DNA from: Nocardia testacea NBRC 100365
GTDB taxonomy: Bacteria; Actinomycetota; Actinomycetes; Mycobacteriales; Mycobacteriaceae
Assembly: GCF_000308775.1 (NCBI RefSeq)
Contig: NZ_BAGJ01000272.1
Coordinates: 1-64,000, forward strand
Length of the DNA: 64,000 bases
Direction: 5' to 3'
This document shows, in pieces, positions 1 to 64,000 of this stretch. The notes below the pieces were generated by a model. It was not told the origin of the DNA and made no database searches. It worked only from the letters and a program-made list of their open reading frames with translations. A program made the position numbers and the translations under genes. Each line of letters opens with the position of its first letter. Position 1 is the stretch's first letter.

Positions 1-1
1 A

Positions 2-817
2 CTCGGTGTGCTGGCCCGGCGCACCGAGACCGCCGCGGCGCCCCGGCTCGCGGCGGTGATCGCGAATTCCCGTGCGGTGGCCGACCGGGTCAGGGACTGG
101 TGGGGGCTGCCCGCCACGGTCGTCTATCCCCCGGTGCACCTGGACCGCTTCGCCGCGGACCCGGCGGTACCGCGGGAGGACTTCCTCCTGTTCGCCGGCC
201 GCCTGGTCCCCTACAAACGCCCCGACCTGGCCATTCGTGCCGCCCAGCGGGCCGGCCTGCGCCTGGTCGTGGTCGGCGACGGCCGCTATCGCCGCCGGTT
301 GGAGGCGCTCGCCGGTCCGGAAACCACCTTCCTGGGCGCCGCCCCGGACGCTGTCCTGGCCGATATGTACCGCCGCTGCCGAGCCCTGCTCATGCCCGGG
401 GTGGAGGATTTCGGCATCGTGCCGGTGGAGGCGATGGCCTGCGGGGCGCCCGTCCTCGCGGTGGGCGCGGGCGGCGCCCTGGACACCGTCGTCCCCGGAG
501 TCACCGGCGGGCATATCGCGGCCGGCGCCGACGAGGAGGTGATCGACGGATTCGCCGCTGCCCTGCGCGACCCGTCCACCACCGACCTGGACCCGGCCCG
601 GATCCGCGGCCACGCCCAATCGTTCGCTCCCCCGGTGTTCCGGGCCCGTATGGCGGACACCGTTGAGCGAGTACTGCGAACGCGCGACGCCACGGTGGTG
701 CCGGACGCCCACAGCTCCGGCCCTTCCGCCGCTACTCCGCGCCCCGGTTCCGGAACGGTGCGTACCGATCCCGGGGACGCCCCTGGATTTTCCGTATCTC
801 CGCGACCGTATCGTTGA
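2..817 (+). CDS. Glycosyltransferase family 4 (GT-B), C-terminal part; 5' end outside window
   Basis: The reading frame is open to the left edge, so the N-terminal domain is missing. The visible 271 residues hold the end of the acceptor domain and the sugar-nucleotide-binding domain. Seen directly: the GRLVPYKRPD motif near visible residue 65, and the acidic EDFGIVPVEAMACG motif near residue 135, which matches the E-x7-E signature of GT4 enzymes that transfer sugars from nucleotide donors. The target (mannan, glycolipid or polysaccharide) cannot be read from the sequence. The last ~35 residues are Pro/Ser/Arg-rich with no family counterpart I know, and they lie antisense to the next remnant, so the true stop context may have been altered by the decay next door. 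Confidence 0.85.
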   Translation, partial: LGVLARRTETAAAPRLAAVIANSRAVADRVRDWWGLPATVVYPPVHLDRFAADPAVPREDFLLFAGRLVPYKRPDLAIRAAQRAGLRLVVVGDGRYRRRLEALAGPETTFLGAAPDAVLADMYRRCRALLMPGVEDFGIVPVEAMACGAPVLAVGAGGALDTVVPGVTGGHIAAGADEEVIDGFAAALRDPSTTDLDPARIRGHAQSFAPPVFRARMADTVERVLRTRDATVVPDAHSSGPSAATPRPGSGTVRTDPGDAPGFSVSPRPYR

Positions 818-1192
818 CGATCGCGAAACTGGTGAAGGTGAGCGGATAGTATTCCGCCGACATGGCGTCCCGGCGGGTCGGCACGCGCAGCTCGCCCTCG
901 GCTCCGTCGTACGTCTCCAGCACCGCCCGGAAACCGGCCTCCTCGTCCTGGTGCACCACCGATGTCCGCCGCCCGCGAGGCGCCGCGAAGGTCAGGCGCC
1001 ACACCGTCTCCCACCGGCCTCTCTCGTCCGCCTGGAAAGCCGATCGAGTGCTACCGGAACGTTTCGCGCCGACGTTCCTCGCCCCGGTCTCGCCGAAGGC
1101 TGTGGCGGAGACGGCGATCAGCGAGTCCTCGCGCGGCCACCTGGTCAGGCCGCGGCGATACAGAGCGCCGCTCGGCGTGTATCGACGTGAAT
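732..1192 (-). pseudogene. Remnant of an unidentified gene lacking a start
   Basis: A frame with protein-like composition runs about 150 codons, but its 5' portion has no ATG, GTG or TTG after the preceding stop at about 1206. The first usable start is a GTG at 1004, which leaves only 90 residues. I do not recognise the family. The segment sits directly downstream of an MFS remnant in the same strand, and its 3' end overlaps the glycosyltransferase tail antisense by 86 bases. I infer a 5'-truncated gene. A real short gene starting at 1004 is the alternative. Confidence 0.35.
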
Positions 1193-1205
1193 GACCTCGG
1201 CGAAC

Positions 1206-1400
1206 TCAGTGCGCGGCGACCTGGTCTGCAATCACCACCGACTCTTCGTATCCCGGCAGGAAGAAGGCGACGACGAACGCGGCGAGCGCCGAACCTGCGG
1301 CAATGATCATGAGGACGCGGAAGGCGTTCTCGGTCGGAACCGCCGTGCCCTCGACAGCCATGGTCATCTCGGCGAGTACGAGACCGGTCACGGCACTGGC
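1206..1400 (-). pseudogene. C-terminal remnant of a major facilitator transporter
   Basis: About 60 codons end in a hydrophobic helix (residues like VLMIIAAGSALAAFVVAFF) and a short polar tail, as in the last transmembrane helix of drug-type MFS permeases. There is no N-terminal portion: the coding sense begins abruptly where a short sigma-factor frame (1388..1459) ends. It appears to be a deletion scar. The MFS assignment rests on helix character and the general family ending, so confidence is modest. Confidence 0.4.
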
Positions 1401-1459
1401 TGCCGAAGTCCCACCGCCAGCACCGCGGGAACCAGCTCCCGCAGCAGCGCGTCGTTCAC
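1388..1459 (-). pseudogene. Truncated start of an ECF sigma factor gene
   Basis: A GTG at 1459 overlaps the TGA of the upstream YciI-like gene (GTGA), the usual arrangement for YciI followed by a SigJ/ECF41-like sigma gene. The predicted 23-residue product begins VNDALLRELVPAVLAV, which resembles the first helix of such sigma factors, then stops. Everything after that helix is gone and the following sequence encodes an MFS tail in another frame. I infer a deletion that fused the two. Confidence 0.5.
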
Positions 1460-1863
1460 TCGGCCGCCGAAAGCGTCTCGGTGAGCAGCGGCCGGATCTC
1501 GAGCCATTCGTAGATCGGTTCACCGCGGTACCCGGGCGCGGCGGACAGCTCCGCCGCCAGTTCGAGTGCTCGATCCCAGGATTCCACGTCGATCACCATC
1601 CACCCCGCGATGAGGTCCTTGGTCTCGGCGAAGGGCCCGTCGGTTACCGGCGGGCGCCCGGCGCCATCGCCCCGCACGAAGGTCCCCTCGGGTGCCAGCG
1701 CCCGTTCGTCCACGAACTCGCCGTTGTCCCGCAATTTGTCCGCGAAATCCCGCATGTACTGGATATGCGCGTCCACCTCCTCCGGCGTCCAGCGGTCCAT
1801 CGGCACAAAATCACCAACGGGGGTGGGGCCGCCGCGGTAGTGCTTCAGCAGCAGGTACTTCAT
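1456..1863 (-). CDS. YciI-like (YCII/DGPF domain) protein
   Basis: The 135-residue protein starts MKYLLLKHYRGG and contains the DGPFAETKD motif near residue 93 that names the DGPF group, a dimeric ferredoxin-like alpha/beta-barrel fold. In actinobacteria these genes usually sit directly upstream of an ECF sigma factor and are thought to modulate it. Here the partner sigma gene is reduced to 23 codons, so this gene is probably an orphan of a broken operon. Length is normal, and the start is an ATG with an AGGAG-like sequence just upstream on the minus strand. Confidence 0.85.
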   Translation of the reverse strand: MKYLLLKHYRGGPTPVGDFVPMDRWTPEEVDAHIQYMRDFADKLRDNGEFVDERALAPEGTFVRGDGAGRPPVTDGPFAETKDLIAGWMVIDVESWDRALELAAELSAAPGYRGEPIYEWLEIRPLLTETLSAAE

Positions 1864-2024
1864 GACGGTTCTCCTTCGTCGTCGCGACCCTCGTGGCCGC
1901 TCTCACCCCTGAGACGGAGCCCGCACGGCGTTCTCGACATCCCCGGCCCGGCGAATCCGAAATATTTTTCCGGCGCCTCGGGCAAACCTGCCACAGCACT
2001 GTCTCCGCGGCCGGCCGGACACAG

Positions 2025-2168
2025 TTGCTCGCACTCGACCCCGGGCATTCCCTGATCCAATGTCCCGTCTGCCGCCGAGTCGTTTGGCATGGAGTCCGCC
2101 AGCGGGCCGATGCCGTCTACTGCTCGACAGCATGTGAGAGCAAGGCGGCGCGGCAGCGACGACGGTAA
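2025..2168 (+). CDS. Small putative zinc-finger protein (low confidence)
   Basis: The C-terminal 35 codons read like a treble-clef or FCS-type zinc finger: CPVC near the start, then YCSTAC, followed by a basic tail KAARQRRR. The start is uncertain. A TTG at 2025 gives 47 residues, and a GTG at 1893 gives 91 but adds a low-complexity leader. The two CxxC/CxxxC pairs and the basic tail suggest nucleic-acid binding. Such short genes are common beside actinobacterial regulatory genes. No ribosome binding site decides the start. Confidence 0.4.
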   Translation: MLALDPGHSLIQCPVCRRVVWHGVRQRADAVYCSTACESKAARQRRR

Positions 2169-2492
2169 CCATGACGGACAGCGGTAACGAAACCGCTCCA
2201 TTCCGGAGCCGCGATCTCACAAGGGATCGAGTCGCCACGAAGGCACGCACGCGGCGGATGTCTGGCGGCACCAACGTGCGGGTACACCCGCTTCACCAAC
2301 AGGCCCGCACCTCGGCGAGGCGGCCGCCGGTCACCGTACCAGGGGGTCCGGTAGCAACCGCCGAAAAACAACGGATATGCCCGTTCTACCTGGTTGGTGC
2401 GGGCGCAGAGAGGAGGTTGAACGGGTCGGAGCGGACTTTCGGCAGTGCTCTCGTCAGGAGATATGTCATATCTGCCCGATTTTCGGCCGATA

Positions 2493-2546
2493 CTACGGCC
2501 TCTCTGTGGAGACGCGGGCGTACCCGATGAGCGCTCCTCCTCCGCC
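2493..2546 (-). pseudogene. Short remnant of a second serine resolvase gene
   Basis: On the minus strand this stretch reads GGGALIGYARVSTERP and then a stop. That matches the catalytic-serine start of the intact resolvase downstream. At the DNA level 37 of 41 bases (2506..2546) equal 4226..4266. Only the first ~16 codons survive. I infer a truncated paralogous copy, left by duplication or by an earlier insertion of a related element. Confidence 0.6.
2506..2546. repeat. 41-bp imperfect direct repeat, copy A
   Basis: Differs from copy B (4226..4266) at four positions, in the same orientation. The two copies bracket the 361-residue unknown gene and most of the resolvase gene. They correspond to the segment encoding the resolvase active-site serine. 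Confidence 0.7.
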
Positions 2547-2599
2547 ATCACGGCAAGATCGAGTGGCGGTGCGCCTTGGCGGGTGTCCGCTCCCGCTTC

Positions 2600-3685
2600 T
2601 CAGGGGGATGGTTCTGTTTCCTCGGGCAGTGTTCGGGGGCGTTGCCGGAGTTGTTCGGCGATGGATGTGGCGAAATCGTCGACGGGGATGAGTTTCTCGC
2701 CGGGGGAAGCGATGCCGAGCTGGGTCAGGCCTTCGGCGTAGTTCTGGTTCCGCAGGGGGTAGACCGCGAGATCGGCGGTGGTGCCGTCGCCGGATTTCAG
2801 GGTGAAGTAGGCGGGCTCGAGGTTCGTCCGGCCCGCCCAGAGTCGGGCGTCGTTGACCCGGCCCTGATGCCGGATTTCGATGTCGTTGTTGTGCCGCGCC
2901 ACTTCCGGAGGCGAGGCGGTGTCGTAGGGGGCGAGGTCGCGTGCCAGCTTGGAGTAGTCACGGGACCGGACCACGATGGCTGTTTCCCCGTCAACACTCA
3001 AGCGCAGGTACCGGTGTGGGTCGATCACCTGGTCCAGCCATTGCGGAAGTGGGCGGGTCTCGGGCATGCGCAAGGAAATTTCCCTGGTCCAGCCTGTTTC
3101 GCCGGCAGGGTGCAGCCGGAAGTCGAGGTGGCCGTGGACCGTGTCGTCCAGGACATCCTGTGGTGGTGCGTTGGTGCCGGTATCGCGGACAACAGCATGT
3201 AGTTCCCGGTTTCCGCGGTCGCCGGTACTGCGCAGTTCCACCTGAACCTTTCCCCGCGTGGACTGCAACGCGTAGGAAACGGTGTCGGCCACGGTCAGCC
3301 CGGCGTCATCGACCCGCTTCACAGGCCAGTCGGGCAATTGCCCACGCATCCAATCCCATACCCCCGCGTCGGTATGGCGTCGTCCGCCGAAGTCGACGGA
3401 GCGCACAGCAGCTCGATCGATATCGAGCACTACGGTGCGGGAAGCCCGGTCGGCGGAAGTCGCCACGCCGGCCGCACCGCTGCCGGGTGAGCCGTCGCCA
3501 CCGCGCCGCACGTGATCGGCTCCCTCCACCGAGGCATGTCCGATGACATGATCGGCCTCTCGGACGCCATGGGCCCGCCGGTGTATCCAGTCGCTATGCC
3601 CCTCGGACCGGACACGAAGCAGCGCTCGTAGATCATCACGCAGACGCCCGATCAGGTCTCGAGCACTGTCGCCTGCGCCCTTCAT
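2600..3685 (-). CDS. Unknown protein coupled to the serine resolvase
   Basis: A 361-residue soluble protein that I do not recognise. Its ATG overlaps the TGA of the resolvase gene (ATGA at 3682..3685), so the two are very probably co-translated. The N-terminal third is Arg/His/Gly-rich and low in structure. Residues ~90-330 look like a mixed alpha/beta domain with repeated charged strands (for example ELHAVVRDTGTN and ETAIVVRSRDYSKLA). There is no signal peptide or membrane helix. Possible roles include an accessory or cargo protein of the resolvase element. GC is slightly lower and codon choice less biased than in neighbours, which fits acquired DNA. Confidence 0.6.
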   Translation of the reverse strand: MKGAGDSARDLIGRLRDDLRALLRVRSEGHSDWIHRRAHGVREADHVIGHASVEGADHVRRGGDGSPGSGAAGVATSADRASRTVVLDIDRAAVRSVDFGGRRHTDAGVWDWMRGQLPDWPVKRVDDAGLTVADTVSYALQSTRGKVQVELRSTGDRGNRELHAVVRDTGTNAPPQDVLDDTVHGHLDFRLHPAGETGWTREISLRMPETRPLPQWLDQVIDPHRYLRLSVDGETAIVVRSRDYSKLARDLAPYDTASPPEVARHNNDIEIRHQGRVNDARLWAGRTNLEPAYFTLKSGDGTTADLAVYPLRNQNYAEGLTQLGIASPGEKLIPVDDFATSIAEQLRQRPRTLPEETEPSP

Positions 3686-4341
3686 CGGACCGAGGAAGCG
3701 AGCCCCAATTCGGGCAGATACTTGTATAGCGTGGTCCGCGAGACCCCCAGCAGGCGCGCGATCGAAGACACCGACTCATCCGGCCGGGTCAACAGCGCGC
3801 GGGCCTGCCGGATCTGCTCCTCGCTCATCGCCGGAGGCCGGCCCAGGCGCTGCCCACGGGCCCGCGCCGCGGCCAGGCCTTCATGGGTGCCCTCGACGAT
3901 CAGCTCGCGGATGAACTCGGCCAGCGCGGCGAACACGTGGAACACCAGGCGCCCGCCCGGGGTGGTGGTGTCGAGAGATTCGTGCAGCGACCGGAACCCG
4001 ATCCCGCGGCGGCGCAGGTCGGCCACGATCGAGATCAGATCCTGCAGAGAGCGGCCGAGCCGGTCCAGGGAAGCGACCACGAGGGTGTCGCCGGCGCGCA
4101 TGTAGTCCAGGCACGCCGACAACTGTTCGCGCTCGGCATCCTTCCCGGACTTCTTGTCAGCGAACACCTTCTTGCAGCCGACGGCCTTCAGGGCTCGGGT
4201 CTGCCGGTCCAGGTTCTGGTCGCGGGTGGAGACGCGGACGTATCCGATCAGCGCTCCTCCCCCGCCGACCGGATCCAGGGCATCGCCGTCGAGGGAGAGT
4301 GGTTCGAGCGCATCGGTATCCGTCACCCCCGAATCGTACAT
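3682..4341 (-). CDS. Serine recombinase, resolvase/invertase family
   Basis: Site-specific recombinase with an N-terminal catalytic domain and a C-terminal helix-turn-helix. Counting from the ATG at 4341 (219 residues), YVRVSTRDQNL carries the nucleophile S38. The VASLDRLGRS segment supplies the conserved arginines, and the HTH occupies residues ~185-210 (SSIARLLGVSRTTLYKYL). The length fits the resolvase group, not the large serine integrases. A TTG at 4458 would extend it through the res-like repeats and is less likely. No clear ribosome binding site precedes 4341, so the message could be leaderless. It overlaps the next gene by ATGA. Confidence 0.85.
   Translation of the reverse strand: MYDSGVTDTDALEPLSLDGDALDPVGGGGALIGYVRVSTRDQNLDRQTRALKAVGCKKVFADKKSGKDAEREQLSACLDYMRAGDTLVVASLDRLGRSLQDLISIVADLRRRGIGFRSLHESLDTTTPGGRLVFHVFAALAEFIRELIVEGTHEGLAAARARGQRLGRPPAMSEEQIRQARALLTRPDESVSSIARLLGVSRTTLYKYLPELGLASSVR
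4226..4266. repeat. 41-bp imperfect direct repeat, copy B
   Basis: Lies inside the resolvase gene over the codons for GGGGALIGYVRVST. It matches copy A at 2506..2546 at 37 of 41 positions. Confidence 0.7.
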
Positions 4342-4357
4342 AAAAGGATGATCCGCC

Positions 4358-4398
4358 GTTGTTGAACACTCAAACTTTGCGACATGTTTTTGAACAAC
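4358..4398. other. Candidate resolvase (res) subsite I
   Basis: An inverted pair, GTTGTTGAA (4358-4366) and TTGAACAAC (4390-4398), spans 41 bp immediately upstream of the resolvase start. Arms differ at one base. Resolvases of this family bind pairs of ~12-bp arms upstream of their own gene and autoregulate from them. The local AT-rich composition stands out from the surroundings. Confidence 0.5.
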
Positions 4399-4452
4399 GC
4401 CGTTCTCGGTCGACCTGGACATTCGGGCGCCAGAGCCCGTTTCCGCCCGACT

Positions 4453-4479
4453 GTTCAAAAAAATCGACTAATGAACAAC
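4453..4479. other. Candidate resolvase (res) subsite II
   Basis: GTTCAAA (4453-4459) and ATGAACAAC (4471-4479) form a second 27-bp inverted pair using the same arm sequence as subsite I, 54 bp further upstream. Two or three such subsites make a complete res site in known elements. A third was not seen. Confidence 0.45.
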
Positions 4480-4972
4480 TCTGTCGGGGGTTGCCTTTCG
4501 TGCCGGGTACTCAGTTCCGCCGCTTCAGGAGGCGCTGCCCGAGAAACGCCTCGTCGTTCAGCTTGATGTCGGCGACGGTTCCCAGCGCTTTCGCCGGACC
4601 GCAAGGTTGGGAGCGGCGCGCTGTGGTGTCTCGCTCGGCGTCGGCAGGCGCATGCCTGGAGGCCCATTCGCCGGCCGGTTGCGTAGTGAGACCCCTTCGA
4701 CGTACAAAGTGGTCGAATGCGCATATCCATGTAGCCGAATACAGTTCGTCGATTGCGGAAGTTTGTGCAGCGACCGCAACTCGTCTGCGTAATCTGCGAA
4801 ACCCGTTGCGGCAGAATTCTTATCGACTCACCCGCGAAGGGCCAACCGGCACTGTCGCGGCCCGTCGAGGGCATCGGCGGCCCCGGCCGACGGGCACCCG
4901 GCCACGGCTTCGACCGGCCGCCGACGCGGCTCCGCCGGTCGATACGTGTCACACATCACCACTACCAAACGC
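4480..4972. other. Long intergenic region, nothing recognisable
   Basis: Between the res-like repeats and the Zur-like box I see no convincing gene on either strand. The frames present are GC-skew shadows with Arg/Pro-rich translations. Base composition is slightly less GC-rich than the neighbours. It may be remnant DNA of the resolvase element. Confidence 0.5.
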
Positions 4973-4993
4973 TAACGAAAACCATTATCGTTA
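4973..4993. promoter_or_regulatory. Zur-like operator upstream of the metallophore operon
   Basis: A 21-bp imperfect palindrome with outer arms TAACGA and TCGTTA, containing GAAAACCATTATC at its centre. This resembles actinobacterial Zur boxes, whose core is GAAAA-N-N-ATTTTC-like. A possible -10 (TACGAT, 4997-5002) follows directly, so a bound repressor would block initiation. The first enzyme gene starts 325 bp downstream with no better promoter in between. Fur or IdeR sites are the alternatives, but IdeR boxes look different (TTAGGTTAGGCTAA type). Confidence 0.6.
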
Positions 4994-5317
4994 ACGTACG
5001 ATGCTGGACATGATCATCACGCGGCACCGAAGATGTTCGGCCGCAATATATCTCGGCCCCGGCCGTGACCTTCCTCGGAAGCCTTCGCCCGGCTCGGCCG
5101 CCCCCGGACCTTCGGCGACGACGGATCCGGCTCGCCCGGTGACCGCCCGCGCTGTCGGGCGCGCGCCACCGGGCGCCCGACCGGCGTCACCGCTGAAAGC
5201 GTCTCCGTCCCACCGGTCCCTGCCACCCGCCCCGGGCCTGCTGCCGCTGTACCGCATTCGGACGAACGCCTCGCGCGCCGGTTCCCGCCTCGTCGAACCA
5301 CACGACATCGGAGTTCC

Positions 5318-6295
5318 ATGAGTAACGCCCTGCACATCCTGACCCGGACCGATCTGGCCGATATCGATATCACCCCGGACGAGGTGATCGAACTCGTCGA
5401 GGAGGGATATGCGGCCTTCGCCCGCGGTGAATCACGCTGTCCGGTCAAACTCATGATGTCGCTACCGGATACCGAACGCGACGCCGTCTCCTATTCCATG
5501 CTCGGCTACGACGGTTCGCTCGAGCACCTCGGTTTCAAGACCTCCTACCGCCAGGGCAGTACCAGCGCGGAGAAGTACTACACGACCATCAGCCTCTACG
5601 ACGACACCACGGGCCTACCGTTCGCGTTCATGGACTGCCAGCGCGTCGGCGCCGCGCGTACACCGGCCACCACCGCCATCACCGCGAAACACGCTGCCCG
5701 CGAGGGCGCGACGAGCGCCCTCATGATCGGCACCGGCGTCCAGGGCCGCAACACACTCCCCTACCTGCTCACCGCCCTGCCCGGTCTCGAGCGTCTGCGC
5801 CTGTACGGCACCCATCCCGACGGCATCGCCGAGAGCCGGGCGGCGCTGCGACGCTGGTTCCCGGACCGGGAACTCGAACTCGTCGACGATGTACCCGCGG
5901 CGGTCGCCGAATCCGACATCGTGGTGGTGGCCTCCGGGCGCGCCGCCCATCCGAAGGTGCGGACCGAATGGCTGCGTCCGGGCGGCCTGCTGATCTCGGT
6001 GGCCAGCAAAGGAGTCGAGAGCGGCGCCCTGCGTGCCGCGAACTACACGATCGCGACCAGCACCGGCCAGCTGGGCGTCACCGGGACCCGCCTGGCGGGC
6101 GCGGACGGCGAACTGGTCATCGATGCCGAGCTCCCCGAGATCGTGGCCGGCCGGGCCCCGGGCCGGCGGGACGCGGACGACCGGGTGTTCGCCTTCTCCA
6201 GCGGGATGATCATCACCGATATCCCGGTGGCGCACGCCCTGGCGACCCGGGCCGTGGCGGCCGGTCGTGGACAGCAGGTGCGGTTGTGGACCTGA
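5318..6295 (+). CDS. SbnB-like dehydrogenase (ornithine cyclodeaminase/mu-crystallin family)
   Basis: A 325-residue NAD-dependent enzyme of the OCD family. The Rossmann motif GTGVQG lies at residues 138-143, with the substrate-side segments GFKTSYRQG (72-80) and ARTPATTA (113-120). In staphyloferrin B synthesis SbnB oxidatively hydrolyses N-(1-amino-1-carboxyethyl)-glutamate to L-2,3-diaminopropionate and 2-oxoglutarate. The neighbouring SbnA-like and SbnH-like genes support that subtype over a true ornithine cyclodeaminase. The ATG has GGAG just upstream (5308 region). It is the first gene of a four-gene operon behind a Zur-like box. The next gene overlaps it by 10 bp. Confidence 0.8.
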   Translation: MSNALHILTRTDLADIDITPDEVIELVEEGYAAFARGESRCPVKLMMSLPDTERDAVSYSMLGYDGSLEHLGFKTSYRQGSTSAEKYYTTISLYDDTTGLPFAFMDCQRVGAARTPATTAITAKHAAREGATSALMIGTGVQGRNTLPYLLTALPGLERLRLYGTHPDGIAESRAALRRWFPDRELELVDDVPAAVAESDIVVVASGRAAHPKVRTEWLRPGGLLISVASKGVESGALRAANYTIATSTGQLGVTGTRLAGADGELVIDAELPEIVAGRAPGRRDADDRVFAFSSGMIITDIPVAHALATRAVAAGRGQQVRLWT

Positions 6296-7632
6296 CCGCG
6301 ACGGTTACCCTGCCCACCCTGCCCGCGATCGAACCCGAGTGGCAGCGCACCCTGCGGGCCGACCGGCGCGTACTCTTCGATATCCACCACGCGACCGGCG
6401 GACCGTTCCATCTGGTCCATCCCCCGAGTTTCGCCGCCAATCTGCGCGCTTTCCAGGATGTGCTGGCCCGGCACGCAGTGCGCGGCCAGGTGTACTACGG
6501 CAAGAAGGCCAACAAGGCCGGATGCTGGCTCACGGTCGCGGCCGACCTCGACGCCGGAGTCGACGTCGCCTCCGAACCGGAACTCGTCCACGCGTTGGCC
6601 CACGGGGTACGCGGGCGCGACCTCGGCGTGACGGGCGCGGCCAAAACCGATGCCCTGCTGCGGTTGGCGGCCCGCCACGGCTGTCTGGTCGCCGTCGACG
6701 CGCTCGACGAACTGGACCGCGCCGCCGAGATCGCCCGCACGGCGGGCCGGTTGCGGATCCTGTTGCGGCGGTTGCCGCCGGGTGCGCCGCACAGTCGCTT
6801 CGGATTGTCGGATCCCGACCTCGAGCGGGCGCTCGGCCGGTGCGTGGAACTGCGGGAAAACCTCGAGCTCGCCGGGTTCTCGTTCCACCTCGACGGGTAC
6901 GCGGTCGCGCCGCGGGCGGAGCTGGCCCACGACATGATCGAGTGGTGTATCCGGGCGCGCGCACAGGGGCTGCCGGCCAGCGCGATATCGATCGGTGGCG
7001 GGTTCGCCTGCCGCTACCTGCGCGACGAGGATTGGGCCGCCTTCGCCCGCGATCGGTGCGACGACTGGTTCCACGCGGGCAAACAGTTCGAGAAGTTCTA
7101 TCCCTACGCGCAGCATCCGACCGGCGCGGCCATGCTCGACGCGGTACTGACCGCCCGGTCGCGGGGTCGCACCCTGGCCGAACGGTTGCGTGCCGCCGAT
7201 ATCGCACTGCTGCTGGAACCCGGTCGCGCGCTGCTCATCGACGCGGGTTTCACCGTGTTCCCGGTCCTCGGTTTCAAACAGCACGCCGACTACGGCATCA
7301 CCACCGCCCACGGACTGAGCATGAGCGTCTCCGAGCAGTGGAAGGGTAGCGAGTTCCTGCCCGATCCGATCCTGATCCCGCGCGCCGCCGACCCGGAAGC
7401 CCGGCCGGTGGCCTCCTGTGTCGGCGGGGCCAGCTGTATGGAATACGACGTGCTCACCTGGCGCAAGGTCCTCCTCCCCCAGCAGCCGCGTCCCGGCGAT
7501 CTGCTGCTGTACCCGAACACCGCCGGTTACCAGATGGACAAGAACGAGAGCGAATTCCATCAGCTTCCGCTTCCGCCGAAGATCGTGGTGACCGCGGCGG
7601 AGGATCGGTGGCAGTGGAGACTGGACCGGTGA
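6286..7632 (+). CDS. PLP-dependent decarboxylase, SbnH/diaminopimelate decarboxylase-like (fold type III)
   Basis: A 448-residue alanine-racemase-fold decarboxylase. The cofactor lysine is in YYGKKANKAG (K74). GGGFACRY near residue 240 binds the PLP phosphate, and GGASCMEYD near residue 390 matches the Cys-x-x-x-Asp active-site segment donated by the second subunit. In staphyloferrin B synthesis SbnH decarboxylates a citryl-diaminopropionate intermediate to an ethylenediamine derivative. Here the same chemistry would make the ethylenediamine core of an EDDS-like chelator. Start chosen at GTG 6286, which overlaps the end of the preceding gene. The following gene begins at a GTGA overlap. Confidence 0.8.
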   Translation: MDLTATVTLPTLPAIEPEWQRTLRADRRVLFDIHHATGGPFHLVHPPSFAANLRAFQDVLARHAVRGQVYYGKKANKAGCWLTVAADLDAGVDVASEPELVHALAHGVRGRDLGVTGAAKTDALLRLAARHGCLVAVDALDELDRAAEIARTAGRLRILLRRLPPGAPHSRFGLSDPDLERALGRCVELRENLELAGFSFHLDGYAVAPRAELAHDMIEWCIRARAQGLPASAISIGGGFACRYLRDEDWAAFARDRCDDWFHAGKQFEKFYPYAQHPTGAAMLDAVLTARSRGRTLAERLRAADIALLLEPGRALLIDAGFTVFPVLGFKQHADYGITTAHGLSMSVSEQWKGSEFLPDPILIPRAADPEARPVASCVGGASCMEYDVLTWRKVLLPQQPRPGDLLLYPNTAGYQMDKNESEFHQLPLPPKIVVTAAEDRWQWRLDR

Positions 7633-8699
7633 CCGCCACGATCCCGTTCGGCAGCGAGAATGTCGTGCGCCGCGCCTCCGACCTGATCGGCGCCACTCCC
7701 CTGTTCGAACTGGTGCGTACCGGGTCCGGTAGCAGACTGCTGCTCAAGCTCGAGCAGTTCAACCCGACCGGTTCGGCCAAGGTGCGGATGGCCCGGGAAA
7801 TGGTGCTGGCGGCCGAACGCAGCGGCGATCTCGCCCCCGGCGGCCATATCGTGGAACCCACGTCCGGCAATACCGGCACCGGCCTGGCCCTCATCGCCCT
7901 CGAACGTGGCTACGCCTTCACCGCGGTGGTCGACGGCCATGCCGCGGCGGACAAACTCCGGGCCATGCGCGCCATGGGCGCGCGGCTGGTGACGGTCGAC
8001 GGCGACGGCAGCGCCGGGCCGAGCAGCGTGCGGCGGCGGCACCTCGCCGCCGAGATCGCCGCCGCCACCGGCGCCTACCGGCCCGACCAGCACAACAACC
8101 CGCACAACAACGCCGGCTATCGGGAACTGGCCGGCGAACTGCGCAAGGACCTGGCGACCGATATCGACTACCTGGTCGGCGCGGTGGGCACCGGCGGATC
8201 GCTGTGCGGCACCGTGGAGGAGCTGCGCCGGCTGGGGTCGCGGGTGTACGCCGTCGGCGTGGAACCGGTGGGTTCCATCATCTTCGGCGGCGAACCCGGC
8301 TCCTACTGGCAGACCGGGGCGGGCAGTCCGGCCGGCTTCCCGGTGGGCGGCAATATGCGCTATGAGCTGATCGACGAGAACTGCCGCGTCGGCGATATCG
8401 ACGCCTTCGCCACGGCCCGGGTGGTGGCGCGGCGTACCGGCATCCTGATCGGCGGCACGGCGGGCGCGGCCGTCCATGTGGCGTTGCGCCGGCTGGTCCG
8501 GGTGCCGCCGGGCAGCACCGTGGTGGTGCTGGCGTGCGACGCCGGCGAGAAATATCTCGACACCGTGTACGACGACGACTGGCTGGCCGAGCGCGGCCTC
8601 TACGATCGGGCCGCCCGGCAACGCATGGTGCGGCTCTGCCGCGCCTACGACGAATCGGTGCGACTCGCGGCCCTCGATCTCCGGCGACAGGGAGCGTGA
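7629..8699 (+). CDS. SbnA-like PLP enzyme (cysteine synthase fold, diaminopropionate pathway)
   Basis: A 356-residue fold-type II PLP enzyme. NPTGSAKVRMA places the Schiff-base lysine at K51. PTSGNTGTG (77-85) is the substrate-carboxylate loop, and GTGGSLCG near residue 190 binds the cofactor phosphate. SbnA condenses O-phosphoserine with glutamate, and an EDDS-type enzyme would be expected to use aspartate or a similar amine. Its place directly beside SbnB-like and SbnH-like genes argues against ordinary cysteine synthesis. The start GTG at 7629 overlaps the TGA of the previous gene. An in-frame GTG at 7608 is possible but would overlap that gene more. Confidence 0.8.
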   Translation: MTATIPFGSENVVRRASDLIGATPLFELVRTGSGSRLLLKLEQFNPTGSAKVRMAREMVLAAERSGDLAPGGHIVEPTSGNTGTGLALIALERGYAFTAVVDGHAAADKLRAMRAMGARLVTVDGDGSAGPSSVRRRHLAAEIAAATGAYRPDQHNNPHNNAGYRELAGELRKDLATDIDYLVGAVGTGGSLCGTVEELRRLGSRVYAVGVEPVGSIIFGGEPGSYWQTGAGSPAGFPVGGNMRYELIDENCRVGDIDAFATARVVARRTGILIGGTAGAAVHVALRRLVRVPPGSTVVVLACDAGEKYLDTVYDDDWLAERGLYDRAARQRMVRLCRAYDESVRLAALDLRRQGA

Positions 8700-8706
8700 G
8701 CAACAG

Positions 8707-10110
8707 ATGACGTTTCGATGGCACCCCTATCGGGCGATCCTGGCGCTCGCCGCTCCGATCGCCGGAATCCAGCTCGCCCAGGTGGCGCTCACCACGGTCG
8801 ATCTGGCGATGATGGGATTTCTCGGCGTGGCGGCCGTCGCGGCGGGAGGCCTGGCGCTGCTGCTGTACAACCAGTTGCGCACCATGTGCGTGGGTATGGT
8901 CACCGGCGTCGGAAACCTGATCGCGGCGGCGGCCGGAAGGGGCGAGAAACGCACCGGCACCGGCGAACTCGACGCCGCGGCGCGCACCGAGATCCACGGA
9001 TACCTGCGCGCCGCGCTGTTCGTCGCCACCGTAACCTCGGTGGGCGGCGCGCTCGCGCTGGTCGCGCTCGGCTACGCCCTGCGCTGGATGGGGCAGGACA
9101 CCGCGGTGCTCGAGCTGGCCCGCCCGATCATCTGGACACTCGCGCCCGGCCTGGTGCCGATGCTGTGGCTCAACGTTCTCCGGCAGTTCGCCGTCGGCAT
9201 GCGCCGGGCGGGTTCGCTGCTGCGGGTCACGCTGTGGTCGGTCGGGGTCAACGCACTGCTCGACGCGTTGTTCGTCTTCGGCTGGTTCGGCGTGCCGAAA
9301 CTCGGACTCGCGGGGATCGGTCTGGCCACCACGCTGGTCCAGTGCTGGACCTGCGCCGTCTATCTACGCAGCGTCCGGCGCGATCCGGTGCTCGGTGCCC
9401 TGCTGTCGCTGCGCGCCTGGCAGGCCGACCGTGCCACGGTGGTGCGTATCGTGCGCATGGGGACACCGATCGCGCTGACCTACGGTGCGGAAGCGGCGAT
9501 CACCTCGATCGCCACCGTCCTGATGGGCGGATTCGGCGCGGTCGCGCTGGCCGCGAGCAATATCGTGAACCAGCTCGCCTATATCGTCTACCAGGTCAAT
9601 ATCGGCCTGTCGCAGGGCTCGTCGATCCTGCTGAGCCGCACCGTGGGCCAGGGCGACCGGGACGCGGTGGCCGCTATCGCGCGCCGGACGTTCACCCTCG
9701 GTTTCACCTTCATGACAGCGGTCGGCCTGCTCTACGTGCTGGCACCACATCTCGTGCTCGCCCCGTTCCTCGGCTCGCATCGCGAGGACACCGCGGTGGT
9801 CGCGGCCGCCACCACCCTGCTGTGGTTCGCCATCGTCCAGCAGTACTGCAAAGGCGCCCAGAATCTCTGCGTCGGTCTGCTGCGCGGGATCGGGAACACG
9901 AAGGCCGGTATGCAGAGCACCCTCATCGGATACTTCGCCCTCGGCGTGCCCGCGATGGCGGTGTTCGGTATCGCGCTCGGCTGGCACGGTCCAGGTGTCT
10001 GGCTCGGCCTGTGCCTGGGATTCGGAGCGACGGCGTTCCTGGTGCAGCGTAGGTTCCGGCGCGAGCTCCGGGACCGCGTGCCGGGTGGGCACCTGGCCGC
10101 GCGCACCTGA
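8707..10110 (+). CDS. MATE family exporter
   Basis: A 467-residue protein with twelve hydrophobic helices arranged as two six-helix halves, each with the MATE pattern. The first half opens RAILALAAPIAGIQLAQVAL, and the second half has GTPIALTYGAEA. MATE proteins use an ion gradient to export small molecules. The gene follows the SbnA-like gene after seven bases, so it is almost certainly the exporter for the product of the three upstream enzymes. No uptake genes for a metal-chelate are in the operon. Start: ATG at 8707. Confidence 0.9.
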   Translation: MTFRWHPYRAILALAAPIAGIQLAQVALTTVDLAMMGFLGVAAVAAGGLALLLYNQLRTMCVGMVTGVGNLIAAAAGRGEKRTGTGELDAAARTEIHGYLRAALFVATVTSVGGALALVALGYALRWMGQDTAVLELARPIIWTLAPGLVPMLWLNVLRQFAVGMRRAGSLLRVTLWSVGVNALLDALFVFGWFGVPKLGLAGIGLATTLVQCWTCAVYLRSVRRDPVLGALLSLRAWQADRATVVRIVRMGTPIALTYGAEAAITSIATVLMGGFGAVALAASNIVNQLAYIVYQVNIGLSQGSSILLSRTVGQGDRDAVAAIARRTFTLGFTFMTAVGLLYVLAPHLVLAPFLGSHREDTAVVAAATTLLWFAIVQQYCKGAQNLCVGLLRGIGNTKAGMQSTLIGYFALGVPAMAVFGIALGWHGPGVWLGLCLGFGATAFLVQRRFRRELRDRVPGGHLAART

Positions 10111-10188
10111 ACAGGCCCCACCGGCTCGGGCGCGACGCCGCGTACCCGCGGGACCGTAGCGGGGACCGCAACACACCGGACCCCGGCG

Positions 10189-10218
10189 GTACCCCGGCGT
10201 TTCCACGGGCCGGGGTAC
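10189..10218. terminator. Hairpin between convergent MATE and MarR genes
   Basis: GTACCCCGGC (10189-10198) pairs exactly with GCCGGGGTAC (10209-10218) around a 10-base loop, in the gap between two convergent genes. There is no T-run, which is common for GC-rich actinobacterial terminators. Confidence 0.5.
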
Positions 10219-10631
10219 TAGGGCATCGCCCGCACGAATCGATCGAGCAAACGCGCGAATTCGCCGCGCTCGTCCGCGGTCCAGCCGGTCATGGCGGTTT
10301 CGAAAGCGGCCCGGCGGCGGGCGTGGGACCGTTCGAGGATCTCCCGTCCACGCTCGGTGAGGACCAGCACCGAACGTCTGCCGTCGGCCTGGTCGGCGAC
10401 CCGGCGGACCAGATCCTCGGCGACCGCGGCAGCCACCAGTTTGCTGGCCCGCGGCTGGTCCACGGCCAGGGCGGAGGCCACCGCGGAGACCGAGGGGTGC
10501 GGCGTCGCCTCGATCACGTCCAGCACGTCGAAGGATTGCCCGGCCGGTTCGCCCTCTTTCGCGAGCGCGCGCCGGGTCTGTCGGCGGCGGATCGCCACCA
10601 TCGCTCGTTCTACGCGCTCGACATCATCCAC
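10218..10631 (-). CDS. MarR family transcriptional regulator
   Basis: A 137-residue winged-helix protein. The HTH lies at residues ~50-75 (VSAVASALAVDQPRASKLV) and the wing at ~80-95 (ADGRRSVLVLTERGRE). MarR proteins bind short palindromes as dimers and are released by small ligands. It is divergent from a lipoprotein-MarR fusion gene. The 78-bp gap holds two palindromes that are the likely operators for both genes. Confidence 0.9.
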   Translation of the reverse strand: MDDVERVERAMVAIRRRQTRRALAKEGEPAGQSFDVLDVIEATPHPSVSAVASALAVDQPRASKLVAAAVAEDLVRRVADQADGRRSVLVLTERGREILERSHARRRAAFETAMTGWTADERGEFARLLDRFVRAMP

Positions 10632-10647
10632 CCCGACATGTTATTAC

Positions 10648-10663
10648 GGACATATACATGTCC
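10648..10663. promoter_or_regulatory. Palindromic operator candidate 1 in MarR intergenic region
   Basis: Perfect inverted repeat GGACAT-ATAC-ATGTCC, 17 bp upstream of the minus-strand MarR start. Its size and placement fit MarR operators. Confidence 0.5.
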
Positions 10664-10665
10664 AA

Positions 10666-10688
10666 TGACAACTAATTATGATTTGTCA
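10666..10688. promoter_or_regulatory. Palindromic operator candidate 2 in MarR intergenic region
   Basis: TGACAA (10666-10671) and TTGTCA (10683-10688) form exact arms 11 bp apart in an AT-rich stretch just upstream of the plus-strand fusion gene. Either a regulator site or part of its promoter. Confidence 0.4.
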
Positions 10689-10709
10689 TGTATTCGAATG
10701 GAGACTCCG

Positions 10710-11237
10710 ATGAACGTCCGCACCCTGCTGTTCGGCGCCGCCACCCTGCTACTCGTCCCGCTGGCCGCCGCCTGCGGCGAGCCCGCCGCCGACCCGACTC
10801 CGGCGGAACCGGCACCCGCCGGCGAGAACCGGCTCATCGGCTACCAGGTCAAACGGCTCGACCAGCTGATCGACCTGACCTTCGACCGGCTGGTCGCCGA
10901 CGCCGGGCTCTCCCGGCGCGAATGGCAGACCCTCAACGCGCTCGCCGCCGGCCCGGCCGGGGATGCGGCATTGACCGATGCGCTCCGCCCGTTCTGGGAG
11001 GTCGAGCAGGAAGACCCGCGCGAGGTGGTCGCCGCGCTGGCCGAGCGCGGGTGGGTGGGCCGGGACTCCGACGGGCGCTACGTCCTCACCGAAGCCGGGC
11101 GCACGACCCGGGCGGCGGCAGCCGACTCGGTGGGCCGGATCCGTGACCTCGCCGCGACCGGCGTGAGCGACCAGGAGTTCACGCAGATGATGGATGTCAT
11201 GGCACGCATCATCGCCAACCTCGAACAGGCCGCCTGA
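10710..11237 (+). CDS. Predicted lipoprotein with a MarR-like winged-helix domain
   Basis: A 175-residue protein with two parts that do not usually go together. Residues 1-20 are a lipoprotein signal peptide (MNVRTLLFG, then a hydrophobic stretch and LAAAC, with C20 as lipidation site). A short Pro/Ala linker follows to residue ~38. The rest resembles a MarR regulator: a helix-rich start, SRREWQTLNALA, a partner-helix region, and the wing GRDSDGRYVLTEAGR. GGAG sits six bases before the ATG at 10710, and no alternative start lies between it and the MarR part, so the fusion is not a start-calling error. The role is unknown; it may sense ligands at the membrane surface. Confidence 0.7.
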   Translation: MNVRTLLFGAATLLLVPLAAACGEPAADPTPAEPAPAGENRLIGYQVKRLDQLIDLTFDRLVADAGLSRREWQTLNALAAGPAGDAALTDALRPFWEVEQEDPREVVAALAERGWVGRDSDGRYVLTEAGRTTRAAAADSVGRIRDLAATGVSDQEFTQMMDVMARIIANLEQAA

Positions 11238-11420
11238 GCCTGCGCCCGGAGGCAGGCGCCGGGTTTCGTGCCGGTTGCGAACCCGGTGCCGCGCGGCAGT
11301 GCACTGTGAACGCCGGCAGCGAAATCGCAAGAGCACGTTTCACCGCATCGGGTCGGGCCACCACCGCCCCGAGGTGACAATGGCGATGGGCAACCCCGCA
11401 GGAAGAGACGAAAGGACAGA

Positions 11421-11684
11421 GTGCAGAACGGATATCGTTCCACGCTGGTGGAGCAGATGCGGAAGTACGCGCCCGCACTCCCTGCGGTGACGGCGGATTC
11501 GCTGCGCACGAAGGTGATGGTGGGTGAGCTCTCGCTCGCCTCCGTCGATCTCGTCAGCTCATTGGTCGACAACGCGGTGTCTGTCGACCCACAGGACGTG
11601 CCGACGCTGCGATGGCTGATCGAAAGCGTCACCACGCCCCCGGACACCCCGACAGACCTGGCCGACCGACTGGGGGTCGAGTAG
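11421..11684 (+). CDS. Small hypothetical protein
   Basis: An 87-residue acidic, helix-rich soluble protein starting MQNGYRSTLVEQMRKYAP, with a GTG start preceded by GAAAGGA. No family recognised. The composition (many V, L, S, D, few G) and clean start suggest a real gene. It lies alone between the MarR fusion gene and the VOC gene. Confidence 0.55.
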   Translation: MQNGYRSTLVEQMRKYAPALPAVTADSLRTKVMVGELSLASVDLVSSLVDNAVSVDPQDVPTLRWLIESVTTPPDTPTDLADRLGVE

Positions 11685-11899
11685 GAGTCGCCGACTCGAC
11701 CGCAGCGCGCAGGCACATCTTCTCGGTCGTGAATACTGGTGTCGCCACGGCAGGTCGACCCAGGAATGCCCCGGGCTGCGGTGATCCGGTATGCCAGGAC
11801 ATCAGTACGCCGACAGCCCCGCCAGGTCGGCCGTGGGCCCGCTGTCGCATCGGCCCCGTCCGGCGGCCCGTACCCAGAACCCGTGATCCGGAGGATAGT

Positions 11900-12670
11900 A
11901 TGAGCGCGACCTCGATCGAGAGCATTCTCCTCGGCAGCACCGACCCCGGAAGTCTCCGCGCCTGGTATGCCCAGGTGCTGGGCGTCACGCCCGATATCGA
12001 CGGCTTCCTCGACTTCGGCGGTGTCGGCGTACTCACCGACGCCCGCGACGATCTCGCCCCGCGTGCCGCCGAACCCGGGCGCGTGATCATCAATTACCAC
12101 GTGCCCGATATCCACGCCGCCGCCCGACGGCTGGAAGCCTTCGAGGTTCCCTGGGTGTCCGGCGTGCAGTACCGTCCGGCGGGACTGTGGTTCGCCACGG
12201 TCGAGGACCCCGACGGCAACTATGTCCAGCTGATCCAGACCACCCCCGTCTACTGGGCCGAGAAGAAGCACCGCGCAGGCGCGACCGCCGGCCCGCTGGA
12301 CAACGCCCGGGCGGCGGTCCGGCTTCCGGCACAGGATCTCCGGCGGGCGCGGACCTGGTACGCGCGGCGACTCGGACTCGAGCCCGCCGAGGAACGCGAC
12401 GGCGGGCTGCGCTACCGCTGCGGCGGTACCGAGTTCGTGGTGTTCACGTCGACCGGTCGGGCTTCGGGCGACCACACCCAGATGGGGTTCACGGTGCCCG
12501 ATCTCGAGTCGGCCGTCGCGGAGTTGCGGGCGCGGGGTGTGGAATTCGAGAGCGAAATCGTCGAAGTACGGGGCCACTACCCGTCGACCGGAGCGTCCGG
12601 GGAGCGCGCAACCTGGTTCCGGGACAGCGAAGGCAATCTGCTCGGTCTGAGCCAGTACGTCTACGACTGA
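11900..12670 (+). CDS. Two-domain VOC (glyoxalase/bleomycin resistance) protein
   Basis: A 256-residue protein made of two vicinal-oxygen-chelate domains in tandem, residues ~5-118 and ~133-255. The first ends in FATVEDPDGNYVQLIQ and the second in TWFRDSEGNLLGLSQ, the standard metal-site ends of each half. The family includes isomerases, dioxygenases and antibiotic-binding proteins, and the substrate here cannot be told. ATG at 11900 is preceded by GGAGG, which sets the start. Confidence 0.85.
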   Translation: MSATSIESILLGSTDPGSLRAWYAQVLGVTPDIDGFLDFGGVGVLTDARDDLAPRAAEPGRVIINYHVPDIHAAARRLEAFEVPWVSGVQYRPAGLWFATVEDPDGNYVQLIQTTPVYWAEKKHRAGATAGPLDNARAAVRLPAQDLRRARTWYARRLGLEPAEERDGGLRYRCGGTEFVVFTSTGRASGDHTQMGFTVPDLESAVAELRARGVEFESEIVEVRGHYPSTGASGERATWFRDSEGNLLGLSQYVYD

Positions 12671-12787
12671 CCCTCGTGCCCGGTTCGGGGCGCCGCAACG
12701 CCGGGCACCGTCCGGCCGAACCCGGGAAACCGCCGCCGGGCAAACCGCGGGCGACGGCGTGTCGGGGTGAATCGATAGTCTGCCGGG

Positions 12788-13456
12788 ATGGTCAGACCGG
12801 ATCCGGCACTGCGGCGTCTGCTGCGCGAAACAGGAAAGTTGCTCCAGCCGTATGGTTTTCACGGCACCGACGCCCCATGGGTGCGGGTGGAGCCGGACGG
12901 CGTCGCGTCCGTCGGCCGCACCCGGGTGTCGCGGACCTGGGCCGACGGTCAGCAGGTCCTACGATTCGGTCTGCAGCTCGACGCCACTCCGCGGGCCTGG
13001 TGGGAATTCGGCAACTGGCGCAACGAACGGCTGGGCCTGGCACCGATCCCGCTGGAGCAGGCCGCCGGTCCCGATCTGATCGACGACCACGGCCTGCCCG
13101 CGGAACTCACCCGCCCATGGTCGCTGCGGGTCGACCCGGAGCAGCCGGGCGGGCACGCACTACAGGCCGATCTCGACACCATCCGCGCCGAACTCCCCCG
13201 CCGGGTCCACGCCTACGCACGCCGGGCGATCCAGCTCGCCGACCCGGACCGCTATCTGACCGAACTCCAGGCGCAACCCGGTGATCGAATCGGCACCCGC
13301 GAAGCGATCGTCGTCCTGCTCGCCGACCGCGGCCCCGGCCCGGAGCTCGACGTGGCGATCCACCGGCTGCGGACCTGCTTCGCCGACCGCCGGGCCTCGG
13401 AGTTCGCGGAGGAGGTCATCACCTACGCGCGGACCCGGGCCGCCACCGTCGTCTGA
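12788..13456 (+). CDS. Hypothetical protein
   Basis: A 222-residue soluble protein starting MVRPDPALRRLLRETGKLL. It has a Trp-rich middle (RAWWEFGNWRNERLG, residues ~68-82) and an alternating strand/helix pattern. The layout resembles small DUF4304-type proteins of unknown role, but I cannot assign it firmly. It stands alone between the VOC gene and a convergent small membrane-protein gene. Confidence 0.6.
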   Translation: MVRPDPALRRLLRETGKLLQPYGFHGTDAPWVRVEPDGVASVGRTRVSRTWADGQQVLRFGLQLDATPRAWWEFGNWRNERLGLAPIPLEQAAGPDLIDDHGLPAELTRPWSLRVDPEQPGGHALQADLDTIRAELPRRVHAYARRAIQLADPDRYLTELQAQPGDRIGTREAIVVLLADRGPGPELDVAIHRLRTCFADRRASEFAEEVITYARTRAATVV

Positions 13457-13470
13457 GCTGTACCGGGGTG

Positions 13471-13704
13471 TCAGCGGCGGAAGAGCCGGCGCACCCGGGC
13501 GCGAACCCGGGCCGCGCGTGATTCGGCTTCGGGTGGCTCGACCGCCTGCTCGGCGGCCACCGCCTGCGCGAACCGGGCGTGCAACTGCTCGCGGACCTCG
13601 TCCGGCGTGTAGGCGCGCCGGCGGCGTTCGGCACGCACCACCACCACACCGGTGGCCACCACACCGGCCGCTCCCGCCAAACCCAATACCTTCCACCACC
13701 TCAT
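13471..13704 (-). CDS. Small single-pass membrane protein
   Basis: A 77-residue protein: MRWWKVLGL, a single hydrophobic helix at residues ~6-24, an Arg-rich membrane-proximal stretch, then an amphipathic helical tail ending RARVRRLFRR. The ATG at 13704 lies 18 bp from the divergent amidase-like gene. Function unknown. The topology suggests a cytoplasmic basic tail. Confidence 0.6.
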   Translation of the reverse strand: MRWWKVLGLAGAAGVVATGVVVVRAERRRRAYTPDEVREQLHARFAQAVAAEQAVEPPEAESRAARVRARVRRLFRR

Positions 13705-13722
13705 AACGCATAGGCTACGTCC

Positions 13723-14379
13723 ATGGCGGGTGCGGATCTCGATCTCGACCGGGCTGTCGAGATCACCAGGACAGGTGACATCTGGTTGTTCCGTGGTCAT
13801 TCCACGGCCGATCGGATGATCCGGATGACGACGAACAGTCCGGTCAACCATGTGGGGATGTCGGTGGTGATCGACGACCTTCCGGCGCTGATCTGGCACG
13901 CCGAACTCGGCCGGTCGCTACCGGATATGTGGTCGGGCACCGCGCACCGCGGCGCACAATTGCACAACCTGCGCGACGCGGTGCTGACCTGGGCGAACCG
14001 CTACGGTCAGCAGGCGTGGCTGCGCCAGCTCGAACCGCCCGCCACCCGGGAGATGGAAGACGGCGTGCTGCGCACGGTAGCGCGACTCGACGGCACCCCG
14101 TTCCCGTCCACCGCGGCGCTGGCCGGGCGCTGGTTCCGCGGCCGGGTCCGGTTGCCGCGCCGCCGCTCCCGGCGGCCCGCCGCCCGCGAAGTGGAGAACG
14201 CCTACTGCGCGGAGATCGTGGCGGCCACATACCAGGCGATGGGTCTGCTCCCGGATACCCGCAGCCCGGACTGGTACGACCCCGGCCGGTTCTGGAGCGG
14301 GGATCGACTGCGGCTGCGCGGCGGCCGGACGCTCAGCGGCGAGATCGCCGTACACGCCCCGCCCGAGCCGGCGAACTGA
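13723..14379 (+). CDS. Permuted papain-like amidase/peptidase (NlpC/P60-related, YiiX-like)
   Basis: A 218-residue protein with the circularly permuted NlpC/P60 order. GDIWLFRGHS (residues 18-27) opens the domain, the histidine follows in NHVGMSVVI (H43), and the nucleophile comes late in NAYCAEIVAATY (C162). YaeF/YiiX-type members act on peptide or lipid amide bonds, and the substrate is not predictable. There is no signal peptide, so it is probably cytoplasmic. An Arg-rich insert at ~140-155 is unusual. Confidence 0.75.
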   Translation: MAGADLDLDRAVEITRTGDIWLFRGHSTADRMIRMTTNSPVNHVGMSVVIDDLPALIWHAELGRSLPDMWSGTAHRGAQLHNLRDAVLTWANRYGQQAWLRQLEPPATREMEDGVLRTVARLDGTPFPSTAALAGRWFRGRVRLPRRRSRRPAAREVENAYCAEIVAATYQAMGLLPDTRSPDWYDPGRFWSGDRLRLRGGRTLSGEIAVHAPPEPAN

Positions 14380-14424
14380 TCGCCGGCCGGGGACGGCCAC
14401 GGCCGCGTACCGTGCCGCCCGGGC

Positions 14425-14751
14425 TCAGCCGGCGGCGCGCTGATACGCCTCCAGCACGACACCGGGGATACGGCCGCGATCGGGTACCTCGTGCCCGTTG
14501 CGCCGCGCCCACTCGCGTACCGCTTTCGCCGATTGCGGACGGTCCGGTGTCTGTCCTTTCACCCGGCGCGGTTTGCCGACCCTGCGGGCGAATGGCACCC
14601 ATTTGTTGAGCGCCGCACGGAATTCCCGCGCGTTCTCCTCGGAAAGGTCTATTTCGTACAGCAATCCGTCGACTCCGAACGACACCGTCTCCGCCGCGAC
14701 GGATTCGCCGTCCAGATCATCGACCATCGTGACAACTACCCTGCGCGCCAC
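14425..14751 (-). CDS. lsr2: Lsr2, nucleoid-associated H-NS-like protein
   Basis: A 108-residue DNA-bridging protein that silences AT-rich, often acquired, genes in actinobacteria. The N-terminal beta/alpha oligomerisation domain starts [14 protein letters not shown]. The C-terminal DNA-binding part ends [19 protein letters not shown], with the RGR minor-groove hook at residues ~94-96. Start set at the GTG that gives M-A-R-R; a GTG two codons upstream is equally close to the ribosome binding site. The length matches the family. Nocardiae often carry several copies, so this need not be the main one. Confidence 0.9.
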
Positions 14752-15040
14752 ACCCACGTCCCTTCACTCACTACACCACCGGCCGACCCGGCACGCGACA
14801 CCGTACTGGTATCACCCACGAATACCGCCTCAGAAACGCTGAGAAACCAATGAGAAAGAGACACTTGGACTCTCGTCCGAATCCGCTGGAGGACGGCCAC
14901 GCCACCGGGAGGGTCTCCCGGCCGTCGTGGAGAGGATTCGGCGGTACCGTTGCCCGAGCCTCCTCCAGCGGCGCCGCGACGGGCCCCACCTGGGCATTCG
15001 GTGCCGGCAGGCGCGGGTCGCCGATGCTGCGCCGCACCGA

Positions 15041-15415
15041 TCAGCTCATCGGCGCACAGCCGGAGCCCGGTGGCGGCGGTTCGCGCAGGAATCGGAGCAT
15101 ACGCTCGGCGGCCTCGCGCGCGCTGTGCCCGTCCCACACGACCGGCACCCGCCGTTCCGGGATACGAAACAGCCCCCAGTGCCGCAGCCGGTAGTGATTG
15201 GCGATCTGCCCGGTCGGTAACGTCGCGTAGACGACGAACCAGCCACCGCCGAAACAGAGTTCACCGTCGCTGTGCCGGATACTCTTGTGCACGTCGTATC
15301 GGCCGCCGCGCGCCCATTCGTTGAACACGAGCGCGTTGTACAACATCCGATACTGGTACAGCTCGGCGAATGTGTGGACGCCGTCGCTGGTGTTCTCGTC
15401 CGCCTCGCCGGGCAC
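15041..15415 (-). CDS. Phage-type hypothetical protein (WDGH motif)
   Basis: A 124-residue protein with a compact conserved core: HTFAELYQYRMLYNALVFNE, then DVHKSIRHSDGELCFGGGWF and a late VVWDGHSAREA. Proteins with this FAELY...HSDGE...WDGH layout occur, as I recall, in actinobacteriophages and actinobacterial genomes without known function. GTG at 15415 has GGAGG five bases upstream, which fixes the start. It is divergent from the ADP-ribosylglycohydrolase gene with 67 bp between, so the two may share control. Confidence 0.65.
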   Translation of the reverse strand: MPGEADENTSDGVHTFAELYQYRMLYNALVFNEWARGGRYDVHKSIRHSDGELCFGGGWFVVYATLPTGQIANHYRLRHWGLFRIPERRVPVVWDGHSAREAAERMLRFLREPPPPGSGCAPMS

Positions 15416-15482
15416 GCCGCCTCCAGTTCGCTCGCTGTGGTGGTGTCGGGCCGAGTACCCGCTCCGGATACCATTCGACGCG

Positions 15483-16451
15483 ATGCACATCGACGCGATG
15501 CTCGATTCGCTGGACGGACTCTCCGTGGGGGACGCACTGGGGCAGCAGTTCCCCGTCATGCGCCGGTCCATCGACGATCTCCGGGCCGGTGAGCTGCCCA
15601 CCGAGCGGCACTGGGCGTGGACCGACGACACCGAAATGGCCTGCAGCGTGGTCGCCGAACTGCTGCGCAACGCGGCGATCGACCAGGATCGGCTCGCCGC
15701 CGCCTTCGCCCGCCGGTTCCGGCCACACCGCGACTACGGGTTCAACACGGTCGGCGTGCTGCGCCGGATCGGTGCCGGTGCGCACTGGCGGGACGCCGCC
15801 GGGGAGTTGTTCGAGGGCCAGGGCTCTCGCGGTAACGGAGCGGCCATGCGCGTCGCCCCGCTGGGGGCCTGCTTCGCGGGGGATCCCGCACGGATCGTCA
15901 CCGAGGCCGCGCGGTCGGCCGAGATCACCCATGCTCATCCGGAGGGTATCGCCGGCGCGGTGGCGGTGGCGCTGGCCGCCGGACTGGCCGCCCACACGCG
16001 ACGTACCGGCGTCCGGCCCGCCCCGGCCGAGTTCGTCACCGCCGTCGTGGACCGACTGGCAGACAGTGAGACGACCCGGCTGATCCGCCGGGCCGGGTCC
16101 ATGCTGGACGTCTCCGCTGCGGAAGCCGCGCACGAGCTCGGTAACGGCTCGCTGGTCACCGCGCAGAACACGGTGCCGTTCACGATATGGGTGGCGGCGA
16201 CCACCCTCGACGACTACCCCGAAGCGATCACCAGCTGTATCGCCGCGGACGGCGATATCGACACCACCGGCGCCATCACCGGCGGGATCGTGGCCGCCCA
16301 CACCGGAACCGTGCCCGGCCGGGCCGGCGCGGTCCCGCAACCGTGGCTCACCGCCCGGGAAACGCTACCCCACTGGTTCGACCCCGATCGCCGGCCGCCC
16401 CGCCCGAACGCCTTCGCCCGCATACGCCGCCGACTGTCCGGCGGCTCGTGA
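15483..16451 (+). CDS. ADP-ribosylglycohydrolase family protein
   Basis: A 322-residue all-helical ADP-ribosyl hydrolase. The metal-binding signatures are WTDDTE (46-51) and GDIDTTGAITGG (257-268), with the substrate loop GSRGNGAAMR (114-123). The DraG/ARH family removes ADP-ribose from arginine or other residues, or hydrolyses related nucleotides. No ADP-ribosyltransferase is seen nearby, so the target is open. ATG at 15483 chosen as it begins the first helix of the family; upstream ATGs are in the divergent promoter region. Confidence 0.9.
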   Translation: MHIDAMLDSLDGLSVGDALGQQFPVMRRSIDDLRAGELPTERHWAWTDDTEMACSVVAELLRNAAIDQDRLAAAFARRFRPHRDYGFNTVGVLRRIGAGAHWRDAAGELFEGQGSRGNGAAMRVAPLGACFAGDPARIVTEAARSAEITHAHPEGIAGAVAVALAAGLAAHTRRTGVRPAPAEFVTAVVDRLADSETTRLIRRAGSMLDVSAAEAAHELGNGSLVTAQNTVPFTIWVAATTLDDYPEAITSCIAADGDIDTTGAITGGIVAAHTGTVPGRAGAVPQPWLTARETLPHWFDPDRRPPRPNAFARIRRRLSGGS

Positions 16452-16533
16452 CGGCCGGTCGCGCGCACGTTCATCGACCGGTACCGATGGTGTACAGGCG
16501 ACTCGGTGCGCGGGCGCGGCCGTCCGGCGATTT

Positions 16534-16887
16534 TCAGTGGATATGGTTCTGCCAGTCCGCCGGTACCCGCTCCCGCGGGCCGGGCACCGTCTGCGAGGCC
16601 GGATGATCCCGGGGCGGAGCGAGTTCCGGTCCGGCCCCATACATCTCACCGGACCGATAGTCCCAGAACCAGTCCTCCCCCGGTTCGTAACTCTGCACGA
16701 AGGGGTGCCCGGTCGCGCTGAAATGCGCGGTGGCGTGCTGGGCGGGAGACGAATCACAGCAGCCGACGTGCCCGCACTGGGCACACCGCCGCAGATGCAC
16801 CCACCAGCCCCGCGCCTGTTCGCATTCGACACATCCCGGGCCGCTGGGCGGCACGGCCGGGTCGATACCCTCGATGGCCTGAGACAT
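16534..16887 (-). CDS. UBP-type zinc-finger protein
   Basis: A 117-residue protein with a ZnF-UBP fold: CVECEQARGWWVHLRRCAQCGHVGCCD gives the first zinc ligands, split here as CVEC, CAQC and CCD. HATAHFSATGHPFV then supplies the histidines. In eukaryotes this fold binds ubiquitin C-termini, and its bacterial role is unknown. It is common as a free-standing protein in actinobacteria. The second of two adjacent ATGs (16887) is six bases from GGAGG and is preferred. Confidence 0.85.
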   Translation of the reverse strand: MSQAIEGIDPAVPPSGPGCVECEQARGWWVHLRRCAQCGHVGCCDSSPAQHATAHFSATGHPFVQSYEPGEDWFWDYRSGEMYGAGPELAPPRDHPASQTVPGPRERVPADWQNHIH

Positions 16888-17206
16888 CATGTACCTCCGC
16901 ATATGCCGATGGGACGCGTGCCGCACCGCACGCGAACCGCGCGCGGCGCGGGCCGGTAGCGGGAACTCCGACGCCGATCCGGCCACGAACCGAACCCTAC
17001 CGCGTCCGCCGGCCCGGCCGGTGGGCCGGCGGTCCCCGCGCGCTCGGCTGCCCCGGCATCGGCCGAGGAGGCGGGTTCGAGGCCGGCGAGACGGTCTCGA
17101 CCGTTCCCAGGATTTCCGGCACGCCCGTGGTCCGTTTCACCGGCCCGCGCCCGGGTACGCGCCGGTCACCGGCGGTCGCCGGGCACAACGACGGGAGGAG
17201 AGCGGC

Positions 17207-18583
17207 ATGGCGGATGTGCACGGGCACCGGCTCACCGGAATCCGGGCGGCCACCACCCTGGTGGATCTGGGTTTCCCGGCGATCGCGGCGGGGGTGATCG
17301 CGCGCCGCCGGCCGATGCTCGGACTGCTGGAACGACTGCGCGCCGACGAACGCGCGATCGAGCGGATGCGGGCCCTGCGCGCGGAGTTCGGCCGCGGACC
17401 GGTCGAACTCGTGGTGCCCGGCCGCCGGATCGTCGTGGTGCTCGACCCCGAGGATGTCGGCCGGGTACTCGACCAAGCACCCGCCCCGTTCGACCCGGCG
17501 AATCGGGAGAAGCGGGCCGCGCTGGGCCGGTTCCAGCCACACGGCGTGCTGGTGTCCCAGGGACCGGTCCGCGCACAGCGGCGGGCGGTGAACGAGGCGG
17601 CGCTGGACACCGGCGCACCGCTGCACCGGCTCGCGGCGCCGTTCGCGGCGAAGGTCGCGGACGAGGCGCAGGATCTGCTCACCCGGGCGCGGGGGCGCGG
17701 GGTCCTGGACGCCGGAACGTTCACGGCCACCTGGTGGCGGTTGGTGCGGCGGATCGCGCTCGGCGAGCGGGCCCGGCACGACGACGCGATCACCGACGAG
17801 TTGTGGCGGCTGCGGTCGGCCGGGAACTGGTCGTTCCTGGCACCACCGCACCGCAAACGCCGCGACCGGTTTCTCGCCCGGTTGTACGACTATGTGGAAA
17901 CGGCGGAACCGGACAGCCTGGCGGGCGCCTTGGCGGCAGTGCCCGCCGCCGGAGCGGTCGACCCGGTGGGCCAGATGCCGCAATGGCTGTTCGCCTTCGA
18001 CGCCGCCGGTATCGCCCTTTCGCGGACCCTCGCTCTCCTGGCCGACCATCCGGACCAGCGGGCACGGGCCCGTGCCGAAGCCGAGGATCCCGGTACCGCC
18101 GGGCTGCGCCCCTATCTGCGTGCCTGCGTACTGGAATCGATCCGGTTGTGGCCCACGACTCCGGTCATCCTGCGCGATACGACCGAGTGGACCCGGTGGC
18201 GGTCCGGCTCCGCGGAGTTCGCGCTGGAGCCGGGTGCCGCCCTGGTGATCGTGGCTCCGGCCTTCCATCGTGATCGCGACACGCTCCCGTTCGCCGACCG
18301 GTTCGTACCGGAGATCTGGCTGTACGGGCGGGCCCAGGAATATCCGCAGCTCGTGCCGTTCAGCGCCGGACCCGCCGAATGTCCGGGCCGGGATCTGGTC
18401 CTGTTCGTCACCAGCGCGCTGCTCGCGCATATGGTCTCCGGACCCGAGCTCCGCCTGCGCTCGCATCCCCCGCTCGGCCCGGACGAACCGCTACCCGCCA
18501 CCCTGAACAACTACGGACTCGAGTTCACGGTCGTCCCCCGCACCGGAGCGGCGAGAGCCGCGGAGAGCGCGCCGCCGCGATGA
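17207..18583 (+). CDS. Cytochrome P450
   Basis: A 458-residue P450. The heme loop FSAGPAECPG gives the thiolate ligand C392, and LESIRLWP gives the ExxR pair E310/R313. The I-helix segment FDAAGIALSRTL lacks the usual acid-threonine pair (AGxDT). Atypical P450s of this kind may isomerise or use peroxide rather than do standard hydroxylation. No ferredoxin or reductase gene is adjacent. GGGAGGAG precedes the ATG at 17207. Downstream is a convergent Cys-rich bundle protein. Confidence 0.9.
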   Translation: MADVHGHRLTGIRAATTLVDLGFPAIAAGVIARRRPMLGLLERLRADERAIERMRALRAEFGRGPVELVVPGRRIVVVLDPEDVGRVLDQAPAPFDPANREKRAALGRFQPHGVLVSQGPVRAQRRAVNEAALDTGAPLHRLAAPFAAKVADEAQDLLTRARGRGVLDAGTFTATWWRLVRRIALGERARHDDAITDELWRLRSAGNWSFLAPPHRKRRDRFLARLYDYVETAEPDSLAGALAAVPAAGAVDPVGQMPQWLFAFDAAGIALSRTLALLADHPDQRARARAEAEDPGTAGLRPYLRACVLESIRLWPTTPVILRDTTEWTRWRSGSAEFALEPGAALVIVAPAFHRDRDTLPFADRFVPEIWLYGRAQEYPQLVPFSAGPAECPGRDLVLFVTSALLAHMVSGPELRLRSHPPLGPDEPLPATLNNYGLEFTVVPRTGAARAAESAPPR

Positions 18584-18632
18584 GCACGGCCGTATCGGCC
18601 CGCCGGCGCGCCCCCGTGGTCGCCGGGCCCGG

Positions 18633-19040
18633 TCAGCCGAGCGTCGCGAGCAGCGTCCGGCAGGCCAGTTCGCAGCGGCGGCATGCTTCGGCACACACCT
18701 CGCAGTGCTCGTGCATCCCGGCATGCCGCAGGCATTCGTCGCGGCAGGCCGCGCACGCGGCGGCACAGGCCTCGAGCAGTGGCCGGGTCGGCGCGGTGCG
18801 GCCACCGGTGTGCCGGGTGAGCACGCGTCCGGTGGTATCGCAGATCTCGGCGCAGTCCAGATCGGTGCGGATACAGGTCACCAGATCGGCGACCCCGGGT
18901 TCGCTGAGGCAGGAGTCCGCGCACGCGGTACACACCTGCGCGCACGAGAAGCATTCCTCGATACAGCGGGTCAGGGCGGCGCGGTCGATTCCGTCCAGGT
19001 CGTGCGGATACAGATCCAGCATCTCGGCGGCGTGCGTCAT
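18633..19040 (-). CDS. Cys-rich four-helix-bundle protein (DUF326/Csp-like)
   Basis: A 135-residue helical protein with cysteines on helix faces: CIEECFSCAQVCTACADSC early, CIRTDLDCAEIC mid, and CAAACAACRDEC with CEVCAEACRRCELAC late. This layout matches DUF326 and the copper-storage Csp proteins, which fill a four-helix bundle with Cu(I). It lacks a Tat or Sec signal, so it would be a cytosolic form. Metal detoxification or storage is the likely role. Start ATG at 19040. Confidence 0.85.
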   Translation of the reverse strand: MTHAAEMLDLYPHDLDGIDRAALTRCIEECFSCAQVCTACADSCLSEPGVADLVTCIRTDLDCAEICDTTGRVLTRHTGGRTAPTRPLLEACAAACAACRDECLRHAGMHEHCEVCAEACRRCELACRTLLATLG

Positions 19041-19157
19041 CGTGTGCTCCTCTGTCCGGTCGACGGATTACCCCGGGCGTGCTACCCAGCGGCCGAAATC
19101 ACACACCTCGGCCGGTGGACCGTTCCCGGCGGAATACCACAGACCGCGCCACCGGAC

Positions 19158-20105
19158 TCAGGTGTGCAGGACCTCCGACGGCGAGCGCCCGTAATGGCGG
19201 CGATAGGCGATGGCGAAGCGGCCCGGGTGGGCGAAGCCCCACCGGTAGGCGATGGTCGCGACGGTCCGCCCGTCTCCGGCCACCGCGGCCCGCAGGTCGT
19301 CGTGCGCACCGGCCAGCCGCAGCCTGCGCAGATACCGCAGCGGTGTGGTGCCGAGGTGGCGGCGGAACGCCAGCTGCAACGCGCGCGGGGTCACGAAGGC
19401 CGCGGCGGCCACCTCGGTGATGGTCACATCCTCGTGCAGATGCGATTCGAGATAGGCCACGGCCCGGCGTACCGTCTCCGGATGCGCGTCGCGACGGTCG
19501 GCGGCGTCGGCGTCGGTCACCGCCGTGGTCGGCATGGTGGCGAGTACGGTCGCGGCGAGGTAGTCGGCACCGGTCGCGGCCAGCAGGGGACTGTCCGCGG
19601 TGACGCGATCGGCGGCCACCCGTTGCAGGTGGGTGATCACCGCTGTCAGCTGCCGGTTCGCCGCCTGACTCACCGGCCGGTGGCCACCGAGCCGGACGGG
19701 TTCGGCCGGATCGGCGGTGGTCGCCAGCCGGTCCAGCAACTCCGGTTCGAACATGGTGATGTCGTAGCGCGCGGAGCGGATCACTCCGGTGTAGGGCAGA
19801 TCGTGCGGGGTGAGCAGGCCGGAGTCGCCGGGGGTGAAGGTATCGCGGCCCAGACCGTGATAGTCCTCTTCCACCGTCCCGGTGTGCACCGTCACCAGGC
19901 ATACCTTCTGGAGTGGGTCGGCGTCGTAGGCCATGTCGAAACCCAGATCCAGCCGGTCGAGACTGACCGGGCCGAGGACGTCGCGGCGGATGCGCGTGCG
20001 CACTCCGCGCGGGCTCTCGTTGCCGATCCGCATCTGGGTGTAGGCGTCGTTGAGGAATGCCTCGGTCGCGCCGAGGTCCTCGCTGTCGAACGCCAGACTC
20101 TGCAT
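19158..20105 (-). CDS. AraC family transcriptional regulator
   Basis: A 315-residue regulator. The N-terminal ~200 residues form a cupin-like AraC-binding domain, and the C-terminal ~100 residues hold two HTH motifs (VTITEVAAAAFVTPRALQLAF, split at residues ~229-249, and DGRTVATIAYRWGF, ~280-293). AraC proteins usually activate a nearby pathway, but none is obvious here. ATG at 20105. A palindrome at 20151-20165 lies 46 bp upstream and may be autoregulatory. Confidence 0.9.
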   Translation of the reverse strand: MQSLAFDSEDLGATEAFLNDAYTQMRIGNESPRGVRTRIRRDVLGPVSLDRLDLGFDMAYDADPLQKVCLVTVHTGTVEEDYHGLGRDTFTPGDSGLLTPHDLPYTGVIRSARYDITMFEPELLDRLATTADPAEPVRLGGHRPVSQAANRQLTAVITHLQRVAADRVTADSPLLAATGADYLAATVLATMPTTAVTDADAADRRDAHPETVRRAVAYLESHLHEDVTITEVAAAAFVTPRALQLAFRRHLGTTPLRYLRRLRLAGAHDDLRAAVAGDGRTVATIAYRWGFAHPGRFAIAYRRHYGRSPSEVLHT

Positions 20106-20150
20106 GAACAGCCTCTCGTCGGGTCGAACGCACCACCGGCCCCATAAGTG

Positions 20151-20165
20151 GAACGACGGTCGTTC
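20151..20165. promoter_or_regulatory. Perfect palindrome upstream of AraC gene
   Basis: GAACGAC-G-GTCGTTC, seven-base exact arms around one base, 46 bp upstream of the AraC start. A plausible operator. Confidence 0.4.
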
Positions 20166-20568
20166 TCTTCTACGACACCATGTGTGCCCGCCCGGACCAA
20201 ACCGGCGGGCGAACACCGTGGCCCCCACGACCCCCCGATTTCCGACGGGCGACCCCTGGGAGAAGCCCGCACCACGCTCATGACCGCCAGGCACCGAGCC
20301 GTCGGCCGGCACACTGCCCGTCATGCTGTCGCCTCCGGACAGGCCGCCCGGAGGCGTCCAGTATTCGCGGACGGAGCCGTTCGGAGGTACCGAGCGCCCG
20401 GCCCACTCCCTCGACTGTACGGAAAACGAAGCCCCCCGCCCCCGGGTATTCACAATACGAAGAGAACGGACCGATCTTGATTGCCTGCGCCGGGAGGCGG
20501 TAGCCGGGGATCGTGTCGCCCTCCGACGGCGCCGATCGAGGCGGAGGCAACAGAAAGCGAGGTTCTCG
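20166..20568. other. Intergenic region between AraC and sigma genes
   Basis: About 400 bp with no convincing gene. GGGTAT (20444-20449) matches a SigF/SigB-type -10, but no GTTT-like -35 is found at the right spacing, so I do not call a promoter. Confidence 0.4.
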
Positions 20569-21390
20569 ATGACGACTGTGGCCGCATACGACTCCCCCAC
20601 CACCGCGCGGCGGGCCAGCCGCGGTACCGACAGCTACGACGGGATCGAGCCGCTGCTCGAGCGGCTCGCGGCGATGGACACCGACGACCCCGGGCGTCCG
20701 GAGTTGCGCGAGGAGATCATGCGCCGCTGTCTGCCGCTGGCCGACCACATCGCGCGCCGATTCACCGGCCGCGGGGAAACCTATGAGGATCTGCACCAGA
20801 TCGCCTCCCTCGGCCTGGTGCTCGCCGTCGACCGTTACGACGCTTCGCGGGGTTCGAGTTTCCTGGCCTTCGCGGTCCCCACCATCATGGGTGAGGTCCG
20901 CCGCCATTTCCGTGACCACACCTGGGCGGTCCGCGTGCCGCGGCGGCTGAAGGAGACCCAGCTCGCCCTCGGTCCCACCATCGAGCGCCTCAGTCAGGAG
21001 CTCGGCCGTACCCCGACGGCGCTGGATATCGCCGTGGCGATGAATCTCGACCTCAACGAGGTCACCCAGGCGCTGCTGGCCGGTAACGCCTATCGCACCG
21101 ATTCGCTCGATGCCTCGGTGGAGCAGAACGACAGCAGCGGCGCGGCGGCCAAGAGCGCCGACGCCCTCGGCGACGAGGATCCGTCCTACGAGATCACCGA
21201 GAACGCCCTGACCATCGCGCCCCTGCTGCGGGAGCTCCCGCAGCGGGACCAGCGGGTGCTGCACATGCGATTCTTCGAGAACCGCACCCAGGCCCAGATC
21301 GCGGCCGAGCTGAACGTCTCCCAGATGCAGATCTCACGCATCCTCACCCGGACGTTGGCGGCCCTGCGCGCCCGCGCCCTGCGCGACTGA
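20569..21390 (+). CDS. RNA polymerase sigma factor, SigF/SigB subfamily
   Basis: A 273-residue group 3 sigma factor. Region 2 (RCLPLADHIARRFTGRGETYEDLHQIASLGLVLAV, within residues 52-88, including the core-binding YEDLHQ segment), region 3 (TPTALDIAVAMNLDLNEV), and region 4 HTH (TQAQIAAELNVSQMQISRI) are all present. This subfamily directs stress or sporulation-type regulons and is normally held by an anti-sigma of the RsbW type. No anti-sigma gene lies beside it here. ATG 20569 begins the family-typical short Ala/Thr-rich leader. Confidence 0.9.
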   Translation: MTTVAAYDSPTTARRASRGTDSYDGIEPLLERLAAMDTDDPGRPELREEIMRRCLPLADHIARRFTGRGETYEDLHQIASLGLVLAVDRYDASRGSSFLAFAVPTIMGEVRRHFRDHTWAVRVPRRLKETQLALGPTIERLSQELGRTPTALDIAVAMNLDLNEVTQALLAGNAYRTDSLDASVEQNDSSGAAAKSADALGDEDPSYEITENALTIAPLLRELPQRDQRVLHMRFFENRTQAQIAAELNVSQMQISRILTRTLAALRARALRD

Positions 21391-21481
21391 CCGACGGGTC
21401 CGGGGTCTGGGCCATCGGCGCGGCATCCAACCGATGCGGCCGGCGACGACCGGAGCGGACGCGGGCGGCACCACGGCGGCC

Positions 21482-21516
21482 GAGGGTCGCGAGGTGATCA
21501 CCTCGCGACCCTCTTT
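21482..21516. terminator. Strong hairpin terminator after sigma gene
   Basis: A perfect 16-bp inverted repeat (21482-21497 with 21498-21513, arms opening GAGGGTCGCGAGG) followed by TTT. It lies between the sigma gene and the SnoaL-like gene and could work in both directions. Confidence 0.75.
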
Positions 21517-21583
21517 CGTTGGCAGATCCAACAAACTCGCATACAGTTGGGGACACCAACATTGGATGCTCCAACGAAAGAGG
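21510..21583. repeat. Large inverted repeat around triple TTGG-N5-CCAA sites
   Basis: CCTCTTTCGTTGG (21510-21522) and CCAACGAAAGAGG (21571-21583) are exact 13-bp inverse copies that enclose 48 bp. Inside and overlapping the arms are three TTGG-N5-CCAA palindromes at 21519-21531, 21547-21559 and 21562-21574. The layout suggests several dimers binding side by side over the promoter of the SnoaL-like gene. Confidence 0.65.
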
Positions 21584-21588
21584 CACTT

Positions 21589-22002
21589 GTGTCCACCGAT
21601 GACCTACTCGCCGACCGTATCGAAATCGCCGATCTGTTCACCCGTTTCGCGCGGCTGCTCGACGAGGGGCGGTACCGCGACGCCGCCACCGTCTACACCC
21701 GCGATGTGACCGTCCACTCGCCGCGCGGCGGTACGCTGCGCGGTATCGACGCCGTGGCCGACTTCATCCGGCGGTCCGAGGTCGACGGCGAGCACGCCCA
21801 GCACACGACCACCGACCTACTGGTCGAGGTATCGGGCGACCGGGCCGCGGCGTCGGCGAATTCGCTGGTCTACTACTACCGCGAGGGACGACCGCCCCAC
21901 CGGACCGGTGGCCTGCGGCTCACCTCCACCGTCGTCCGGACACCCGCGGGCTGGCGACTGGGCGAGTTGCGGATCGAACCCGCCTGGGTCCGGGAGGGTT
22001 GA
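21589..22002 (+). CDS. SnoaL-like (NTF2 fold) protein
   Basis: A 137-residue cone-shaped alpha+beta protein. DRIEIADLFTRFARLLDEG starts the first helices, and YTRDVTVHSPRGG and the ending GWRLGELRIEPAW are typical of SnoaL-like polyketide cyclase/dehydratase relatives. Catalytic residues are not conserved enough to name a reaction. GTG at 21589 is used; an earlier frame extension from 21547 would cover the palindromic operator sites and is unlikely. Confidence 0.8.
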   Translation: MSTDDLLADRIEIADLFTRFARLLDEGRYRDAATVYTRDVTVHSPRGGTLRGIDAVADFIRRSEVDGEHAQHTTTDLLVEVSGDRAAASANSLVYYYREGRPPHRTGGLRLTSTVVRTPAGWRLGELRIEPAWVREG

Positions 22003-22203
22003 ACGCCGGACCCCGTCGCCGACCGGCACTCTCAGCGATCGGACGGCGGGGCGGCGGCTCCCGAGGCCGGGCGGAGACGGCACAGGCGAGGCACGGGCCG
22101 GACGGGGCCGGGGTGGCGATCGCCCGCTCCCCGCGTCCGGCGCCGACCGGGCCGCACCTCGACCCGGCAGTACTTGTCGTCCGCCGACCCGGCGTACCGA
22201 TCA

Positions 22204-22692
22204 TCACCCGCGGGCACGGTCGCCGTCCGTCCCGCTCCGGCGCGCCGATCCGGCGGTCTCCGGCCGGCGACGGCCATTGAGGGTGACCTCGATGCCGCTG
22301 CCGCGACGCACCGTGTTGTAGATCGGGCAGGTGGCCACGAAGTTGTCCACCAGCGCCCATCCGTCCGGGTCGCCGACCCCGGTGATGCCGATCTCGAGAA
22401 CGGTTCGACGATAGTAGGTCGGATCGTCCGCGTCGCGGGTGTGCGAGGCCGTCGCCGTCACCCGCACGGCAGGCAGACCCGCCTCCGCGGCACGGTCCTC
22501 GATATTCGCGAGGGCACACGACGCCAGCGCGGCGAGCAACAGTTCACCGGCGTGTATCGCCTCACCGTCCGCCAACCGGGAATCACTGACCAGATGGTTG
22601 GTCCGGGCCGAGACGATGAACCGGCCCGGTGCCGCGATCGCGGCCGCCACCACCACGTCACCGCGCGGCACACCGGTTTCCGGGCCGGTCAC
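22204..22692 (-). CDS. OsmC family protein
   Basis: A 162-residue OsmC/Ohr-fold protein. ELLLAALASCALANIED (C ~67) and the second cysteine in VATCPIYNTV (~129) are the peroxidatic/resolving pair positions. These reduce organic peroxides, and a version lies near sulfur-scavenging monooxygenases in several actinobacteria. The start GTG at 22692 overlaps the TGA of the upstream monooxygenase (GTGA), so it is the last gene of that operon. Confidence 0.8.
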   Translation of the reverse strand: MTGPETGVPRGDVVVAAAIAAPGRFIVSARTNHLVSDSRLADGEAIHAGELLLAALASCALANIEDRAAEAGLPAVRVTATASHTRDADDPTYYRRTVLEIGITGVGDPDGWALVDNFVATCPIYNTVRRGSGIEVTLNGRRRPETAGSARRSGTDGDRARG

Positions 22693-24038
22693 GCCGCGCC
22701 GCCCGCGCGCGTGGTCCATTCGCCGCGGGCCGGCCGGTCGAGCCCGAGATTCTCGCGCAAGGTCGCGCCCTCGTACTCGGTGCGGAAGAGTCCGCGCTTC
22801 TGCAGTTCCGGCACCACCTGCCGGGTGAAGGTCTCGAATCCGCCCGGCTGATAGGGAACCTGCAGGGTGAATCCGTCGGCGGCGCCATCGGTGAACCACT
22901 CCTCGAGCCCGTCGGCGACCTCCGCGGCCGTGCCGATGAAATCGCCCTCGGTCCGGCCGCCGTACTGTTTGCCCAACTGGCGCAGGGTGAGACCGTCGCG
23001 CTCGGTGATCTCCCGGACCTCGTGGTAATGCCCTTCCACACCCGGCACCTCCACCTCGGGCAGGCGTTCGTCCAGCGGGAAGGTGGAGAGGTCGACGTCG
23101 AGGTGATAGGCGAGCGTGGACAGGCCGCCCAGCGGCGGGACCAGTTCGAAGATCTCCGCGGCCAGTTCCTTTGCCCGCGCCGCGGTGGGCGCGACGATCG
23201 GGGTTATCGACGGCAGGATCTTGATCCGGTCGGGGTCGCGGCCGAAGGTCGCCGCCCGCTCCTTGATCTCGGTGTAGAAGGACTGCGCGGATTCCTTGGA
23301 GGCGTGGCTGCAGAAGATCACATCCGACCAGTGCGCGGCGAAATCCTTGCCCTTCGACGAGGCGCCCGCCTGGATCAGCACCGGATAGCCCTGCGGCGGC
23401 CGCGGCACATTGAGCGGCCCCTGCACGGTGAAGTACCGTCCCCGGTGGTCGATCCGGTGCACCAGCTCCGGATCGGCGAACAGCGGCGTCTGCTCGTCCA
23501 GGACCAGCGCGTCGTCTTCCCAGCTGTCCCAGAGTTTCGCCGCCACCTGCAGGAACTCGTCGGCACGTTCGTAGCGGGTCGAGCGGTCGAACTGCGCGTC
23601 GAGGTTGAAGTTCCGGGCCTCGGACTCCTGGAACGAGGTCACGATGTTCCAGGCGGAGCGGCCCGCGGTGAGGTGATCGAGGCTGGCGAAGGTCCGCGCG
23701 ACGCCGAACGGCTGCGCGTAGCTGGTCGACACGGTCGCCGCGATACCGAGATGCCGGGTCACCGCGGCCATCGACGCCATCACCGGCAGCGGATCCACCC
23801 GCAGCGAACCCAGTGCGCCGTAGCGCAACTGCGAATCGGTACTGCCCCCGAAACGGTCGGGCACCGAGAGGATGTCGGGAAAGAACGCCAGGTCGAACCG
23901 GCCGTCCTCCAGGGTCCGCGCGATGTTGTGGTAGTAGGAGGCGTCCAGCCAGCCGGGAACCGACCCCGGATACCGCCAGCCGCCGGGCCGGCCCGGGCCC
24001 GCGGTGACGAAGGCGGCGAGGCGCATTTTCTTGCTCAT
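22689..24038 (-). CDS. FMN-dependent monooxygenase (NtaA/SnaA/DszA, bacterial luciferase-like)
   Basis: A 449-residue TIM-barrel flavin monooxygenase of the NtaA/SnaA/DszA group. Features: start MSKKMRLAAFVTAG, SSYYHN-type loop (WLDASYYHNIARTLEDG), the substrate/flavin segment TSFQESEARNFN, and the late PSITPIVAPTAARAK. Members use FMNH2 from a separate reductase to cleave C-S or C-N bonds, as in DszA or SnaA. Its place after an SsuABC-type transporter suggests desulfonation or sulfone use. No flavin reductase gene is adjacent. ATG at 24038. Confidence 0.85.
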   Translation of the reverse strand: MSKKMRLAAFVTAGPGRPGGWRYPGSVPGWLDASYYHNIARTLEDGRFDLAFFPDILSVPDRFGGSTDSQLRYGALGSLRVDPLPVMASMAAVTRHLGIAATVSTSYAQPFGVARTFASLDHLTAGRSAWNIVTSFQESEARNFNLDAQFDRSTRYERADEFLQVAAKLWDSWEDDALVLDEQTPLFADPELVHRIDHRGRYFTVQGPLNVPRPPQGYPVLIQAGASSKGKDFAAHWSDVIFCSHASKESAQSFYTEIKERAATFGRDPDRIKILPSITPIVAPTAARAKELAAEIFELVPPLGGLSTLAYHLDVDLSTFPLDERLPEVEVPGVEGHYHEVREITERDGLTLRQLGKQYGGRTEGDFIGTAAEVADGLEEWFTDGAADGFTLQVPYQPGGFETFTRQVVPELQKRGLFRTEYEGATLRENLGLDRPARGEWTTRAGGAA

Positions 24039-24063
24039 CGATCGGTCTCCCGGTCTCTCTCGA

Positions 24064-25137
24064 TCACGATTCGGACAGTTCGGCGCGCACGGCGTCGGCG
24101 ACCGGCGCGAACCGGCCGTCGGCGAACCAGCCGCGCACATCCACCGCCTCCGGATACACACCGAGCCGGTGGAAGTTGTCGGCCAGATCCTGGGTGCCGT
24201 CGACGGCCTCGGGCCCGACCACGCCGAAATCCCCCGCGCCCGAGTACGAGAGGCGCTTCTGCTGGACCAGGTCGTAGTAGACGTCCTTTTCCAGGGTGGA
24301 ATCACCGAATCCGCCCAGCGCCGCGAATTCGGCGACCGCGGTCTCCGGATTCGCCTCGATCCAGCGCTGCGCGTCGCGGACATTGCGCACCAGGGCGGCG
24401 GTCTCGCCGGGATGGTCGAAGGCGAATCGCTCGGAAGCGACGAAGAACGCGTAATCGTAGGTGCGCACTCCGGGCAGCACATCGGCATCGTGTTTGCGCC
24501 GGGCGAGTTCTATGGTGGGCTGCCAGTTGATCCAGGCATCGACGTGCCGCTGCGCGAACGCGGCTTCCGCGTCGGCGGCGGTGAGGTTGACGTACTCGAT
24601 ATCGTCGAGCGTCAGCCCGGCGGTCTCCAGATATTTGACCAGACTGTAGGTTCCGGTGGTGCCCTGGTGATCGGCCACCCGGCGCCCGGCGAGATCGGCC
24701 GCGGACTTGATATCGGACCCCTTGGGGACCAAGATATCGACCTCGTTCGCCGGCAGCGGATAGGCGACCAGCGGGACCACCGGCACCCCGCCGCCGATGG
24801 CGTAGATGACCGCGGTCGCGGTCGCGAAGGAGAATTCGATACTTCCGGCCTTGATCGCCTCCATGACCGGGAGCGACGCGGGGAACCCGGTCGGGAACGA
24901 AACCGGCAACCCCACCTCGGCGCTCACGTCGAAACCGCCCAGCCGGTGCGACAGGATCGTGCCCGGTTCGGCTTTACCGTCGCCGATCAGGGCGTACCGG
25001 ATCTCGGTCAGCGCCGCGGGCGCCGAGGAACCCGGCCCGCAGGCCGACAGGGCCGCGGCGCCGGCGACGCCGAGCGCACCCAGGCCGGTGGCCTTCAGGA
25101 ACCCGCGTCGGTTCAGCGATAACGGTGACGTGCTCAT
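24064..25137 (-). CDS. ABC transporter substrate-binding lipoprotein (SsuA/NrtA/TauA-like)
   Basis: A 357-residue binding protein with a Tat-type signal (NRRGFLK at residues 9-15) that ends in a lipobox LSAC, so it is a membrane-anchored lipoprotein at C33. The mature part has the two-lobe fold with VADHQGTTGTYSLVKYLE in the first hinge. It probably binds a sulfonate, taurine or similar small organosulfur compound. The ATPase gene follows upstream with a 4-bp overlap. Confidence 0.9.
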   Translation of the reverse strand: MSTSPLSLNRRGFLKATGLGALGVAGAAALSACGPGSSAPAALTEIRYALIGDGKAEPGTILSHRLGGFDVSAEVGLPVSFPTGFPASLPVMEAIKAGSIEFSFATATAVIYAIGGGVPVVPLVAYPLPANEVDILVPKGSDIKSAADLAGRRVADHQGTTGTYSLVKYLETAGLTLDDIEYVNLTAADAEAAFAQRHVDAWINWQPTIELARRKHDADVLPGVRTYDYAFFVASERFAFDHPGETAALVRNVRDAQRWIEANPETAVAEFAALGGFGDSTLEKDVYYDLVQQKRLSYSGAGDFGVVGPEAVDGTQDLADNFHRLGVYPEAVDVRGWFADGRFAPVADAVRAELSES

Positions 25138-25889
25138 ACTGCGGTGCCTTTCGGGAGTTGCCGCGCCGAACGGTCGGCGGCGAGGAGATCGGCGAGGAGA
25201 CGCTGTTCGAGCTCGGCGAGCTGTGCGTCGCCGCGCCGATGCGGCCGGGGCCGATCGACGGTGAGATCGGTGGTGATGCCGTCCACGGTCAGCAGCAGCA
25301 CCCGATCGGCCAGCATCAGCGCTTCCTCGACATCGTGGGTGACCAGTACGACGGTCCGCGGATCCTGCGCCAGCAGCGATTCGACGAGCTCGTGCATATT
25401 CACCCGGGTGATGGCGTCCAGGGCGCCGAACGGCTCGTCCAGCAGCAGGATATCGGGATGGTGCAGCAGCGCCCGGGCGAGCGCGACCCGCTGCCGCTGG
25501 CCGCCGGAAAGCTCCGCGGGCCAGTCCTTCTCACGACCCGCGAGACCGACCCGGTCGAGCAACCGGTGCGCCGCGTCCTCCTGGCGACGGGTCGCCAGCG
25601 TGACATTGCCGAGCACCGATTTCCACGGCAGCAGGCGATCTTCCTGGAACATCATCCGAGCCGAATAGGACGTCGCGCCGACCGGCGTCACCGTCCCCTC
25701 GGTGGGCGTCTCGAGTTGCGCGAGCAGCCGCAGCAGACTCGATTTGCCGACACCGCTCGGGCCGATGACGGCGACGAACTGGCCCGGTTCGACGGTGAGG
25801 TCCAGATCTCGCAGGACCCAGTTGTCGCGATACCGGATACCCACCCCGCGCAGCGTGAGGCCCACTTGCTGTTTCGTCCGCTCGCTCAC
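25134..25889 (-). CDS. ABC transporter ATPase (SsuB-like)
   Basis: A 251-residue ATPase. Walker A GPSGVGKS (43-50), signature LSGGQRQR (127-134) and Walker B ILLLDEPFG (147-155) are all intact. SsuB-type subunits energise sulfonate or taurine import. GTG at 25889 overlaps the permease gene stop (GTGA-like), and the binding-protein gene overlaps its end, so the three are translationally coupled. Confidence 0.9.
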   Translation of the reverse strand: MSERTKQQVGLTLRGVGIRYRDNWVLRDLDLTVEPGQFVAVIGPSGVGKSSLLRLLAQLETPTEGTVTPVGATSYSARMMFQEDRLLPWKSVLGNVTLATRRQEDAAHRLLDRVGLAGREKDWPAELSGGQRQRVALARALLHHPDILLLDEPFGALDAITRVNMHELVESLLAQDPRTVVLVTHDVEEALMLADRVLLLTVDGITTDLTVDRPRPHRRGDAQLAELEQRLLADLLAADRSARQLPKGTAV

Positions 25890-26722
25890 GACCGCACCTT
25901 CCGCATCGTCGGATTCCAGCGCAGGGCCCGGCGCTCGATGAGCCGGGTGATCTGATCGGCGAGCAGACCCGCGAGGGCGTAGAGCACGATCGCCAGCACG
26001 ATCCGGTCGGTGCGCAGCATCTCCCGGCCGTTCTGCGCCAGATAGCCGATGCCCTCGCGCGTCGCGATGGTCTCGGCGACCACGAGGGTGAGCCATGCGA
26101 CGCCCAGCGCGTACCGGATCCCGGTCAGGATCATCGGCATCGCACCCGGCACTACGACATGACGGATGAGCCCCCAGCGGGTGAGGCCGTAGGAGCTGCC
26201 CAGCTGGATGAGTTTCTCGTCGACGGTGCGGATCCCGCTGACCGTGTTGAGGTAGACCGGGAAGATCACCCCGAGGGTGACCAGCACCACCCGCGGCGTC
26301 TCGCCGATACCGAACGCCGCGATGAGCAGTGGCACCAACGCCAGATGCGGCAGCGCGCGCACCATCTGCAGGCTCCGGTCGAAAACGCCCTCCGCCAGCC
26401 GGGACAGCCCCACCGCGAAGCCGAACGCCAGGCCGATGACGGCGCCGATACCGAAGCCGATCGCGACCCTGCGCAGGCTCACCAGGATGTGCTCGGGTAG
26501 TTCACCGCTGCGCCACAGCGTGCCCGCGGTGTCGAGCACCACCGACGGCGCGGGCAGGACCGCCGGCGAGATGATCCCGGCGCTCGAGGTCCACTGCCAG
26601 GCCGCGACGATGAGCACCGGCATCACCCAGGGCAGCAGGGCGCGCGGATGGCGGCCGAACCTGCTGTTCAGCGCCCGTCGGCGCGGTGCGGCCGGAGCCG
26701 CCGCGGCCACCGATCCGGTCAT
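25886..26722 (-). CDS. ABC transporter permease (SsuC-like)
   Basis: A 278-residue permease with six hydrophobic helices and the cytoplasmic EAA-like loop (YGLTRWGLIRHVVVPGAMP, residues ~185-203) that docks to the ATPase. It completes an SsuABC/TauABC-type system. Start set at ATG 26722. It is preceded by a short 10-codon frame that overlaps it (26719..26751), so translation may be coupled to that leader. Confidence 0.9.
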   Translation of the reverse strand: MTGSVAAAAPAAPRRRALNSRFGRHPRALLPWVMPVLIVAAWQWTSSAGIISPAVLPAPSVVLDTAGTLWRSGELPEHILVSLRRVAIGFGIGAVIGLAFGFAVGLSRLAEGVFDRSLQMVRALPHLALVPLLIAAFGIGETPRVVLVTLGVIFPVYLNTVSGIRTVDEKLIQLGSSYGLTRWGLIRHVVVPGAMPMILTGIRYALGVAWLTLVVAETIATREGIGYLAQNGREMLRTDRIVLAIVLYALAGLLADQITRLIERRALRWNPTMRKVRS

Positions 26723-26751
26723 CGGCGGTCTTCGTTCAGTTGCGGATACAT
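26719..26751 (-). CDS. 10-residue leader frame (MYPQLNEDRR) before the permease
   Basis: ATG at 26751 has AGGAG five bases upstream, better than the permease's own site. Its TGA overlaps the permease ATG (ATGA). It may feed ribosomes into the permease gene. It contains no cysteine or methionine run, so a sulfur-amino-acid attenuator is not indicated. Confidence 0.35.
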   Translation of the reverse strand: MYPQLNEDRR

Positions 26752-26807
26752 GACTCTCCTGTCGTGCTTCTGCAGGCACGGTAGAGCCGGAGCACGCAAC
26801 TGTCGCC

Positions 26808-26821
26808 AGTTGTATACAGCT
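26808..26821. promoter_or_regulatory. GntR-type operator candidate
   Basis: AGT-TGTATACA-GCT: an 8-bp perfect TGTATACA core with 12 of 14 palindromic positions. FCD-type GntR regulators favour TTGTATACAA-like sites. It lies midway between the divergent transporter operon and the GntR gene. Confidence 0.55.
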
Positions 26822-26899
26822 GAGTCCAGAAGTCTGTTCTTCCTGCCGCCGGTGTGGTATCGGTGAACGATCGCGTCCCCGTTCCGAGGAGAACCCCCT

Positions 26900-27535
26900 A
26901 TGCCCGAATCCCGTGATCCATCGGATTCGCCGTACCACCGGCTGCGCGCCCGCATCGTCGGCGGGACCTACCCGCCGGGCACCCTGCTGGTTCCGGCGAA
27001 CGTCGGCGCGGATCTCGGCGTCTCCCGCACCCCGGTGCGCGAAGCACTGATGCGGCTGGAGGTCGAGGGACTGATGACCAAGGAATCACGCGGTTTCGTC
27101 GTCCGGGTCCGCACCCCCGAGGAGATCCTCGATATCTGCGAAGCCCGAATCGCGCTGGAAGCCACCGTCGCTCGCAGCGCGGCCGCCCGCCGCACCGAGT
27201 TCGATCTCGCCAAACTCCAGCACCTGCTGGACTCCGCCCGGGGACTCGGCGGGCAGGAACGACTCGACCGCCACGCGGAATGGCACGTCGCACTCCGCCA
27301 CGCCGCACACAACTCGACCGCGCTGGAACTCATGGCGCTCCTCGACGCCCGCCTGCGGGTCTACGACGGCGCGGTGTCGCGCACCCGGGACAACCTGGAT
27401 CTCATCGAGGACGAGCACACCCAGATCTTCGAGGCGATCCGCGACCGCGACCCCGAACGCGCGGCGAAAATTATGGAGGCCCACCAATCCCGCACCCGCG
27501 ACCTACGCCTCGCCGAGATGACCCACCGGCAGTAG
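26900..27535 (+). CDS. GntR family regulator, FCD/FadR-type
   Basis: A 211-residue regulator: N-terminal winged HTH (VGADLGVSRTPVREALMRLE, residues ~35-54) and C-terminal all-helical FCD domain with metal-ligand histidines (RHAEWHVALRHAAHNS, ~118-133, and later HQ). FCD proteins sense small organic acids. It is divergent from the SsuABC-type operon and probably controls it and itself through the TGTATACA palindrome. Confidence 0.9.
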   Translation: MPESRDPSDSPYHRLRARIVGGTYPPGTLLVPANVGADLGVSRTPVREALMRLEVEGLMTKESRGFVVRVRTPEEILDICEARIALEATVARSAAARRTEFDLAKLQHLLDSARGLGGQERLDRHAEWHVALRHAAHNSTALELMALLDARLRVYDGAVSRTRDNLDLIEDEHTQIFEAIRDRDPERAAKIMEAHQSRTRDLRLAEMTHRQ

Positions 27536-27657
27536 CCCGCTTCCTGCGCGAACCGCGCCGAAAGTAGACCTGGGCGCGGTGGGACCGGGCCTTCGGCGAT
27601 CAGGCGCATACCCTCGGTGAGCAGCGGCGTCACCCGGCCGGAATCGATTGCATCTGC

Positions 27658-28836
27658 TCAGATCATCGAGCGGTGCATGCCCTGTGGTTCGCCGCCCAGC
27701 TGGGTCAATGCCGAAGCGTGGAAGATGGACCCGGGCACATGGATCGCGTGGGCGAGTCCGGCGTGCGCGTCGCGGAAGAACCGCTGCATGGGGAACCGGT
27801 AGTGCAGCGCGCCGCCACCGGATCTGGCGAAGATCTCGTCCACCGCGCGGACCGCGCGCCACGCCGCCGCGGTCTGGGTGCGCCGGCCGATCGCTCGTTC
27901 CTCGAAGCCGATCTCACGGCCCTTTTCGGTGCTGTCCCAGAACCGGTCCACGTTCTCGAGCAGCGCCGCCCGGGAGGCGGCGATTTCCGCCGCCGCCTCG
28001 CCGATCGCGAACAGGACGTAGGGGTCCTCCTTGATCGGGATACCGGTCACCGCGACCCGCTCGCGCTGGGCGGCGATATGGCAGGCCAGCGCTCCCTCGG
28101 CGATACCGATCACCGCGGAGGTGATACCCAGCGGGAACATGCAGGAGAAAGGCATCCGGTACAGGGTCTCGGTGCGGCCCGCCCGACGTACGGCGGTGCC
28201 GTCCATGACCTCCGCGGCCGATAGGGTGCGGTAGGCCGGCACGAACGCGTTCCGCACGATCAGGTCCTTGGATCCCGTGCCGCGCAACCCGATCACATCC
28301 CAGGAGTCCGCGACGATCTCGTAGTCCGACCGGGGCAGGATCACGTGCAGCGAATCCGGTGGCAGTACCGGTTTCCCGTCGGCATCGCCGACCAGCGCGC
28401 CCAGGAAAGCCCACTGACAGTGGTCGGTTCCGGAGGAGAACGACCAGCGTCCGTTGAGCAGGTAGCCACCGTCGACGGGGGTCGCCACCCCCATCGGCGC
28501 GTACGGTGACGCGACCCAGGTGTCCGGATCGACGCCCCAGATCTCCTCCTGAACCCGGGAATCGGCGAAGGCGAGCTCCCACGGATGCACGCCGACGATA
28601 CCGGTGACCCAGCCCGCCGCGCCGTCCATCGCGGCGATGGCCATGGTGGTCTCCGCGAATTCCCGGGGATGGCATTCGAATCCGCCGTAGGTTTTCGGCT
28701 GCAGCATCCGTATCGCACCGGCTTCGCGCAGCCGGCGCACCGAGGTGTCGGCGAGGCGCATGAGCCTGTCACCTTCGGCACCCGCGGCGCGGATCTCTTC
28801 CGCGTACTGCTCGATCCGGTCCGTTACCTGACCCAT
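27658..28836 (-). CDS. Acyl-CoA-dehydrogenase-fold flavin monooxygenase (HsaA/DszC/SfnC-like)
   Basis: A 392-residue protein of the acyl-CoA dehydrogenase fold: N-terminal helical domain (residues ~5-115), beta-barrel (~120-225, with WSFSSGTDHCQWAFLGA) and C-terminal helices. It lacks the catalytic glutamate pattern of true dehydrogenases and resembles the two-component FMN monooxygenases. Those oxidise sulfur compounds (DszC, SfnC) or phenols (HsaA). Proximity to a second flavin monooxygenase and a sulfonate-type transporter favours organosulfur. No adjacent reductase is seen. Confidence 0.8.
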   Translation of the reverse strand: MGQVTDRIEQYAEEIRAAGAEGDRLMRLADTSVRRLREAGAIRMLQPKTYGGFECHPREFAETTMAIAAMDGAAGWVTGIVGVHPWELAFADSRVQEEIWGVDPDTWVASPYAPMGVATPVDGGYLLNGRWSFSSGTDHCQWAFLGALVGDADGKPVLPPDSLHVILPRSDYEIVADSWDVIGLRGTGSKDLIVRNAFVPAYRTLSAAEVMDGTAVRRAGRTETLYRMPFSCMFPLGITSAVIGIAEGALACHIAAQRERVAVTGIPIKEDPYVLFAIGEAAAEIAASRAALLENVDRFWDSTEKGREIGFEERAIGRRTQTAAAWRAVRAVDEIFARSGGGALHYRFPMQRFFRDAHAGLAHAIHVPGSIFHASALTQLGGEPQGMHRSMI

Positions 28837-29001
28837 GACTCCAACTTCCTGTTCGATGTCCCGCGGCCGGGCGACGCGCGCCGGCCGCGGTTACACGGCG
28901 ACGCGGTACACCCGGGCCCGCCCGCCGCCGAGGCTGCCAGCCGGTTCGCCGTTCTGTCACAGAACCTTCCGATGAGCGAGACGACACCGGAGTCCGGTGG
29001 C

Positions 29002-29844
29002 TCAGCGCGATCCCAGCGCCTCCAGCGGTCGAACGCCTGCTGTCGGTTCGATCCGGTCGGCCGGGCCGGGGAACAGGGTGCGCGAGATCTCCCGGGACAG
29101 GTTCATCACCAGCGGCGCGACCCGGTCGAGCCGCGCGGTGCGCGCGTCACCGCACAGCGAGACCGCGGCGACCGGACCGGCGTCACCGCGCACCGCGGCG
29201 CCGACACAGGCCACCCCGGGCGCCGATTCGCTGTCGTCGAAGGCCAGCCCGCCGCGCAGCCGGATACGGCTGAGCTCGTGGTGCAGGGTCGCGCGCTCGG
29301 CGATCGTCTTGCCGGTGCGGCGGGGCAGCTCGGGGCGATAGAGGCGGTCGACCGCTTCGGGTTCCAGGGCCGCCAGGATCGCTTTCCCACCGGCCGTGGC
29401 ATACGCCGGGGCGGATCCGCCCACCCGGGAGGGCAGCCGGGTGGCGAACCACCCGCCGACCTTGTCGAGGTAGACGGTGTCGCCGCCGTCGAGCACCGTC
29501 AGGTGCACCACCAGACCGGTCCGCAGGTGCGCTTCGTGCAGCAGCGGGGCCGCCGCCGCCCGGATCCGGTCGTGCCCATCACCGCCGAGACCGCGCGCGC
29601 GGCGGCCGAGGGCGTAGCCGAGGGAGGTGTGCTCGACCCAGCCGGACTCGGTGAGCTGATGCAGGATGCGGTAGACGGTCGAGCGCGGCAGCCGCGCGCG
29701 CCGCGCGACCTCCTCGAGGGACAGCCGTGCGCTCCGATTGTCGAACGCATCCAGGATCCGGGTCATCCGCTCGACCATGGACAGCGGCAGATCCGGCTCG
29801 CCGGTCTGCTCGGCGGTGCCGTTCCCCGAATCAATGATGGTCAT
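29002..29844 (-). CDS. IclR family transcriptional regulator
   Basis: A 280-residue regulator: winged HTH (LSLEEVARRARLPRSTVYRIL, residues ~42-62, split here by context) and a GAF-like effector domain with YATAGGKAILAAL and RGGLAFDDSESAPGVACVGAAV. IclR proteins typically repress aromatic or acyl catabolic genes. ATG 29844 has GGAG six bases upstream; a TTG at 29856 is the alternative. Probable targets are the flavin monooxygenase gene next to it or the truncated SDR gene. Confidence 0.9.
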   Translation of the reverse strand: MTIIDSGNGTAEQTGEPDLPLSMVERMTRILDAFDNRSARLSLEEVARRARLPRSTVYRILHQLTESGWVEHTSLGYALGRRARGLGGDGHDRIRAAAAPLLHEAHLRTGLVVHLTVLDGGDTVYLDKVGGWFATRLPSRVGGSAPAYATAGGKAILAALEPEAVDRLYRPELPRRTGKTIAERATLHHELSRIRLRGGLAFDDSESAPGVACVGAAVRGDAGPVAAVSLCGDARTARLDRVAPLVMNLSREISRTLFPGPADRIEPTAGVRPLEALGSR

Positions 29845-30038
29845 CGACTTCTCCAAAAGAGCTGCTCAGAAGCCTTTCATAGGCCAAAACTGAAATTGAT
29901 TCTCGCATCACAGTAACACCCGACGGCTCCCGCGGAGCGGAAACGACGAGTTACCCGCGAACACAGCTCATTCCCCGGCCCGTCCGCCGAGGCCGGCGGT
30001 CGCCCGCGTACTTCTCCCCCGGCGACCGGCCCGCGCCC

Positions 30039-30740
30039 TCAGGACCAGCGCGCCTGCCCTCCGTCCAGCGGAATGGTCGCCCCGGTCAGATAGCCCGCGT
30101 CCGGTCCCACCAGGAATGCGACCGCGCGGCCGATATCTTTCTCGCAGTCACCGATCCGGCCGAGCGGGATGGTGGCGACGAATTCGGCCGCTTCCTCGGG
30201 ATTGTGTTCGGTCCACCATTTCAGGCCCGGTGACAGGGCATGTGGGGCGACCGCGTTCACCCGGATACCGTCGCGGCCCCATTCGCTGGCGGCGGTTCGG
30301 GTGAGCGAACGCATGGCCTCCTTGGTGGCCGCGTACAGCCCGTACCCACTGGTATCCCAGCGCACCGCCGCGGAGGTGACCATATTGACGATCGACCCGC
30401 CGCCCCGGGCCTTCATATACGGATGGCAGGCCTGCATGAGCCGCAGGGTGGCGACCGGGCCGGTGGACAGCGCCTCGTTCATCCGCTTCGGCGTGATGTC
30501 GAGCAGGGGCCCGAGCGCGGTCTGGTTGGCATTGTTGATCAGGATGTCCACCCCGCCGAAGAGCGCGGCCACCTGCTCGACCAGGGATTCGAGCCGGTCG
30601 GTCTCGCCGATATCGCACACCACCGGCGCGGCCCGATCGTCTCCCACTGTCCGTTGCCTGCGGCACCGCGCGGCGCACGGTGCCGCGACGCTAGCCGCGC
30701 GGTGGTTCCGGCCACGGACGGTGGTCTCGCTCAGTGGCAA
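30039..30740 (-). pseudogene. Short-chain dehydrogenase lacking its N-terminal NAD-binding motif
   Basis: Residues from about 45 onward are a good SDR core: NNANQT (equivalent to NNAG), YGLYAATK with the catalytic Tyr/Lys, [13 protein letters not shown] and a normal C-terminus ending PLDGGQARWS. The first strand and the TGxxxGIG loop are missing. The 40 residues in their place are Arg/Ala-rich junk. No start fits the missing part in other frames. I infer a 5'-truncated, probably dead gene, unless the start has been misjudged. Confidence 0.6.
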
Positions 30741-30813
30741 CGCCCGCCGGACTTCGTGCCGCGCCGTGAGAAGTTGTCAGCCGCTACGCACCGTGAACGA
30801 GAGGGTCGCCACC

Positions 30814-32478
30814 ATGACGACACCGGCAGACGCACAGCAGCGCCTCAACGAAGTCATCACGCGGCTGACCGGTCCGGGTGGCCGGTTCGAGATCACCGCG
30901 GAAGACGTACTCGGCGCCACCATGCCCGTGCTGCGGCACCGCGGGCGCGCGGTCGGCGACCTGGTGGCCGCGTCCCGTGCCTGGAAGGACCGCGACTACC
31001 TGGTGACCGCCGACCGCCGCATCTCCTACGCACAGCACGCGGATGCGGTCGCCGCGCTGGCCACCGCGTTGCGCGACGAGTACGGGGTGGGCCGCGGCGA
31101 CCGGGTCGCGCTGCTGGCCGCCAACTGTCCCGAATGGGTGACGGCATTCTGGGCCGCGCAGTGCCTGGGCGCGGTCGCCGTCGGGCTGAACAGCTGGTGG
31201 ATGCCCCGCGAGATCGAGTACGGACTCGGGCACAGCCGGCCACGGGTGCTGATCGTCGACGCCAAACGTGCCGCCCTGCTGGCCGGAGTCGATACCGCGG
31301 ATATCACCGTGCTCACCGTCGAAGAGGACATCCCGCGCCTCGTCGCGGCCCACGCCGGCGCCGAACTCCCCCCCGCCGGGGTCGACGAGGACGATCCGGC
31401 TGTCATCCTCTACACCAGCGGGACCAGCGGCCGGCCCAAGGGCGCACTGCATTCCCAGCGCAACCTGCTCGCGGTCGTCGACTACCACCGCTTCTCCGAC
31501 GCGATGGCGGCGGCGTTCACCGGGCGCGCCTACTCCGACACCGAGCCGAGCCCCCTGCGCTATCTGCTGACCTCACCGCTGTTCCATATCGCCAGCCTGC
31601 ACAATCTGGTCGTGCCCCGCCTGGCGACCGGGAGCACCGTGGTGATGTACCAGGGCGCCTTCGACGCGGCCGCGGTCCTGGGACTGATCGAGCGGGAACG
31701 GGTCACCAATTGGGGCGCGGTGCCGACCATGGCCGCCCGCCTGCTCGAGTGCGGCGATATCGACAGATACGATCTCTCGTCCCTGACCGCGTTCGCGCTC
31801 GCCTCGGCCCCGTCGTCGCTCGCGCTGAAGGACCGGCTGCGGCAGCGGTTCCCGTTCGCCCGCGACGCCCTGGTCGACAGCTACGGGCTCACCGAATGCA
31901 GTACCGCGATAGCAGTGGCCACGACCGCCGAGCTCGAGCAGTACCCCGGCACGCTCGGCCGGCCGATTCTCACGGTATCGGTGGAGATCCGCGACCCCTT
32001 CGGGGAGCGGGTGCCCGACGGTACCGAGGGCGAGGTGTGCGTACGCAGCCCCTTCGTCATGCTCGGCTACTGGGCGGACGAGGCGGCCACCGCTGCGGCG
32101 ATCACCCCGGACCGCTGGTTGCGCACCGGCGATTTCGGCGTCCTCGAGGACGGCCGGCTGCGGTTGACCGGCCGCCGCTCGGATCTGATCCTGCGCGGCG
32201 GCGAGAACGTCTACCCCACCGAGATCGAGCAGTGCCTGGACGAGCATCCCGCCGTCGCGGAGAGCGCCGCCGTGGGTGTGCCCCACGAGGATCTGGGGCA
32301 GGAGGTGGCGGCGATCGTCGTGGTACGACCGGGCGCCACCGTCGACGAGGCGCAACTGCACGAGTACGCCGCCGCGCGACTGTCGTATTACAAAGTGCCC
32401 AGCCGGTGGCGGATCACCACCGAGCCGCTGCCGCGCAACGCGACCGGAAAGGTGATCCGGCGCGGTCTCACGGCCTGA
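30814..32478 (+). CDS. Acyl-CoA/AMP-dependent synthetase
   Basis: A 554-residue ANL-family adenylate-forming ligase. The P-loop is [12 protein letters not shown] (from residue 200), YGLTECS is the A5 segment (~residue 370), [20 protein letters not shown] is the hinge region, and [10 protein letters not shown] carries the catalytic K546. It activates a carboxylic acid, likely an aliphatic or aromatic catabolic substrate, as CoA thioester. Next to TetR and a mycofactocin-type SDR it probably belongs to one degradation module. ATG 30814. Confidence 0.85.
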
Positions 32479-33088
32479 ACGATTCCGGCCACTCCGCGAG
32501 GAGCAGATCGCACGCCGTCCGCAAATCCGCTTCGGCGTCGGCGATGGTGATCCGGCCGTTGAGGCACGACTGGATGATGCCGAAAACCGAATGGATCAGC
32601 ACCCGCAGCAGGCGGGCGTCCCGTTCGGTCACCTGCTCGATTCCCGCGGCGTCGTACAGCAGTTCCCGGAAATTCCGGTCCACCCCGGCGGTATCCGGCA
32701 CAGCGGACGCCCGGGCCGCGCTGTTGGATTGGATCATGGCGGTGGCCAGCAGCGGCCGGGCCAGCAGCACGCGGACCACCTGGAGCAACCGGTCGTGCAC
32801 CGCGTCCCGGGCGCTCGGGCCCGGGTGGGGCCGCCGCGCGTACTTCGCGCGCATCCGGTCGATCTGATCGAGCATGACCGCCACGAACAGATGGGTTTTG
32901 GACGGGAAATACCGGTACAGGGTGGCGACCGCGACACCCGCGAGTTTCGCCACCTCGTGCATCTGCACCCGTTCGAGTTCCTTGTCGGTGGCCAGCGTCG
33001 CGGCGGCGTGCAGGATCCGGCCCACCCGGGCGTGCTGCTCGGTGGAACTCGGTGCCGCGGCATCGCGCGTCTCGGCGATCCTCGGCAT
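32468..33088 (-). CDS. TetR family regulator (KstR-like)
   Basis: A 206-residue repressor. The HTH at residues ~42-64 ([24 protein letters not shown], quoted in part) is close to that of KstR-type regulators of sterol and lipid catabolism, though steroid genes are not seen here. It overlaps the 3' end of the acyl-CoA synthetase by 11 bp tail-to-tail and is divergent from the SDR gene across 264 bp. Confidence 0.85.
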
Positions 33089-33352
33089 AACTCCCCTTCC
33101 TCGTCCCACCACCCGGTAGCCGTCCCGCCGGCGCTGCCGCCCCGGACCGGCGGCGGGCTGCTCCGGTGGGACCGCCCGCCGCGGACTCGACGCTACCCAC
33201 CCGGCACGACCGCCGGGTCGTCGCGGTCTCGGCCAGTGAGAGCACCGGCCCCGGCACCGGCCCCGCACCCCTACCGTGAGCGCCGCGGACCGCGCGCAGG
33301 TCGTGGCCGAACCCACTGCCGCGCGCGGTGCGCGCACCCGAGGAGGAACACG

Positions 33353-34195
33353 ATGTCACAGGAATTCCGGGGCCGGGTCGCGCTGGTGACCGGCGCCGCA
33401 CGCGGTCAGGGCCGCGCGCACGCGCTCGCGTTCGCCGAGCGCGGCGCCGATATCGTCCTCTGTGATCGCTGCGCGGACAGTCCCGCCCTGGACTATCCAC
33501 TCGCTACCCGCGCCGATCTCGCGCACACCGAGCAGCTGGTCACCGCGCTCGGCCGGCGGTGTGTGAGCGTACAGGCCGATACCGCCGGCCGGGCCGCGAT
33601 GGACGAGCTGGTGCGGCGCGCCGAAGACGAGCTCGGCTCGGTGGATATCGCGGTCGCCAACGCGGGCGTGACCGGGGTGGCGCCGATCGGTGAGCACAGC
33701 ACCGAGCTCTGGCACGAGGTGATCGGGAGCAATCTCACCGGGGTGTTCAACACGCTGGCCGCGGTCGCCCCGGGCATGGTCGCCCGCAAGTACGGCCGCA
33801 TCATCACCACCTCGTCGATGATGGGACGCGGCGCGAGCCCCGCCATGGCCTCCTATGTCGCCTCCAAATGGGGCGTGATCGGCCTGACCAAATCGCTGGC
33901 AATGGAACTCGCCCCGCACGGCGTCACGGTCAACTCCGTCGCCCCGGGCAATATCGCCACACCCATGGTGCAGAACGACGCCATGTACCGCCGGTTCCGG
34001 CCCGACCTCACCGATCCCACCTGGGAGGATGTGGCGCCGATCCTCGCCGGCCTGACCCACCTGCTACCCGTCGCGGCCCTCGAACCGGAGGAGGTCTCCC
34101 GGGCGGTGCTCTTCCTGGCCGCCGACGCCAGCGCCCACCTCACCGGCATGGTGTTCCCGGTGGACGCCGGAGCCGGCGCCAAGGGCAACGCCTGA
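33353..34195 (+). CDS. Mycofactocin-type short-chain dehydrogenase
   Basis: A 280-residue SDR with the opening GAARGQGRAHALAFAERGAD and VLCDRCA, the signature of the subfamily coupled to the mycofactocin cofactor, whose NAD stays bound and is re-oxidised by mycofactocin. The insertion after strand 2 and the PMVQNDAMYRRFRPD segment near residue 205 also fit. Catalytic Tyr in YVASKWG. It probably oxidises an alcohol intermediate. GAGGAGG-like sequence precedes the ATG at 33353. Confidence 0.9.
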   Translation: MSQEFRGRVALVTGAARGQGRAHALAFAERGADIVLCDRCADSPALDYPLATRADLAHTEQLVTALGRRCVSVQADTAGRAAMDELVRRAEDELGSVDIAVANAGVTGVAPIGEHSTELWHEVIGSNLTGVFNTLAAVAPGMVARKYGRIITTSSMMGRGASPAMASYVASKWGVIGLTKSLAMELAPHGVTVNSVAPGNIATPMVQNDAMYRRFRPDLTDPTWEDVAPILAGLTHLLPVAALEPEEVSRAVLFLAADASAHLTGMVFPVDAGAGAKGNA

Positions 34196-34328
34196 ACCGC
34201 CCGAAGGCGCGGCGCTCGAGGATAGCCGTTCCCCGACACCACCTTCCGCACGGCCGCTCGCCATCGGTGCGATGATCGCTGCGCAGAGCCCGGTTCGCCG
34301 GGCACAGCCTGGAGGACGGAGGCCACCG

Positions 34329-35201
34329 ATGGGTATCGGAATTTCCGGAGTGAACGTCGGCCACTGGACCGACAGAGTGGGCCGGACCGGCTGCACGGTG
34401 CTCCTGCTACCGGCGGGCACCATCGCCTCGTGCGAGGTGCGCGGCGGCGCCCCGGCCAGTCGTGAGCTCGACGCCCTGTCCCCGGACAAGGCCGTGGTCT
34501 CCATCGATGCCGTCGTCCTGACCGGCGGGTCGGCCTTCGGTCTCGCCGCGGCCGACGGCGTCATGCGCTATCTCGAGGAACAGGACCGCGGCGTCCCCAC
34601 ACCCGCCGGGCGTGTCCCGATCGTCCCCACGCTGGCACTGTTCGACCTGGGCGCGGGTGATCCCGCCGCCCGGCCTACCGCCGAATCCGGTTACCTCGCG
34701 GCCCGGGCGGCCGCCGGGGAGCAGATCCTCGTGGGCCGCGTCGGGGCCGGCACCGGCGCCCACACCTCCCAGTGGCGCGGCCCGGAGCTGCGCCGACCGG
34801 GCGGCCTCGGTTACGCCGAGCGCCGGCTCGGTGAACTGGTGGTCGGCGCGCTGTGCGCGGTCAACGCCTTCGGCGATATCGACCTCGGCGCGGCGGATAT
34901 CTCGCTGGACGCGGTGCTGCGGCTGGAGGGCGGGTTCGACTTCGAGCACGCCCGCGACCACACCACCATCGGCGCCGTCATCACCAACGCCCGGCTGGAC
35001 AAACCGGGCTGCCGCATCGTCGCCCAAGGCGCCCACGACGGTCTTTCCCGGGCCCTGACACCGCCGCACACGCGCTTCGACGGAGACGGTTTCATCGCCG
35101 CCGCCACCGGCGCTATCGATGCACACGTCGATACGGTGCGGCTGATGGCACTGGCCGCCGTCGTGGACGCGATCCGGTCGGTCGCCACCCGCGAAACCTG
35201 A
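34329..35201 (+). CDS. P1 family peptidase (DmpA/NylC-like N-terminal nucleophile hydrolase)
   Basis: A 290-residue Ntn-like hydrolase. The AVVLTGGSAFGLAAADGVM segment (split, residues ~58-80) and the self-cleavage region HTTIGAVITNARLD (~residue 216) match the DmpA/NylC group. These autoprocess at a Thr/Ser to make two chains and cleave beta-aminopeptides or nylon oligomers. The residue before the nucleophile is His here rather than the usual Asn, so processing should be checked. ATG 34329. Confidence 0.8.
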   Translation: MGIGISGVNVGHWTDRVGRTGCTVLLLPAGTIASCEVRGGAPASRELDALSPDKAVVSIDAVVLTGGSAFGLAAADGVMRYLEEQDRGVPTPAGRVPIVPTLALFDLGAGDPAARPTAESGYLAARAAAGEQILVGRVGAGTGAHTSQWRGPELRRPGGLGYAERRLGELVVGALCAVNAFGDIDLGAADISLDAVLRLEGGFDFEHARDHTTIGAVITNARLDKPGCRIVAQGAHDGLSRALTPPHTRFDGDGFIAAATGAIDAHVDTVRLMALAAVVDAIRSVATRET

Positions 35202-35272
35202 ACCGGCCCGGACCGTTCGCGCCGTGAGCCGTCACCACCGAAAGCGGACCGGGCGGCCGCCGGTCTGTGGAA

Positions 35273-36016
35273 TCAGCGGCCGAACACCGTGTTCATCACC
35301 TCCGCCGCGACCCGGTTCAGCGGCACCAGGACCCGCCGATTCAGGAATCCGAGCGGGCGAACGACGACGAAATCCCACCCCGTCGCGAGCGCGCGCAGCA
35401 CCGGCCGCAACACGGTCCGGTAGACGAAAACGCACGGCACCACCACCAGCACCCGCACCACCGCGGTCGCCCCGCGCCAGCCGTAGGACACGATCGCCGC
35501 GAGGAGCATCCCGCACGGCCGCAACACCCAGCGCCACAGCTGCCGCAGCGGCCACACCACACACCACCGCCACAGCCACGCCACGGTCACCGCGAAAGCA
35601 CCCAGCACCGGTCGCAGTACCCGGCGCCACAGCAGTTCGAGCCCGGGCAGCAGCAGCCGCCGCCAGAGCCATCGTTCGATCGCGTGCCGCAGCGGCCGCA
35701 GCAGCCAGTCCATCAGCAACGCCCCCAGCGGCGTGAGCACCATGCCCCACAGCACATGCCGAAGCGCCCACCCCCACACCAGATCCTTGACGAACAGCCA
35801 CAGCGGCCGCACCACCCAGTACCAGAGGAACCGGCCCACCGGCACCAGCAACCGTTCCAATACATAGACGCCCGCCGCGACAACCGCCCGCCCGCACAGC
35901 TCGACCGCTTCCCAGAGCAACCGCACCGGCACCAGCAGCACCACCGCCAGGGCTCGCGCGACCCATTCGCCGATCGATACCCGTGGCCGGGGTTCCCGTG
36001 GATCTGTCGAAGACAT
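35273..36016 (-). CDS. Trp-rich membrane-associated repeat protein of unknown function
   Basis: A 247-residue protein with about 20 tryptophans and many arginines. A unit built as (V/L)(V/L)RP followed by a hydrophobic helix ending in W recurs six times from residue ~60: VVRPLW, LLRPLR, VLRPVL, VLRPCG, VLRPVL, VVRPLG, at ~25-35-residue spacing. Each unit looks like an amphipathic or membrane-skimming helix capped by Arg-Pro. There is no signal peptide. I know no family name. ATG at 36016 has a GAGGAGG-like site upstream. Confidence 0.7.
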   Translation of the reverse strand: MSSTDPREPRPRVSIGEWVARALAVVLLVPVRLLWEAVELCGRAVVAAGVYVLERLLVPVGRFLWYWVVRPLWLFVKDLVWGWALRHVLWGMVLTPLGALLMDWLLRPLRHAIERWLWRRLLLPGLELLWRRVLRPVLGAFAVTVAWLWRWCVVWPLRQLWRWVLRPCGMLLAAIVSYGWRGATAVVRVLVVVPCVFVYRTVLRPVLRALATGWDFVVVRPLGFLNRRVLVPLNRVAAEVMNTVFGR

Positions 36017-36305
36017 CGAATCCTCCTCCCGCCCGGAATCATCGCACCCCGGGAGCCCCACCGTTAACGGGTAGTTCCCCGGCCCGGGGCCGAGTGCGGA
36101 ACCGCGGGGCCGGCGCGACGGGGTCCCGGCGATGGCCGGCACCAGGCCGCGATTCACTCCGCGCCCGGCTGCCGCCGGCACCCCCGTGGAATCGCGGGAG
36201 CCGGGACCGCCCGGGTTATCGTTGTCTCGGATGCTGTCACCGGTTCGGAACGACAGGCGTGACGCGTCCGGTTCGCTGTGGAACAGAGGGGTCGAGGTAC
36301 ATCGT

Positions 36306-37154
36306 ATGGGCGAGTTCCCACCGCCGTATTCGTTGCCCTGGGATCTGTATCCGCTGTTACCGGGTGGCGATGGAACAGGCCGGACACTGCCCGCCGCCCT
36401 TCCCCCGGGACGACTGGTCGTCTCTGACAACGGCGCCGGCGAGCCGGCGTACTGGCTCAGCGATGAGCCGGTCGACTATAACCTCTGGGTGCGGTTGGTG
36501 GCCGAACACGAGCAGACCGGGTTCTGGCCGCTGCTGCTCGGCCTCGACGACGAAGACTGCCGGTGGACCACCGGTGATGTGTCGTTCGAGGGTGTGACCG
36601 ATCCCGGCGACCACGAGCCGGAGGCCGTACTGCGGCACTGGTGGTACCGCGATGTCGTACCCGGCGACGTCGACACGGCTCCGTTCGGGGCGCACTGGCC
36701 GGACGGCCGAGCACCCGAACCCTCGTACCGCGAAGACCCGGCCAAGGATGCGTTGAACCTCGGCGGGACGCTGCTCTACGACGATCCGTTGCGACTCGCT
36801 CTGGTCGCCGGAGGTTCCGCCGATTCCATTACCGCCATCGGCTGGCGAGGGGCCGCTGCACACACCGGTGACATCGCCCAGGTCTCCGCGGTGTTGCGGG
36901 ACTGGGAGCGGCGTTACGGGACCCGCATCGTCGCGATAACCGCTCTGGGACTGAACCTGAGCGTTTCCGCGCCACCCGAAAATCGAGACGAGGCACTGCG
37001 CGTCGCGGCGGAACACTACGCGTTCTGCCCGGAAACCTGGGAAACGGACTTGGCGCTCATCGACAACGAGATCAGGCCGATCGCCGGGCGCGTACTGGCG
37101 AGTTACGCCGAAACGCTCATCAACGACAGGATCTGGTTCTTCCGCTGGTCCTGA
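36306..37154 (+). CDS. DUF4253 domain protein
   Basis: A 282-residue protein. Its last ~110 residues follow the DUF4253 pattern: AVLRDWERRYGTRIVAITALGLNLSV then EALRVAAEHYAFCPE and a final NDRIWFFRWS. The family is widespread and uncharacterised; some members sit next to toxins as immunity-like proteins. Start MGEFPPPYSLPWDLYP at 36306 with GAGGT upstream. Confidence 0.8.
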   Translation: MGEFPPPYSLPWDLYPLLPGGDGTGRTLPAALPPGRLVVSDNGAGEPAYWLSDEPVDYNLWVRLVAEHEQTGFWPLLLGLDDEDCRWTTGDVSFEGVTDPGDHEPEAVLRHWWYRDVVPGDVDTAPFGAHWPDGRAPEPSYREDPAKDALNLGGTLLYDDPLRLALVAGGSADSITAIGWRGAAAHTGDIAQVSAVLRDWERRYGTRIVAITALGLNLSVSAPPENRDEALRVAAEHYAFCPETWETDLALIDNEIRPIAGRVLASYAETLINDRIWFFRWS

Positions 37155-37189
37155 GCCGCATCGGTGACCGGCCGGGCGATGTGAGCGCG

Positions 37190-37430
37190 GCGTCCGCGCG
37201 AATCCTTCCGCGATCAGTTCGAGGGCACGGCCGGCCTCGGCGACCGCGACCGGGTGCCGCTGTGCGGCGCTACGCCCGGCGGCCATCTCGTGCCAGTTGG
37301 CTTAGCACAGGTTGCGGCGCGCCGCGGTGATCGCGGCCGGTCGCGCGTCCAGGTCATCGGGCGCGCCGGGAGTTGTGGCGAGTGCGATCTCGCCGCTGCC
37401 GAGGAACCGAGCGAGCCGCGCGGTGAGCAG
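37190..37430 (-). pseudogene. Decayed coding region
   Basis: On the minus strand one frame reads LLTARLARFLGSGEIALATT and onward to RRNLC, then TAA, then continues protein-like as ANWHEMAAGRSAAQRHPVAV and further. The two halves share a frame but are separated by a stop, and no start lies upstream. I infer an inactivated gene of unknown kind. Confidence 0.3.
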
Positions 37431-37431
37431 G

Positions 37432-37545
37432 TCAGCGGTTGCGCACCCGGACCAGTGTGCGCGGCGCCGCGGCAGCCATATGGCTGGACAACACCATCAG
37501 CGTGAGCACCGCGAATCCGGCGGCGGCCGTCGCGTAGACCATCAT
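37432..37545 (-). CDS. 37-residue hydrophobic peptide
   Basis: MMVYATAAAGFAVLTLMVL and a short basic tail ending RVRVRNR-like (TLVRVRNR). A GAGGAGG sequence lies six bases before the ATG, stronger than for most neighbours. One transmembrane helix is predicted. It might be a small membrane protein or a leader of the decayed frame downstream. Confidence 0.45.
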   Translation of the reverse strand: MMVYATAAAGFAVLTLMVLSSHMAAAAPRTLVRVRNR

Positions 37546-37633
37546 GGGGAACCTCCTCGTACGGTTTCCCGGTCCACCTTCCCCGCCGAACCTGGCAACA
37601 ACCTGTGCGCCGCCGGGTAATGCCGTGTGTGTT

Positions 37634-38977
37634 CTAGTGACGGATTCCCTCGCTGCTGCCGAAGCTCGCCTCCTCCGGGCTCACCAGGCCCAGCAGGGTG
37701 AGCGGGCGCGCGGCGAACGCGTTGGTCAGGTAGGTCAACGTGATCGCCCAGCGGTTGATCCCGCGCGGCAGGGCGTAGGTGTGATAGGCGCGGGTCACCG
37801 CCTTGGCGGGCAGACCGGAGAGCCGGACACCCACCGGGTTCGCCACGGCGAATCCGGGCCCCAGATCCACCACCAGCCCCATATCGCGGTGTTTGTAGAC
37901 CGTCTGGGTGCCGATGCCCAGACCGGCGGCCACATTGCGGGCCAGGACCTTGCCCTGCCGGGTGGCGTGCTGCGCGGTCGGCGGGGTGATCTTGCCCGGT
38001 TTCGTGAGATCCGGGACGGCGGCCGCGTCACCCCCGGCGAAAACGTCCGGGTGGCCGGGCACGCGCAGATCGGCGCCGACGGTCAGCCGCCCGCGTTCCA
38101 TCGGCAGCCCGAGTGTGCCCAGCACCGGCGCGCCGGTCACGCCCGTCACCCAGGCGACGGTGTGGGTCGCGATACGGGTGCCGTCGGTGAGCACGACGTG
38201 GTCCTCGGTGAGTTCCTTCAGCGACATCCCGAGCCGGATATCGATACCGCGATTGCGCAGCACGGTGAGCACCTTGTCGCTGAGCTTCTCGCCGACCTCC
38301 GGCATCACCCGGTCGGCCATGTCGAGCAGCACGAAACGGACCTCGGCGGGGTCGAAACCGCGGCGCTTGGCGTAGGTGTCGGCGAGGGCCCGCAGCTGCG
38401 CGACGAGTTCGGTGCCGGCGTAGGACGCGCCGACCACGACCACGGTCCGGCGCGCCCGGCGCAGCTCCGGATCCTCTTCATGGTCGGCCAGCTCCAGTTG
38501 CCGCAGCAACTGTTCCCGCAGGTACAACGCCTCGGCGACCGTTTTGAGGCCGCGTCCGTGCTCGGCGAGGCCGGGAACGTCGAAGAGGCGGGTCACCGAA
38601 CCGGGCGTGAGCACCAGACGATCCCAGGCCAGCTCTCGTGGCGTGTGATGCTCGCTGGTCAGGGTGATCGTCTTGTTGTCCAGATCGATCGATTCGGCCG
38701 TGGCGATGATCAGCCGGACCCGGGGCAGGGCGTCGGCCAGCGACACCGCCACGAAGCGCGGGTCGATGAGCCCGCCGGCCACATCCGGCAGCAGCGGTGT
38801 GTACAGCATGTAGTCGTTGGGCGTGACCAGCACGACCTCGGTATCACGTTCCTGCTTCGCCAGCAGGCGGCACAGGTTGCGGGCACAGGTGAACCCGGCG
38901 AAACCGCTGCCCACGATCACCACCCGCTGCGGCCCGGCACTGCGGTCGGCGGAACTCTCGACGTCCGGCACGGCCAC
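37634..38977 (-). CDS. ndh: Type II NADH dehydrogenase (NDH-2-like)
   Basis: A 447-residue FAD/NAD(P)-binding protein with two Rossmann motifs: VVIVGSGFAGFTCAR (residue ~20) for FAD and VVVVGASYAGTELV (~175) for NAD. FAGGDAAAVPD (~310) is the second FAD-binding segment. A C-terminal amphipathic stretch (INRWAITLTYLTNAFA) would anchor it to the membrane. NDH-2 passes electrons from NADH to menaquinone without pumping protons. The gene stands alone. Confidence 0.85.
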   Translation of the reverse strand: MAVPDVESSADRSAGPQRVVIVGSGFAGFTCARNLCRLLAKQERDTEVVLVTPNDYMLYTPLLPDVAGGLIDPRFVAVSLADALPRVRLIIATAESIDLDNKTITLTSEHHTPRELAWDRLVLTPGSVTRLFDVPGLAEHGRGLKTVAEALYLREQLLRQLELADHEEDPELRRARRTVVVVGASYAGTELVAQLRALADTYAKRRGFDPAEVRFVLLDMADRVMPEVGEKLSDKVLTVLRNRGIDIRLGMSLKELTEDHVVLTDGTRIATHTVAWVTGVTGAPVLGTLGLPMERGRLTVGADLRVPGHPDVFAGGDAAAVPDLTKPGKITPPTAQHATRQGKVLARNVAAGLGIGTQTVYKHRDMGLVVDLGPGFAVANPVGVRLSGLPAKAVTRAYHTYALPRGINRWAITLTYLTNAFAARPLTLLGLVSPEEASFGSSEGIRH

Positions 38978-39052
38978 CTCCTTGTTCGTCTCGGTTCCCT
39001 GGGCGGTTCCCGGAGGATCGCCGCCGAAACATGGCGATCCGGCCGTTGCCGG

Positions 39053-40339
39053 TCAGCCGGCTTCCGCGAACTCGAACGGCAGGGCGTCGATCGCCTCGCG
39101 GTACCGCCGTTCCAGCTCATCCGCGTCGGGGGCACCGATATAGAGGGTGGCCAATTTGTACCGGTAGGCGTCCTGGTTCGGCAGGTCGGAGAGACGGTCT
39201 CCGGGCTGCACCTCCACGTGCACCACCGTCCCCGGGAAACGACGCCGCAGTGCGGCGATATCGGCGTCGGTGGGCACCGCGCGCACGATACCGTCTTCGT
39301 ACCGGGGCACCATGCACTGCGCGGCGACCGCGAACTCCCCCTTGCGATGCGGCATCCGGGGCCGCTCGCCGAGGGCGATATCGATGGCGACGCCGTGATT
39401 CGAGCTACCGTCGACCTTCGCGAACAGGTCGCTGTGCGACTGGGAGATACGTGTGTTGACCTCGATCAACCACAGCTTGCCCGTATCGGCGTCCCACATG
39501 AATTCCGAGTTGAAGCAGCCGTTGTCGTATCCGGTGTGCCGCAGATAGCGCTCGGTGACGTCGATCATCCGCTGCTGCACATCATCGGGGACGGTCCGCG
39601 CCGGATAGTCCAGATGGTCGAAGCTGTGCCCGGCCGCGTCCTTGCGCATATCGAACACGCCGTGCACATGGTATTCGCCACGGAACATCGTGCCCTCCGG
39701 CGCGGCCTGAGTACCGGTGACCACCTGCTCGGCCAGGCAGGTGCGCCCGCCCGCCACCCGGATCTCCGCCGGCACGTCCACCCGCTCGAGCGCGCGGTCG
39801 AAGGGTTCGGCGATACGGCCGATCTCGGCCCGGATCTGTTCGATGGCGGTGGCGAACACCTCGGCGTCGGTCACTTCGAATCCCAATTGCGAGGAATGGG
39901 ATTTGATCGGTTTGACCCAGAACGGGAACGGAATATCAATCTTGTCCAGGGCGTCGGGGTCGAACGGATCGAAGGCACAGAAATCCGGTACACATTCCGG
40001 CACCGATTCCCGCTGCAATACGCGACTCCAATATTTGTGCTCGTTCTTCAGCACGCTTTCCAAACCGGGCGAGGGCAATCCGAATTCATCCGCCAGAATC
40101 GGCACGAGCACACTGGTCGGGAAATCCCAGTGGGCGATGATCGCTTCCACCCGGCCGTCGAAGGCACGCAGCTCCGCGCGGGCCCGGTCGAGCAGACCGT
40201 CGAAGTCGAACTCGTCGGCCGTGATCAAGGTGTCGTATTCGAGCAATCCATGCAGGGAAAATCCACCCGGAACTTCCACGGTCGAGATTTCCTCGCGTTG
40301 GGAATCGGTCAGAGCAGGTACGAAAATATTCTTCCTCAC
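39053..40339 (-). CDS. ATP-grasp carboxylate-amine ligase family protein
   Basis: A 428-residue ATP-grasp enzyme. PFWVKPIKSHSSQLG carries the first nucleotide lysine, and WLIEVNTRISQSHSD has the Mg-binding Glu/Asn pair (E~316, N~318). The N-terminal ~100 residues form the preATP-grasp part. These ligases join an acid to an amine through an acyl phosphate. The gene is flanked by NDH-2 and a hydrolase and not by an obvious biosynthetic partner. Lower GC in the first 350 bp, especially AT-rich codons near the start, may indicate acquisition. Confidence 0.85.
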   Translation of the reverse strand: MRKNIFVPALTDSQREEISTVEVPGGFSLHGLLEYDTLITADEFDFDGLLDRARAELRAFDGRVEAIIAHWDFPTSVLVPILADEFGLPSPGLESVLKNEHKYWSRVLQRESVPECVPDFCAFDPFDPDALDKIDIPFPFWVKPIKSHSSQLGFEVTDAEVFATAIEQIRAEIGRIAEPFDRALERVDVPAEIRVAGGRTCLAEQVVTGTQAAPEGTMFRGEYHVHGVFDMRKDAAGHSFDHLDYPARTVPDDVQQRMIDVTERYLRHTGYDNGCFNSEFMWDADTGKLWLIEVNTRISQSHSDLFAKVDGSSNHGVAIDIALGERPRMPHRKGEFAVAAQCMVPRYEDGIVRAVPTDADIAALRRRFPGTVVHVEVQPGDRLSDLPNQDAYRYKLATLYIGAPDADELERRYREAIDALPFEFAEAG

Positions 40340-40402
40340 GCAGACCGGCTAGCCATATTCCACCGACTCAAACGCTCGGGCCGGCGAACGAAAGTCGCGC
40401 CC

Positions 40403-40432
40403 CCGGAACCGTCCGGTAAGCGAAGGTTCCGG
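40403..40432. terminator. Hairpin downstream of hydrolase operon
   Basis: CCGGAACC (40403-40410) and GGTTCCGG (40425-40432) are exact arms with a 14-base loop, 16 bp after the end of the minus-strand hydrolase gene. Confidence 0.5.
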
Positions 40433-40447
40433 AGACGCGAAAGGCCG

Positions 40448-41395
40448 TCACGACGGCGGGCGATCCACGATGCGCACCAGGTCACCCAGCGCCCGGCGCG
40501 CCTCCGGAATATCCGCGAGCGGCCACGCGTGGAACATCCCGGCGAATTCGTGATACTCGAGTCCGACGCCTTCGGCGGCACAGCGTTCCCGGAACCGGCG
40601 CGCGTCCGCGAGCAGGACATCCCGGGTGCCGATGAACAGGCTCAACGCCCCGGGGGTCGCGGCCGGTGCGTACAGCGGGCTGATCACCGGATCGGTTCTG
40701 TCGATCTCCCCCGCGTAGAGCCGGCCGGCCTCGGTCAGGCCGGCGACCCCGAGGTAGGGGTCGCCGGGGTCGAGCTCCCGGGCCCACGGGTCGGTCATGG
40801 TCACATCGAGCCAGGGAGAGATCAGCACGACCTCCTTCGGCTCGACCCCGCCCGCCGCCCCGAGCGAGCGGGCCAGGACCAGCGCCAGCGCTCCCCCGGC
40901 CGAATCCCCCATCAGCACCTTGTCCTGCGAGGCGGTGCCGGCGAAGGCCGCGTCGTGCGCGGCGAGCACCATGGCGACGGTGTCGCGCGGATGGTTCGCC
41001 GGAGCCAGCGGGTAGAGCGGTACCGTCACCGTGCAGCCGGTCTCGTCGACCAATCGCGACAGGAACTTCCAGTGGTCGCGCTGGATCTGGTGCACGTAGG
41101 CGCCCCCGTGCAGGTACAGCACGTGCCGGGAGGTGCCGGCGGCCCGGGGCCGGATCGTGTAGACGGGCCGCCCGTGTATCTCCCGGCAGGTGACCCGGTG
41201 CCGCCGCCCCAGCGCGGCCGGCGGGCGGTCCCGCGCGGGCCGCTGGCTCTTGCGAATGCTTTCGCGCAGCGCCTCGGCACTGGAGAACGGTTTCCCGGCC
41301 CGGGTCAGCCGCAGTGCGGCGATCAGCATCCGGCCCCGCAGACTTGTCGCGGCGGACTCCCGGGGGATCGCCGGACGCATCTCAGACGTGGTCAC
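40448..41395 (-). CDS. Alpha/beta hydrolase, hormone-sensitive-lipase-like (HSL) family
   Basis: A 315-residue esterase. HGGA (96-99) gives the oxyanion hole, GDSAGG (163-168) the nucleophile S165, and DVLLAD and HEFAGMFHAW the Asp and His. The N-terminal cap helices fit HSL-type carboxylesterases acting on short esters. Its start overlaps the end of the next-upstream CocE gene by 14 bp, so the two are cotranscribed. Confidence 0.9.
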   Translation of the reverse strand: MTTSEMRPAIPRESAATSLRGRMLIAALRLTRAGKPFSSAEALRESIRKSQRPARDRPPAALGRRHRVTCREIHGRPVYTIRPRAAGTSRHVLYLHGGAYVHQIQRDHWKFLSRLVDETGCTVTVPLYPLAPANHPRDTVAMVLAAHDAAFAGTASQDKVLMGDSAGGALALVLARSLGAAGGVEPKEVVLISPWLDVTMTDPWARELDPGDPYLGVAGLTEAGRLYAGEIDRTDPVISPLYAPAATPGALSLFIGTRDVLLADARRFRERCAAEGVGLEYHEFAGMFHAWPLADIPEARRALGDLVRIVDRPPS

Positions 41396-43406
41396 GAGGG
41401 ATCCTCCTGTCCCAGTTCCGCGAGAAGGTGCGCTGCTCGCCCTCGAAACCGTCGAGTTCGGCGTGCACCAGGAAATGGGTGGGTGTACAGGTGACCCGGG
41501 TGCGGGTCTCGGTCCGGGTCCGCCAGTCCCCCCGCCCGAAGCTCATCGACCACGAGGTCTCCGCGGTGGCCGAACAGAAGTCGTCGGCCTGCCAGCCGTA
41601 GCGTTCCCGGACCTTCCGGTCCACTTCCAGCTCGTGTTCGTCGAAGCGGACGAGGCCCGCGTCCTTGACGATCTCCAGCGCGGACCGGTAGTCGACCAGA
41701 TCGCGGGAGACGGTCCATTTCTGATCACCGGGGCTGATATGGGTCACCGCCATCGGTTCCGCGCCCTCGGGCTCGCCGAACGGTTGCCTCTCCGCTTCGT
41801 CGGCGTCCGCCATCGGCCGGACGGGCAGCCGCAGACTGCTCCCCGCCGTGTACACGGTGACCTGGGCCGGCTCCGGTGGCGGCCAGGCCAGCGGCCAGTA
41901 CGAGGTCGACAGCGACAGCCGGATCCGGTGACCCGCCGGAAATGCCTGGGCCACGGCATTGAGTTGCACGGTGACTCGGTAGCGCTCACCCGCCGCGAGG
42001 GGCCGGGGATCGTCGTGACCGTCGCGGTGGGTCAGGTTGAGCAGACCGTAGGTCACCCGGGTCGCACGGCCGTCCGGCGCCACATCGGACAACCTGGCCG
42101 CGACCATGGCTACCGGTTTGTCCGCCGCCACCTCAAGGGTCACCGTCGGCGCACCCAGGATCTCGCACCGCTGCGCGAGAGCCTCGGTCTCGAAGACCAG
42201 TGAGCCGCCGTCCTCCTCGCGCTGGTCGTATGGCAGGTCGGGCGGAGCGTTGTAGGACGCCCATTTCCCCGCGAACTGCCCCACCGACAGCGGCGATTCG
42301 ACCGGTAGCGCCACCTGCGCCACCTCCTCGCCGGGCTCGGCGATCCGGTACCGTCCCAGCGGGTATTCGGTGAATCGGATATTCGGCGACGGCCATTCCG
42401 GCTCCCCCACCCATCGGCCGGGCCGGTCCTCGTAGGCGGTCGACGGTGGCACGCTCTCCTGCATCCAGGTCTGCAACACCGGCCCGTCCAGCACGCCGTT
42501 GTCGACATCCTTGAGCCAGTGGTCCCACCAGCGCACGACTTCCTGGAGATACCCGATGGCGGGACCGGGTTCGCCCAGATGCGGATACTTGTGCGACCAG
42601 GGACCGATCAGCCCCTTGCGCGGGACGTCCAGATTGGCGAGCAGCCGGCCGACCGCGTTCGAATAGCCGTCGGCCCACCCGCTCGAAGCCAGTACCGGCA
42701 CCTGCACGGCGGCATAGTCCTCGCACACCGAGGCCCGGCGCCAGTACTCGTCGCGGCGCTGGTGCTCGAGCCAATTGGCCGCCCACAGACTGCAGTTCTC
42801 CAACCGCTCGAACCACATATCGCGCCAGCGGTCGCCGACCAGCGCCGGGTCCGGCGGCAAGGTGCTGTAGGCGAACATGGTCGCGGATTCGGCGATATTG
42901 TCCGAGAGCAGGGCACCGCCCATGTAGTGCATATCGTCGGAATAGCGGTCGTCGGTGAACGAGGAGATGACGATGGCCTGCAGGTGCGGTGGTTTGCGGG
43001 CCGCGATCTGCAGCGAGTTGAACCCGCCCCAGGAGATGCCCATCATCCCGATCCGGCCGTCGCACCACGGCTGCGCGGCCATCCATGCCATGACGTCCTC
43101 GGCATCGCGATGCTCCTGTTCGAGGTATTCGTCCACGAGTACACCCTCGGACTCCCCGGTACCGCGCAGATCGACTCTGACGCAGGCATACCCGTGGCCC
43201 GCCATATAGGGGTGGTGAATCGAATCCCGGACCGCGGACAGATCGCGTTTCCGGTAGGGGATGTACTCCAGGATGCCCGGAACCGGGCGATCGTCGGCGG
43301 CGAGCGGCCGCCACACCTTGGCCGCCAGTCTGGTTCCGTCCGACATCGGGATCCACAGGTGTTCGTCCACGGTGATCTGCTGGGGCAGCGATGTCACTGT
43401 CCGCAT
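41382..43406 (-). CDS. CocE/NonD family hydrolase
   Basis: A 674-residue serine hydrolase: catalytic domain with GISWGG (nucleophile S125), DLRGTGESEG (residues ~79-88) and a C-terminal jelly-roll domain (from ~420, VTLEVAADKPVAMVAARLSDV). The family includes cocaine esterase and X-Pro dipeptidyl peptidases and cleaves esters or acyl-amino bonds. GAGGAGGATCG leads to the ATG at 43406. Downstream the HSL esterase overlaps it, so two hydrolases form one operon. Confidence 0.9.
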   Translation of the reverse strand: MRTVTSLPQQITVDEHLWIPMSDGTRLAAKVWRPLAADDRPVPGILEYIPYRKRDLSAVRDSIHHPYMAGHGYACVRVDLRGTGESEGVLVDEYLEQEHRDAEDVMAWMAAQPWCDGRIGMMGISWGGFNSLQIAARKPPHLQAIVISSFTDDRYSDDMHYMGGALLSDNIAESATMFAYSTLPPDPALVGDRWRDMWFERLENCSLWAANWLEHQRRDEYWRRASVCEDYAAVQVPVLASSGWADGYSNAVGRLLANLDVPRKGLIGPWSHKYPHLGEPGPAIGYLQEVVRWWDHWLKDVDNGVLDGPVLQTWMQESVPPSTAYEDRPGRWVGEPEWPSPNIRFTEYPLGRYRIAEPGEEVAQVALPVESPLSVGQFAGKWASYNAPPDLPYDQREEDGGSLVFETEALAQRCEILGAPTVTLEVAADKPVAMVAARLSDVAPDGRATRVTYGLLNLTHRDGHDDPRPLAAGERYRVTVQLNAVAQAFPAGHRIRLSLSTSYWPLAWPPPEPAQVTVYTAGSSLRLPVRPMADADEAERQPFGEPEGAEPMAVTHISPGDQKWTVSRDLVDYRSALEIVKDAGLVRFDEHELEVDRKVRERYGWQADDFCSATAETSWSMSFGRGDWRTRTETRTRVTCTPTHFLVHAELDGFEGEQRTFSRNWDRRIPRDHV

Positions 43407-43580
43407 CGATCCTCCTCGTCGTGCTCGCGATCCGGCCGCGCCGTGAACACGGCTACCCACCGCATGCGGACAGCGTCCCCGTGCGGTGGCCGGCGCGGAT
43501 CTTCACTTCTCGTCGAACCCGCACACCGGCTACCCGCTCACATCCCGGCTACACCGGAGGCGGGCGCGGCGTGCGCTGGG

Positions 43581-43610
43581 CCGGTGCCGCCCCGGGCGGG
43601 ACGGCACCGG
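43581..43610. terminator. Hairpin downstream of catalase
   Basis: CCGGTGCCG (43581-43589) and CGGCACCGG (43602-43610) pair exactly over a 12-base loop just after the catalase stop on the minus strand. Confidence 0.5.
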
Positions 43611-43620
43611 CCCGCCGGCC

Positions 43621-45771
43621 TCAGGCCGGAATACTCTTGGTGTCCCGTTCCCAGATCCGGTGCCCCGCCAGCAGCGTGGCGAACGCGCCGGTGAAACCGT
43701 CGGATACCGTGTCCCCGCTGCGCAGTACGCCATCGGCCGGGGTGTCCGGCTGCGGGGGCTCGGCGATACCGCCCGCCCGCAGGACCTCGGTGCCCGCGCC
43801 CAGCGCGGCGATCGGCTTCGCGTGCTTGTACGCCTCGGTGACGAAATGCACGGCCGGCCCCGACGCGGCGAGGGCGCGCGCACAGTCCTCGCCACCGCTC
43901 ACCACGACCGCGTCGTAGAGCACCGAGGCCATCGTCGCCAGCGTCCGATCCACTGTCAGCGAATCTCCGCCGGACCCGCGCAGTTCACCGCCGTGCGGTG
44001 CGAGCACCTCGGCGACGGCCCCGCGGTCGGTGAGGGCGCTGCGCAGCTGTTCCACACTCGCGGCATCCACGCCGTCGGTGGCCAGGATCGCGATCTGACG
44101 AGTGGCGATGGTCTGCGGGGGATCCTTCAGCTGGGACAGCGCGGGTGAGAGCGGCACCTCGGACACCTCCTGCGCGGCCGGAGCCGGCAGGCCCAGCTCC
44201 CGAGCCACCCGGTCGGACAGATCCGGGTCGACCTTCACCAGTTCCTCCAGAACCCGCGTCCGGATCTCGACCCGCCGGCATTTCCCGAGTTCGAAGGCGA
44301 ACGCCTCGACGATATGGGTGGCCTCCGGCTCGGTCATACTGCGCCAGAACATCCGCGGCTGCCGGTAGTACTCCTTGAAGCTCTCGCTGCGGGCCCGGAT
44401 CGTCTCACCCTCCACCCGGCGGGTGTAGTGGCGGTAGACATCCTCGTCGGCCAGCGCGGGACAGCCGCCGCCGATCGTGTTCTTGGTGTAGAACGCCTGC
44501 CCGTGCGGGATATCGTGCCGGCTGTAGCCGTCCTGCTGATGGGTACGGACATCGGCCAGCGGGCGATTCACCGGCAGATGCGCGAAATTCGGCCCGCCCA
44601 GCCGGATCAGCTGGGTGTCCAGGTAGGAGAAGTTGCGCAGCTGCAGCAGCGGATCGTTGGTGAAATCGATACCGGGCACGATATTGGCCGTATGGAAGGC
44701 GATCTGCTCGGTTTCGGCGAAGAAGTTGTCCGGGTTACGGTCCAGGACCAGTTCGCCGACCGGGCGCACCGGCACCTGCTCCTCCGGGATGATCTTGGTG
44801 GCGTCGAGCAGGTCGAAATCGAAGTCGAATTCCTGCTCCTCCGGCACCAGCTGCACACCCAGCTCCCAGCGCGGGAAATTACCGGCTTCGATATTGTCCC
44901 AGAGATCGCGGCGGTTGTAATCGGGGTCGCGGCCCGCCACCTGCTGACATTCGTCCCAGAGCAGTGAGTGCACGCCCAGGCTCGGCTTCCAGTGGAACTT
45001 CACGAAGGTTCCCCGGCCCTCGGCGTTCACCAGCCGGAAGGTGTGCACACCGAAACCCTGCATCATCCGGTAACTCCGCGGCAGCGCCGGGTCGGACATG
45101 AGCCACATGATGGCGTGCAGGGTTTCCGGCTGGGCGGCCACGAAATCCCACAGCGTGTCGTGGGCCGACTGCGCTTGGGGGATCTCGTTGTGCGGTTCGG
45201 GTTTCACCGCGTGCACGAAATCGGGGAACTTGATGCCGTCCTGGATGAAGAAGACGGGGAAGTTGTTGCCGACCAGGTCGTAGTTTCCCTGCGGGGTGTA
45301 GAACTTCGTGGCGAACCCGCGCACGTCACGCACCGTATCGGAGGAACCCCGGGAACCGGCGACCGTGGAGAACCGGACGAAGACCGGGGTGCGCAGTTCG
45401 GGGTCGGTCAGGAACTTCGCGGCCGTGTACTCGGCCAGCGAATCGTCGTACGGGCGGAAATAGCCGTAGGCGCCCGCCCCGCGGGCATGGACCACCCGTT
45501 CCGGGATTCGTTCGTGATCGAAATGGGTGATCTTCTCCCGGGCGTGGAAGTCGTCTATGAGGGTGGGCCCGCGCTCCCCGACGGTCAGCGCGTCGTCGGT
45601 GTGGTCGACACGCACCCCTTGCTGTGTGGTGAGATACCCGCTCTCCCGATCTTGCCGCAGCGGATCGAGCTGCCGCTGTTTCGGGTCGTCACCCCCGCGC
45701 CCTTCGCCGATCACCTGTTGCTGCGCATCGGACGCGGCGGGGTCGGCGGATGGCTGTGACGTTCGGTCCAT
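43621..45771 (-). CDS. katE: Large-subunit catalase (KatE/HPII type)
   Basis: A 716-residue heme catalase of the large clade. The distal histidine is in [12 protein letters not shown] (H95), and the conserved Asn in [24 protein letters not shown] carries the heme-ligand tyrosine region. Residues ~570-716 form the extra C-terminal flavodoxin/DJ-1-like domain ([19 protein letters not shown]). It splits hydrogen peroxide in the cytosol. ATG at 45771; an upstream extension would add 53 residues without family support. Confidence 0.9.
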
Positions 45772-45975
45772 AGTGTCCTCCTCGCTGGCGGGCTGACCTG
45801 GTGTCCCCGATCCGGGCGCACTCGGCCTGGTCGGGCGGCTTCCCCGGACGAGCAGTGCTAAACAGCGCCCGGTGAGCGCCCGGATCCCGCGGTTCTCCGA
45901 TCTGTCGCGCGGCGCCGGGCCCGGGTCCCGCAACGGACCGGGTCCCGGCGGCGGGCACCGGCCGGACGCCGGGTG

Positions 45976-46587
45976 TCATTCGCCGGCCAGGCGCACCCCG
46001 AAGGTCACCAGGGCCGCTCCCGCCACGGCGTCCAGCAGCCGGCGCACCACCCGGCGGGCGAACCACGGCCGGACCCGGTGCACGAAGGCCGCGAGGCACA
46101 GCAACCACAGCGACCCGAGCACGGCCACGGTGTAGGCCGGCAGCAAGGCGTGGGCGATACCGGAATCCGCGTGCAGGAACTGCGGAAGGACCGACAGATA
46201 CAGGGCCAGGATCTTCGGATTGGTGATGTTGCTGAGGAATCCGGCGCGTAACGCCCGGTCACCGCCGCCGTCGTCGGTGACCCCGCCGGCGGCGCCACCG
46301 CGGCAGGCGGACCACAGTGCCCGCGCCCCGAGATAGCACAGATAGGTCGCGCCGAACCACCGCACCGCCGTGAACAGTGGCTGCGATCCGGTGATCAGCG
46401 CTCCCACCCCCAGCGCCGCCGCGCTGCCCTGCACGAGACTGGCGGCGCAGATACCCGCCACCGCTCGCGCACCGCCCCGGAACCCACTCAGCACCGAGTG
46501 ATGGAGGGTGATCACCGTATCCGGCCCGGGCGCCAAGACCACGAGAACCACCACCGCGAGGTAACCGGCATATTCGTGCACTGTCAC
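45976..46587 (-). CDS. LysE/RhtB family exporter
   Basis: A 203-residue membrane protein with six helices. The family start YAGYLAVVVLVVLAPGPDTV and the central SNITNPKILALYLSVLP segment are typical. These proteins export amino acids or related metabolites. It is divergent from the flavohemoprotein gene across about 200 bp. Confidence 0.9.
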   Translation of the reverse strand: MTVHEYAGYLAVVVLVVLAPGPDTVITLHHSVLSGFRGGARAVAGICAASLVQGSAAALGVGALITGSQPLFTAVRWFGATYLCYLGARALWSACRGGAAGGVTDDGGGDRALRAGFLSNITNPKILALYLSVLPQFLHADSGIAHALLPAYTVAVLGSLWLLCLAAFVHRVRPWFARRVVRRLLDAVAGAALVTFGVRLAGE

Positions 46588-46680
46588 CTCGCCGGACTAC
46601 CCGCCGGGCGCACGCCGAACCGGCACCCGCGGACCCTCCGGCACGAACAGAGCCAACAAGTAACTCATCATTCTTCGCAA

Positions 46681-46717
46681 TTGACATCCTGTAACTGGTC
46701 ATATAGTCCACTATGTA
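46681..46717 (+). promoter_or_regulatory. Promoter and palindrome candidate for the flavohemoprotein gene
   Basis: TTGACA (46681-46686) and TATAGT (46702-46707) are 15 bp apart. ATAGT-CC-ACTAT (46703-46714) is an exact palindrome over the -10, where a repressor such as an NO-responsive Rrf2-type protein could bind. The AT-rich stretch stands out from its surroundings. Confidence 0.4.
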
Positions 46718-46793
46718 AATGAGTAATCCGTTGAGTACAGCCACGGCGGGTGCGGCCACCGACAGCCGCCGCGGCGGAGCGAAGGAGGCCGAT

Positions 46794-48017
46794 ATGACAA
46801 CCACGCCCGCCCCCGGTCTCGATACCCGGCACGCCGATATCGTGCGTGCCACGCTGCCGCTGGTCGAGGCGCATCTCGACGCGATCACCGCCACCTTCTA
46901 CCGCGACCTGTTCGATCGGCATCCACAGCTCGGCCGAGATCTGTTCAACCGCGGCGACCAGGCCCAGGGCACGCAGCCGCGGGCGCTGGCGGCGTCCATA
47001 GCCCGCTTCGCCGCCCGGCTTGTCGACCCCGCCGCCCCGCAACCGGATTCGATGCTCGCGCGGATCGGCCACAAACACGCGTCCCTCGGGATCACCGCCG
47101 AGCAGTACGACGTGGTGCACGAACACCTCTTCGCCGCCATCGTGGCGGTCCTCGGTGCCGAGGTGGTCACCGAACCGGTCGCCGCCGCCTGGGATCGCGT
47201 GTACTGGTTGATGGCCGACGCACTGATCGCCCTGGAGAACCGGCTCTACGCGGAGTCCGGAGTCGAACCCGGCCAGGTCTTCCGGGAGGCGCTGGTGACG
47301 GCCCGCGAAGACGATCCCATGGGCGTCGCGGTATTCACCGTCGAATCCACCGATCCGGTCCGCCCCTTCCCCGGATACGCTCCCGGACAGTACATCTCGG
47401 TCGGCCTCCCGCAGGCGGACGGCGCTCGCCAGTTGCGGCAGTACAGCCTGCTGGGCGTGCCCGGCGACGGACGTCTCGTCTTCGCGGTGAAACGCGTCGA
47501 TCCCGCGCCCGGGCGGCCCGCCGGAGAGGTCTCGACCCGGTTGTACGACCGGATCGGGCTGGGTGACACCCTCACGGTCACGCTGCCGTTCGGTGATGTC
47601 ACGGTGGACCCCGGCGCTACGACGCCCCTCGTCCTGATCTCGGCCGGTATCGGCATCACGCCGATGATCGGCATCCTCGAATACCTGGCCGCTCACGCGC
47701 CGGGCCGTCGAGTGCACCTGGACCACACCGACCGCGCCCCCGGCACCCGGCCGCTGGGCAAACGGCTGTCCGCCCTGGCCGCCCGGCTCCCCGCGCTCGG
47801 CCTGCGCTGGCGCTATCGCGACCACACCGATGATCTCGGACGCCACACGTTCGACCTCGACGCTGCCGCTTTCCCCGGCGACGCCGAGTTCCTCCTCTGC
47901 GGCCCCACCACCTTTCTGCACACCGTCCGCGGCACATTGCTGGAGCAAGGCGTCCCATCCGGACGGATCCGCACCGAGCAGTTCGTCCCCACCGACTGGC
48001 GGGAGAGCACCGCGTAA
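46794..48017 (+). CDS. hmp: Flavohemoprotein (nitric oxide dioxygenase, Hmp)
   Basis: A 407-residue fusion of globin and ferredoxin reductase. Globin residues 10-150 hold the proximal histidine in IGHKHASLGI (H95). RQYSLLGVP is the FAD loop, and SAGIGITPMIGIL and FLLCGPTTFLHTV are NAD-binding segments. It oxidises nitric oxide to nitrate. GGAGG lies five bases before ATG 46794, which is preferred over an upstream ATG at 46719. Confidence 0.9.
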   Translation: MTTTPAPGLDTRHADIVRATLPLVEAHLDAITATFYRDLFDRHPQLGRDLFNRGDQAQGTQPRALAASIARFAARLVDPAAPQPDSMLARIGHKHASLGITAEQYDVVHEHLFAAIVAVLGAEVVTEPVAAAWDRVYWLMADALIALENRLYAESGVEPGQVFREALVTAREDDPMGVAVFTVESTDPVRPFPGYAPGQYISVGLPQADGARQLRQYSLLGVPGDGRLVFAVKRVDPAPGRPAGEVSTRLYDRIGLGDTLTVTLPFGDVTVDPGATTPLVLISAGIGITPMIGILEYLAAHAPGRRVHLDHTDRAPGTRPLGKRLSALAARLPALGLRWRYRDHTDDLGRHTFDLDAAAFPGDAEFLLCGPTTFLHTVRGTLLEQGVPSGRIRTEQFVPTDWRESTA

Positions 48018-48027
48018 ACCGGGCGGA

Positions 48028-48780
48028 TCAGCCGCACTCCGTCCGCAACAGCATGTGCAGCGCGGCACCGGCCTCCAACAGCGCCGCGGACCGGGCGTCG
48101 AGTCCGGCGTCCCGCGCCGCCAGGGCCCGGCCGATCTCGTCCCAGCCGTGGGCGCCCCGCAACCAGGGAATCAATTCCCGCAGCGCGGAGATACCGTAGC
48201 CGGCGAGGCGGAGCTGCTGGACCAGCCGCGCGATCCGGACGTCATCGGGGAGGTAGCGGCGGGTCGCGCCCTCGGCACGCTGTGGCACGACCAGCCCCTC
48301 GGCATCCCAGTGTCGCAGCGTCGAGGGCCGGACCCCGAGCGCGCGGGACAGTTCGGCGATGCTCATGGCGTCGGCCGGCCGGATATCGCCGAGGGGCTCA
48401 CCGGCGATAACCCGGGCCGCCTCCCGCGCGAACGCGAGGTCCCGGCGCTCCCGATCCAGATCGGCATGTGCGCGATCCAGCAGCGCGAACAGCCGGGACG
48501 GCCCTTGCTCCCGTGCCTCGCGCAGAATCCGCTTCGCCTCGACCGGACCGGTACCGGCCGCCAGCGCGCGATAGGCCCGCACCGCCCACAGATGCGCCTC
48601 GCCATACATCCGGTAGCCACCGGGCGTGCGCGGCACCGGCGGGAGCACACCGTCACGTTCGAGGTTGCGGATCTGCTGGACCGAGTAGCCGGTGGCCCGG
48701 CCGATATCGGCGGTCCGCAGACCTGCGGAGTTGCGACTTGCGATCGCGATTTCCTGCGATTTCTCGCCACAACTCTCCAT
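48028..48780 (-). CDS. MerR-type regulator with two HTH domains
   Basis: A 250-residue protein carrying two MerR winged-helix domains in one chain. The first is LRTADIGRATGYSVQQIRNLE (residues 21-41, split) with GGYRMYGEAHLWAVRAY. The second is MSIAELSRALGVRPSTLRHWDAEG (from ~147) with TRRYLPDDVRIARLV. Single-HTH MerR proteins dimerise; a tandem chain could act as a pseudo-dimer. No effector domain or cysteine metal site is seen. It is divergent from a DUF6194 gene with only 27 bp between starts. Confidence 0.8.
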   Translation of the reverse strand: MESCGEKSQEIAIASRNSAGLRTADIGRATGYSVQQIRNLERDGVLPPVPRTPGGYRMYGEAHLWAVRAYRALAAGTGPVEAKRILREAREQGPSRLFALLDRAHADLDRERRDLAFAREAARVIAGEPLGDIRPADAMSIAELSRALGVRPSTLRHWDAEGLVVPQRAEGATRRYLPDDVRIARLVQQLRLAGYGISALRELIPWLRGAHGWDEIGRALAARDAGLDARSAALLEAGAALHMLLRTECG

Positions 48781-48807
48781 AAGCACTTCAATGTAACGCT
48801 CGAAGGC

Positions 48808-49278
48808 ATGACATTCGACGAAATCATCGAATACCTCGGCGCCCGCGACGGCGTACTGATCCAGCGACCCCGCCCCGGCGACGGGACCCCGGAGATCGCG
48901 TGGGGTGACGCGTTCTTCTACTACGCACCCGACGGCGCGGTCCCGGCCAACACCCAGCCCTTCGCCACCCTCGTCACCAAGGACTACCCCGGCGACGAAC
49001 GGTCCCGGCTCGACCGGCCCGGCGTCTTCCGGGTGAACATCCACGTCGGTAGGGAGTTGTTCACCACCTGGACCGGCCGCGCCCCTCGCGACCCGGAACC
49101 CGCCGGCACCGACCCCGCCGCGACCGACACCGTGATCGCCCATCCGGTGTACGGCGGACTCGGCTGGCTGGCCGTGGTCGCGCCGGGCCCGAACACCGCC
49201 GACACCGTGCGAGAACTTCTGGAGGTCGCCTACGACCGTGCCCGGGCACGTAGCCACCGACGGTCCGGGAACCGGTGA
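48808..49278 (+). CDS. DUF6194 family protein
   Basis: A 156-residue soluble protein: MTFDEIIEYLGARDGVL, GDAFFYYAPDG, PFATLVTKDYPGDE and a late VYGGLGWLAVVAPG. This pattern fits the actinobacterial DUF6194 group, related in layout to MmcQ/YjbR-like proteins, with unknown function. Paired head to head with the double-MerR gene, which probably controls it. Confidence 0.75.
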   Translation: MTFDEIIEYLGARDGVLIQRPRPGDGTPEIAWGDAFFYYAPDGAVPANTQPFATLVTKDYPGDERSRLDRPGVFRVNIHVGRELFTTWTGRAPRDPEPAGTDPAATDTVIAHPVYGGLGWLAVVAPGPNTADTVRELLEVAYDRARARSHRRSGNR

Positions 49279-49337
49279 CCTGCCCGGCCACGCGAAGGCG
49301 AGGGCGTCGGAGGTCGGAGGCGCAGGCTTGCCAGGCC

Positions 49338-50552
49338 TTACCGACGTCGCGCGGCGCACCGACGATCACCGCCCCGGCTCGGTAGTTCCGGGCCCCAGGC
49401 CACTACCGGGCGTTGCGCGACGCCCACGTATTCGCTCAGCGGCCGGATCAACGCATTGGATTCGCCCTGTTCGATGATGTGGGCGGTCCACCCGGTGATC
49501 CGGCTCATGACGAATATCGGCGTGAACACCTCGATATCGAAGCCGAGCAGGTGGTAGGCGGGGCCGGTCGGGAAGTCGAGATTCGGCTCGATCCCGGTGG
49601 CCTCGCCCATGGCGCGCTCGAGGGCCTCGTACATACGCACCCACCGCTGCCCATCGGTGGCCGCGGCGATATCCAGGAAGGCCTGTTTCATGGTGGGCAC
49701 CCGGGAGTCACCGTTCTTGTAGACCCGGTGACCGAAGCCCATCACTTTCTCCTTCCTCGCCAGCTTGTCGCGCAACCACTGCCCGGCCAGCGCCGGATCA
49801 CCGATCTCGATCATGTGCTGCATGACGGCCTCGTTGGCGCCGCCGTGCAGGGGGCCTTTGAGCGCACCGATGGCGGCGGTGACGGCACTGTAGATATCCG
49901 AGAGCGTGGAGGTGACCACGCGGGCGGCGAACGTGGAGGCGTTGAAACTGTGCTCGGCATAGAGGATCAGCGAGACCTCGAACGCCCGGACCAGTTCCCG
50001 CGCGGGCACCGTCCCGAAGCACATGCGCAGGAAGTTCTCGGCGTAGCCGAGGTGGGAATGCGGCGCGATCGGGTCGAGGCCGTGGCGGCGGCGGTGATCG
50101 GCCGCGACGATCGTCGGCAGCACCGCGAACATCCGCAGCGCCTTGGCGCGATTGGCCCGCGCCGAATTGTCCTCCTCGGCGGGGTCCTCGGCGCCGAGGT
50201 AACTGATGGCGGTCCGCACGACATCCATGGGGTGGCAGGTGTCCGGCAACTTCGCCACCAGCGACAGCAACGAGCGGTCGGCGCGGCGCGCGGCCCGTTC
50301 CCGTTGCCGGAACCGTTCCAGCTCGGCGTCGGTGGGCAGTTCGCCGTACCAGAGCAGGTGCGCGACCTCCTCGAAACTGCAGTGGGCGGCCAGATCCTGC
50401 ACCGCGTACCCGCGGTAGGTGAGCGAGTTGGTTTCCGGCACCACCATCGAGATCGCGGTGGTGTCGACGACGACGCCCGCCAACCCCTTGTGGACGGTCG
50501 GTATCGCGGCCCCGGCCCCTATCGGATCGCCGAGCGACGCTGTGCTCATCAC
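49338..50552 (-). CDS. prpC: 2-methylcitrate synthase / citrate synthase PrpC
   Basis: A 404-residue citrate-synthase-fold enzyme. Active-site histidines are in AEHSFNAST and in GPLHGGANE, with GFGHRVYKNGDSR as the third site and DFPTGPAY near residue 329. PrpC joins propionyl-CoA and oxaloacetate; the actinobacterial enzyme is often bifunctional. The gene is last of prpD-prpB-prpC and overlaps prpB by ATGA. The C-terminal tail after ELPSRGGD is Arg-rich and longer than usual. Confidence 0.9.
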   Translation of the reverse strand: MMSTASLGDPIGAGAAIPTVHKGLAGVVVDTTAISMVVPETNSLTYRGYAVQDLAAHCSFEEVAHLLWYGELPTDAELERFRQRERAARRADRSLLSLVAKLPDTCHPMDVVRTAISYLGAEDPAEEDNSARANRAKALRMFAVLPTIVAADHRRRHGLDPIAPHSHLGYAENFLRMCFGTVPARELVRAFEVSLILYAEHSFNASTFAARVVTSTLSDIYSAVTAAIGALKGPLHGGANEAVMQHMIEIGDPALAGQWLRDKLARKEKVMGFGHRVYKNGDSRVPTMKQAFLDIAAATDGQRWVRMYEALERAMGEATGIEPNLDFPTGPAYHLLGFDIEVFTPIFVMSRITGWTAHIIEQGESNALIRPLSEYVGVAQRPVVAWGPELPSRGGDRRCAARRR

Positions 50553-51463
50553 TGGTCCTTTCCCAGAGTGAAATCGAATATGTCCGAGTCGAATTCGTTG
50601 TAACGCTGGTACCGCAGCAGGTCGTAGAGCCGGCTGCGGGGCTGCATACGGTCCAGCAGGCCGGACTGCGTGCCCGTGGCGTAGATCTCGCGCAGGCCCG
50701 CCTCCGCGGCGTACATCGCCAGGCGCAGCGTGGAAACCGGATAGATGACCACGTTGTAGCCGATCGATTCGAGGGTGGCGGCCGGGATCGGCTCGGATCT
50801 GCCGAACTCGGTCATATTGGCCAGCAACGGAGTGGTCACCGCGGCGCGGAATCGCTCGAATTCCGCGGGCGTGCGCAATGCCTCGGTGAAGATCAGGTCC
50901 GCGCCGGCATCGGCGTAGGCCCTCGCCCGCTCGATCGCCGCGTCGATCCCTTCGATCCCCGCGGCGTCGGTACGCGCGCAGATCACGAAGTCCGGATCAC
51001 GGCGGACCGACACGGCGGCGCGCAGCCGGCGGACCATTTCACCGGTCGGCACCACCGCTTTGCCGTCGAGGTGACCGCAGCGCTTCGGGTTGACCTGATC
51101 CTCGAGATGGCAGCCGGCGACCCCGGCATCCTCCAGGACGGTGACCGTCCGGGCGGCGCTCATCGGCTCACCGAAACCGGTATCGGCATCGATGAGGACC
51201 GGCAGATCGGTGACCCGGGCGATCTGCTGCCCCCGCCCCGCCACCTCGGTGAGCGTGGTGAGTCCGATATCCGGCAGTCGCAGTTCGGCGGAGAGCACCG
51301 CGCCCGAGATGTACACACCCTCGAAGCCGATCTCCTGGATCAGCGCCGCCACCAGCGGGTTGAAGGCGCCGGGGAAACGCTGGATCCGCCCGGAGGCCAG
51401 ACCGGCACGGAACGCGGCACGTTTGTCCGCCGCCGACGTCGACGCCGCGAGCAGACCGGTCAT
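50549..51463 (-). CDS. prpB: 2-methylisocitrate lyase PrpB
   Basis: A 304-residue member of the isocitrate lyase/PEP mutase fold. The catalytic KRCGH segment (residues ~126-130) and DADTGFG (~93-99, Mg-binding) are present. It splits 2-methylisocitrate into pyruvate and succinate. ATG 51463 overlaps the stop of prpD (ATGA) and its end overlaps prpC, so all three genes are translationally coupled. Confidence 0.9.
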
Positions 51464-52965
51464 CGGAACAGTCCCTTCGGGGAGCGCGGCGCGCGGGCGA
51501 GCACATCCGGCGATACGGTGAAACTCAGCTGCGGCAACTCGTCGGCGGACAGCTCCCCCGCGCGCTGCGCCACCTCGAGAAACCGGTCCTGTTCGGCCGG
51601 CTCGAGGACGCCTTCGGCGAGGGCCCGGAATTTCGCGAGGTACCGTTCGCGACCGAAGGGCCGCGCGCCGAGCGGGTGGGCGTCGGCCACGGCGAGTTCG
51701 CCGACAATCACCTCCCCGCTCTTCAGGGTGACCTCGGCGCGGGCGCCGAACGCTTTCTCGCGCGGATCGGTGGAGTGGTAGCGCCGGGTCCATTCCGGAT
51801 CCTCGGCGGTGGAGATCTTGCGCCACAGCTCCATGGTGTCGGGACGCTGCGCGCGTTCGGGCGCATAGGACCGCTCGTGGTGCCAGGTGCCGTCCTGCAG
51901 AGCCACGGCGAAGATATAGGGCACCGAGTGGTCCAGCGTTTCCCGCGACGCCCGCGGGTCGAATTTCTGCGGGTCGCCGGATCCGGTGCCGATGACCACA
52001 TGGGTGTGGTGGCTGGTGTGCAGCACGATGGAGGCGATCTGGTCAAGATCGCCGATCCGCTCGCGCATCCGGCGGGCGAGATCGATCGGCGCCTGGCTCT
52101 GGTACTCCGCGGAATGCTCCTTGGTGTAGGACTCGAGAATCGCCCGCTTGGGCTCCCCCGGGCCCGGCAACGGCACCGAATACTCGGCCTCCGGTCCCCC
52201 GAGCAACCAGGCGATCACCCCGTCCTCACCCTCCCAGATCGGGGCGGGCGCACCCTCCCCGCGCAGGGCGCGATCGACGGCCTCCACCGCCATCTTCCCG
52301 GCGAACGCGGGCGCGTAGGCCTTCCAGCTCGAGATCTCGCCCTTCCGCGACTGACGGGTCGCGGTGGTGGTGTGCAGGGCCTGGCCGATTGCCTGGTAGA
52401 CGGTCTCGGTCTCGAGTCCGAGCAGCGTGCCGATACCGGCCGCGGCCGACGGACCGAGGTGGGCCACATGATCGATCTTGTGCTCGTGCAGGCAGATCGA
52501 ACGCGCCAGGTCGATCTGGATCTCGTAGCCGGTCGCCAGGCCACGCAGCAGGTCCCGGCCGGTGCGTCCGGCATGCTGGGCGACCGCCAGGATCGCGGGA
52601 ATATTGTCGCCCGGGTGCGAGTATTCCGCGGCCAGGAAAGTGTCGTGAAAATCGAGCTCCCGTACCGCCACCCCATTGGCCCACGCCGCCCACTCCGGCG
52701 AGAACCGGCCCTCCACGCCGAAAACGGTCGCCCCCGGCCGGTAGGGGTGCGCCAACGCCTGGTCCCTGGCGGTGGCGACCGGGCGCCGGCTCAGTGCTGC
52801 CGCGGCGACGGCCGCATTGTCGATGATCCGGTTGACGATCATCTCCGCGATCTCCGGAGCGACCTCCACCGGATCGGTCGCCACCTCGGCGATCCGCCAC
52901 GCGAGATGTTGCTCGCGAGGGAAATGTTCCGCGGAACGGTGGGTACGGACGAGATGATTCTTCAC
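51460..52965 (-). CDS. prpD: 2-methylcitrate dehydratase PrpD
   Basis: A 501-residue protein of the MmgE/PrpD family: [39 protein letters not shown] (residues ~103-122) and [20 protein letters not shown] (split) match PrpD. It dehydrates 2-methylcitrate. It is the first gene of the operon. A run of TTCNGCAA-like half-sites lies 75-120 bp upstream, and the RamB/PrpR-type regulator gene is encoded beyond. Confidence 0.9.
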
Positions 52966-53039
52966 GGTTGGGCCTCCAGGCGATCGATGTAATTCGCTCG
53001 ATTCGCACGCTACCGAGGCTTCGGGATCGGGAAAATGGG

Positions 53040-53088
53040 TTGCAGAAAGCGAATTGTGCAGAACCGATTCTGCGAATTTGCGGAAGTT
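53040..53088. promoter_or_regulatory. Cluster of TTGC/GCAA half-sites before prpD
   Basis: TTGCAGAAAG, TTGTGCAGAA, TTCTGCGAA and TTTGCGGAA follow in close succession. RamB and PrpR regulators of propionate/acetate genes recognise TTTGCAAA-type sites, so these may be degenerate repeats of that operator. The promoter itself is not obvious. Confidence 0.4.
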
Positions 53089-53832
53089 GCGTAATCCCTA
53101 TAGGCGCCCGGACCTGCGCCGTCGCCGCCCGTAGGGGCCCGAGCTCACGTCCGGCACACCAGCAGAGCAAGACGAGAAACATCTGATTCAGCAGCCCGAA
53201 AGGATGTGCCTCGCCCGCCGAGAATATCTACAAAAGTTCTCGACAATTCCTGAATTCCCGAGATCGAGAATTGAGTCCGAACCGTTTCTGTAGCCATTCG
53301 GAAATGTACGAGAACCGGCCCGGAATTCCATCGGAGATTTCACAGCGCCGGTGTCGCCGGCTCGGCGCATGAACAGACAGGAGACAGTGCCGACGATGGT
53401 GGAAGAGCCCGTGCCCGCGGTCGCCGGCGGAGCCACCACGCCACCCTCCCCGGAGCCACGCCGCCGCAGATCCCCCGCACCGCACGGCCGCGGCCGGCCG
53501 CAACGCGGACGCCGACGGGCCGTTATGGCCAAGTGCTGATCCGGCGCATCATACGCCGTCCCCGCATGGCATCCACAGATCCCTGATCCCGTCGTTGCCG
53601 AAGGGCAGTCGGCCCTGCCGGGCCGGCGGCGGGGACTGGCGCTACCTGTCCCCGCGCCAGACCTGGACCGCTGCCTGGGTCACTGCCGCCCGAGCGGCGC
53701 CCATCCATCGATTCCCGGGCACCGGCCGCGCGGCCCACGGCCTTTCGCCCGACCCGACGCCCGTTCCCGGCAGACCGTGCAAACCTTCGCCACCCCGACG
53801 ACCACCGCCGGTTGTTCTACGGGGCAGCCACC
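53089..53832. other. Intergenic region between prp operator and regulator gene
   Basis: About 740 bp without a convincing gene. The longest plus frame (53351..53539) gives a Pro/Arg-rich 62-residue product with a GGAG nearby, but the composition is not protein-like. The regulator's stop is at 53833. Confidence 0.45.
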
Positions 53833-55260
53833 TCAACGACCGGTGCTCGCCGGTGCGTAGGGAGTGTTCGCCGGACGATTCTCGTCCGCCGCGAGCGGAC
53901 GACCGATCTGCGGGAACGCCCGTTGCGCGCACGCGGTGCGTTCACAGACCCGGCAGCCGGCGCCGATCGGGACAGCAACCGCCGCATCGTGCACGGGCAG
54001 CCCGTGCGAGTAGACGAGCTTCTCCGCGAAGGTGAGGTCACAGCCGAGTCCGACAGCGAAATGCCGGGCGGGCGCGAGATAGCCGGGGTTGCTCTCCCCG
54101 GTGGTGCGCGCCAGCCAGAGATAAGTGCGCCCATCGGGCATCTCGGCGATCTGCGTGCGGATCCGGCCCGGGGTCGCGAAGGCGTCGTGCACCACCCACA
54201 GCGGACAACTCCCCCCGACCCGCGAGAAATGAAAGGCCGTGGCGGACTGCCGTTTGGAGATATTTCCCGCCCGATCGGTGCGGACGAAGAAGAACGGCAC
54301 GCCGCGTTGCCCGCGCCGCTGCAGCGTCGACAGCCGATGGCAGACCGTCTCGAACCCGACCTCGAATTGCGCGGAGAGCAGGTCGATGTCGTAGCGCAAC
54401 CGCTCGGCCGCATCCAGGAAACGCCCATAGGGCAGGATCAGCGCACCGGCGAAATAGTTGGCCAGCCCGATCCGCAGCAACCGCAGCGACTCCGCCGGCA
54501 GCGTCCCGGTCTCCTCGAGCAGCTCGTCGAGCACCTCCGACTGGCTCAGGAAGGCCAGCTGCGTGGCCAGCTGGAACGCACGCTGCCCGGCGGTGAGACG
54601 CCGCGCCAGAGTGAGGATGCGGGCCCGCGGATCGTAGACGCGTTTGGGTCCCGGCCGGCCCGGATCTTCCGACCGGATCCGCACGGCCACCCCGAACTCG
54701 TCGCGCAGCAGCCGCGCCAGCTGCAGATCCAGCCCGCCCAGCGTGAACCCGCTCCGGACGAACAACTCCTCCGCCGCGGTATCCAGAGCCGGAATGTGAT
54801 TGCGCCGGTCGTAGAAGTAGTCCCGCACATCCTCATAAGGCATCGCGGCCCGCGGCGCCGCGGCCGGACCGTCGATCCCGGCAGTGAGGTGTTCCACCTG
54901 CTCGTCGGCCGTGCGCAGTCGCCGGTGCTGGCTGATCAGCAGCCGCGCCGCCGTCGGCGCCCGGCTCAGCAGATCGTCGAGTTCGCTACTGGTCACCGCG
55001 GCCGTCTCCGGATCCTCGGCGAACACTTCGTGCAGATCGGCGAGCAGCCGCGCATCGGTCTCCGGTGCGAAGAACCCCACCTCCAGATCGAAGGTCGAGG
55101 TCAGGCGCATCAGCACCGGCACCGTCAGCGGCCGCTGATCGTTCTCCAGCTGGTTCACGTAGCTCACCGACAACCCGAGCGCCTTCGCCAACCCGGACTG
55201 GGACAGCCCCCGCTGCTCACGCAGCGCACGCAACCGCCCCCCGCCGTACATCTTCTCCAC
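53833..55260 (-). CDS. RamB/PrpR-type XRE regulator (ScfR family)
   Basis: A 475-residue regulator. HTH near residues 8-40 (LREQRGLSQSGLAKALGLSVSYVNQLE, quoted in part). A central IrrE-like/ScfR region and the C-terminal cysteine cluster CRVCERTAC (~residue 445) resemble PrpR of mycobacteria, which binds a 4Fe-4S cluster and controls propionate genes. Position upstream of prpDBC supports the role. GTG at 55260 preferred; ATG at 55251 is possible. Much longer frames upstream are not coding. Confidence 0.85.
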   Translation of the reverse strand: MEKMYGGGRLRALREQRGLSQSGLAKALGLSVSYVNQLENDQRPLTVPVLMRLTSTFDLEVGFFAPETDARLLADLHEVFAEDPETAAVTSSELDDLLSRAPTAARLLISQHRRLRTADEQVEHLTAGIDGPAAAPRAAMPYEDVRDYFYDRRNHIPALDTAAEELFVRSGFTLGGLDLQLARLLRDEFGVAVRIRSEDPGRPGPKRVYDPRARILTLARRLTAGQRAFQLATQLAFLSQSEVLDELLEETGTLPAESLRLLRIGLANYFAGALILPYGRFLDAAERLRYDIDLLSAQFEVGFETVCHRLSTLQRRGQRGVPFFFVRTDRAGNISKRQSATAFHFSRVGGSCPLWVVHDAFATPGRIRTQIAEMPDGRTYLWLARTTGESNPGYLAPARHFAVGLGCDLTFAEKLVYSHGLPVHDAAVAVPIGAGCRVCERTACAQRAFPQIGRPLAADENRPANTPYAPASTGR

Positions 55261-56337
55261 CGCCGGCACCTTTCCTCGCAGGACGACTGACAGACATCGA
55301 ACCGTCCGATACGGCGGTCCGCACGAAAACGACAGCGAGCCCGGGCCGACAGCACCCACCCGTCCTCCTGTGCGCGGAGCCACGGCGGCGCGTTCGCGTT
55401 CGCGCGGAACAACTTCGACGACGCCGGCACAGCGCACACTCCATCGGTAGCACCAACGACCACCACCCCTGCGAACGCGCGCGACCCACCGCACCCGGCC
55501 GGATACGTGGAACGCCGGCGTAACGCCCGATCCACGAGGCGACAGCCGCCGGACACGGCGTGCCCGGCACAACCGGCAGGTCTTCGGACTCACGGGCACC
55601 GACCACACTCGGCCGACCCGGGTCCGCACCCGGGCTGCTACTACCACGCCGTCGCTTCCCGGGCCCCAGCCCAGTGCATGTGACGGCGGTCGCTCCCGCT
55701 CACCGCTGCGGGACAGTCCCGGATTCCCACCGGGTTCCCTCTCACCCCGCCGTGCGGCATCACCGATATCGCACGTCGGGCTTCGACATCCCACGCCTCT
55801 TACGCGGCGCGAGATGAACCAGCTGCACGCGCCAGGATATGCCCGGCCCGACCCGCACTCCAGTGGGGCAACCGGCACGGCAGAGCAACGGCTCGGGCCG
55901 GTGTTTCGACCGGACGAGGTGCGATACCGGCAGCGGACAGCGAAACGCCGCCGGGCGTGCGGCCCAGCGGCGTTCGGTCGGGATGTCGGCGTCCCACAAG
56001 CGCCTCTCGGCGAGTGGTCGCTCGTAGCGACAAAGGGGTGAGGCCCGGGGCTGTCCGGACGCCGACACGGGGTTCAACAGGGACAGCCGGGGAGCTATTC
56101 CACCAGGCGGGTGACGTCGGCCACGGGGGTACCCATCGGTCGGTCGAACGGCCCCCGGCCGGACACCACTGTCGGTGGCGACCGACTGCGGCCGCAGTAC
56201 GCCCGAGCCGAACTCGTGGTGCGCGGCACGCGGCCGATGAGCGGATGGAAAACCAACAACACCCCGCTCGAGCAGCCGATTTCCTCTCTCGAACACCTCT
56301 GAGGTAATCTCATCGAGCGCCGGAACACACGGCGCAA
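55261..56337. other. Long intergenic stretch before tRNA-Pro
   Basis: About 1.1 kb with no gene I can support. The frames present are Arg/Pro/Ala-rich and change strand and frame without homology. It may be old decayed DNA next to the island boundary. Confidence 0.45.
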
Positions 56338-56411
56338 CGGGCTGTGGCGCAGTTTGGTAGCGCACTTGACTGGGGGTCAAGTGGTCGCAGGTTCAAATCC
56401 TGTCAGCCCGA
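56338..56411 (+). tRNA. tRNA-Pro (anticodon GGG)
   Basis: Acceptor CGGGCTG pairs with CAGCCCG (56404-56410), and the D-arm GCGCAGTTTGGTAGCGC is canonical. The anticodon stem CTTGA/TCAAG encloses CTGGGGG, giving anticodon GGG. The T-arm carries GGTTCAAATCC. No CCA is encoded. The tyrosine integrase remnant immediately downstream suggests its 3' end served as an attachment site. Confidence 0.95.
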
Positions 56412-56415
56412 CAAA

Positions 56416-56451
56416 GAAAACCCCTCCTGACCAGCGGCCGGAGGGGTTTTC
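56416..56451 (+). terminator. Rho-independent-like terminator after tRNA-Pro
   Basis: GAAAACCCCTCC (56416-56427) and GGAGGGGTTTTC (56440-56451) pair exactly over a 12-base loop with a T-rich 3' side, ending the tRNA transcript. Confidence 0.8.
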
Positions 56452-56510
56452 TTGTTGTAGTGACCTGAGCGTTTCCCGCACGATCTCACAAAAATCTCAC
56501 GTTTTCGCCC

Positions 56511-56899
56511 CTACCGGCCCCGCGCCCAGCGCTCCAGAACCTCCCGATTTTCGGGCACGGTCTCGGGGATATCGATGTAGTGAGCCTTGACCACCGCGCG
56601 AGTATTGCCGAGCTGACGGGCCGCGCGCTCGGGCCCGACGTAGGCATGGTCGACGGCGGTCGCCGCGCCCTTCCGAAGGGGCGCGGGCGTGACCCAGGCG
56701 AGGTTCTCGCCGCTAGCAGCACGCCAGGTGCGGCCGAAGTTGTTGGGGGTTGCGCAGCGGGCCGTTGCGCGCCGGGAACAGCAGGCCCGGGGTTCGCGCG
56801 ACTGGGGGTGGTGATCACCTGGCCGGGAGCGTGCTTCTCGAACGGGAGGAGCTCCACGACAACAGGCAGCACCATATGCCGGTAGGCCGGTCTTCGCTC
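56511..56899 (-). pseudogene. Frameshifted tyrosine integrase remnant
   Basis: Read on the minus strand with frame changes, the region gives YRHMVLPVVVELL, then LLFPARNGPLRNP, then (after a shift) ENLAWVTPAPLRKGAATAVDH, GPERAARQLGNTRAVVKAHY and IDIPETVPENREVLERWARG followed by TAG. These match the C-terminal half of phage or ICE tyrosine integrases, with the catalytic Tyr in AHY and the arginine of the RxxH-like pair altered (PLRKG). At least two frame shifts and no N-terminal domain: inactive. It lies 60 bp from tRNA-Pro. Confidence 0.75.
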
Positions 56900-56920
56900 A
56901 ACTGGACCCCACATTCCGGA

Positions 56921-57808
56921 TCAGGGCCCCGCCGGCACGCCACCCGAGCATGCCTGGGAGGTGCCGGTCGAGGGCCCGGGGAGGAACGTGCCTTTGTCCA
57001 GGATGCTTTCGACGGCGTGGCTGTCGGCCCGGGTGAACCGGCCGTGCGGCAGTGGTACTCCCAGGGCCGAGGCCAGCTCCGGGAGTTTGACGTCGGTCAA
57101 CGCTTCGACGAGGAGACCGAGTTCGGCGGCCGCGCGGCGAGCGGCGATCCAGGCCGAAAGGTAGAGAGCGGCTCCGACTGTGGCGGCCGGCCACCACAGT
57201 AGTCCCAGAGCCAAGTAACCGAGGGACCATGCGGCCCGCACCGAGGCCGCGGTGTACCGGTCCCAGGCAAGCTGGACGGGGACGCGTTGGCTGTCGTCAC
57301 ACAGGTGCCACAACCGGGGCCAGACCCGGACCAGCGCCACCTGATACTGGGCGTCCACCCGCTTCTCGGCAAGCAGCAGGTGGTCTCCGATGCGGGTCGC
57401 CCGTTCGGGGAGGTAACCGGCGTGATGGTCTGGCGGGGCCGCGTTTTCGGCCTGCCGGATCCGTCGGCGGCGGGCGCGGCCCAGCAGCTTGCCGCTCAGC
57501 ACGCCACGTCCCAGCCACAGCCGGGCGATGAGACGGCTCAATTCCGCAGCAATGCCGGCCGAGGCTGCCGCGGTGAGCGTCACCAGGGCGGCGAGCACCA
57601 GCCGGTGTGGGGTGCTCGCCAACCATCGGGGCGGCGCCTGATCCAGTCGGCCGCTGAGCAAGGCCGGGTCGAGGGCATGCGCCGCGCCGAGCGAGTGCAG
57701 CCACCAGGACAGCGCCAGCGTCAGTGCGAAAAGGAGGCCGGGTAGTGCGAGCAGAGTGATCCACCGCTCGGCGAACTTGGAGCCCAGGCCGGTGAGAAGG
57801 CCGTCCAT
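56921..57808 (-). CDS. Membrane protein of the CHAT locus, unknown function
   Basis: A 295-residue protein. Two N-terminal helices (residues ~18-38 and ~68-90) are followed by an Arg-rich cytosolic segment (LLGRARRRRIRQAE) and a middle region (DAQYQVALVRVWPRLWHL). A further helix pair lies at ~200-230, with a soluble tail. I know no domain name. It sits 12 bp from the next gene in the same strand and is oriented with the CHAT gene. The final ~25 residues (SGGVPAGP end) look like readthrough into the island edge. Confidence 0.65.
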   Translation of the reverse strand: MDGLLTGLGSKFAERWITLLALPGLLFALTLALSWWLHSLGAAHALDPALLSGRLDQAPPRWLASTPHRLVLAALVTLTAAASAGIAAELSRLIARLWLGRGVLSGKLLGRARRRRIRQAENAAPPDHHAGYLPERATRIGDHLLLAEKRVDAQYQVALVRVWPRLWHLCDDSQRVPVQLAWDRYTAASVRAAWSLGYLALGLLWWPAATVGAALYLSAWIAARRAAAELGLLVEALTDVKLPELASALGVPLPHGRFTRADSHAVESILDKGTFLPGPSTGTSQACSGGVPAGP

Positions 57809-57820
57809 GACGCGCGCCGC

Positions 57821-58255
57821 CTAGGGGTCGAGTCGGTAGGTGGCGGGCTGCAGCGGACGGTCGTCGAGGTGACACCACGGCTCGCGCGCGTCCTGGTCAC
57901 GACCACGCGGTGGACAGAGGGCACGCGGACAATGGAAGCGCTGCCCGATCGGACGCGAGTCCCATACGTCCCGCAGGGGCAATTCGCCGGACCCGCGCAC
58001 CGTGCCGGAGGCGTCCAGCAGCAGGGCCGCCAGCGCCTCGGTGGCAGGTCGCCCGTCCCGTACAGCCGTCACCTGGGCTTCCAGCTCCGGCCGCCAGCCG
58101 TATCTGTCCGCTTCGGCGCGCAATAGCGGTAGTCGCTCGCAGAACCAGGCGTGAGCCAGTGTGGGGTCCTGCGGCGGCGCGCTCGACTCGGCGGGAGGCG
58201 GCGGGGCGGAGGCGGGTTCGTCCTGGCGGGCTCGTCGCCGGAAAAAGGAGGGCAT
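57821..58255 (-). CDS. Cys/Arg-containing small protein of the CHAT locus
   Basis: A 144-residue soluble protein: Pro/Ala-rich residues 1-30, then a helical domain (AWFCERLPLLRAEADRYGW) and a C-terminal segment with HCPRALCPPRG and PWCHLDD, which may bind a metal. I do not recognise the family. It lies between the membrane protein and the CHAT protein in one operon, 29 bp downstream of the CHAT stop's neighbour region and 12 bp upstream of the next gene. Confidence 0.6.
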   Translation of the reverse strand: MPSFFRRRARQDEPASAPPPPAESSAPPQDPTLAHAWFCERLPLLRAEADRYGWRPELEAQVTAVRDGRPATEALAALLLDASGTVRGSGELPLRDVWDSRPIGQRFHCPRALCPPRGRDQDAREPWCHLDDRPLQPATYRLDP

Positions 58256-58284
58256 ACGTCAACTCTGCACCAGCACTGGCTATT

Positions 58285-61116
58285 TCAGGGACCGATATGC
58301 ACGAAGGGGGCCCAGCGGGCGGGGTCGGCCCGGTATTTTTCGCGCAGCCGGCGCTGCGCGTGATGGAGTGCCACTGCGGGGCCGCATCTCCCGGTCAGCA
58401 CTCTGCGGTAGAAGTCGTCGGCGACCGTGGGCCCATCCGCGCTGTTGATCTGCCACATGGTCCCGATCACGTGGGAGAAACCGTTCAGGTGGAACGCCGC
58501 GGCCGGATGGAGTACCTCGTCCGCCGCCCGCGCGTCCGGGAGCGCAGAGACACAGGCCGACAGGAATGCCAGCCGCTCACCGGTCAGGTTCATATTCGCC
58601 AGTTCGTCCAGGCCGAGAGGCCCGTCGTGCAGGATCAGGCCGCTCTCGTCGCCGTGGCAGGCGAAGTGAACCCAAGGGTATTCGGACAGCGCGGCCCGTG
58701 CCGCGGCGACGGTGAGCTCCTGCTCACCCAGGGTCCTGGCTGCGGGGAACCGGGCCGAGACGATCGCCGCCTCCTCCTCGGCGTGCTCGAGTTCGGGCAT
58801 GCCGGGGGTCTTGCGCAGCGAGGCGACCAGCATCGACGGAGGCCGGGTGGGAATGACGACATCCGACCCGGCCCGGTGGGCGTCTCGTAATGCCCACAGG
58901 CTGGGGGTATAAGAGGAGACGACATGGTCGATCAGTGCGGGGCCGTGCTTCTGATCGTGGTGGCCTGCCAAGTGCAGGGGAATGGCGGCCAACGGGCCGG
59001 TCGGGCACCACCAGACCCGGCGGTCCGGGCCAAGATACGGCTCGACCGCCTCGAGAACAGGAGCGGCGACGGTGTCCCAGAGGAGGCGGGCCAGGGCGAG
59101 GGCATTCATACCCCTGATGGTGGGGGTGAGCAGACCGCCGGCCCGCGCGGCCAGTTCGGCATGGTCCGCCAGGGGCAGCCCTACTCGTACCGGATCACGA
59201 TCGGCCGATACGACGATCGCGGCGCAGCCTGTATCGCTGATGTTGACGATGACGACGGGCCCGCCGCGGGCCGCCTCCCGCAGGTCGGAGAAGCTCATCC
59301 GCCGGCCTTGACCGTGTTCGGCTGTTACCCTTTCCCATTCGGCGGCCAGCTCGGCACGCGCCGTGGCCGCGCGGTACCCGGACAACACATCGCGGCCTTC
59401 CGCGCCGGAATAGCCGGGCCTGTCCAGCTCACTGCGCAGTTCCGCCAGCCGGGCCGACGCTGCGCCTGGCGCTTCGGTCCGGCGCAATCGGCGGGTCTGC
59501 GACCAGATGACGGTCCGGCTCAGCTCCAGCAATTCCACGGCCCGGCCGACCTGGCCCATGGACAGCGCGATGTCCGCGACCGATGGTGGTGACAGAGCCT
59601 GGGTGCCCAGCACCACTTTCCGGTCATGAAGGCTCAACCCGAGGGAGGCGGACTGTTCGGTCAGCATCAGGGCACGCTCGTAGTAGGAGAGAACCGACTC
59701 GTGGTCTCCGTCCAGGGCGAGAACGGCTCGGAACAGGGCGGACACGACGTTCAAGGGAAAGGACACATCCGGCATTGCGTCCACCGTGTCCAGCAGGTCC
59801 GCCACCAGCGCACGCTCCGGCCCGTCCTGCCACGTCGGCTCCTGGACGGCGGTGACCAGCAACATCGTCAGGCCTTCTGCGGCATCCGTACCCTCGGCAG
59901 CCAGGTCCCGGGCCGTCGCGGCGGCCTCCGTCAGATCGCTGCCGTTCGCCACCGCGCGGTGCCGGAGCACCAGCGCCCAGATCAGCGCGGACGACGGACC
60001 GGCCGACCGGAGTGCGTCGATTGCACGCGACAGCGTGGCCACATCCGCCTGCCGCTCGTATTGCTTGACCAGAAGCCGGCCGAGGACCCCACCCGCAGTC
60101 TCCGCCGGAAGCACGACGGCGGCATGCTCGGCCAAAGCGAGGGCCCGGACGAGATCGGCGTCGTCGGCGGCGGGGTCTCGTGTGTGCCGCAATCCCAGAG
60201 CCCAGGCGAGGGTCAGCGCGATCGCGGCACGCGCATCGCGCCCGGCGAGAACCGGGGTGCGGCGGTGGAGTCCCTCCAGGACCCGCAAGGCCGTGTCCAA
60301 GTGCGGACTCGCCTGGGTGCGGTGATACTCGGTCACCAGGGCATCGGCAACGACCAGACGCATCTTCACGTGTACCTCCCACAGCGGACTGAACCGGAAC
60401 AGCCGGCCCGGCTCGTCCAGCCGAGGAATTCGGTCCACTGTGCGCAGGACGCTGTTCCAGAGTTCGTCGTGAGGGCGGCCCGCATCGATGCGCAGCAGCA
60501 GACCGAGCAGTACCTCTTCCCGGTACGGCCGCTCGGCGATCTCCTCACCCAGCTTCAGGACCTCCCGCGACAGCGCTTCCCGGTCTCCCTCCTTCTGCAA
60601 CCGCAGGAACCGACGCCCGTAGCGCAGCAGACGGCCCAGGTGGTCCGTCAGCCAGGGGCCGGTCACGAGGAGGAACGCGGATGTGGCAGTGCTCAGCGAG
60701 CCGAAGAACCAGAAGAACGGACGGTCGGCCACCAACCAGTGGGACAGATTGCTACCCATCGGCACGCCCGCCACCCGATCACGGAAAAGCAAGAGCAGCA
60801 AGACCGCACACCACGGCGCGGCGGCCCAGCCGAGCGCCCCGACGGACAGTGCCACCGGACGCTCCCGCCAGGCCACCAGGCCGATGCGGATATCCTCTCG
60901 GTGGCCCTGGAGCACTCCTGCCATCAGCAGCGCGAGGGCCAAGGCGACCACGGGATAGAGGAATTGACCGGCCCCATTGGTGGTCAACGACTTGGACACG
61001 CCCGTTTCGGGGTCGTAGTACAACACGAAACGAAGCCCTTGCCGCTGTCCGAGCCACCACCCCCACCCGGCCATCCCGGCGCCACCGATGACGACCGCCC
61101 CGCTGAGCCACCGCAT
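58285..61116 (-). CDS. CHAT-domain (caspase-like) protein with N-terminal membrane helices
   Basis: A 943-residue protein. Four hydrophobic helices lie within residues 1-175, a long alpha-helical repeat region (TPR-like) spans ~185-600, and a C-terminal CHAT domain covers ~650-943. The CHAT catalytic dyad is visible: H821 in VHFACHGD and C855 in LAFLSACVSAL. CHAT proteases are clan CD peptidases like caspases and gasdermin-activating proteases, often in defence or programmed-cell-death systems. ATG 61116 chosen to include all four helices; longer frames lack domain support. First gene of a three-gene operon. Confidence 0.85.
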   Translation of the reverse strand: MRWLSGAVVIGGAGMAGWGWWLGQRQGLRFVLYYDPETGVSKSLTTNGAGQFLYPVVALALALLMAGVLQGHREDIRIGLVAWRERPVALSVGALGWAAAPWCAVLLLLLFRDRVAGVPMGSNLSHWLVADRPFFWFFGSLSTATSAFLLVTGPWLTDHLGRLLRYGRRFLRLQKEGDREALSREVLKLGEEIAERPYREEVLLGLLLRIDAGRPHDELWNSVLRTVDRIPRLDEPGRLFRFSPLWEVHVKMRLVVADALVTEYHRTQASPHLDTALRVLEGLHRRTPVLAGRDARAAIALTLAWALGLRHTRDPAADDADLVRALALAEHAAVVLPAETAGGVLGRLLVKQYERQADVATLSRAIDALRSAGPSSALIWALVLRHRAVANGSDLTEAAATARDLAAEGTDAAEGLTMLLVTAVQEPTWQDGPERALVADLLDTVDAMPDVSFPLNVVSALFRAVLALDGDHESVLSYYERALMLTEQSASLGLSLHDRKVVLGTQALSPPSVADIALSMGQVGRAVELLELSRTVIWSQTRRLRRTEAPGAASARLAELRSELDRPGYSGAEGRDVLSGYRAATARAELAAEWERVTAEHGQGRRMSFSDLREAARGGPVVIVNISDTGCAAIVVSADRDPVRVGLPLADHAELAARAGGLLTPTIRGMNALALARLLWDTVAAPVLEAVEPYLGPDRRVWWCPTGPLAAIPLHLAGHHDQKHGPALIDHVVSSYTPSLWALRDAHRAGSDVVIPTRPPSMLVASLRKTPGMPELEHAEEEAAIVSARFPAARTLGEQELTVAAARAALSEYPWVHFACHGDESGLILHDGPLGLDELANMNLTGERLAFLSACVSALPDARAADEVLHPAAAFHLNGFSHVIGTMWQINSADGPTVADDFYRRVLTGRCGPAVALHHAQRRLREKYRADPARWAPFVHIGP

Positions 61117-61182
61117 ACGGGCAGTATGGCAAGAAGCCCCGCCGGCAAGGTAGTCCTGATCCGGCTCGAACTTCGCCCCTGA

Positions 61183-61390
61183 CGGGCCGGCAACTACTGC
61201 AACGGAACCGACGACGATGGACGCAATACCTACAACGTCCTCGACATCACCCTCGCCGACGGAGCCCCACCGCCCCACGTCGGTATCGAACGCAACTTCT
61301 ACACCACCTCGTCGGGCGGGGTCTGTGGCAAGACATCGATCGAGGCCGTCCGGTTGCGGACTGCTGCGACCTGCCGGCCCGTCGTGACGA
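61183..61390 (+). pseudogene. Fragment of FdhD (formate dehydrogenase sulfur-transfer protein)
   Basis: About 65 codons read [18 protein letters not shown], then [19 protein letters not shown] and IEAVRLR. This is the central part of FdhD, which needs SSCGVCGK for persulfide transfer. Here the first cysteine of that pair is Gly (SSGGVCGK). There is no start, and both ends are missing. The fragment lies between the CHAT operon and the next gene and probably marks old chromosome or the edge of a deletion. Confidence 0.7.
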
Positions 61391-61487
61391 AGCCGCATCC
61401 ACCATGTCGAATATCAGCGGGCCGCCAGGTCGAGCAGTCCGTGCGGCCGGGGTCGGTTGCTGTTTCGCCGACGCGCCCGCGATCGGG

Positions 61488-62291
61488 TCACAGGAATTCG
61501 GCGAGCACCTGGTTGAACCGCTCGGGCTCCTCGGAGAACGGGGCGTGACCACTGTCCGCGAAGCGTGTAACGGTCGCGTCGGGCAGTTGCGCGGCGATCC
61601 ACTCGTCGAGCGGGCCGGGGAAGATCTTGCTCTGGGCGCCGTACACCAGCAGGGCCGGCACCGCGACCTCCGGCAGGACCGCTCGAAAATCGGCGAAGGC
61701 CATGTCGTACCAGATGGCACAGGCGGCAGCCGTGGACATCTTCATTGTTTCCGCGTAGATCGCGTCGATCACGTCCTCGGGCGGCGTCTGCGCGAAACAC
61801 GCCGCGATGAACGGCTTGATCACCAGCGGGCGGGCGTGCCGGACGGTTTGGACGAACAGCGCCAGGTCATTGTCCGAATAGCCGCCCTGCAACGGGAATT
61901 GCCAGTCCGGACCGTCCAGAAAACGCGGCGACTGGTCGATGAACACGACCGAACGCAGGTTCGCGCAACCGAACTGCTGCACATACGCGAGCGCGACGGC
62001 GACCCCCATCGACCATCCGGCCAGCGAGATTTGCTCCAGCCCCAGGTGTGTGATCAGGCCCTGCACATCCCGGGCGTACTGGGCAAGCGTATGCCCGTCG
62101 TCGGTTTTACCCGAGGAACCGTGCCCGCGCAGATCGACCGTGATCACCCGGTGCTGCTCGGCAAGGGCGGGCACATTCTGCGCCCAGAAGGTGGAGTTCA
62201 TGGTCCAGCCGTGGATGAGCACGACGGGTCGGCCGGAGCCGTGGTCCTCGTAGTACAGCGGCACTCCGTCGGGCAGTTCCAGGTACGGCAT
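61488..62291 (-). CDS. Alpha/beta hydrolase (haloperoxidase/esterase-like)
   Basis: A 267-residue hydrolase. HGW (27-29) forms the oxyanion side, GWSMG (92-96) carries S94, and DSGHAPF near residue 246 the histidine. YAQ-type esterases and non-heme chloroperoxidases share this layout. It is divergent from a GAF-domain regulator, which is its likely controller. ATG 62291. Confidence 0.85.
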
Positions 62292-62490
62292 CGATACCTC
62301 CGGTTCGTGGGTTGGGCTCCCACAATGACCGGCCCCCGCCTGCCGGCCCAGCACCGGCCGCACGGTTGCAGCAACGTTGCAACGCCGTTCCGGGCGTTTG
62401 TCCACCTTCCCGCTCCGTGCTATTCCTCATGGGACGCACCGGCAACGTGATCGCCGCCGGGCGCGGATCGCACTATTCCGAGGCAGGCGC

Positions 62491-63780
62491 ATGGTGGGGA
62501 CAGGAAAGAGTCGGACGGTGCGCCCGGACGTGCGGGCTTCGTGGGACCGGGCCCGGCATCACGGTCTGCATCCGGATCGACATCTACCCGAAGTGCGGCT
62601 CAGCACCGCCGAACTCCGATCCGGGCCGCGCGATCGGCGCCTGGTCGCGGCGTGGCCGGTAGTGTTCGCGAGCCTGGAGGCGGCGGCCACCGAACCGGGT
62701 CATGTCCTGTTCGGCGGCGACGCGGAGGGGCATCTCCTCTGGGTCCACGGTGACCCCCCGGCCCGCCGGACCGCCGAACGCGCCAATCTCGTACCAGGTG
62801 CGCGCTGGCACGAAACCGAGGCGGGCACCAACGGAGTAGGTACCGCACTGGCGCTCGGCCGGGCTTTCCAGGTACGCGGACCCGAGCACTATCTCTCGGT
62901 CGCCGCCGATTTCACCTGTACGGCCGCACCGATTCGCGATCCGCGCAGCGGCGCGGTGATCGGTGTCGTCGATGTGACCTGCCGGACGAGCAATACGAAC
63001 AAATTGGCCATGCCGCTGGTGACCGCCGCCGCGCGGCTGGCCGAAGCCCATCTGCGTGAGCTGGCCGGACGCCGTGACGCCGAACTGCGGACCCGCTATC
63101 TCGATCGAGTACTACAGCGATCAGGTGATCTCGGGGCGCTGATATCACCGGACGGCCAGGTCCTCTACGCCGCTCCCCCCGGCTGGCTGCCGTCGGTGTG
63201 GCCCGGACCGGTCCGGGACGGTGAGATGGTGCTGCCCGGCGGTCGCCGGGTCGTGGTGGAACGGCTGGCGCCGGACGGACCGTACGCGGTCCACGCACTG
63301 TCCGAGGACGCCACCGAGCAGGTGCCGCAAGTGGTCGCGCTGGGCCGCAACCGGGTCGCGTTGTGGATGGACGGCGTAGTACATGAACTCAGTCCGCGGC
63401 ACAGCGAGTTGCTGGTGTTGATGCTGGCACGCCCGACGGGTTCGACCGCGGCGGACCTCGCCGAGGGTCTGTACGGCGACAACGGCAAGACGGTGACCGT
63501 ACGCGCCGAACTCGCGCGCCTGCGCCGCATTCTCGGCTACCGCCTGGCCTCCGATCCCTATCGGTTGAACCCGCGGATCTACTGCGAGCTCCTTGCTGCG
63601 GTGTGTGACAACGGTTCCGCCGAACCGTCCCGAGGCGGCACCGAAATGCTCGCGGGCTCCACCGCACCGGGCATCCAACGGCTACGGCAGCGTATCCACC
63701 TCCGGGCCCCGGGCCCCGACAGGACGCACCGACCGGCTGAGCCGAACAGCACTGCGCACCCCAGCGCGATTCCCCAGTGA
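62491..63780 (+). CDS. GAF-domain transcriptional regulator (AcoR/MimR N-terminal type, without AAA domain)
   Basis: A 429-residue regulator. The opening VRASWDRARHHGLHPD matches the start of AcoR/MimR-type activators, and WHETEAGTNGVGTALA is the GAF sensor segment (~residue 108). Unlike sigma-54 activators it lacks an AAA+ domain. Instead residues ~305-370 form a winged-helix DNA-binding domain (SPRHSELLVLMLARPTG then VTVRAELARLRRILG). The last ~50 residues are low complexity. It is divergent from the hydrolase gene across 200 bp. ATG 62491. Confidence 0.8.
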   Translation: MVGTGKSRTVRPDVRASWDRARHHGLHPDRHLPEVRLSTAELRSGPRDRRLVAAWPVVFASLEAAATEPGHVLFGGDAEGHLLWVHGDPPARRTAERANLVPGARWHETEAGTNGVGTALALGRAFQVRGPEHYLSVAADFTCTAAPIRDPRSGAVIGVVDVTCRTSNTNKLAMPLVTAAARLAEAHLRELAGRRDAELRTRYLDRVLQRSGDLGALISPDGQVLYAAPPGWLPSVWPGPVRDGEMVLPGGRRVVVERLAPDGPYAVHALSEDATEQVPQVVALGRNRVALWMDGVVHELSPRHSELLVLMLARPTGSTAADLAEGLYGDNGKTVTVRAELARLRRILGYRLASDPYRLNPRIYCELLAAVCDNGSAEPSRGGTEMLAGSTAPGIQRLRQRIHLRAPGPDRTHRPAEPNSTAHPSAIPQ

Positions 63781-64000
63781 ATACCCGTGTCGACCGCGAC
63801 GAATACGGCGTCCGCGACGGCGCGAGCGGCAAGCACGAGCAGACTCTCGGCATCGTGCACGAAACAACCGCCGATGTCCTTCTTCCTGCATCGCGTCGTC
63901 CTTTGACCACCTCGCCGGAGCAATAGACGCGGCCTGCGGAAGTACCCGATGACAGCCGCCTGCTCGGCGCGTCTGCATGCGGGCGTATCCGGCCGGTGTC
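63781..64000. other. Right edge of window, no supported gene
   Basis: The last 220 bases hold only weak frames. A minus-strand frame that overlaps the end of the GAF gene has one hydrophobic stretch but no reliable start. Any gene here continues outside the window. Confidence 0.4.

Follow-up and report, generated by a model that had tools for sequence, protein, structure and literature searches.

Gasdermins have a beta-rich N-terminal domain. To our knowledge, few CHAT proteases have a known substrate. The TPR-CHAT protease Csx29 cuts its neighbour Csx30 (PMC10028731), and fungal gasdermins are found in clusters with CHAT proteases (PMC10197012). In gasdermin pairs, a protease gene, which sometimes codes for a CHAT protein with repeats, lies beside the gene of a membrane-acting partner (PMC10197012, PMC12881547). 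Kaur et al. 2020 (PMC7159879) describe EACC1 as one TM helix that has short extensions. In VMAP or iSTAND ternary conflict systems, the peptidase has a MoxR ATPase and a vWA protein as neighbours.

The DNA analyzed here (the window) is a stretch of 64,000 nt from Nocardia testacea NBRC 100365 (NZ_BAGJ01000272.1, positions 1 to 64,000, forward strand). It codes for a trio of genes that follow each other on the minus strand: CHAT first, then small, then membrane. These are the genes for a CHAT-family cysteine peptidase (943 aa, 58285-61116), a small cysteine-containing protein (144 aa, 57821-58255) and a multi-pass membrane protein (295 aa, 56921-57808; alignment, hydropathy and AlphaFold2). The initial annotation had proposed three same-strand genes, one of them coding for a 943-residue CHAT protein, and both points hold. 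A Pfam scan covered the trio and five further stretches, and among the nearest neighbours it identified a hydrolase, a GAF protein and an ScfR-like regulator. The gene that flanks the N. sienata trio finds no better than a 56% match in the N. testacea genome.

Judged from the sequences, the trio is not a chance grouping, because other Nocardia carry the three genes in the same order, with proteins that are 75-87% identical. The cassette is found at 82-84% DNA identity in three other Nocardia. Homology with N. sienata (56969-61136, minus strand, 84% identity) and N. fusca (56963-61136) ends at the edges of the 4.2 kb cassette (blastn comparison of window positions 50001-64000 with L005 and L006, loci of 14.8 kb each). 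Among Nocardia genomes, 27 have both the membrane and the CHAT gene, three only the membrane gene, four only the CHAT gene and 114 neither; of the 35 membrane-gene matches, 27 have a CHAT match no more than 6 kb away. At the class level, the membrane-family profile has matches in 29 of 296 Actinomycetia genomes. At the 37 class sites that were fetched, a CHAT gene adjoins the membrane gene in 26 cases, the small gene is found just upstream in 23 and both apply in 22, while 10 have neither partner by profile. The neighbourhood analysis across genomes that had been proposed as a check was thus carried out, and the three genes are conserved together, with all three present at these 22 sites. The linkage persists across four relative gene orders, and the trio is spread over several families, several genomic places and plasmids. 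For 23 loci, distance matrices correlate with r 0.94 (membrane-small) and r 0.85 (membrane-CHAT), values that include shared species history and were not reached in any of 5000 permutations. A small/membrane pair with no CHAT frame within the stretch examined occurs on plasmids (L185, L190) and on a chromosome (L116). In a phylum-wide draw of 396 genomes, the membrane family is found in six (own included), and the one match outside the class is weak (E 3.7e-9). Viral contigs yielded no relative of the membrane family. A single-sequence search with the small protein had matches in 3 of 251 family genomes (own included), and the two others (E 7e-4 and 9e-4) were judged to be chance. Comparison across genomes establishes the trio as one conserved, horizontally moving module; its mobility is supported by the transfer of the cassette as a unit and by its occurrence on plasmids.

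CHAT proteases were found in 31 of 150 Nocardia genomes and in 37 of 296 genomes of the class. The window protein consists of N-terminal hydrophobic segments, a middle region and a C-terminal CHAT domain (residues 674-942; Pfam PF12770, E 1e-38, 133.9 bits against a cutoff of 24). The catalytic dyad had been assigned to H821 and C855, exactly where both residues are found. It is intact in all 28 aligned CHAT domains, so that the degenerate active site that would have refuted the initial annotation is not encountered (36 CHAT frames were found; the window's own duplicate and eight partial or weak frames were excluded). The predicted four N-terminal helices are confirmed in part: simple hydropathy clearly reveals two segments, which start at residues 51 and 92, and more weakly a third that starts at residue 134. 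Among the frames scanned for hydropathy, these segments are peculiar to the Nocardia clade of the window; the proposal of a membrane-bound CHAT protein holds, among these frames, for this clade only. Pfam detects no TPR in the window protein. TPR_10 is found in the CHAT proteins of L097, L102, L106 and L182 (E 1e-8 or better) and more weakly in that of L095 (0.0035), and is absent by Pfam from those of L108 and L114. Pfam finds no NACHT domain in the window protein or in seven other CHAT proteins that were scanned. A sequence-profile search against PDB gave no match for the CHAT protein at E 0.01. Six bases ahead of the CHAT ATG is the hexamer CATACT (61123-61128, minus strand); N. sienata and N. 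fusca have the same six bases at the same distance. It is a putative -10 element of a leaderless promoter. The CHAT start at 61116 is supported by the homology edge and by this conserved upstream element.

The small and membrane genes represent families that are so far undescribed. They had been called unknown partners, and neither has a match to Pfam, NCBIfam or PADLOC below E 0.05; for the small protein, PHROGs gave no match either. In a 31-member alignment, the membrane protein has a conserved block (P-T-x-x-G...Y...W-P-R-L-W...R) between two hydrophobic halves. Its AlphaFold2 model (mean pLDDT 82, pTM 0.72) is all-helical, with no strand of at least three residues. With this model, Foldseek found no confident PDB fold match (best E 0.33), and VIA-align reached a Z of at most 5.9 over 85 residues, which we read as a common helical arrangement. 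Neither method matched the model to a pore-former fold of known type, which leaves room for an unlisted fold, and a PDB sequence-profile search returned nothing for the family. The small protein has a proline-rich start, a helical middle and a C-terminal zinc-ribbon-like motif (F-x-C-P...C...P-x-C). C109 and C128 are invariant in 29 of 29 family members, and P110 and P126 are found in 28 of 29. None of the 29 has a hydrophobic segment. The AlphaFold2 model has a mean pLDDT of 69; its best Foldseek hit has E 6.6, and the PDB sequence-profile search gave only matches with E 0.04-0.6.

A variant is found on a Nostoc plasmid. There, the gene after the small-membrane pair codes for a Peptidase_C14-NA-iREase1-NACHT-WD40 protein, in the position that CHAT would take. 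This exchange of CHAT for a caspase-NACHT-WD40 protein was seen at one locus only. Phage records contain no match for the Nostoc member.

We propose, with slightly less than even confidence, that the small/membrane pair is the target of a sensor-protease and thereby comes to perturb the membrane. This would resemble protease-gasdermin pairs, although the partners are unrelated. The sensor-like middle region of the CHAT protein would detect a cue and switch on the cysteine peptidase. The activated peptidase would cut the small protein, the membrane protein or both, and the freed pair may then alter the membrane, leading to permeability, arrest or death. Points in favour are the synteny, the intact dyad, the correlated distance matrices, the Nostoc exchange, the mobility of the cassette, the occurrence on plasmids, and the precedents of Csx29 and the gasdermins. 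Against it count the pairs without CHAT at L185, L190 and L116, the lone membrane genes (10 of 37), the four Nocardia genomes with CHAT but without the membrane family, the lack of a known pore-former fold for the membrane model and the restriction of the exchange to one locus. There is also no defence-island signal. The 109 neighbour proteins compared, taken from 115 called at 20 trio loci, matched 22 PADLOC families at E 1e-8 or better. The 110 control proteins, taken from 203 called on 20 other stretches (19 in trio genomes), matched 25; genes were called by a simple GC-frame script. PADLOC families are therefore not enriched near the trio. The suggestion of a new conflict system finds no backing in these counts and may be kept only as a conjecture.

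The trio may instead serve signalling by regulated proteolysis, which we regard as unlikely though worth weighing. The membrane protein would hold the small zinc-ribbon regulator, and a cut by CHAT would release it to change gene expression. In 29 of 30 and in 21 of 21 cases, a match to the small profile directly precedes a membrane gene, and these two proteins are also the most strongly correlated pair in the distance matrices. Within the small protein, it is the C-terminal ribbon-like motif that is conserved. There is also a precedent, as cleavage of Csx30 by Csx29 lifts sigma factor inhibition (PMC10028731). However, neither partner contains a recognisable DNA-binding domain or sigma factor, and the further ribbon ligand positions are not conserved, only 20 of 29 members having at least three cysteines within the last 50 residues.

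Possibly, though this is doubtful, the small and membrane proteins form an unrecognised membrane effector module that operates under differing sensor-proteases (TPR-CHAT in actinobacteria, caspase-NACHT-WD40 in a cyanobacterium). This would be a bacterial inflammasome-like pathway with an effector unrelated to gasdermin. In a further and in our view rather improbable reading, the pair would be the sensor and CHAT the effector, with the membrane protein relaying envelope or phage-entry stress via the small adaptor to the protease, which would cut targets in the cell. The pair is constant while the protease differs at the one Nostoc locus, and the hydrophobic N-terminal segments would place the window-clade protease beside the membrane protein. 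Yet several of the proteases themselves contain regions of sensor type (TPR, TPR-S or WD40), and at L116, L185 and L190 the pair occurs with no CHAT frame within the stretch examined.

The initial annotation had placed the trio in an island anchored at tRNA-Pro. ARAGORN confirms a tRNA-Pro (anticodon GGG) at 56338-56412 on the plus strand, outside the trio. The adjacent inverted repeat (56414-56453, 80% match to its own minus strand) is consistent with the terminator that had been postulated, although a consensus scan did not detect one. A 77-codon stretch (56514-56744, minus strand, outside the trio) matches 14 phage records, 13 of them from Gordonia phages (best E 4e-9 at 43% identity), and the best of these are annotated as tyrosine integrase. 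It was chosen by eye upon translation of the three minus-strand frames of 56413-56920. The integrase reported as frameshifted is thus integrase-derived, being a relic of the C-terminal part of a phage-type enzyme rather than a gene with one frameshift. The relic has no plasmid match and no counterpart in eight Nocardia loci, and Pfam finds nothing in the 128-aa reading around it. In a related Nocardia, an AICE-like element is integrated at the same tRNA-Pro. In the window, the 3' end of the tRNA occurs once (three mismatches allowed). The 274-contig genome contains no second full att-like copy, and the three best partial matches turned out to be intact genes for tRNA-Pro(TGG), tRNA-Met and tRNA-Pro(CGG). 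Direct repeats in 56300-63999 are restricted to short imperfect pairs. Of 118 Nocardia, 15 (N. testacea among them) have a relative of the flanking hydrolase, and none of the 14 other 3.8-kb hydrolase loci has a tRNA, so that a clean empty site was not found. Since homology to N. sienata and N. fusca stops at the cassette edges, and both carry the cassette elsewhere without the tRNA, the tRNA-Pro is not its anchor. That the trio is merely three unrelated cargo genes of a degraded element integrated beside tRNA-Pro, as the adjoining relic might suggest, is highly improbable and contradicted by the conserved synteny, given that it recurs at other genomic places in several families and on plasmids, with several gene orders.

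The trio is found in many soil bacteria and on plasmids, which suggests a membrane system that is switched by a protease. It offers two candidate substrates for a widespread subset of CHAT proteases. If the pair damages membranes upon cleavage, a non-gasdermin executioner would be added to protease-driven bacterial cell death, and TPR-CHAT proteins would be linked with NLR-like receptors via common effectors.

Our literature searches returned no description of the trio. EACC1-caspase systems also combine a caspase-superfamily peptidase with a short membrane-linked component, and the passages of PMC7159879 considered here describe no comparable trio. In contrast to these systems, the small partner has neither a Pfam match nor a hydrophobic segment, and there is a separate multi-pass membrane protein. 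The Nostoc version resembles bacterial NACHT and antiviral STAND (NLR-like) proteins, whereas the window protein is a CHAT protein without NACHT. Csx29 (type III-E CRISPR, Craspase) is similar in being a CHAT cysteine peptidase with a repeat-containing part that is encoded beside partner proteins, and its NCBIfam model (NF041237) is the only one matched by the window protein at E 1 or better. This match (25.2 bits, E 6.8e-6) is, however, far below the cutoff of 300 bits, and the trio partners, one of them a multi-pass membrane protein, match no Pfam, NCBIfam or PADLOC family below E 0.05. Bacterial and fungal gasdermin pairs share the clustering of a protease gene with a partner gene. They differ in that the membrane partner of the trio is predicted to be all-helical and has no PADLOC match below E 0.05, and in that the trio includes a third, zinc-ribbon-like protein.

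The trio is encoded on the minus strand of the window and consists of a CHAT protease of 943 aa (58285-61116; Pfam CHAT domain, E 1e-38), a small protein of 144 aa (57821-58255) and a membrane protein of 295 aa (56921-57808). The tRNA-Pro(GGG) is on the plus strand (56338-56412). The initial annotation had described three same-strand genes after this tRNA and an intact H821/C855 dyad in the CHAT protein, and both are confirmed. An alternative longer CHAT frame starts at 61398. This is probably not the gene start because DNA homology with Nocardia sienata and Nocardia fusca ends at 61136, and because the start at 61116 shares a CATACT-N6-ATG arrangement, identical in the window and these two species, which looks like a putative leaderless promoter. 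Adjoining the cassette is a divergent gene pair (61488-63780) coding for an alpha/beta hydrolase (minus strand) and a GAF-domain protein (plus strand; both by Pfam); relatives of the hydrolase in the Nocardia genomes G297 and G334 are on a contig different from that of the trio.

Conservation of the three genes together is borne out by genome comparison. CHAT relatives (E 1e-10) occur in 31 of the 150 Nocardia genomes and in 37 of the 296 genomes from Actinomycetia, and the membrane-family profile has matches in 30 of 148 Nocardia and 29 of 296 class genomes (all genome counts for these two families include the own genome). Of the 35 membrane-gene matches in Nocardia, 27 are at most 6 kb from a CHAT match, with same-strand (in either order), divergent and convergent arrangements. 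Both families are present in 27 Nocardia genomes, only the membrane family in 3, only CHAT in 4 and neither in 114 (Fisher p 4e-22, with an approximate total as the draws comprised 150 and 148 genomes, and with related genomes not being independent). The corresponding numbers for the class are 20, 9, 17 and 250.

At the 37 class sites with flanks (L095-L131, own genome left out), a CHAT frame (E 1e-5, fragments counted) is found in 26 cases and a small-protein profile match directly upstream of the membrane gene in 23. Both partners are present at 22 sites. One site (L116) has the small protein but no CHAT frame, four (L119, L122, L123, L125) have CHAT but no small-profile match, and ten have neither partner (L107, which ends at a contig end, L118, L120, L124, L126-L131). 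The small profile was built from most of the class-site small proteins; of 14 Nocardia loci outside the profile, the small gene is directly upstream in ten and absent there in L199, L207, L208 and L210. The profile also matched at five of eight plasmid loci (L182, L184, L185, L186, L190). Over all loci scanned, the small-profile matches are directly before a membrane gene in 29 of 30 and 21 of 21 cases. Protein distances from 23 loci, which still include shared species history, correlate with r 0.85 (membrane-CHAT) and r 0.94 (membrane-small). At L122, L123 and L125 the membrane-family genes are divergent and adjoin CHAT frames of 443-467 aa, a short subtype; a different Cys-tail frame stands ahead of each membrane-family gene and is missed by the small profile. 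Three solo membrane-family members (L128, L130, L131) are from one class genus; at L131 the gene is preceded by that for a kinase-like protein whose acidic tail ends in EEW, and at L128 and L130 acidic DDDW-type tails come before it.

The trio had been viewed as a tRNA-Pro-anchored island. Window positions 50001-64000 were compared by blastn with the loci of N. sienata and N. fusca, which extend beyond the cassette by about 6 kb on the upstream and 4.7 kb on the downstream side. Each comparison gave only one match, at 84% (56969-61136 and 56963-61136, respectively), and the two loci match each other in the 4.2-kb cassette alone (89%). These 14.8-kb loci (L005 and L006) contain no tRNA. With homology confined to the cassette and no tRNA in either locus, the mobile unit, as judged from alignment, is the cassette and not a tRNA-Pro island, so that the anchoring is not upheld. 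A fourth copy in a further Nocardia genome (G340; 82% over 3.8 kb) is cut off by a contig end.

The tRNA-Pro is an integration site within the genus. Its surroundings are 92-93% identical at the DNA level in G334 and G297. At the same tRNA, G334 carries an AICE-like element (L180, about 5376-16864, corresponding to contig C3:75375-86863) coding for an integrase of phage type, a RepSA of pSAM2 type, FtsK/SpoIIIE and DUF2637, and the tRNA 3' end recurs about 11 kb away. The integrase reported as frameshifted near the window tRNA is of integrase origin, matching the end of Gordonia-phage tyrosine integrases, but is a relic with only 77 recognisable codons. Two other Nocardia genomes also have stretches that match the tRNA-Pro 3' end in part, on contig C1 of G355 (6630583 and 6735702) and of G351 (4045107, 4057989 and 4061747). 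They are spaced by 4 to 105 kb and may represent stacked insertions at tRNA-Pro or other tRNA genes. Just before the window tRNA, a minus-strand frame (53833-55878) with HTH, Peptidase_M78 and ScfRs domains (Pfam) is of the short-chain acyl-CoA regulator type; it has a relative at 91% in G340 and a partial one at 89% in G334.

The CHAT active site is not degenerate across homologs, as the H821/C855 dyad is kept in 28 of 28 aligned domains (36 frames were found; the duplicate of the window protein and eight partial or weak frames were excluded). Several CHAT relatives have TPR repeats and two a TPR-S sensor domain; the middle region of the window protein has no Pfam repeat. Membrane attachment of the protease, also proposed initially, applies in part: a cluster of N-terminal hydrophobic segments is found in the window protein, L005 and L006, and one segment in the truncated L134; among 28 other frames scanned, 21 have none and seven have one to three isolated ones.

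In the small family, C109 and C128 near the C-terminal end are invariant, P110 and P126 nearly so. A third cysteine is present in only 18 of 29 members, and the protein is therefore likely a zinc ribbon, but a degenerate one. None of the 29 members has a hydrophobic segment. The alignment of 31 membrane-family members has a conserved block (P134, T138, G141, Y155, W163-P164-R165-L166-W167, R175) separating two hydrophobic halves. The membrane protein model is all-helical (mean pLDDT 82) and gave no convincing fold match. Nothing below E 0.05 was found for the window small and membrane proteins in Pfam, NCBIfam or PADLOC, and eight distant members of the partner families gave only Pfam matches of E 0.03 or weaker.

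Gene order and composition vary on plasmids. A Rhodococcus opacus plasmid has the order small-membrane-CHAT (annotated as hypothetical, hypothetical, CHAT), and a Streptomyces plasmid has CHAT-small-membrane, with a small-protein motif recognised by eye but under the profile threshold. The S. goshikiensis plasmid codes for the small and membrane proteins, a separate protein that is repeat-like by eye, without a Pfam match, and CHAT. On two other Streptomyces plasmids (L185, L190), the small/membrane pair is present, and the stretch examined shows no CHAT frame. On the conjugative plasmid of Nostoc sp. C052, small and membrane genes belonging to these two families are followed by the gene for a 1557-aa protein with Peptidase_C14, NA-iREase1, NACHT and WD40 domains. 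By domain assignment, another caspase-superfamily protease with a receptor-type region thus occupies the place of CHAT at this one locus. The Nostoc small and membrane proteins are 23% and 22% identical to the window pair; the membrane protein has 40-44% identity to the Rhodococcus member and to those of L095-L104 and L106.

In the best reading of the trio, the protease with its middle region would be sensor and switch, and the small/membrane pair would be the executor. The comparisons establish linkage, conservation and mobility of the trio and, at one locus, a different type of protease; we infer sensing, cleavage, a membrane effect and a role in defence. There is no sign that the trio resides in defence islands because 22 PADLOC families (E 1e-8 or better) were found among 109 proteins around 20 trio loci versus 25 among 110 proteins from 20 control stretches, and the trio itself matched no PADLOC model below E 0.05. 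The neighborhood result is evidence against the defence reading. It is rather unlikely that the trio acts in signalling, with CHAT cleavage releasing a membrane-held small regulator to change gene expression. We give slightly less credence to the small/membrane pair reporting stress and CHAT being the effector.

For a protease switch with a small/membrane executor, precedents can be named. Titles and abstract beginnings from a full-text literature collection, which excludes most subscription papers and bioRxiv preprints, describe no such trio. The TPR-CHAT protease Csx29 is reported to cleave Csx30, the product of the adjacent gene (PMC10028731). CHAT proteases reportedly cluster with fungal gasdermins and activate one (PMC10197012, PMC12881547). 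A caspase-superfamily protease with a membrane-linked partner is the known part; the new part is this trio as a variant.
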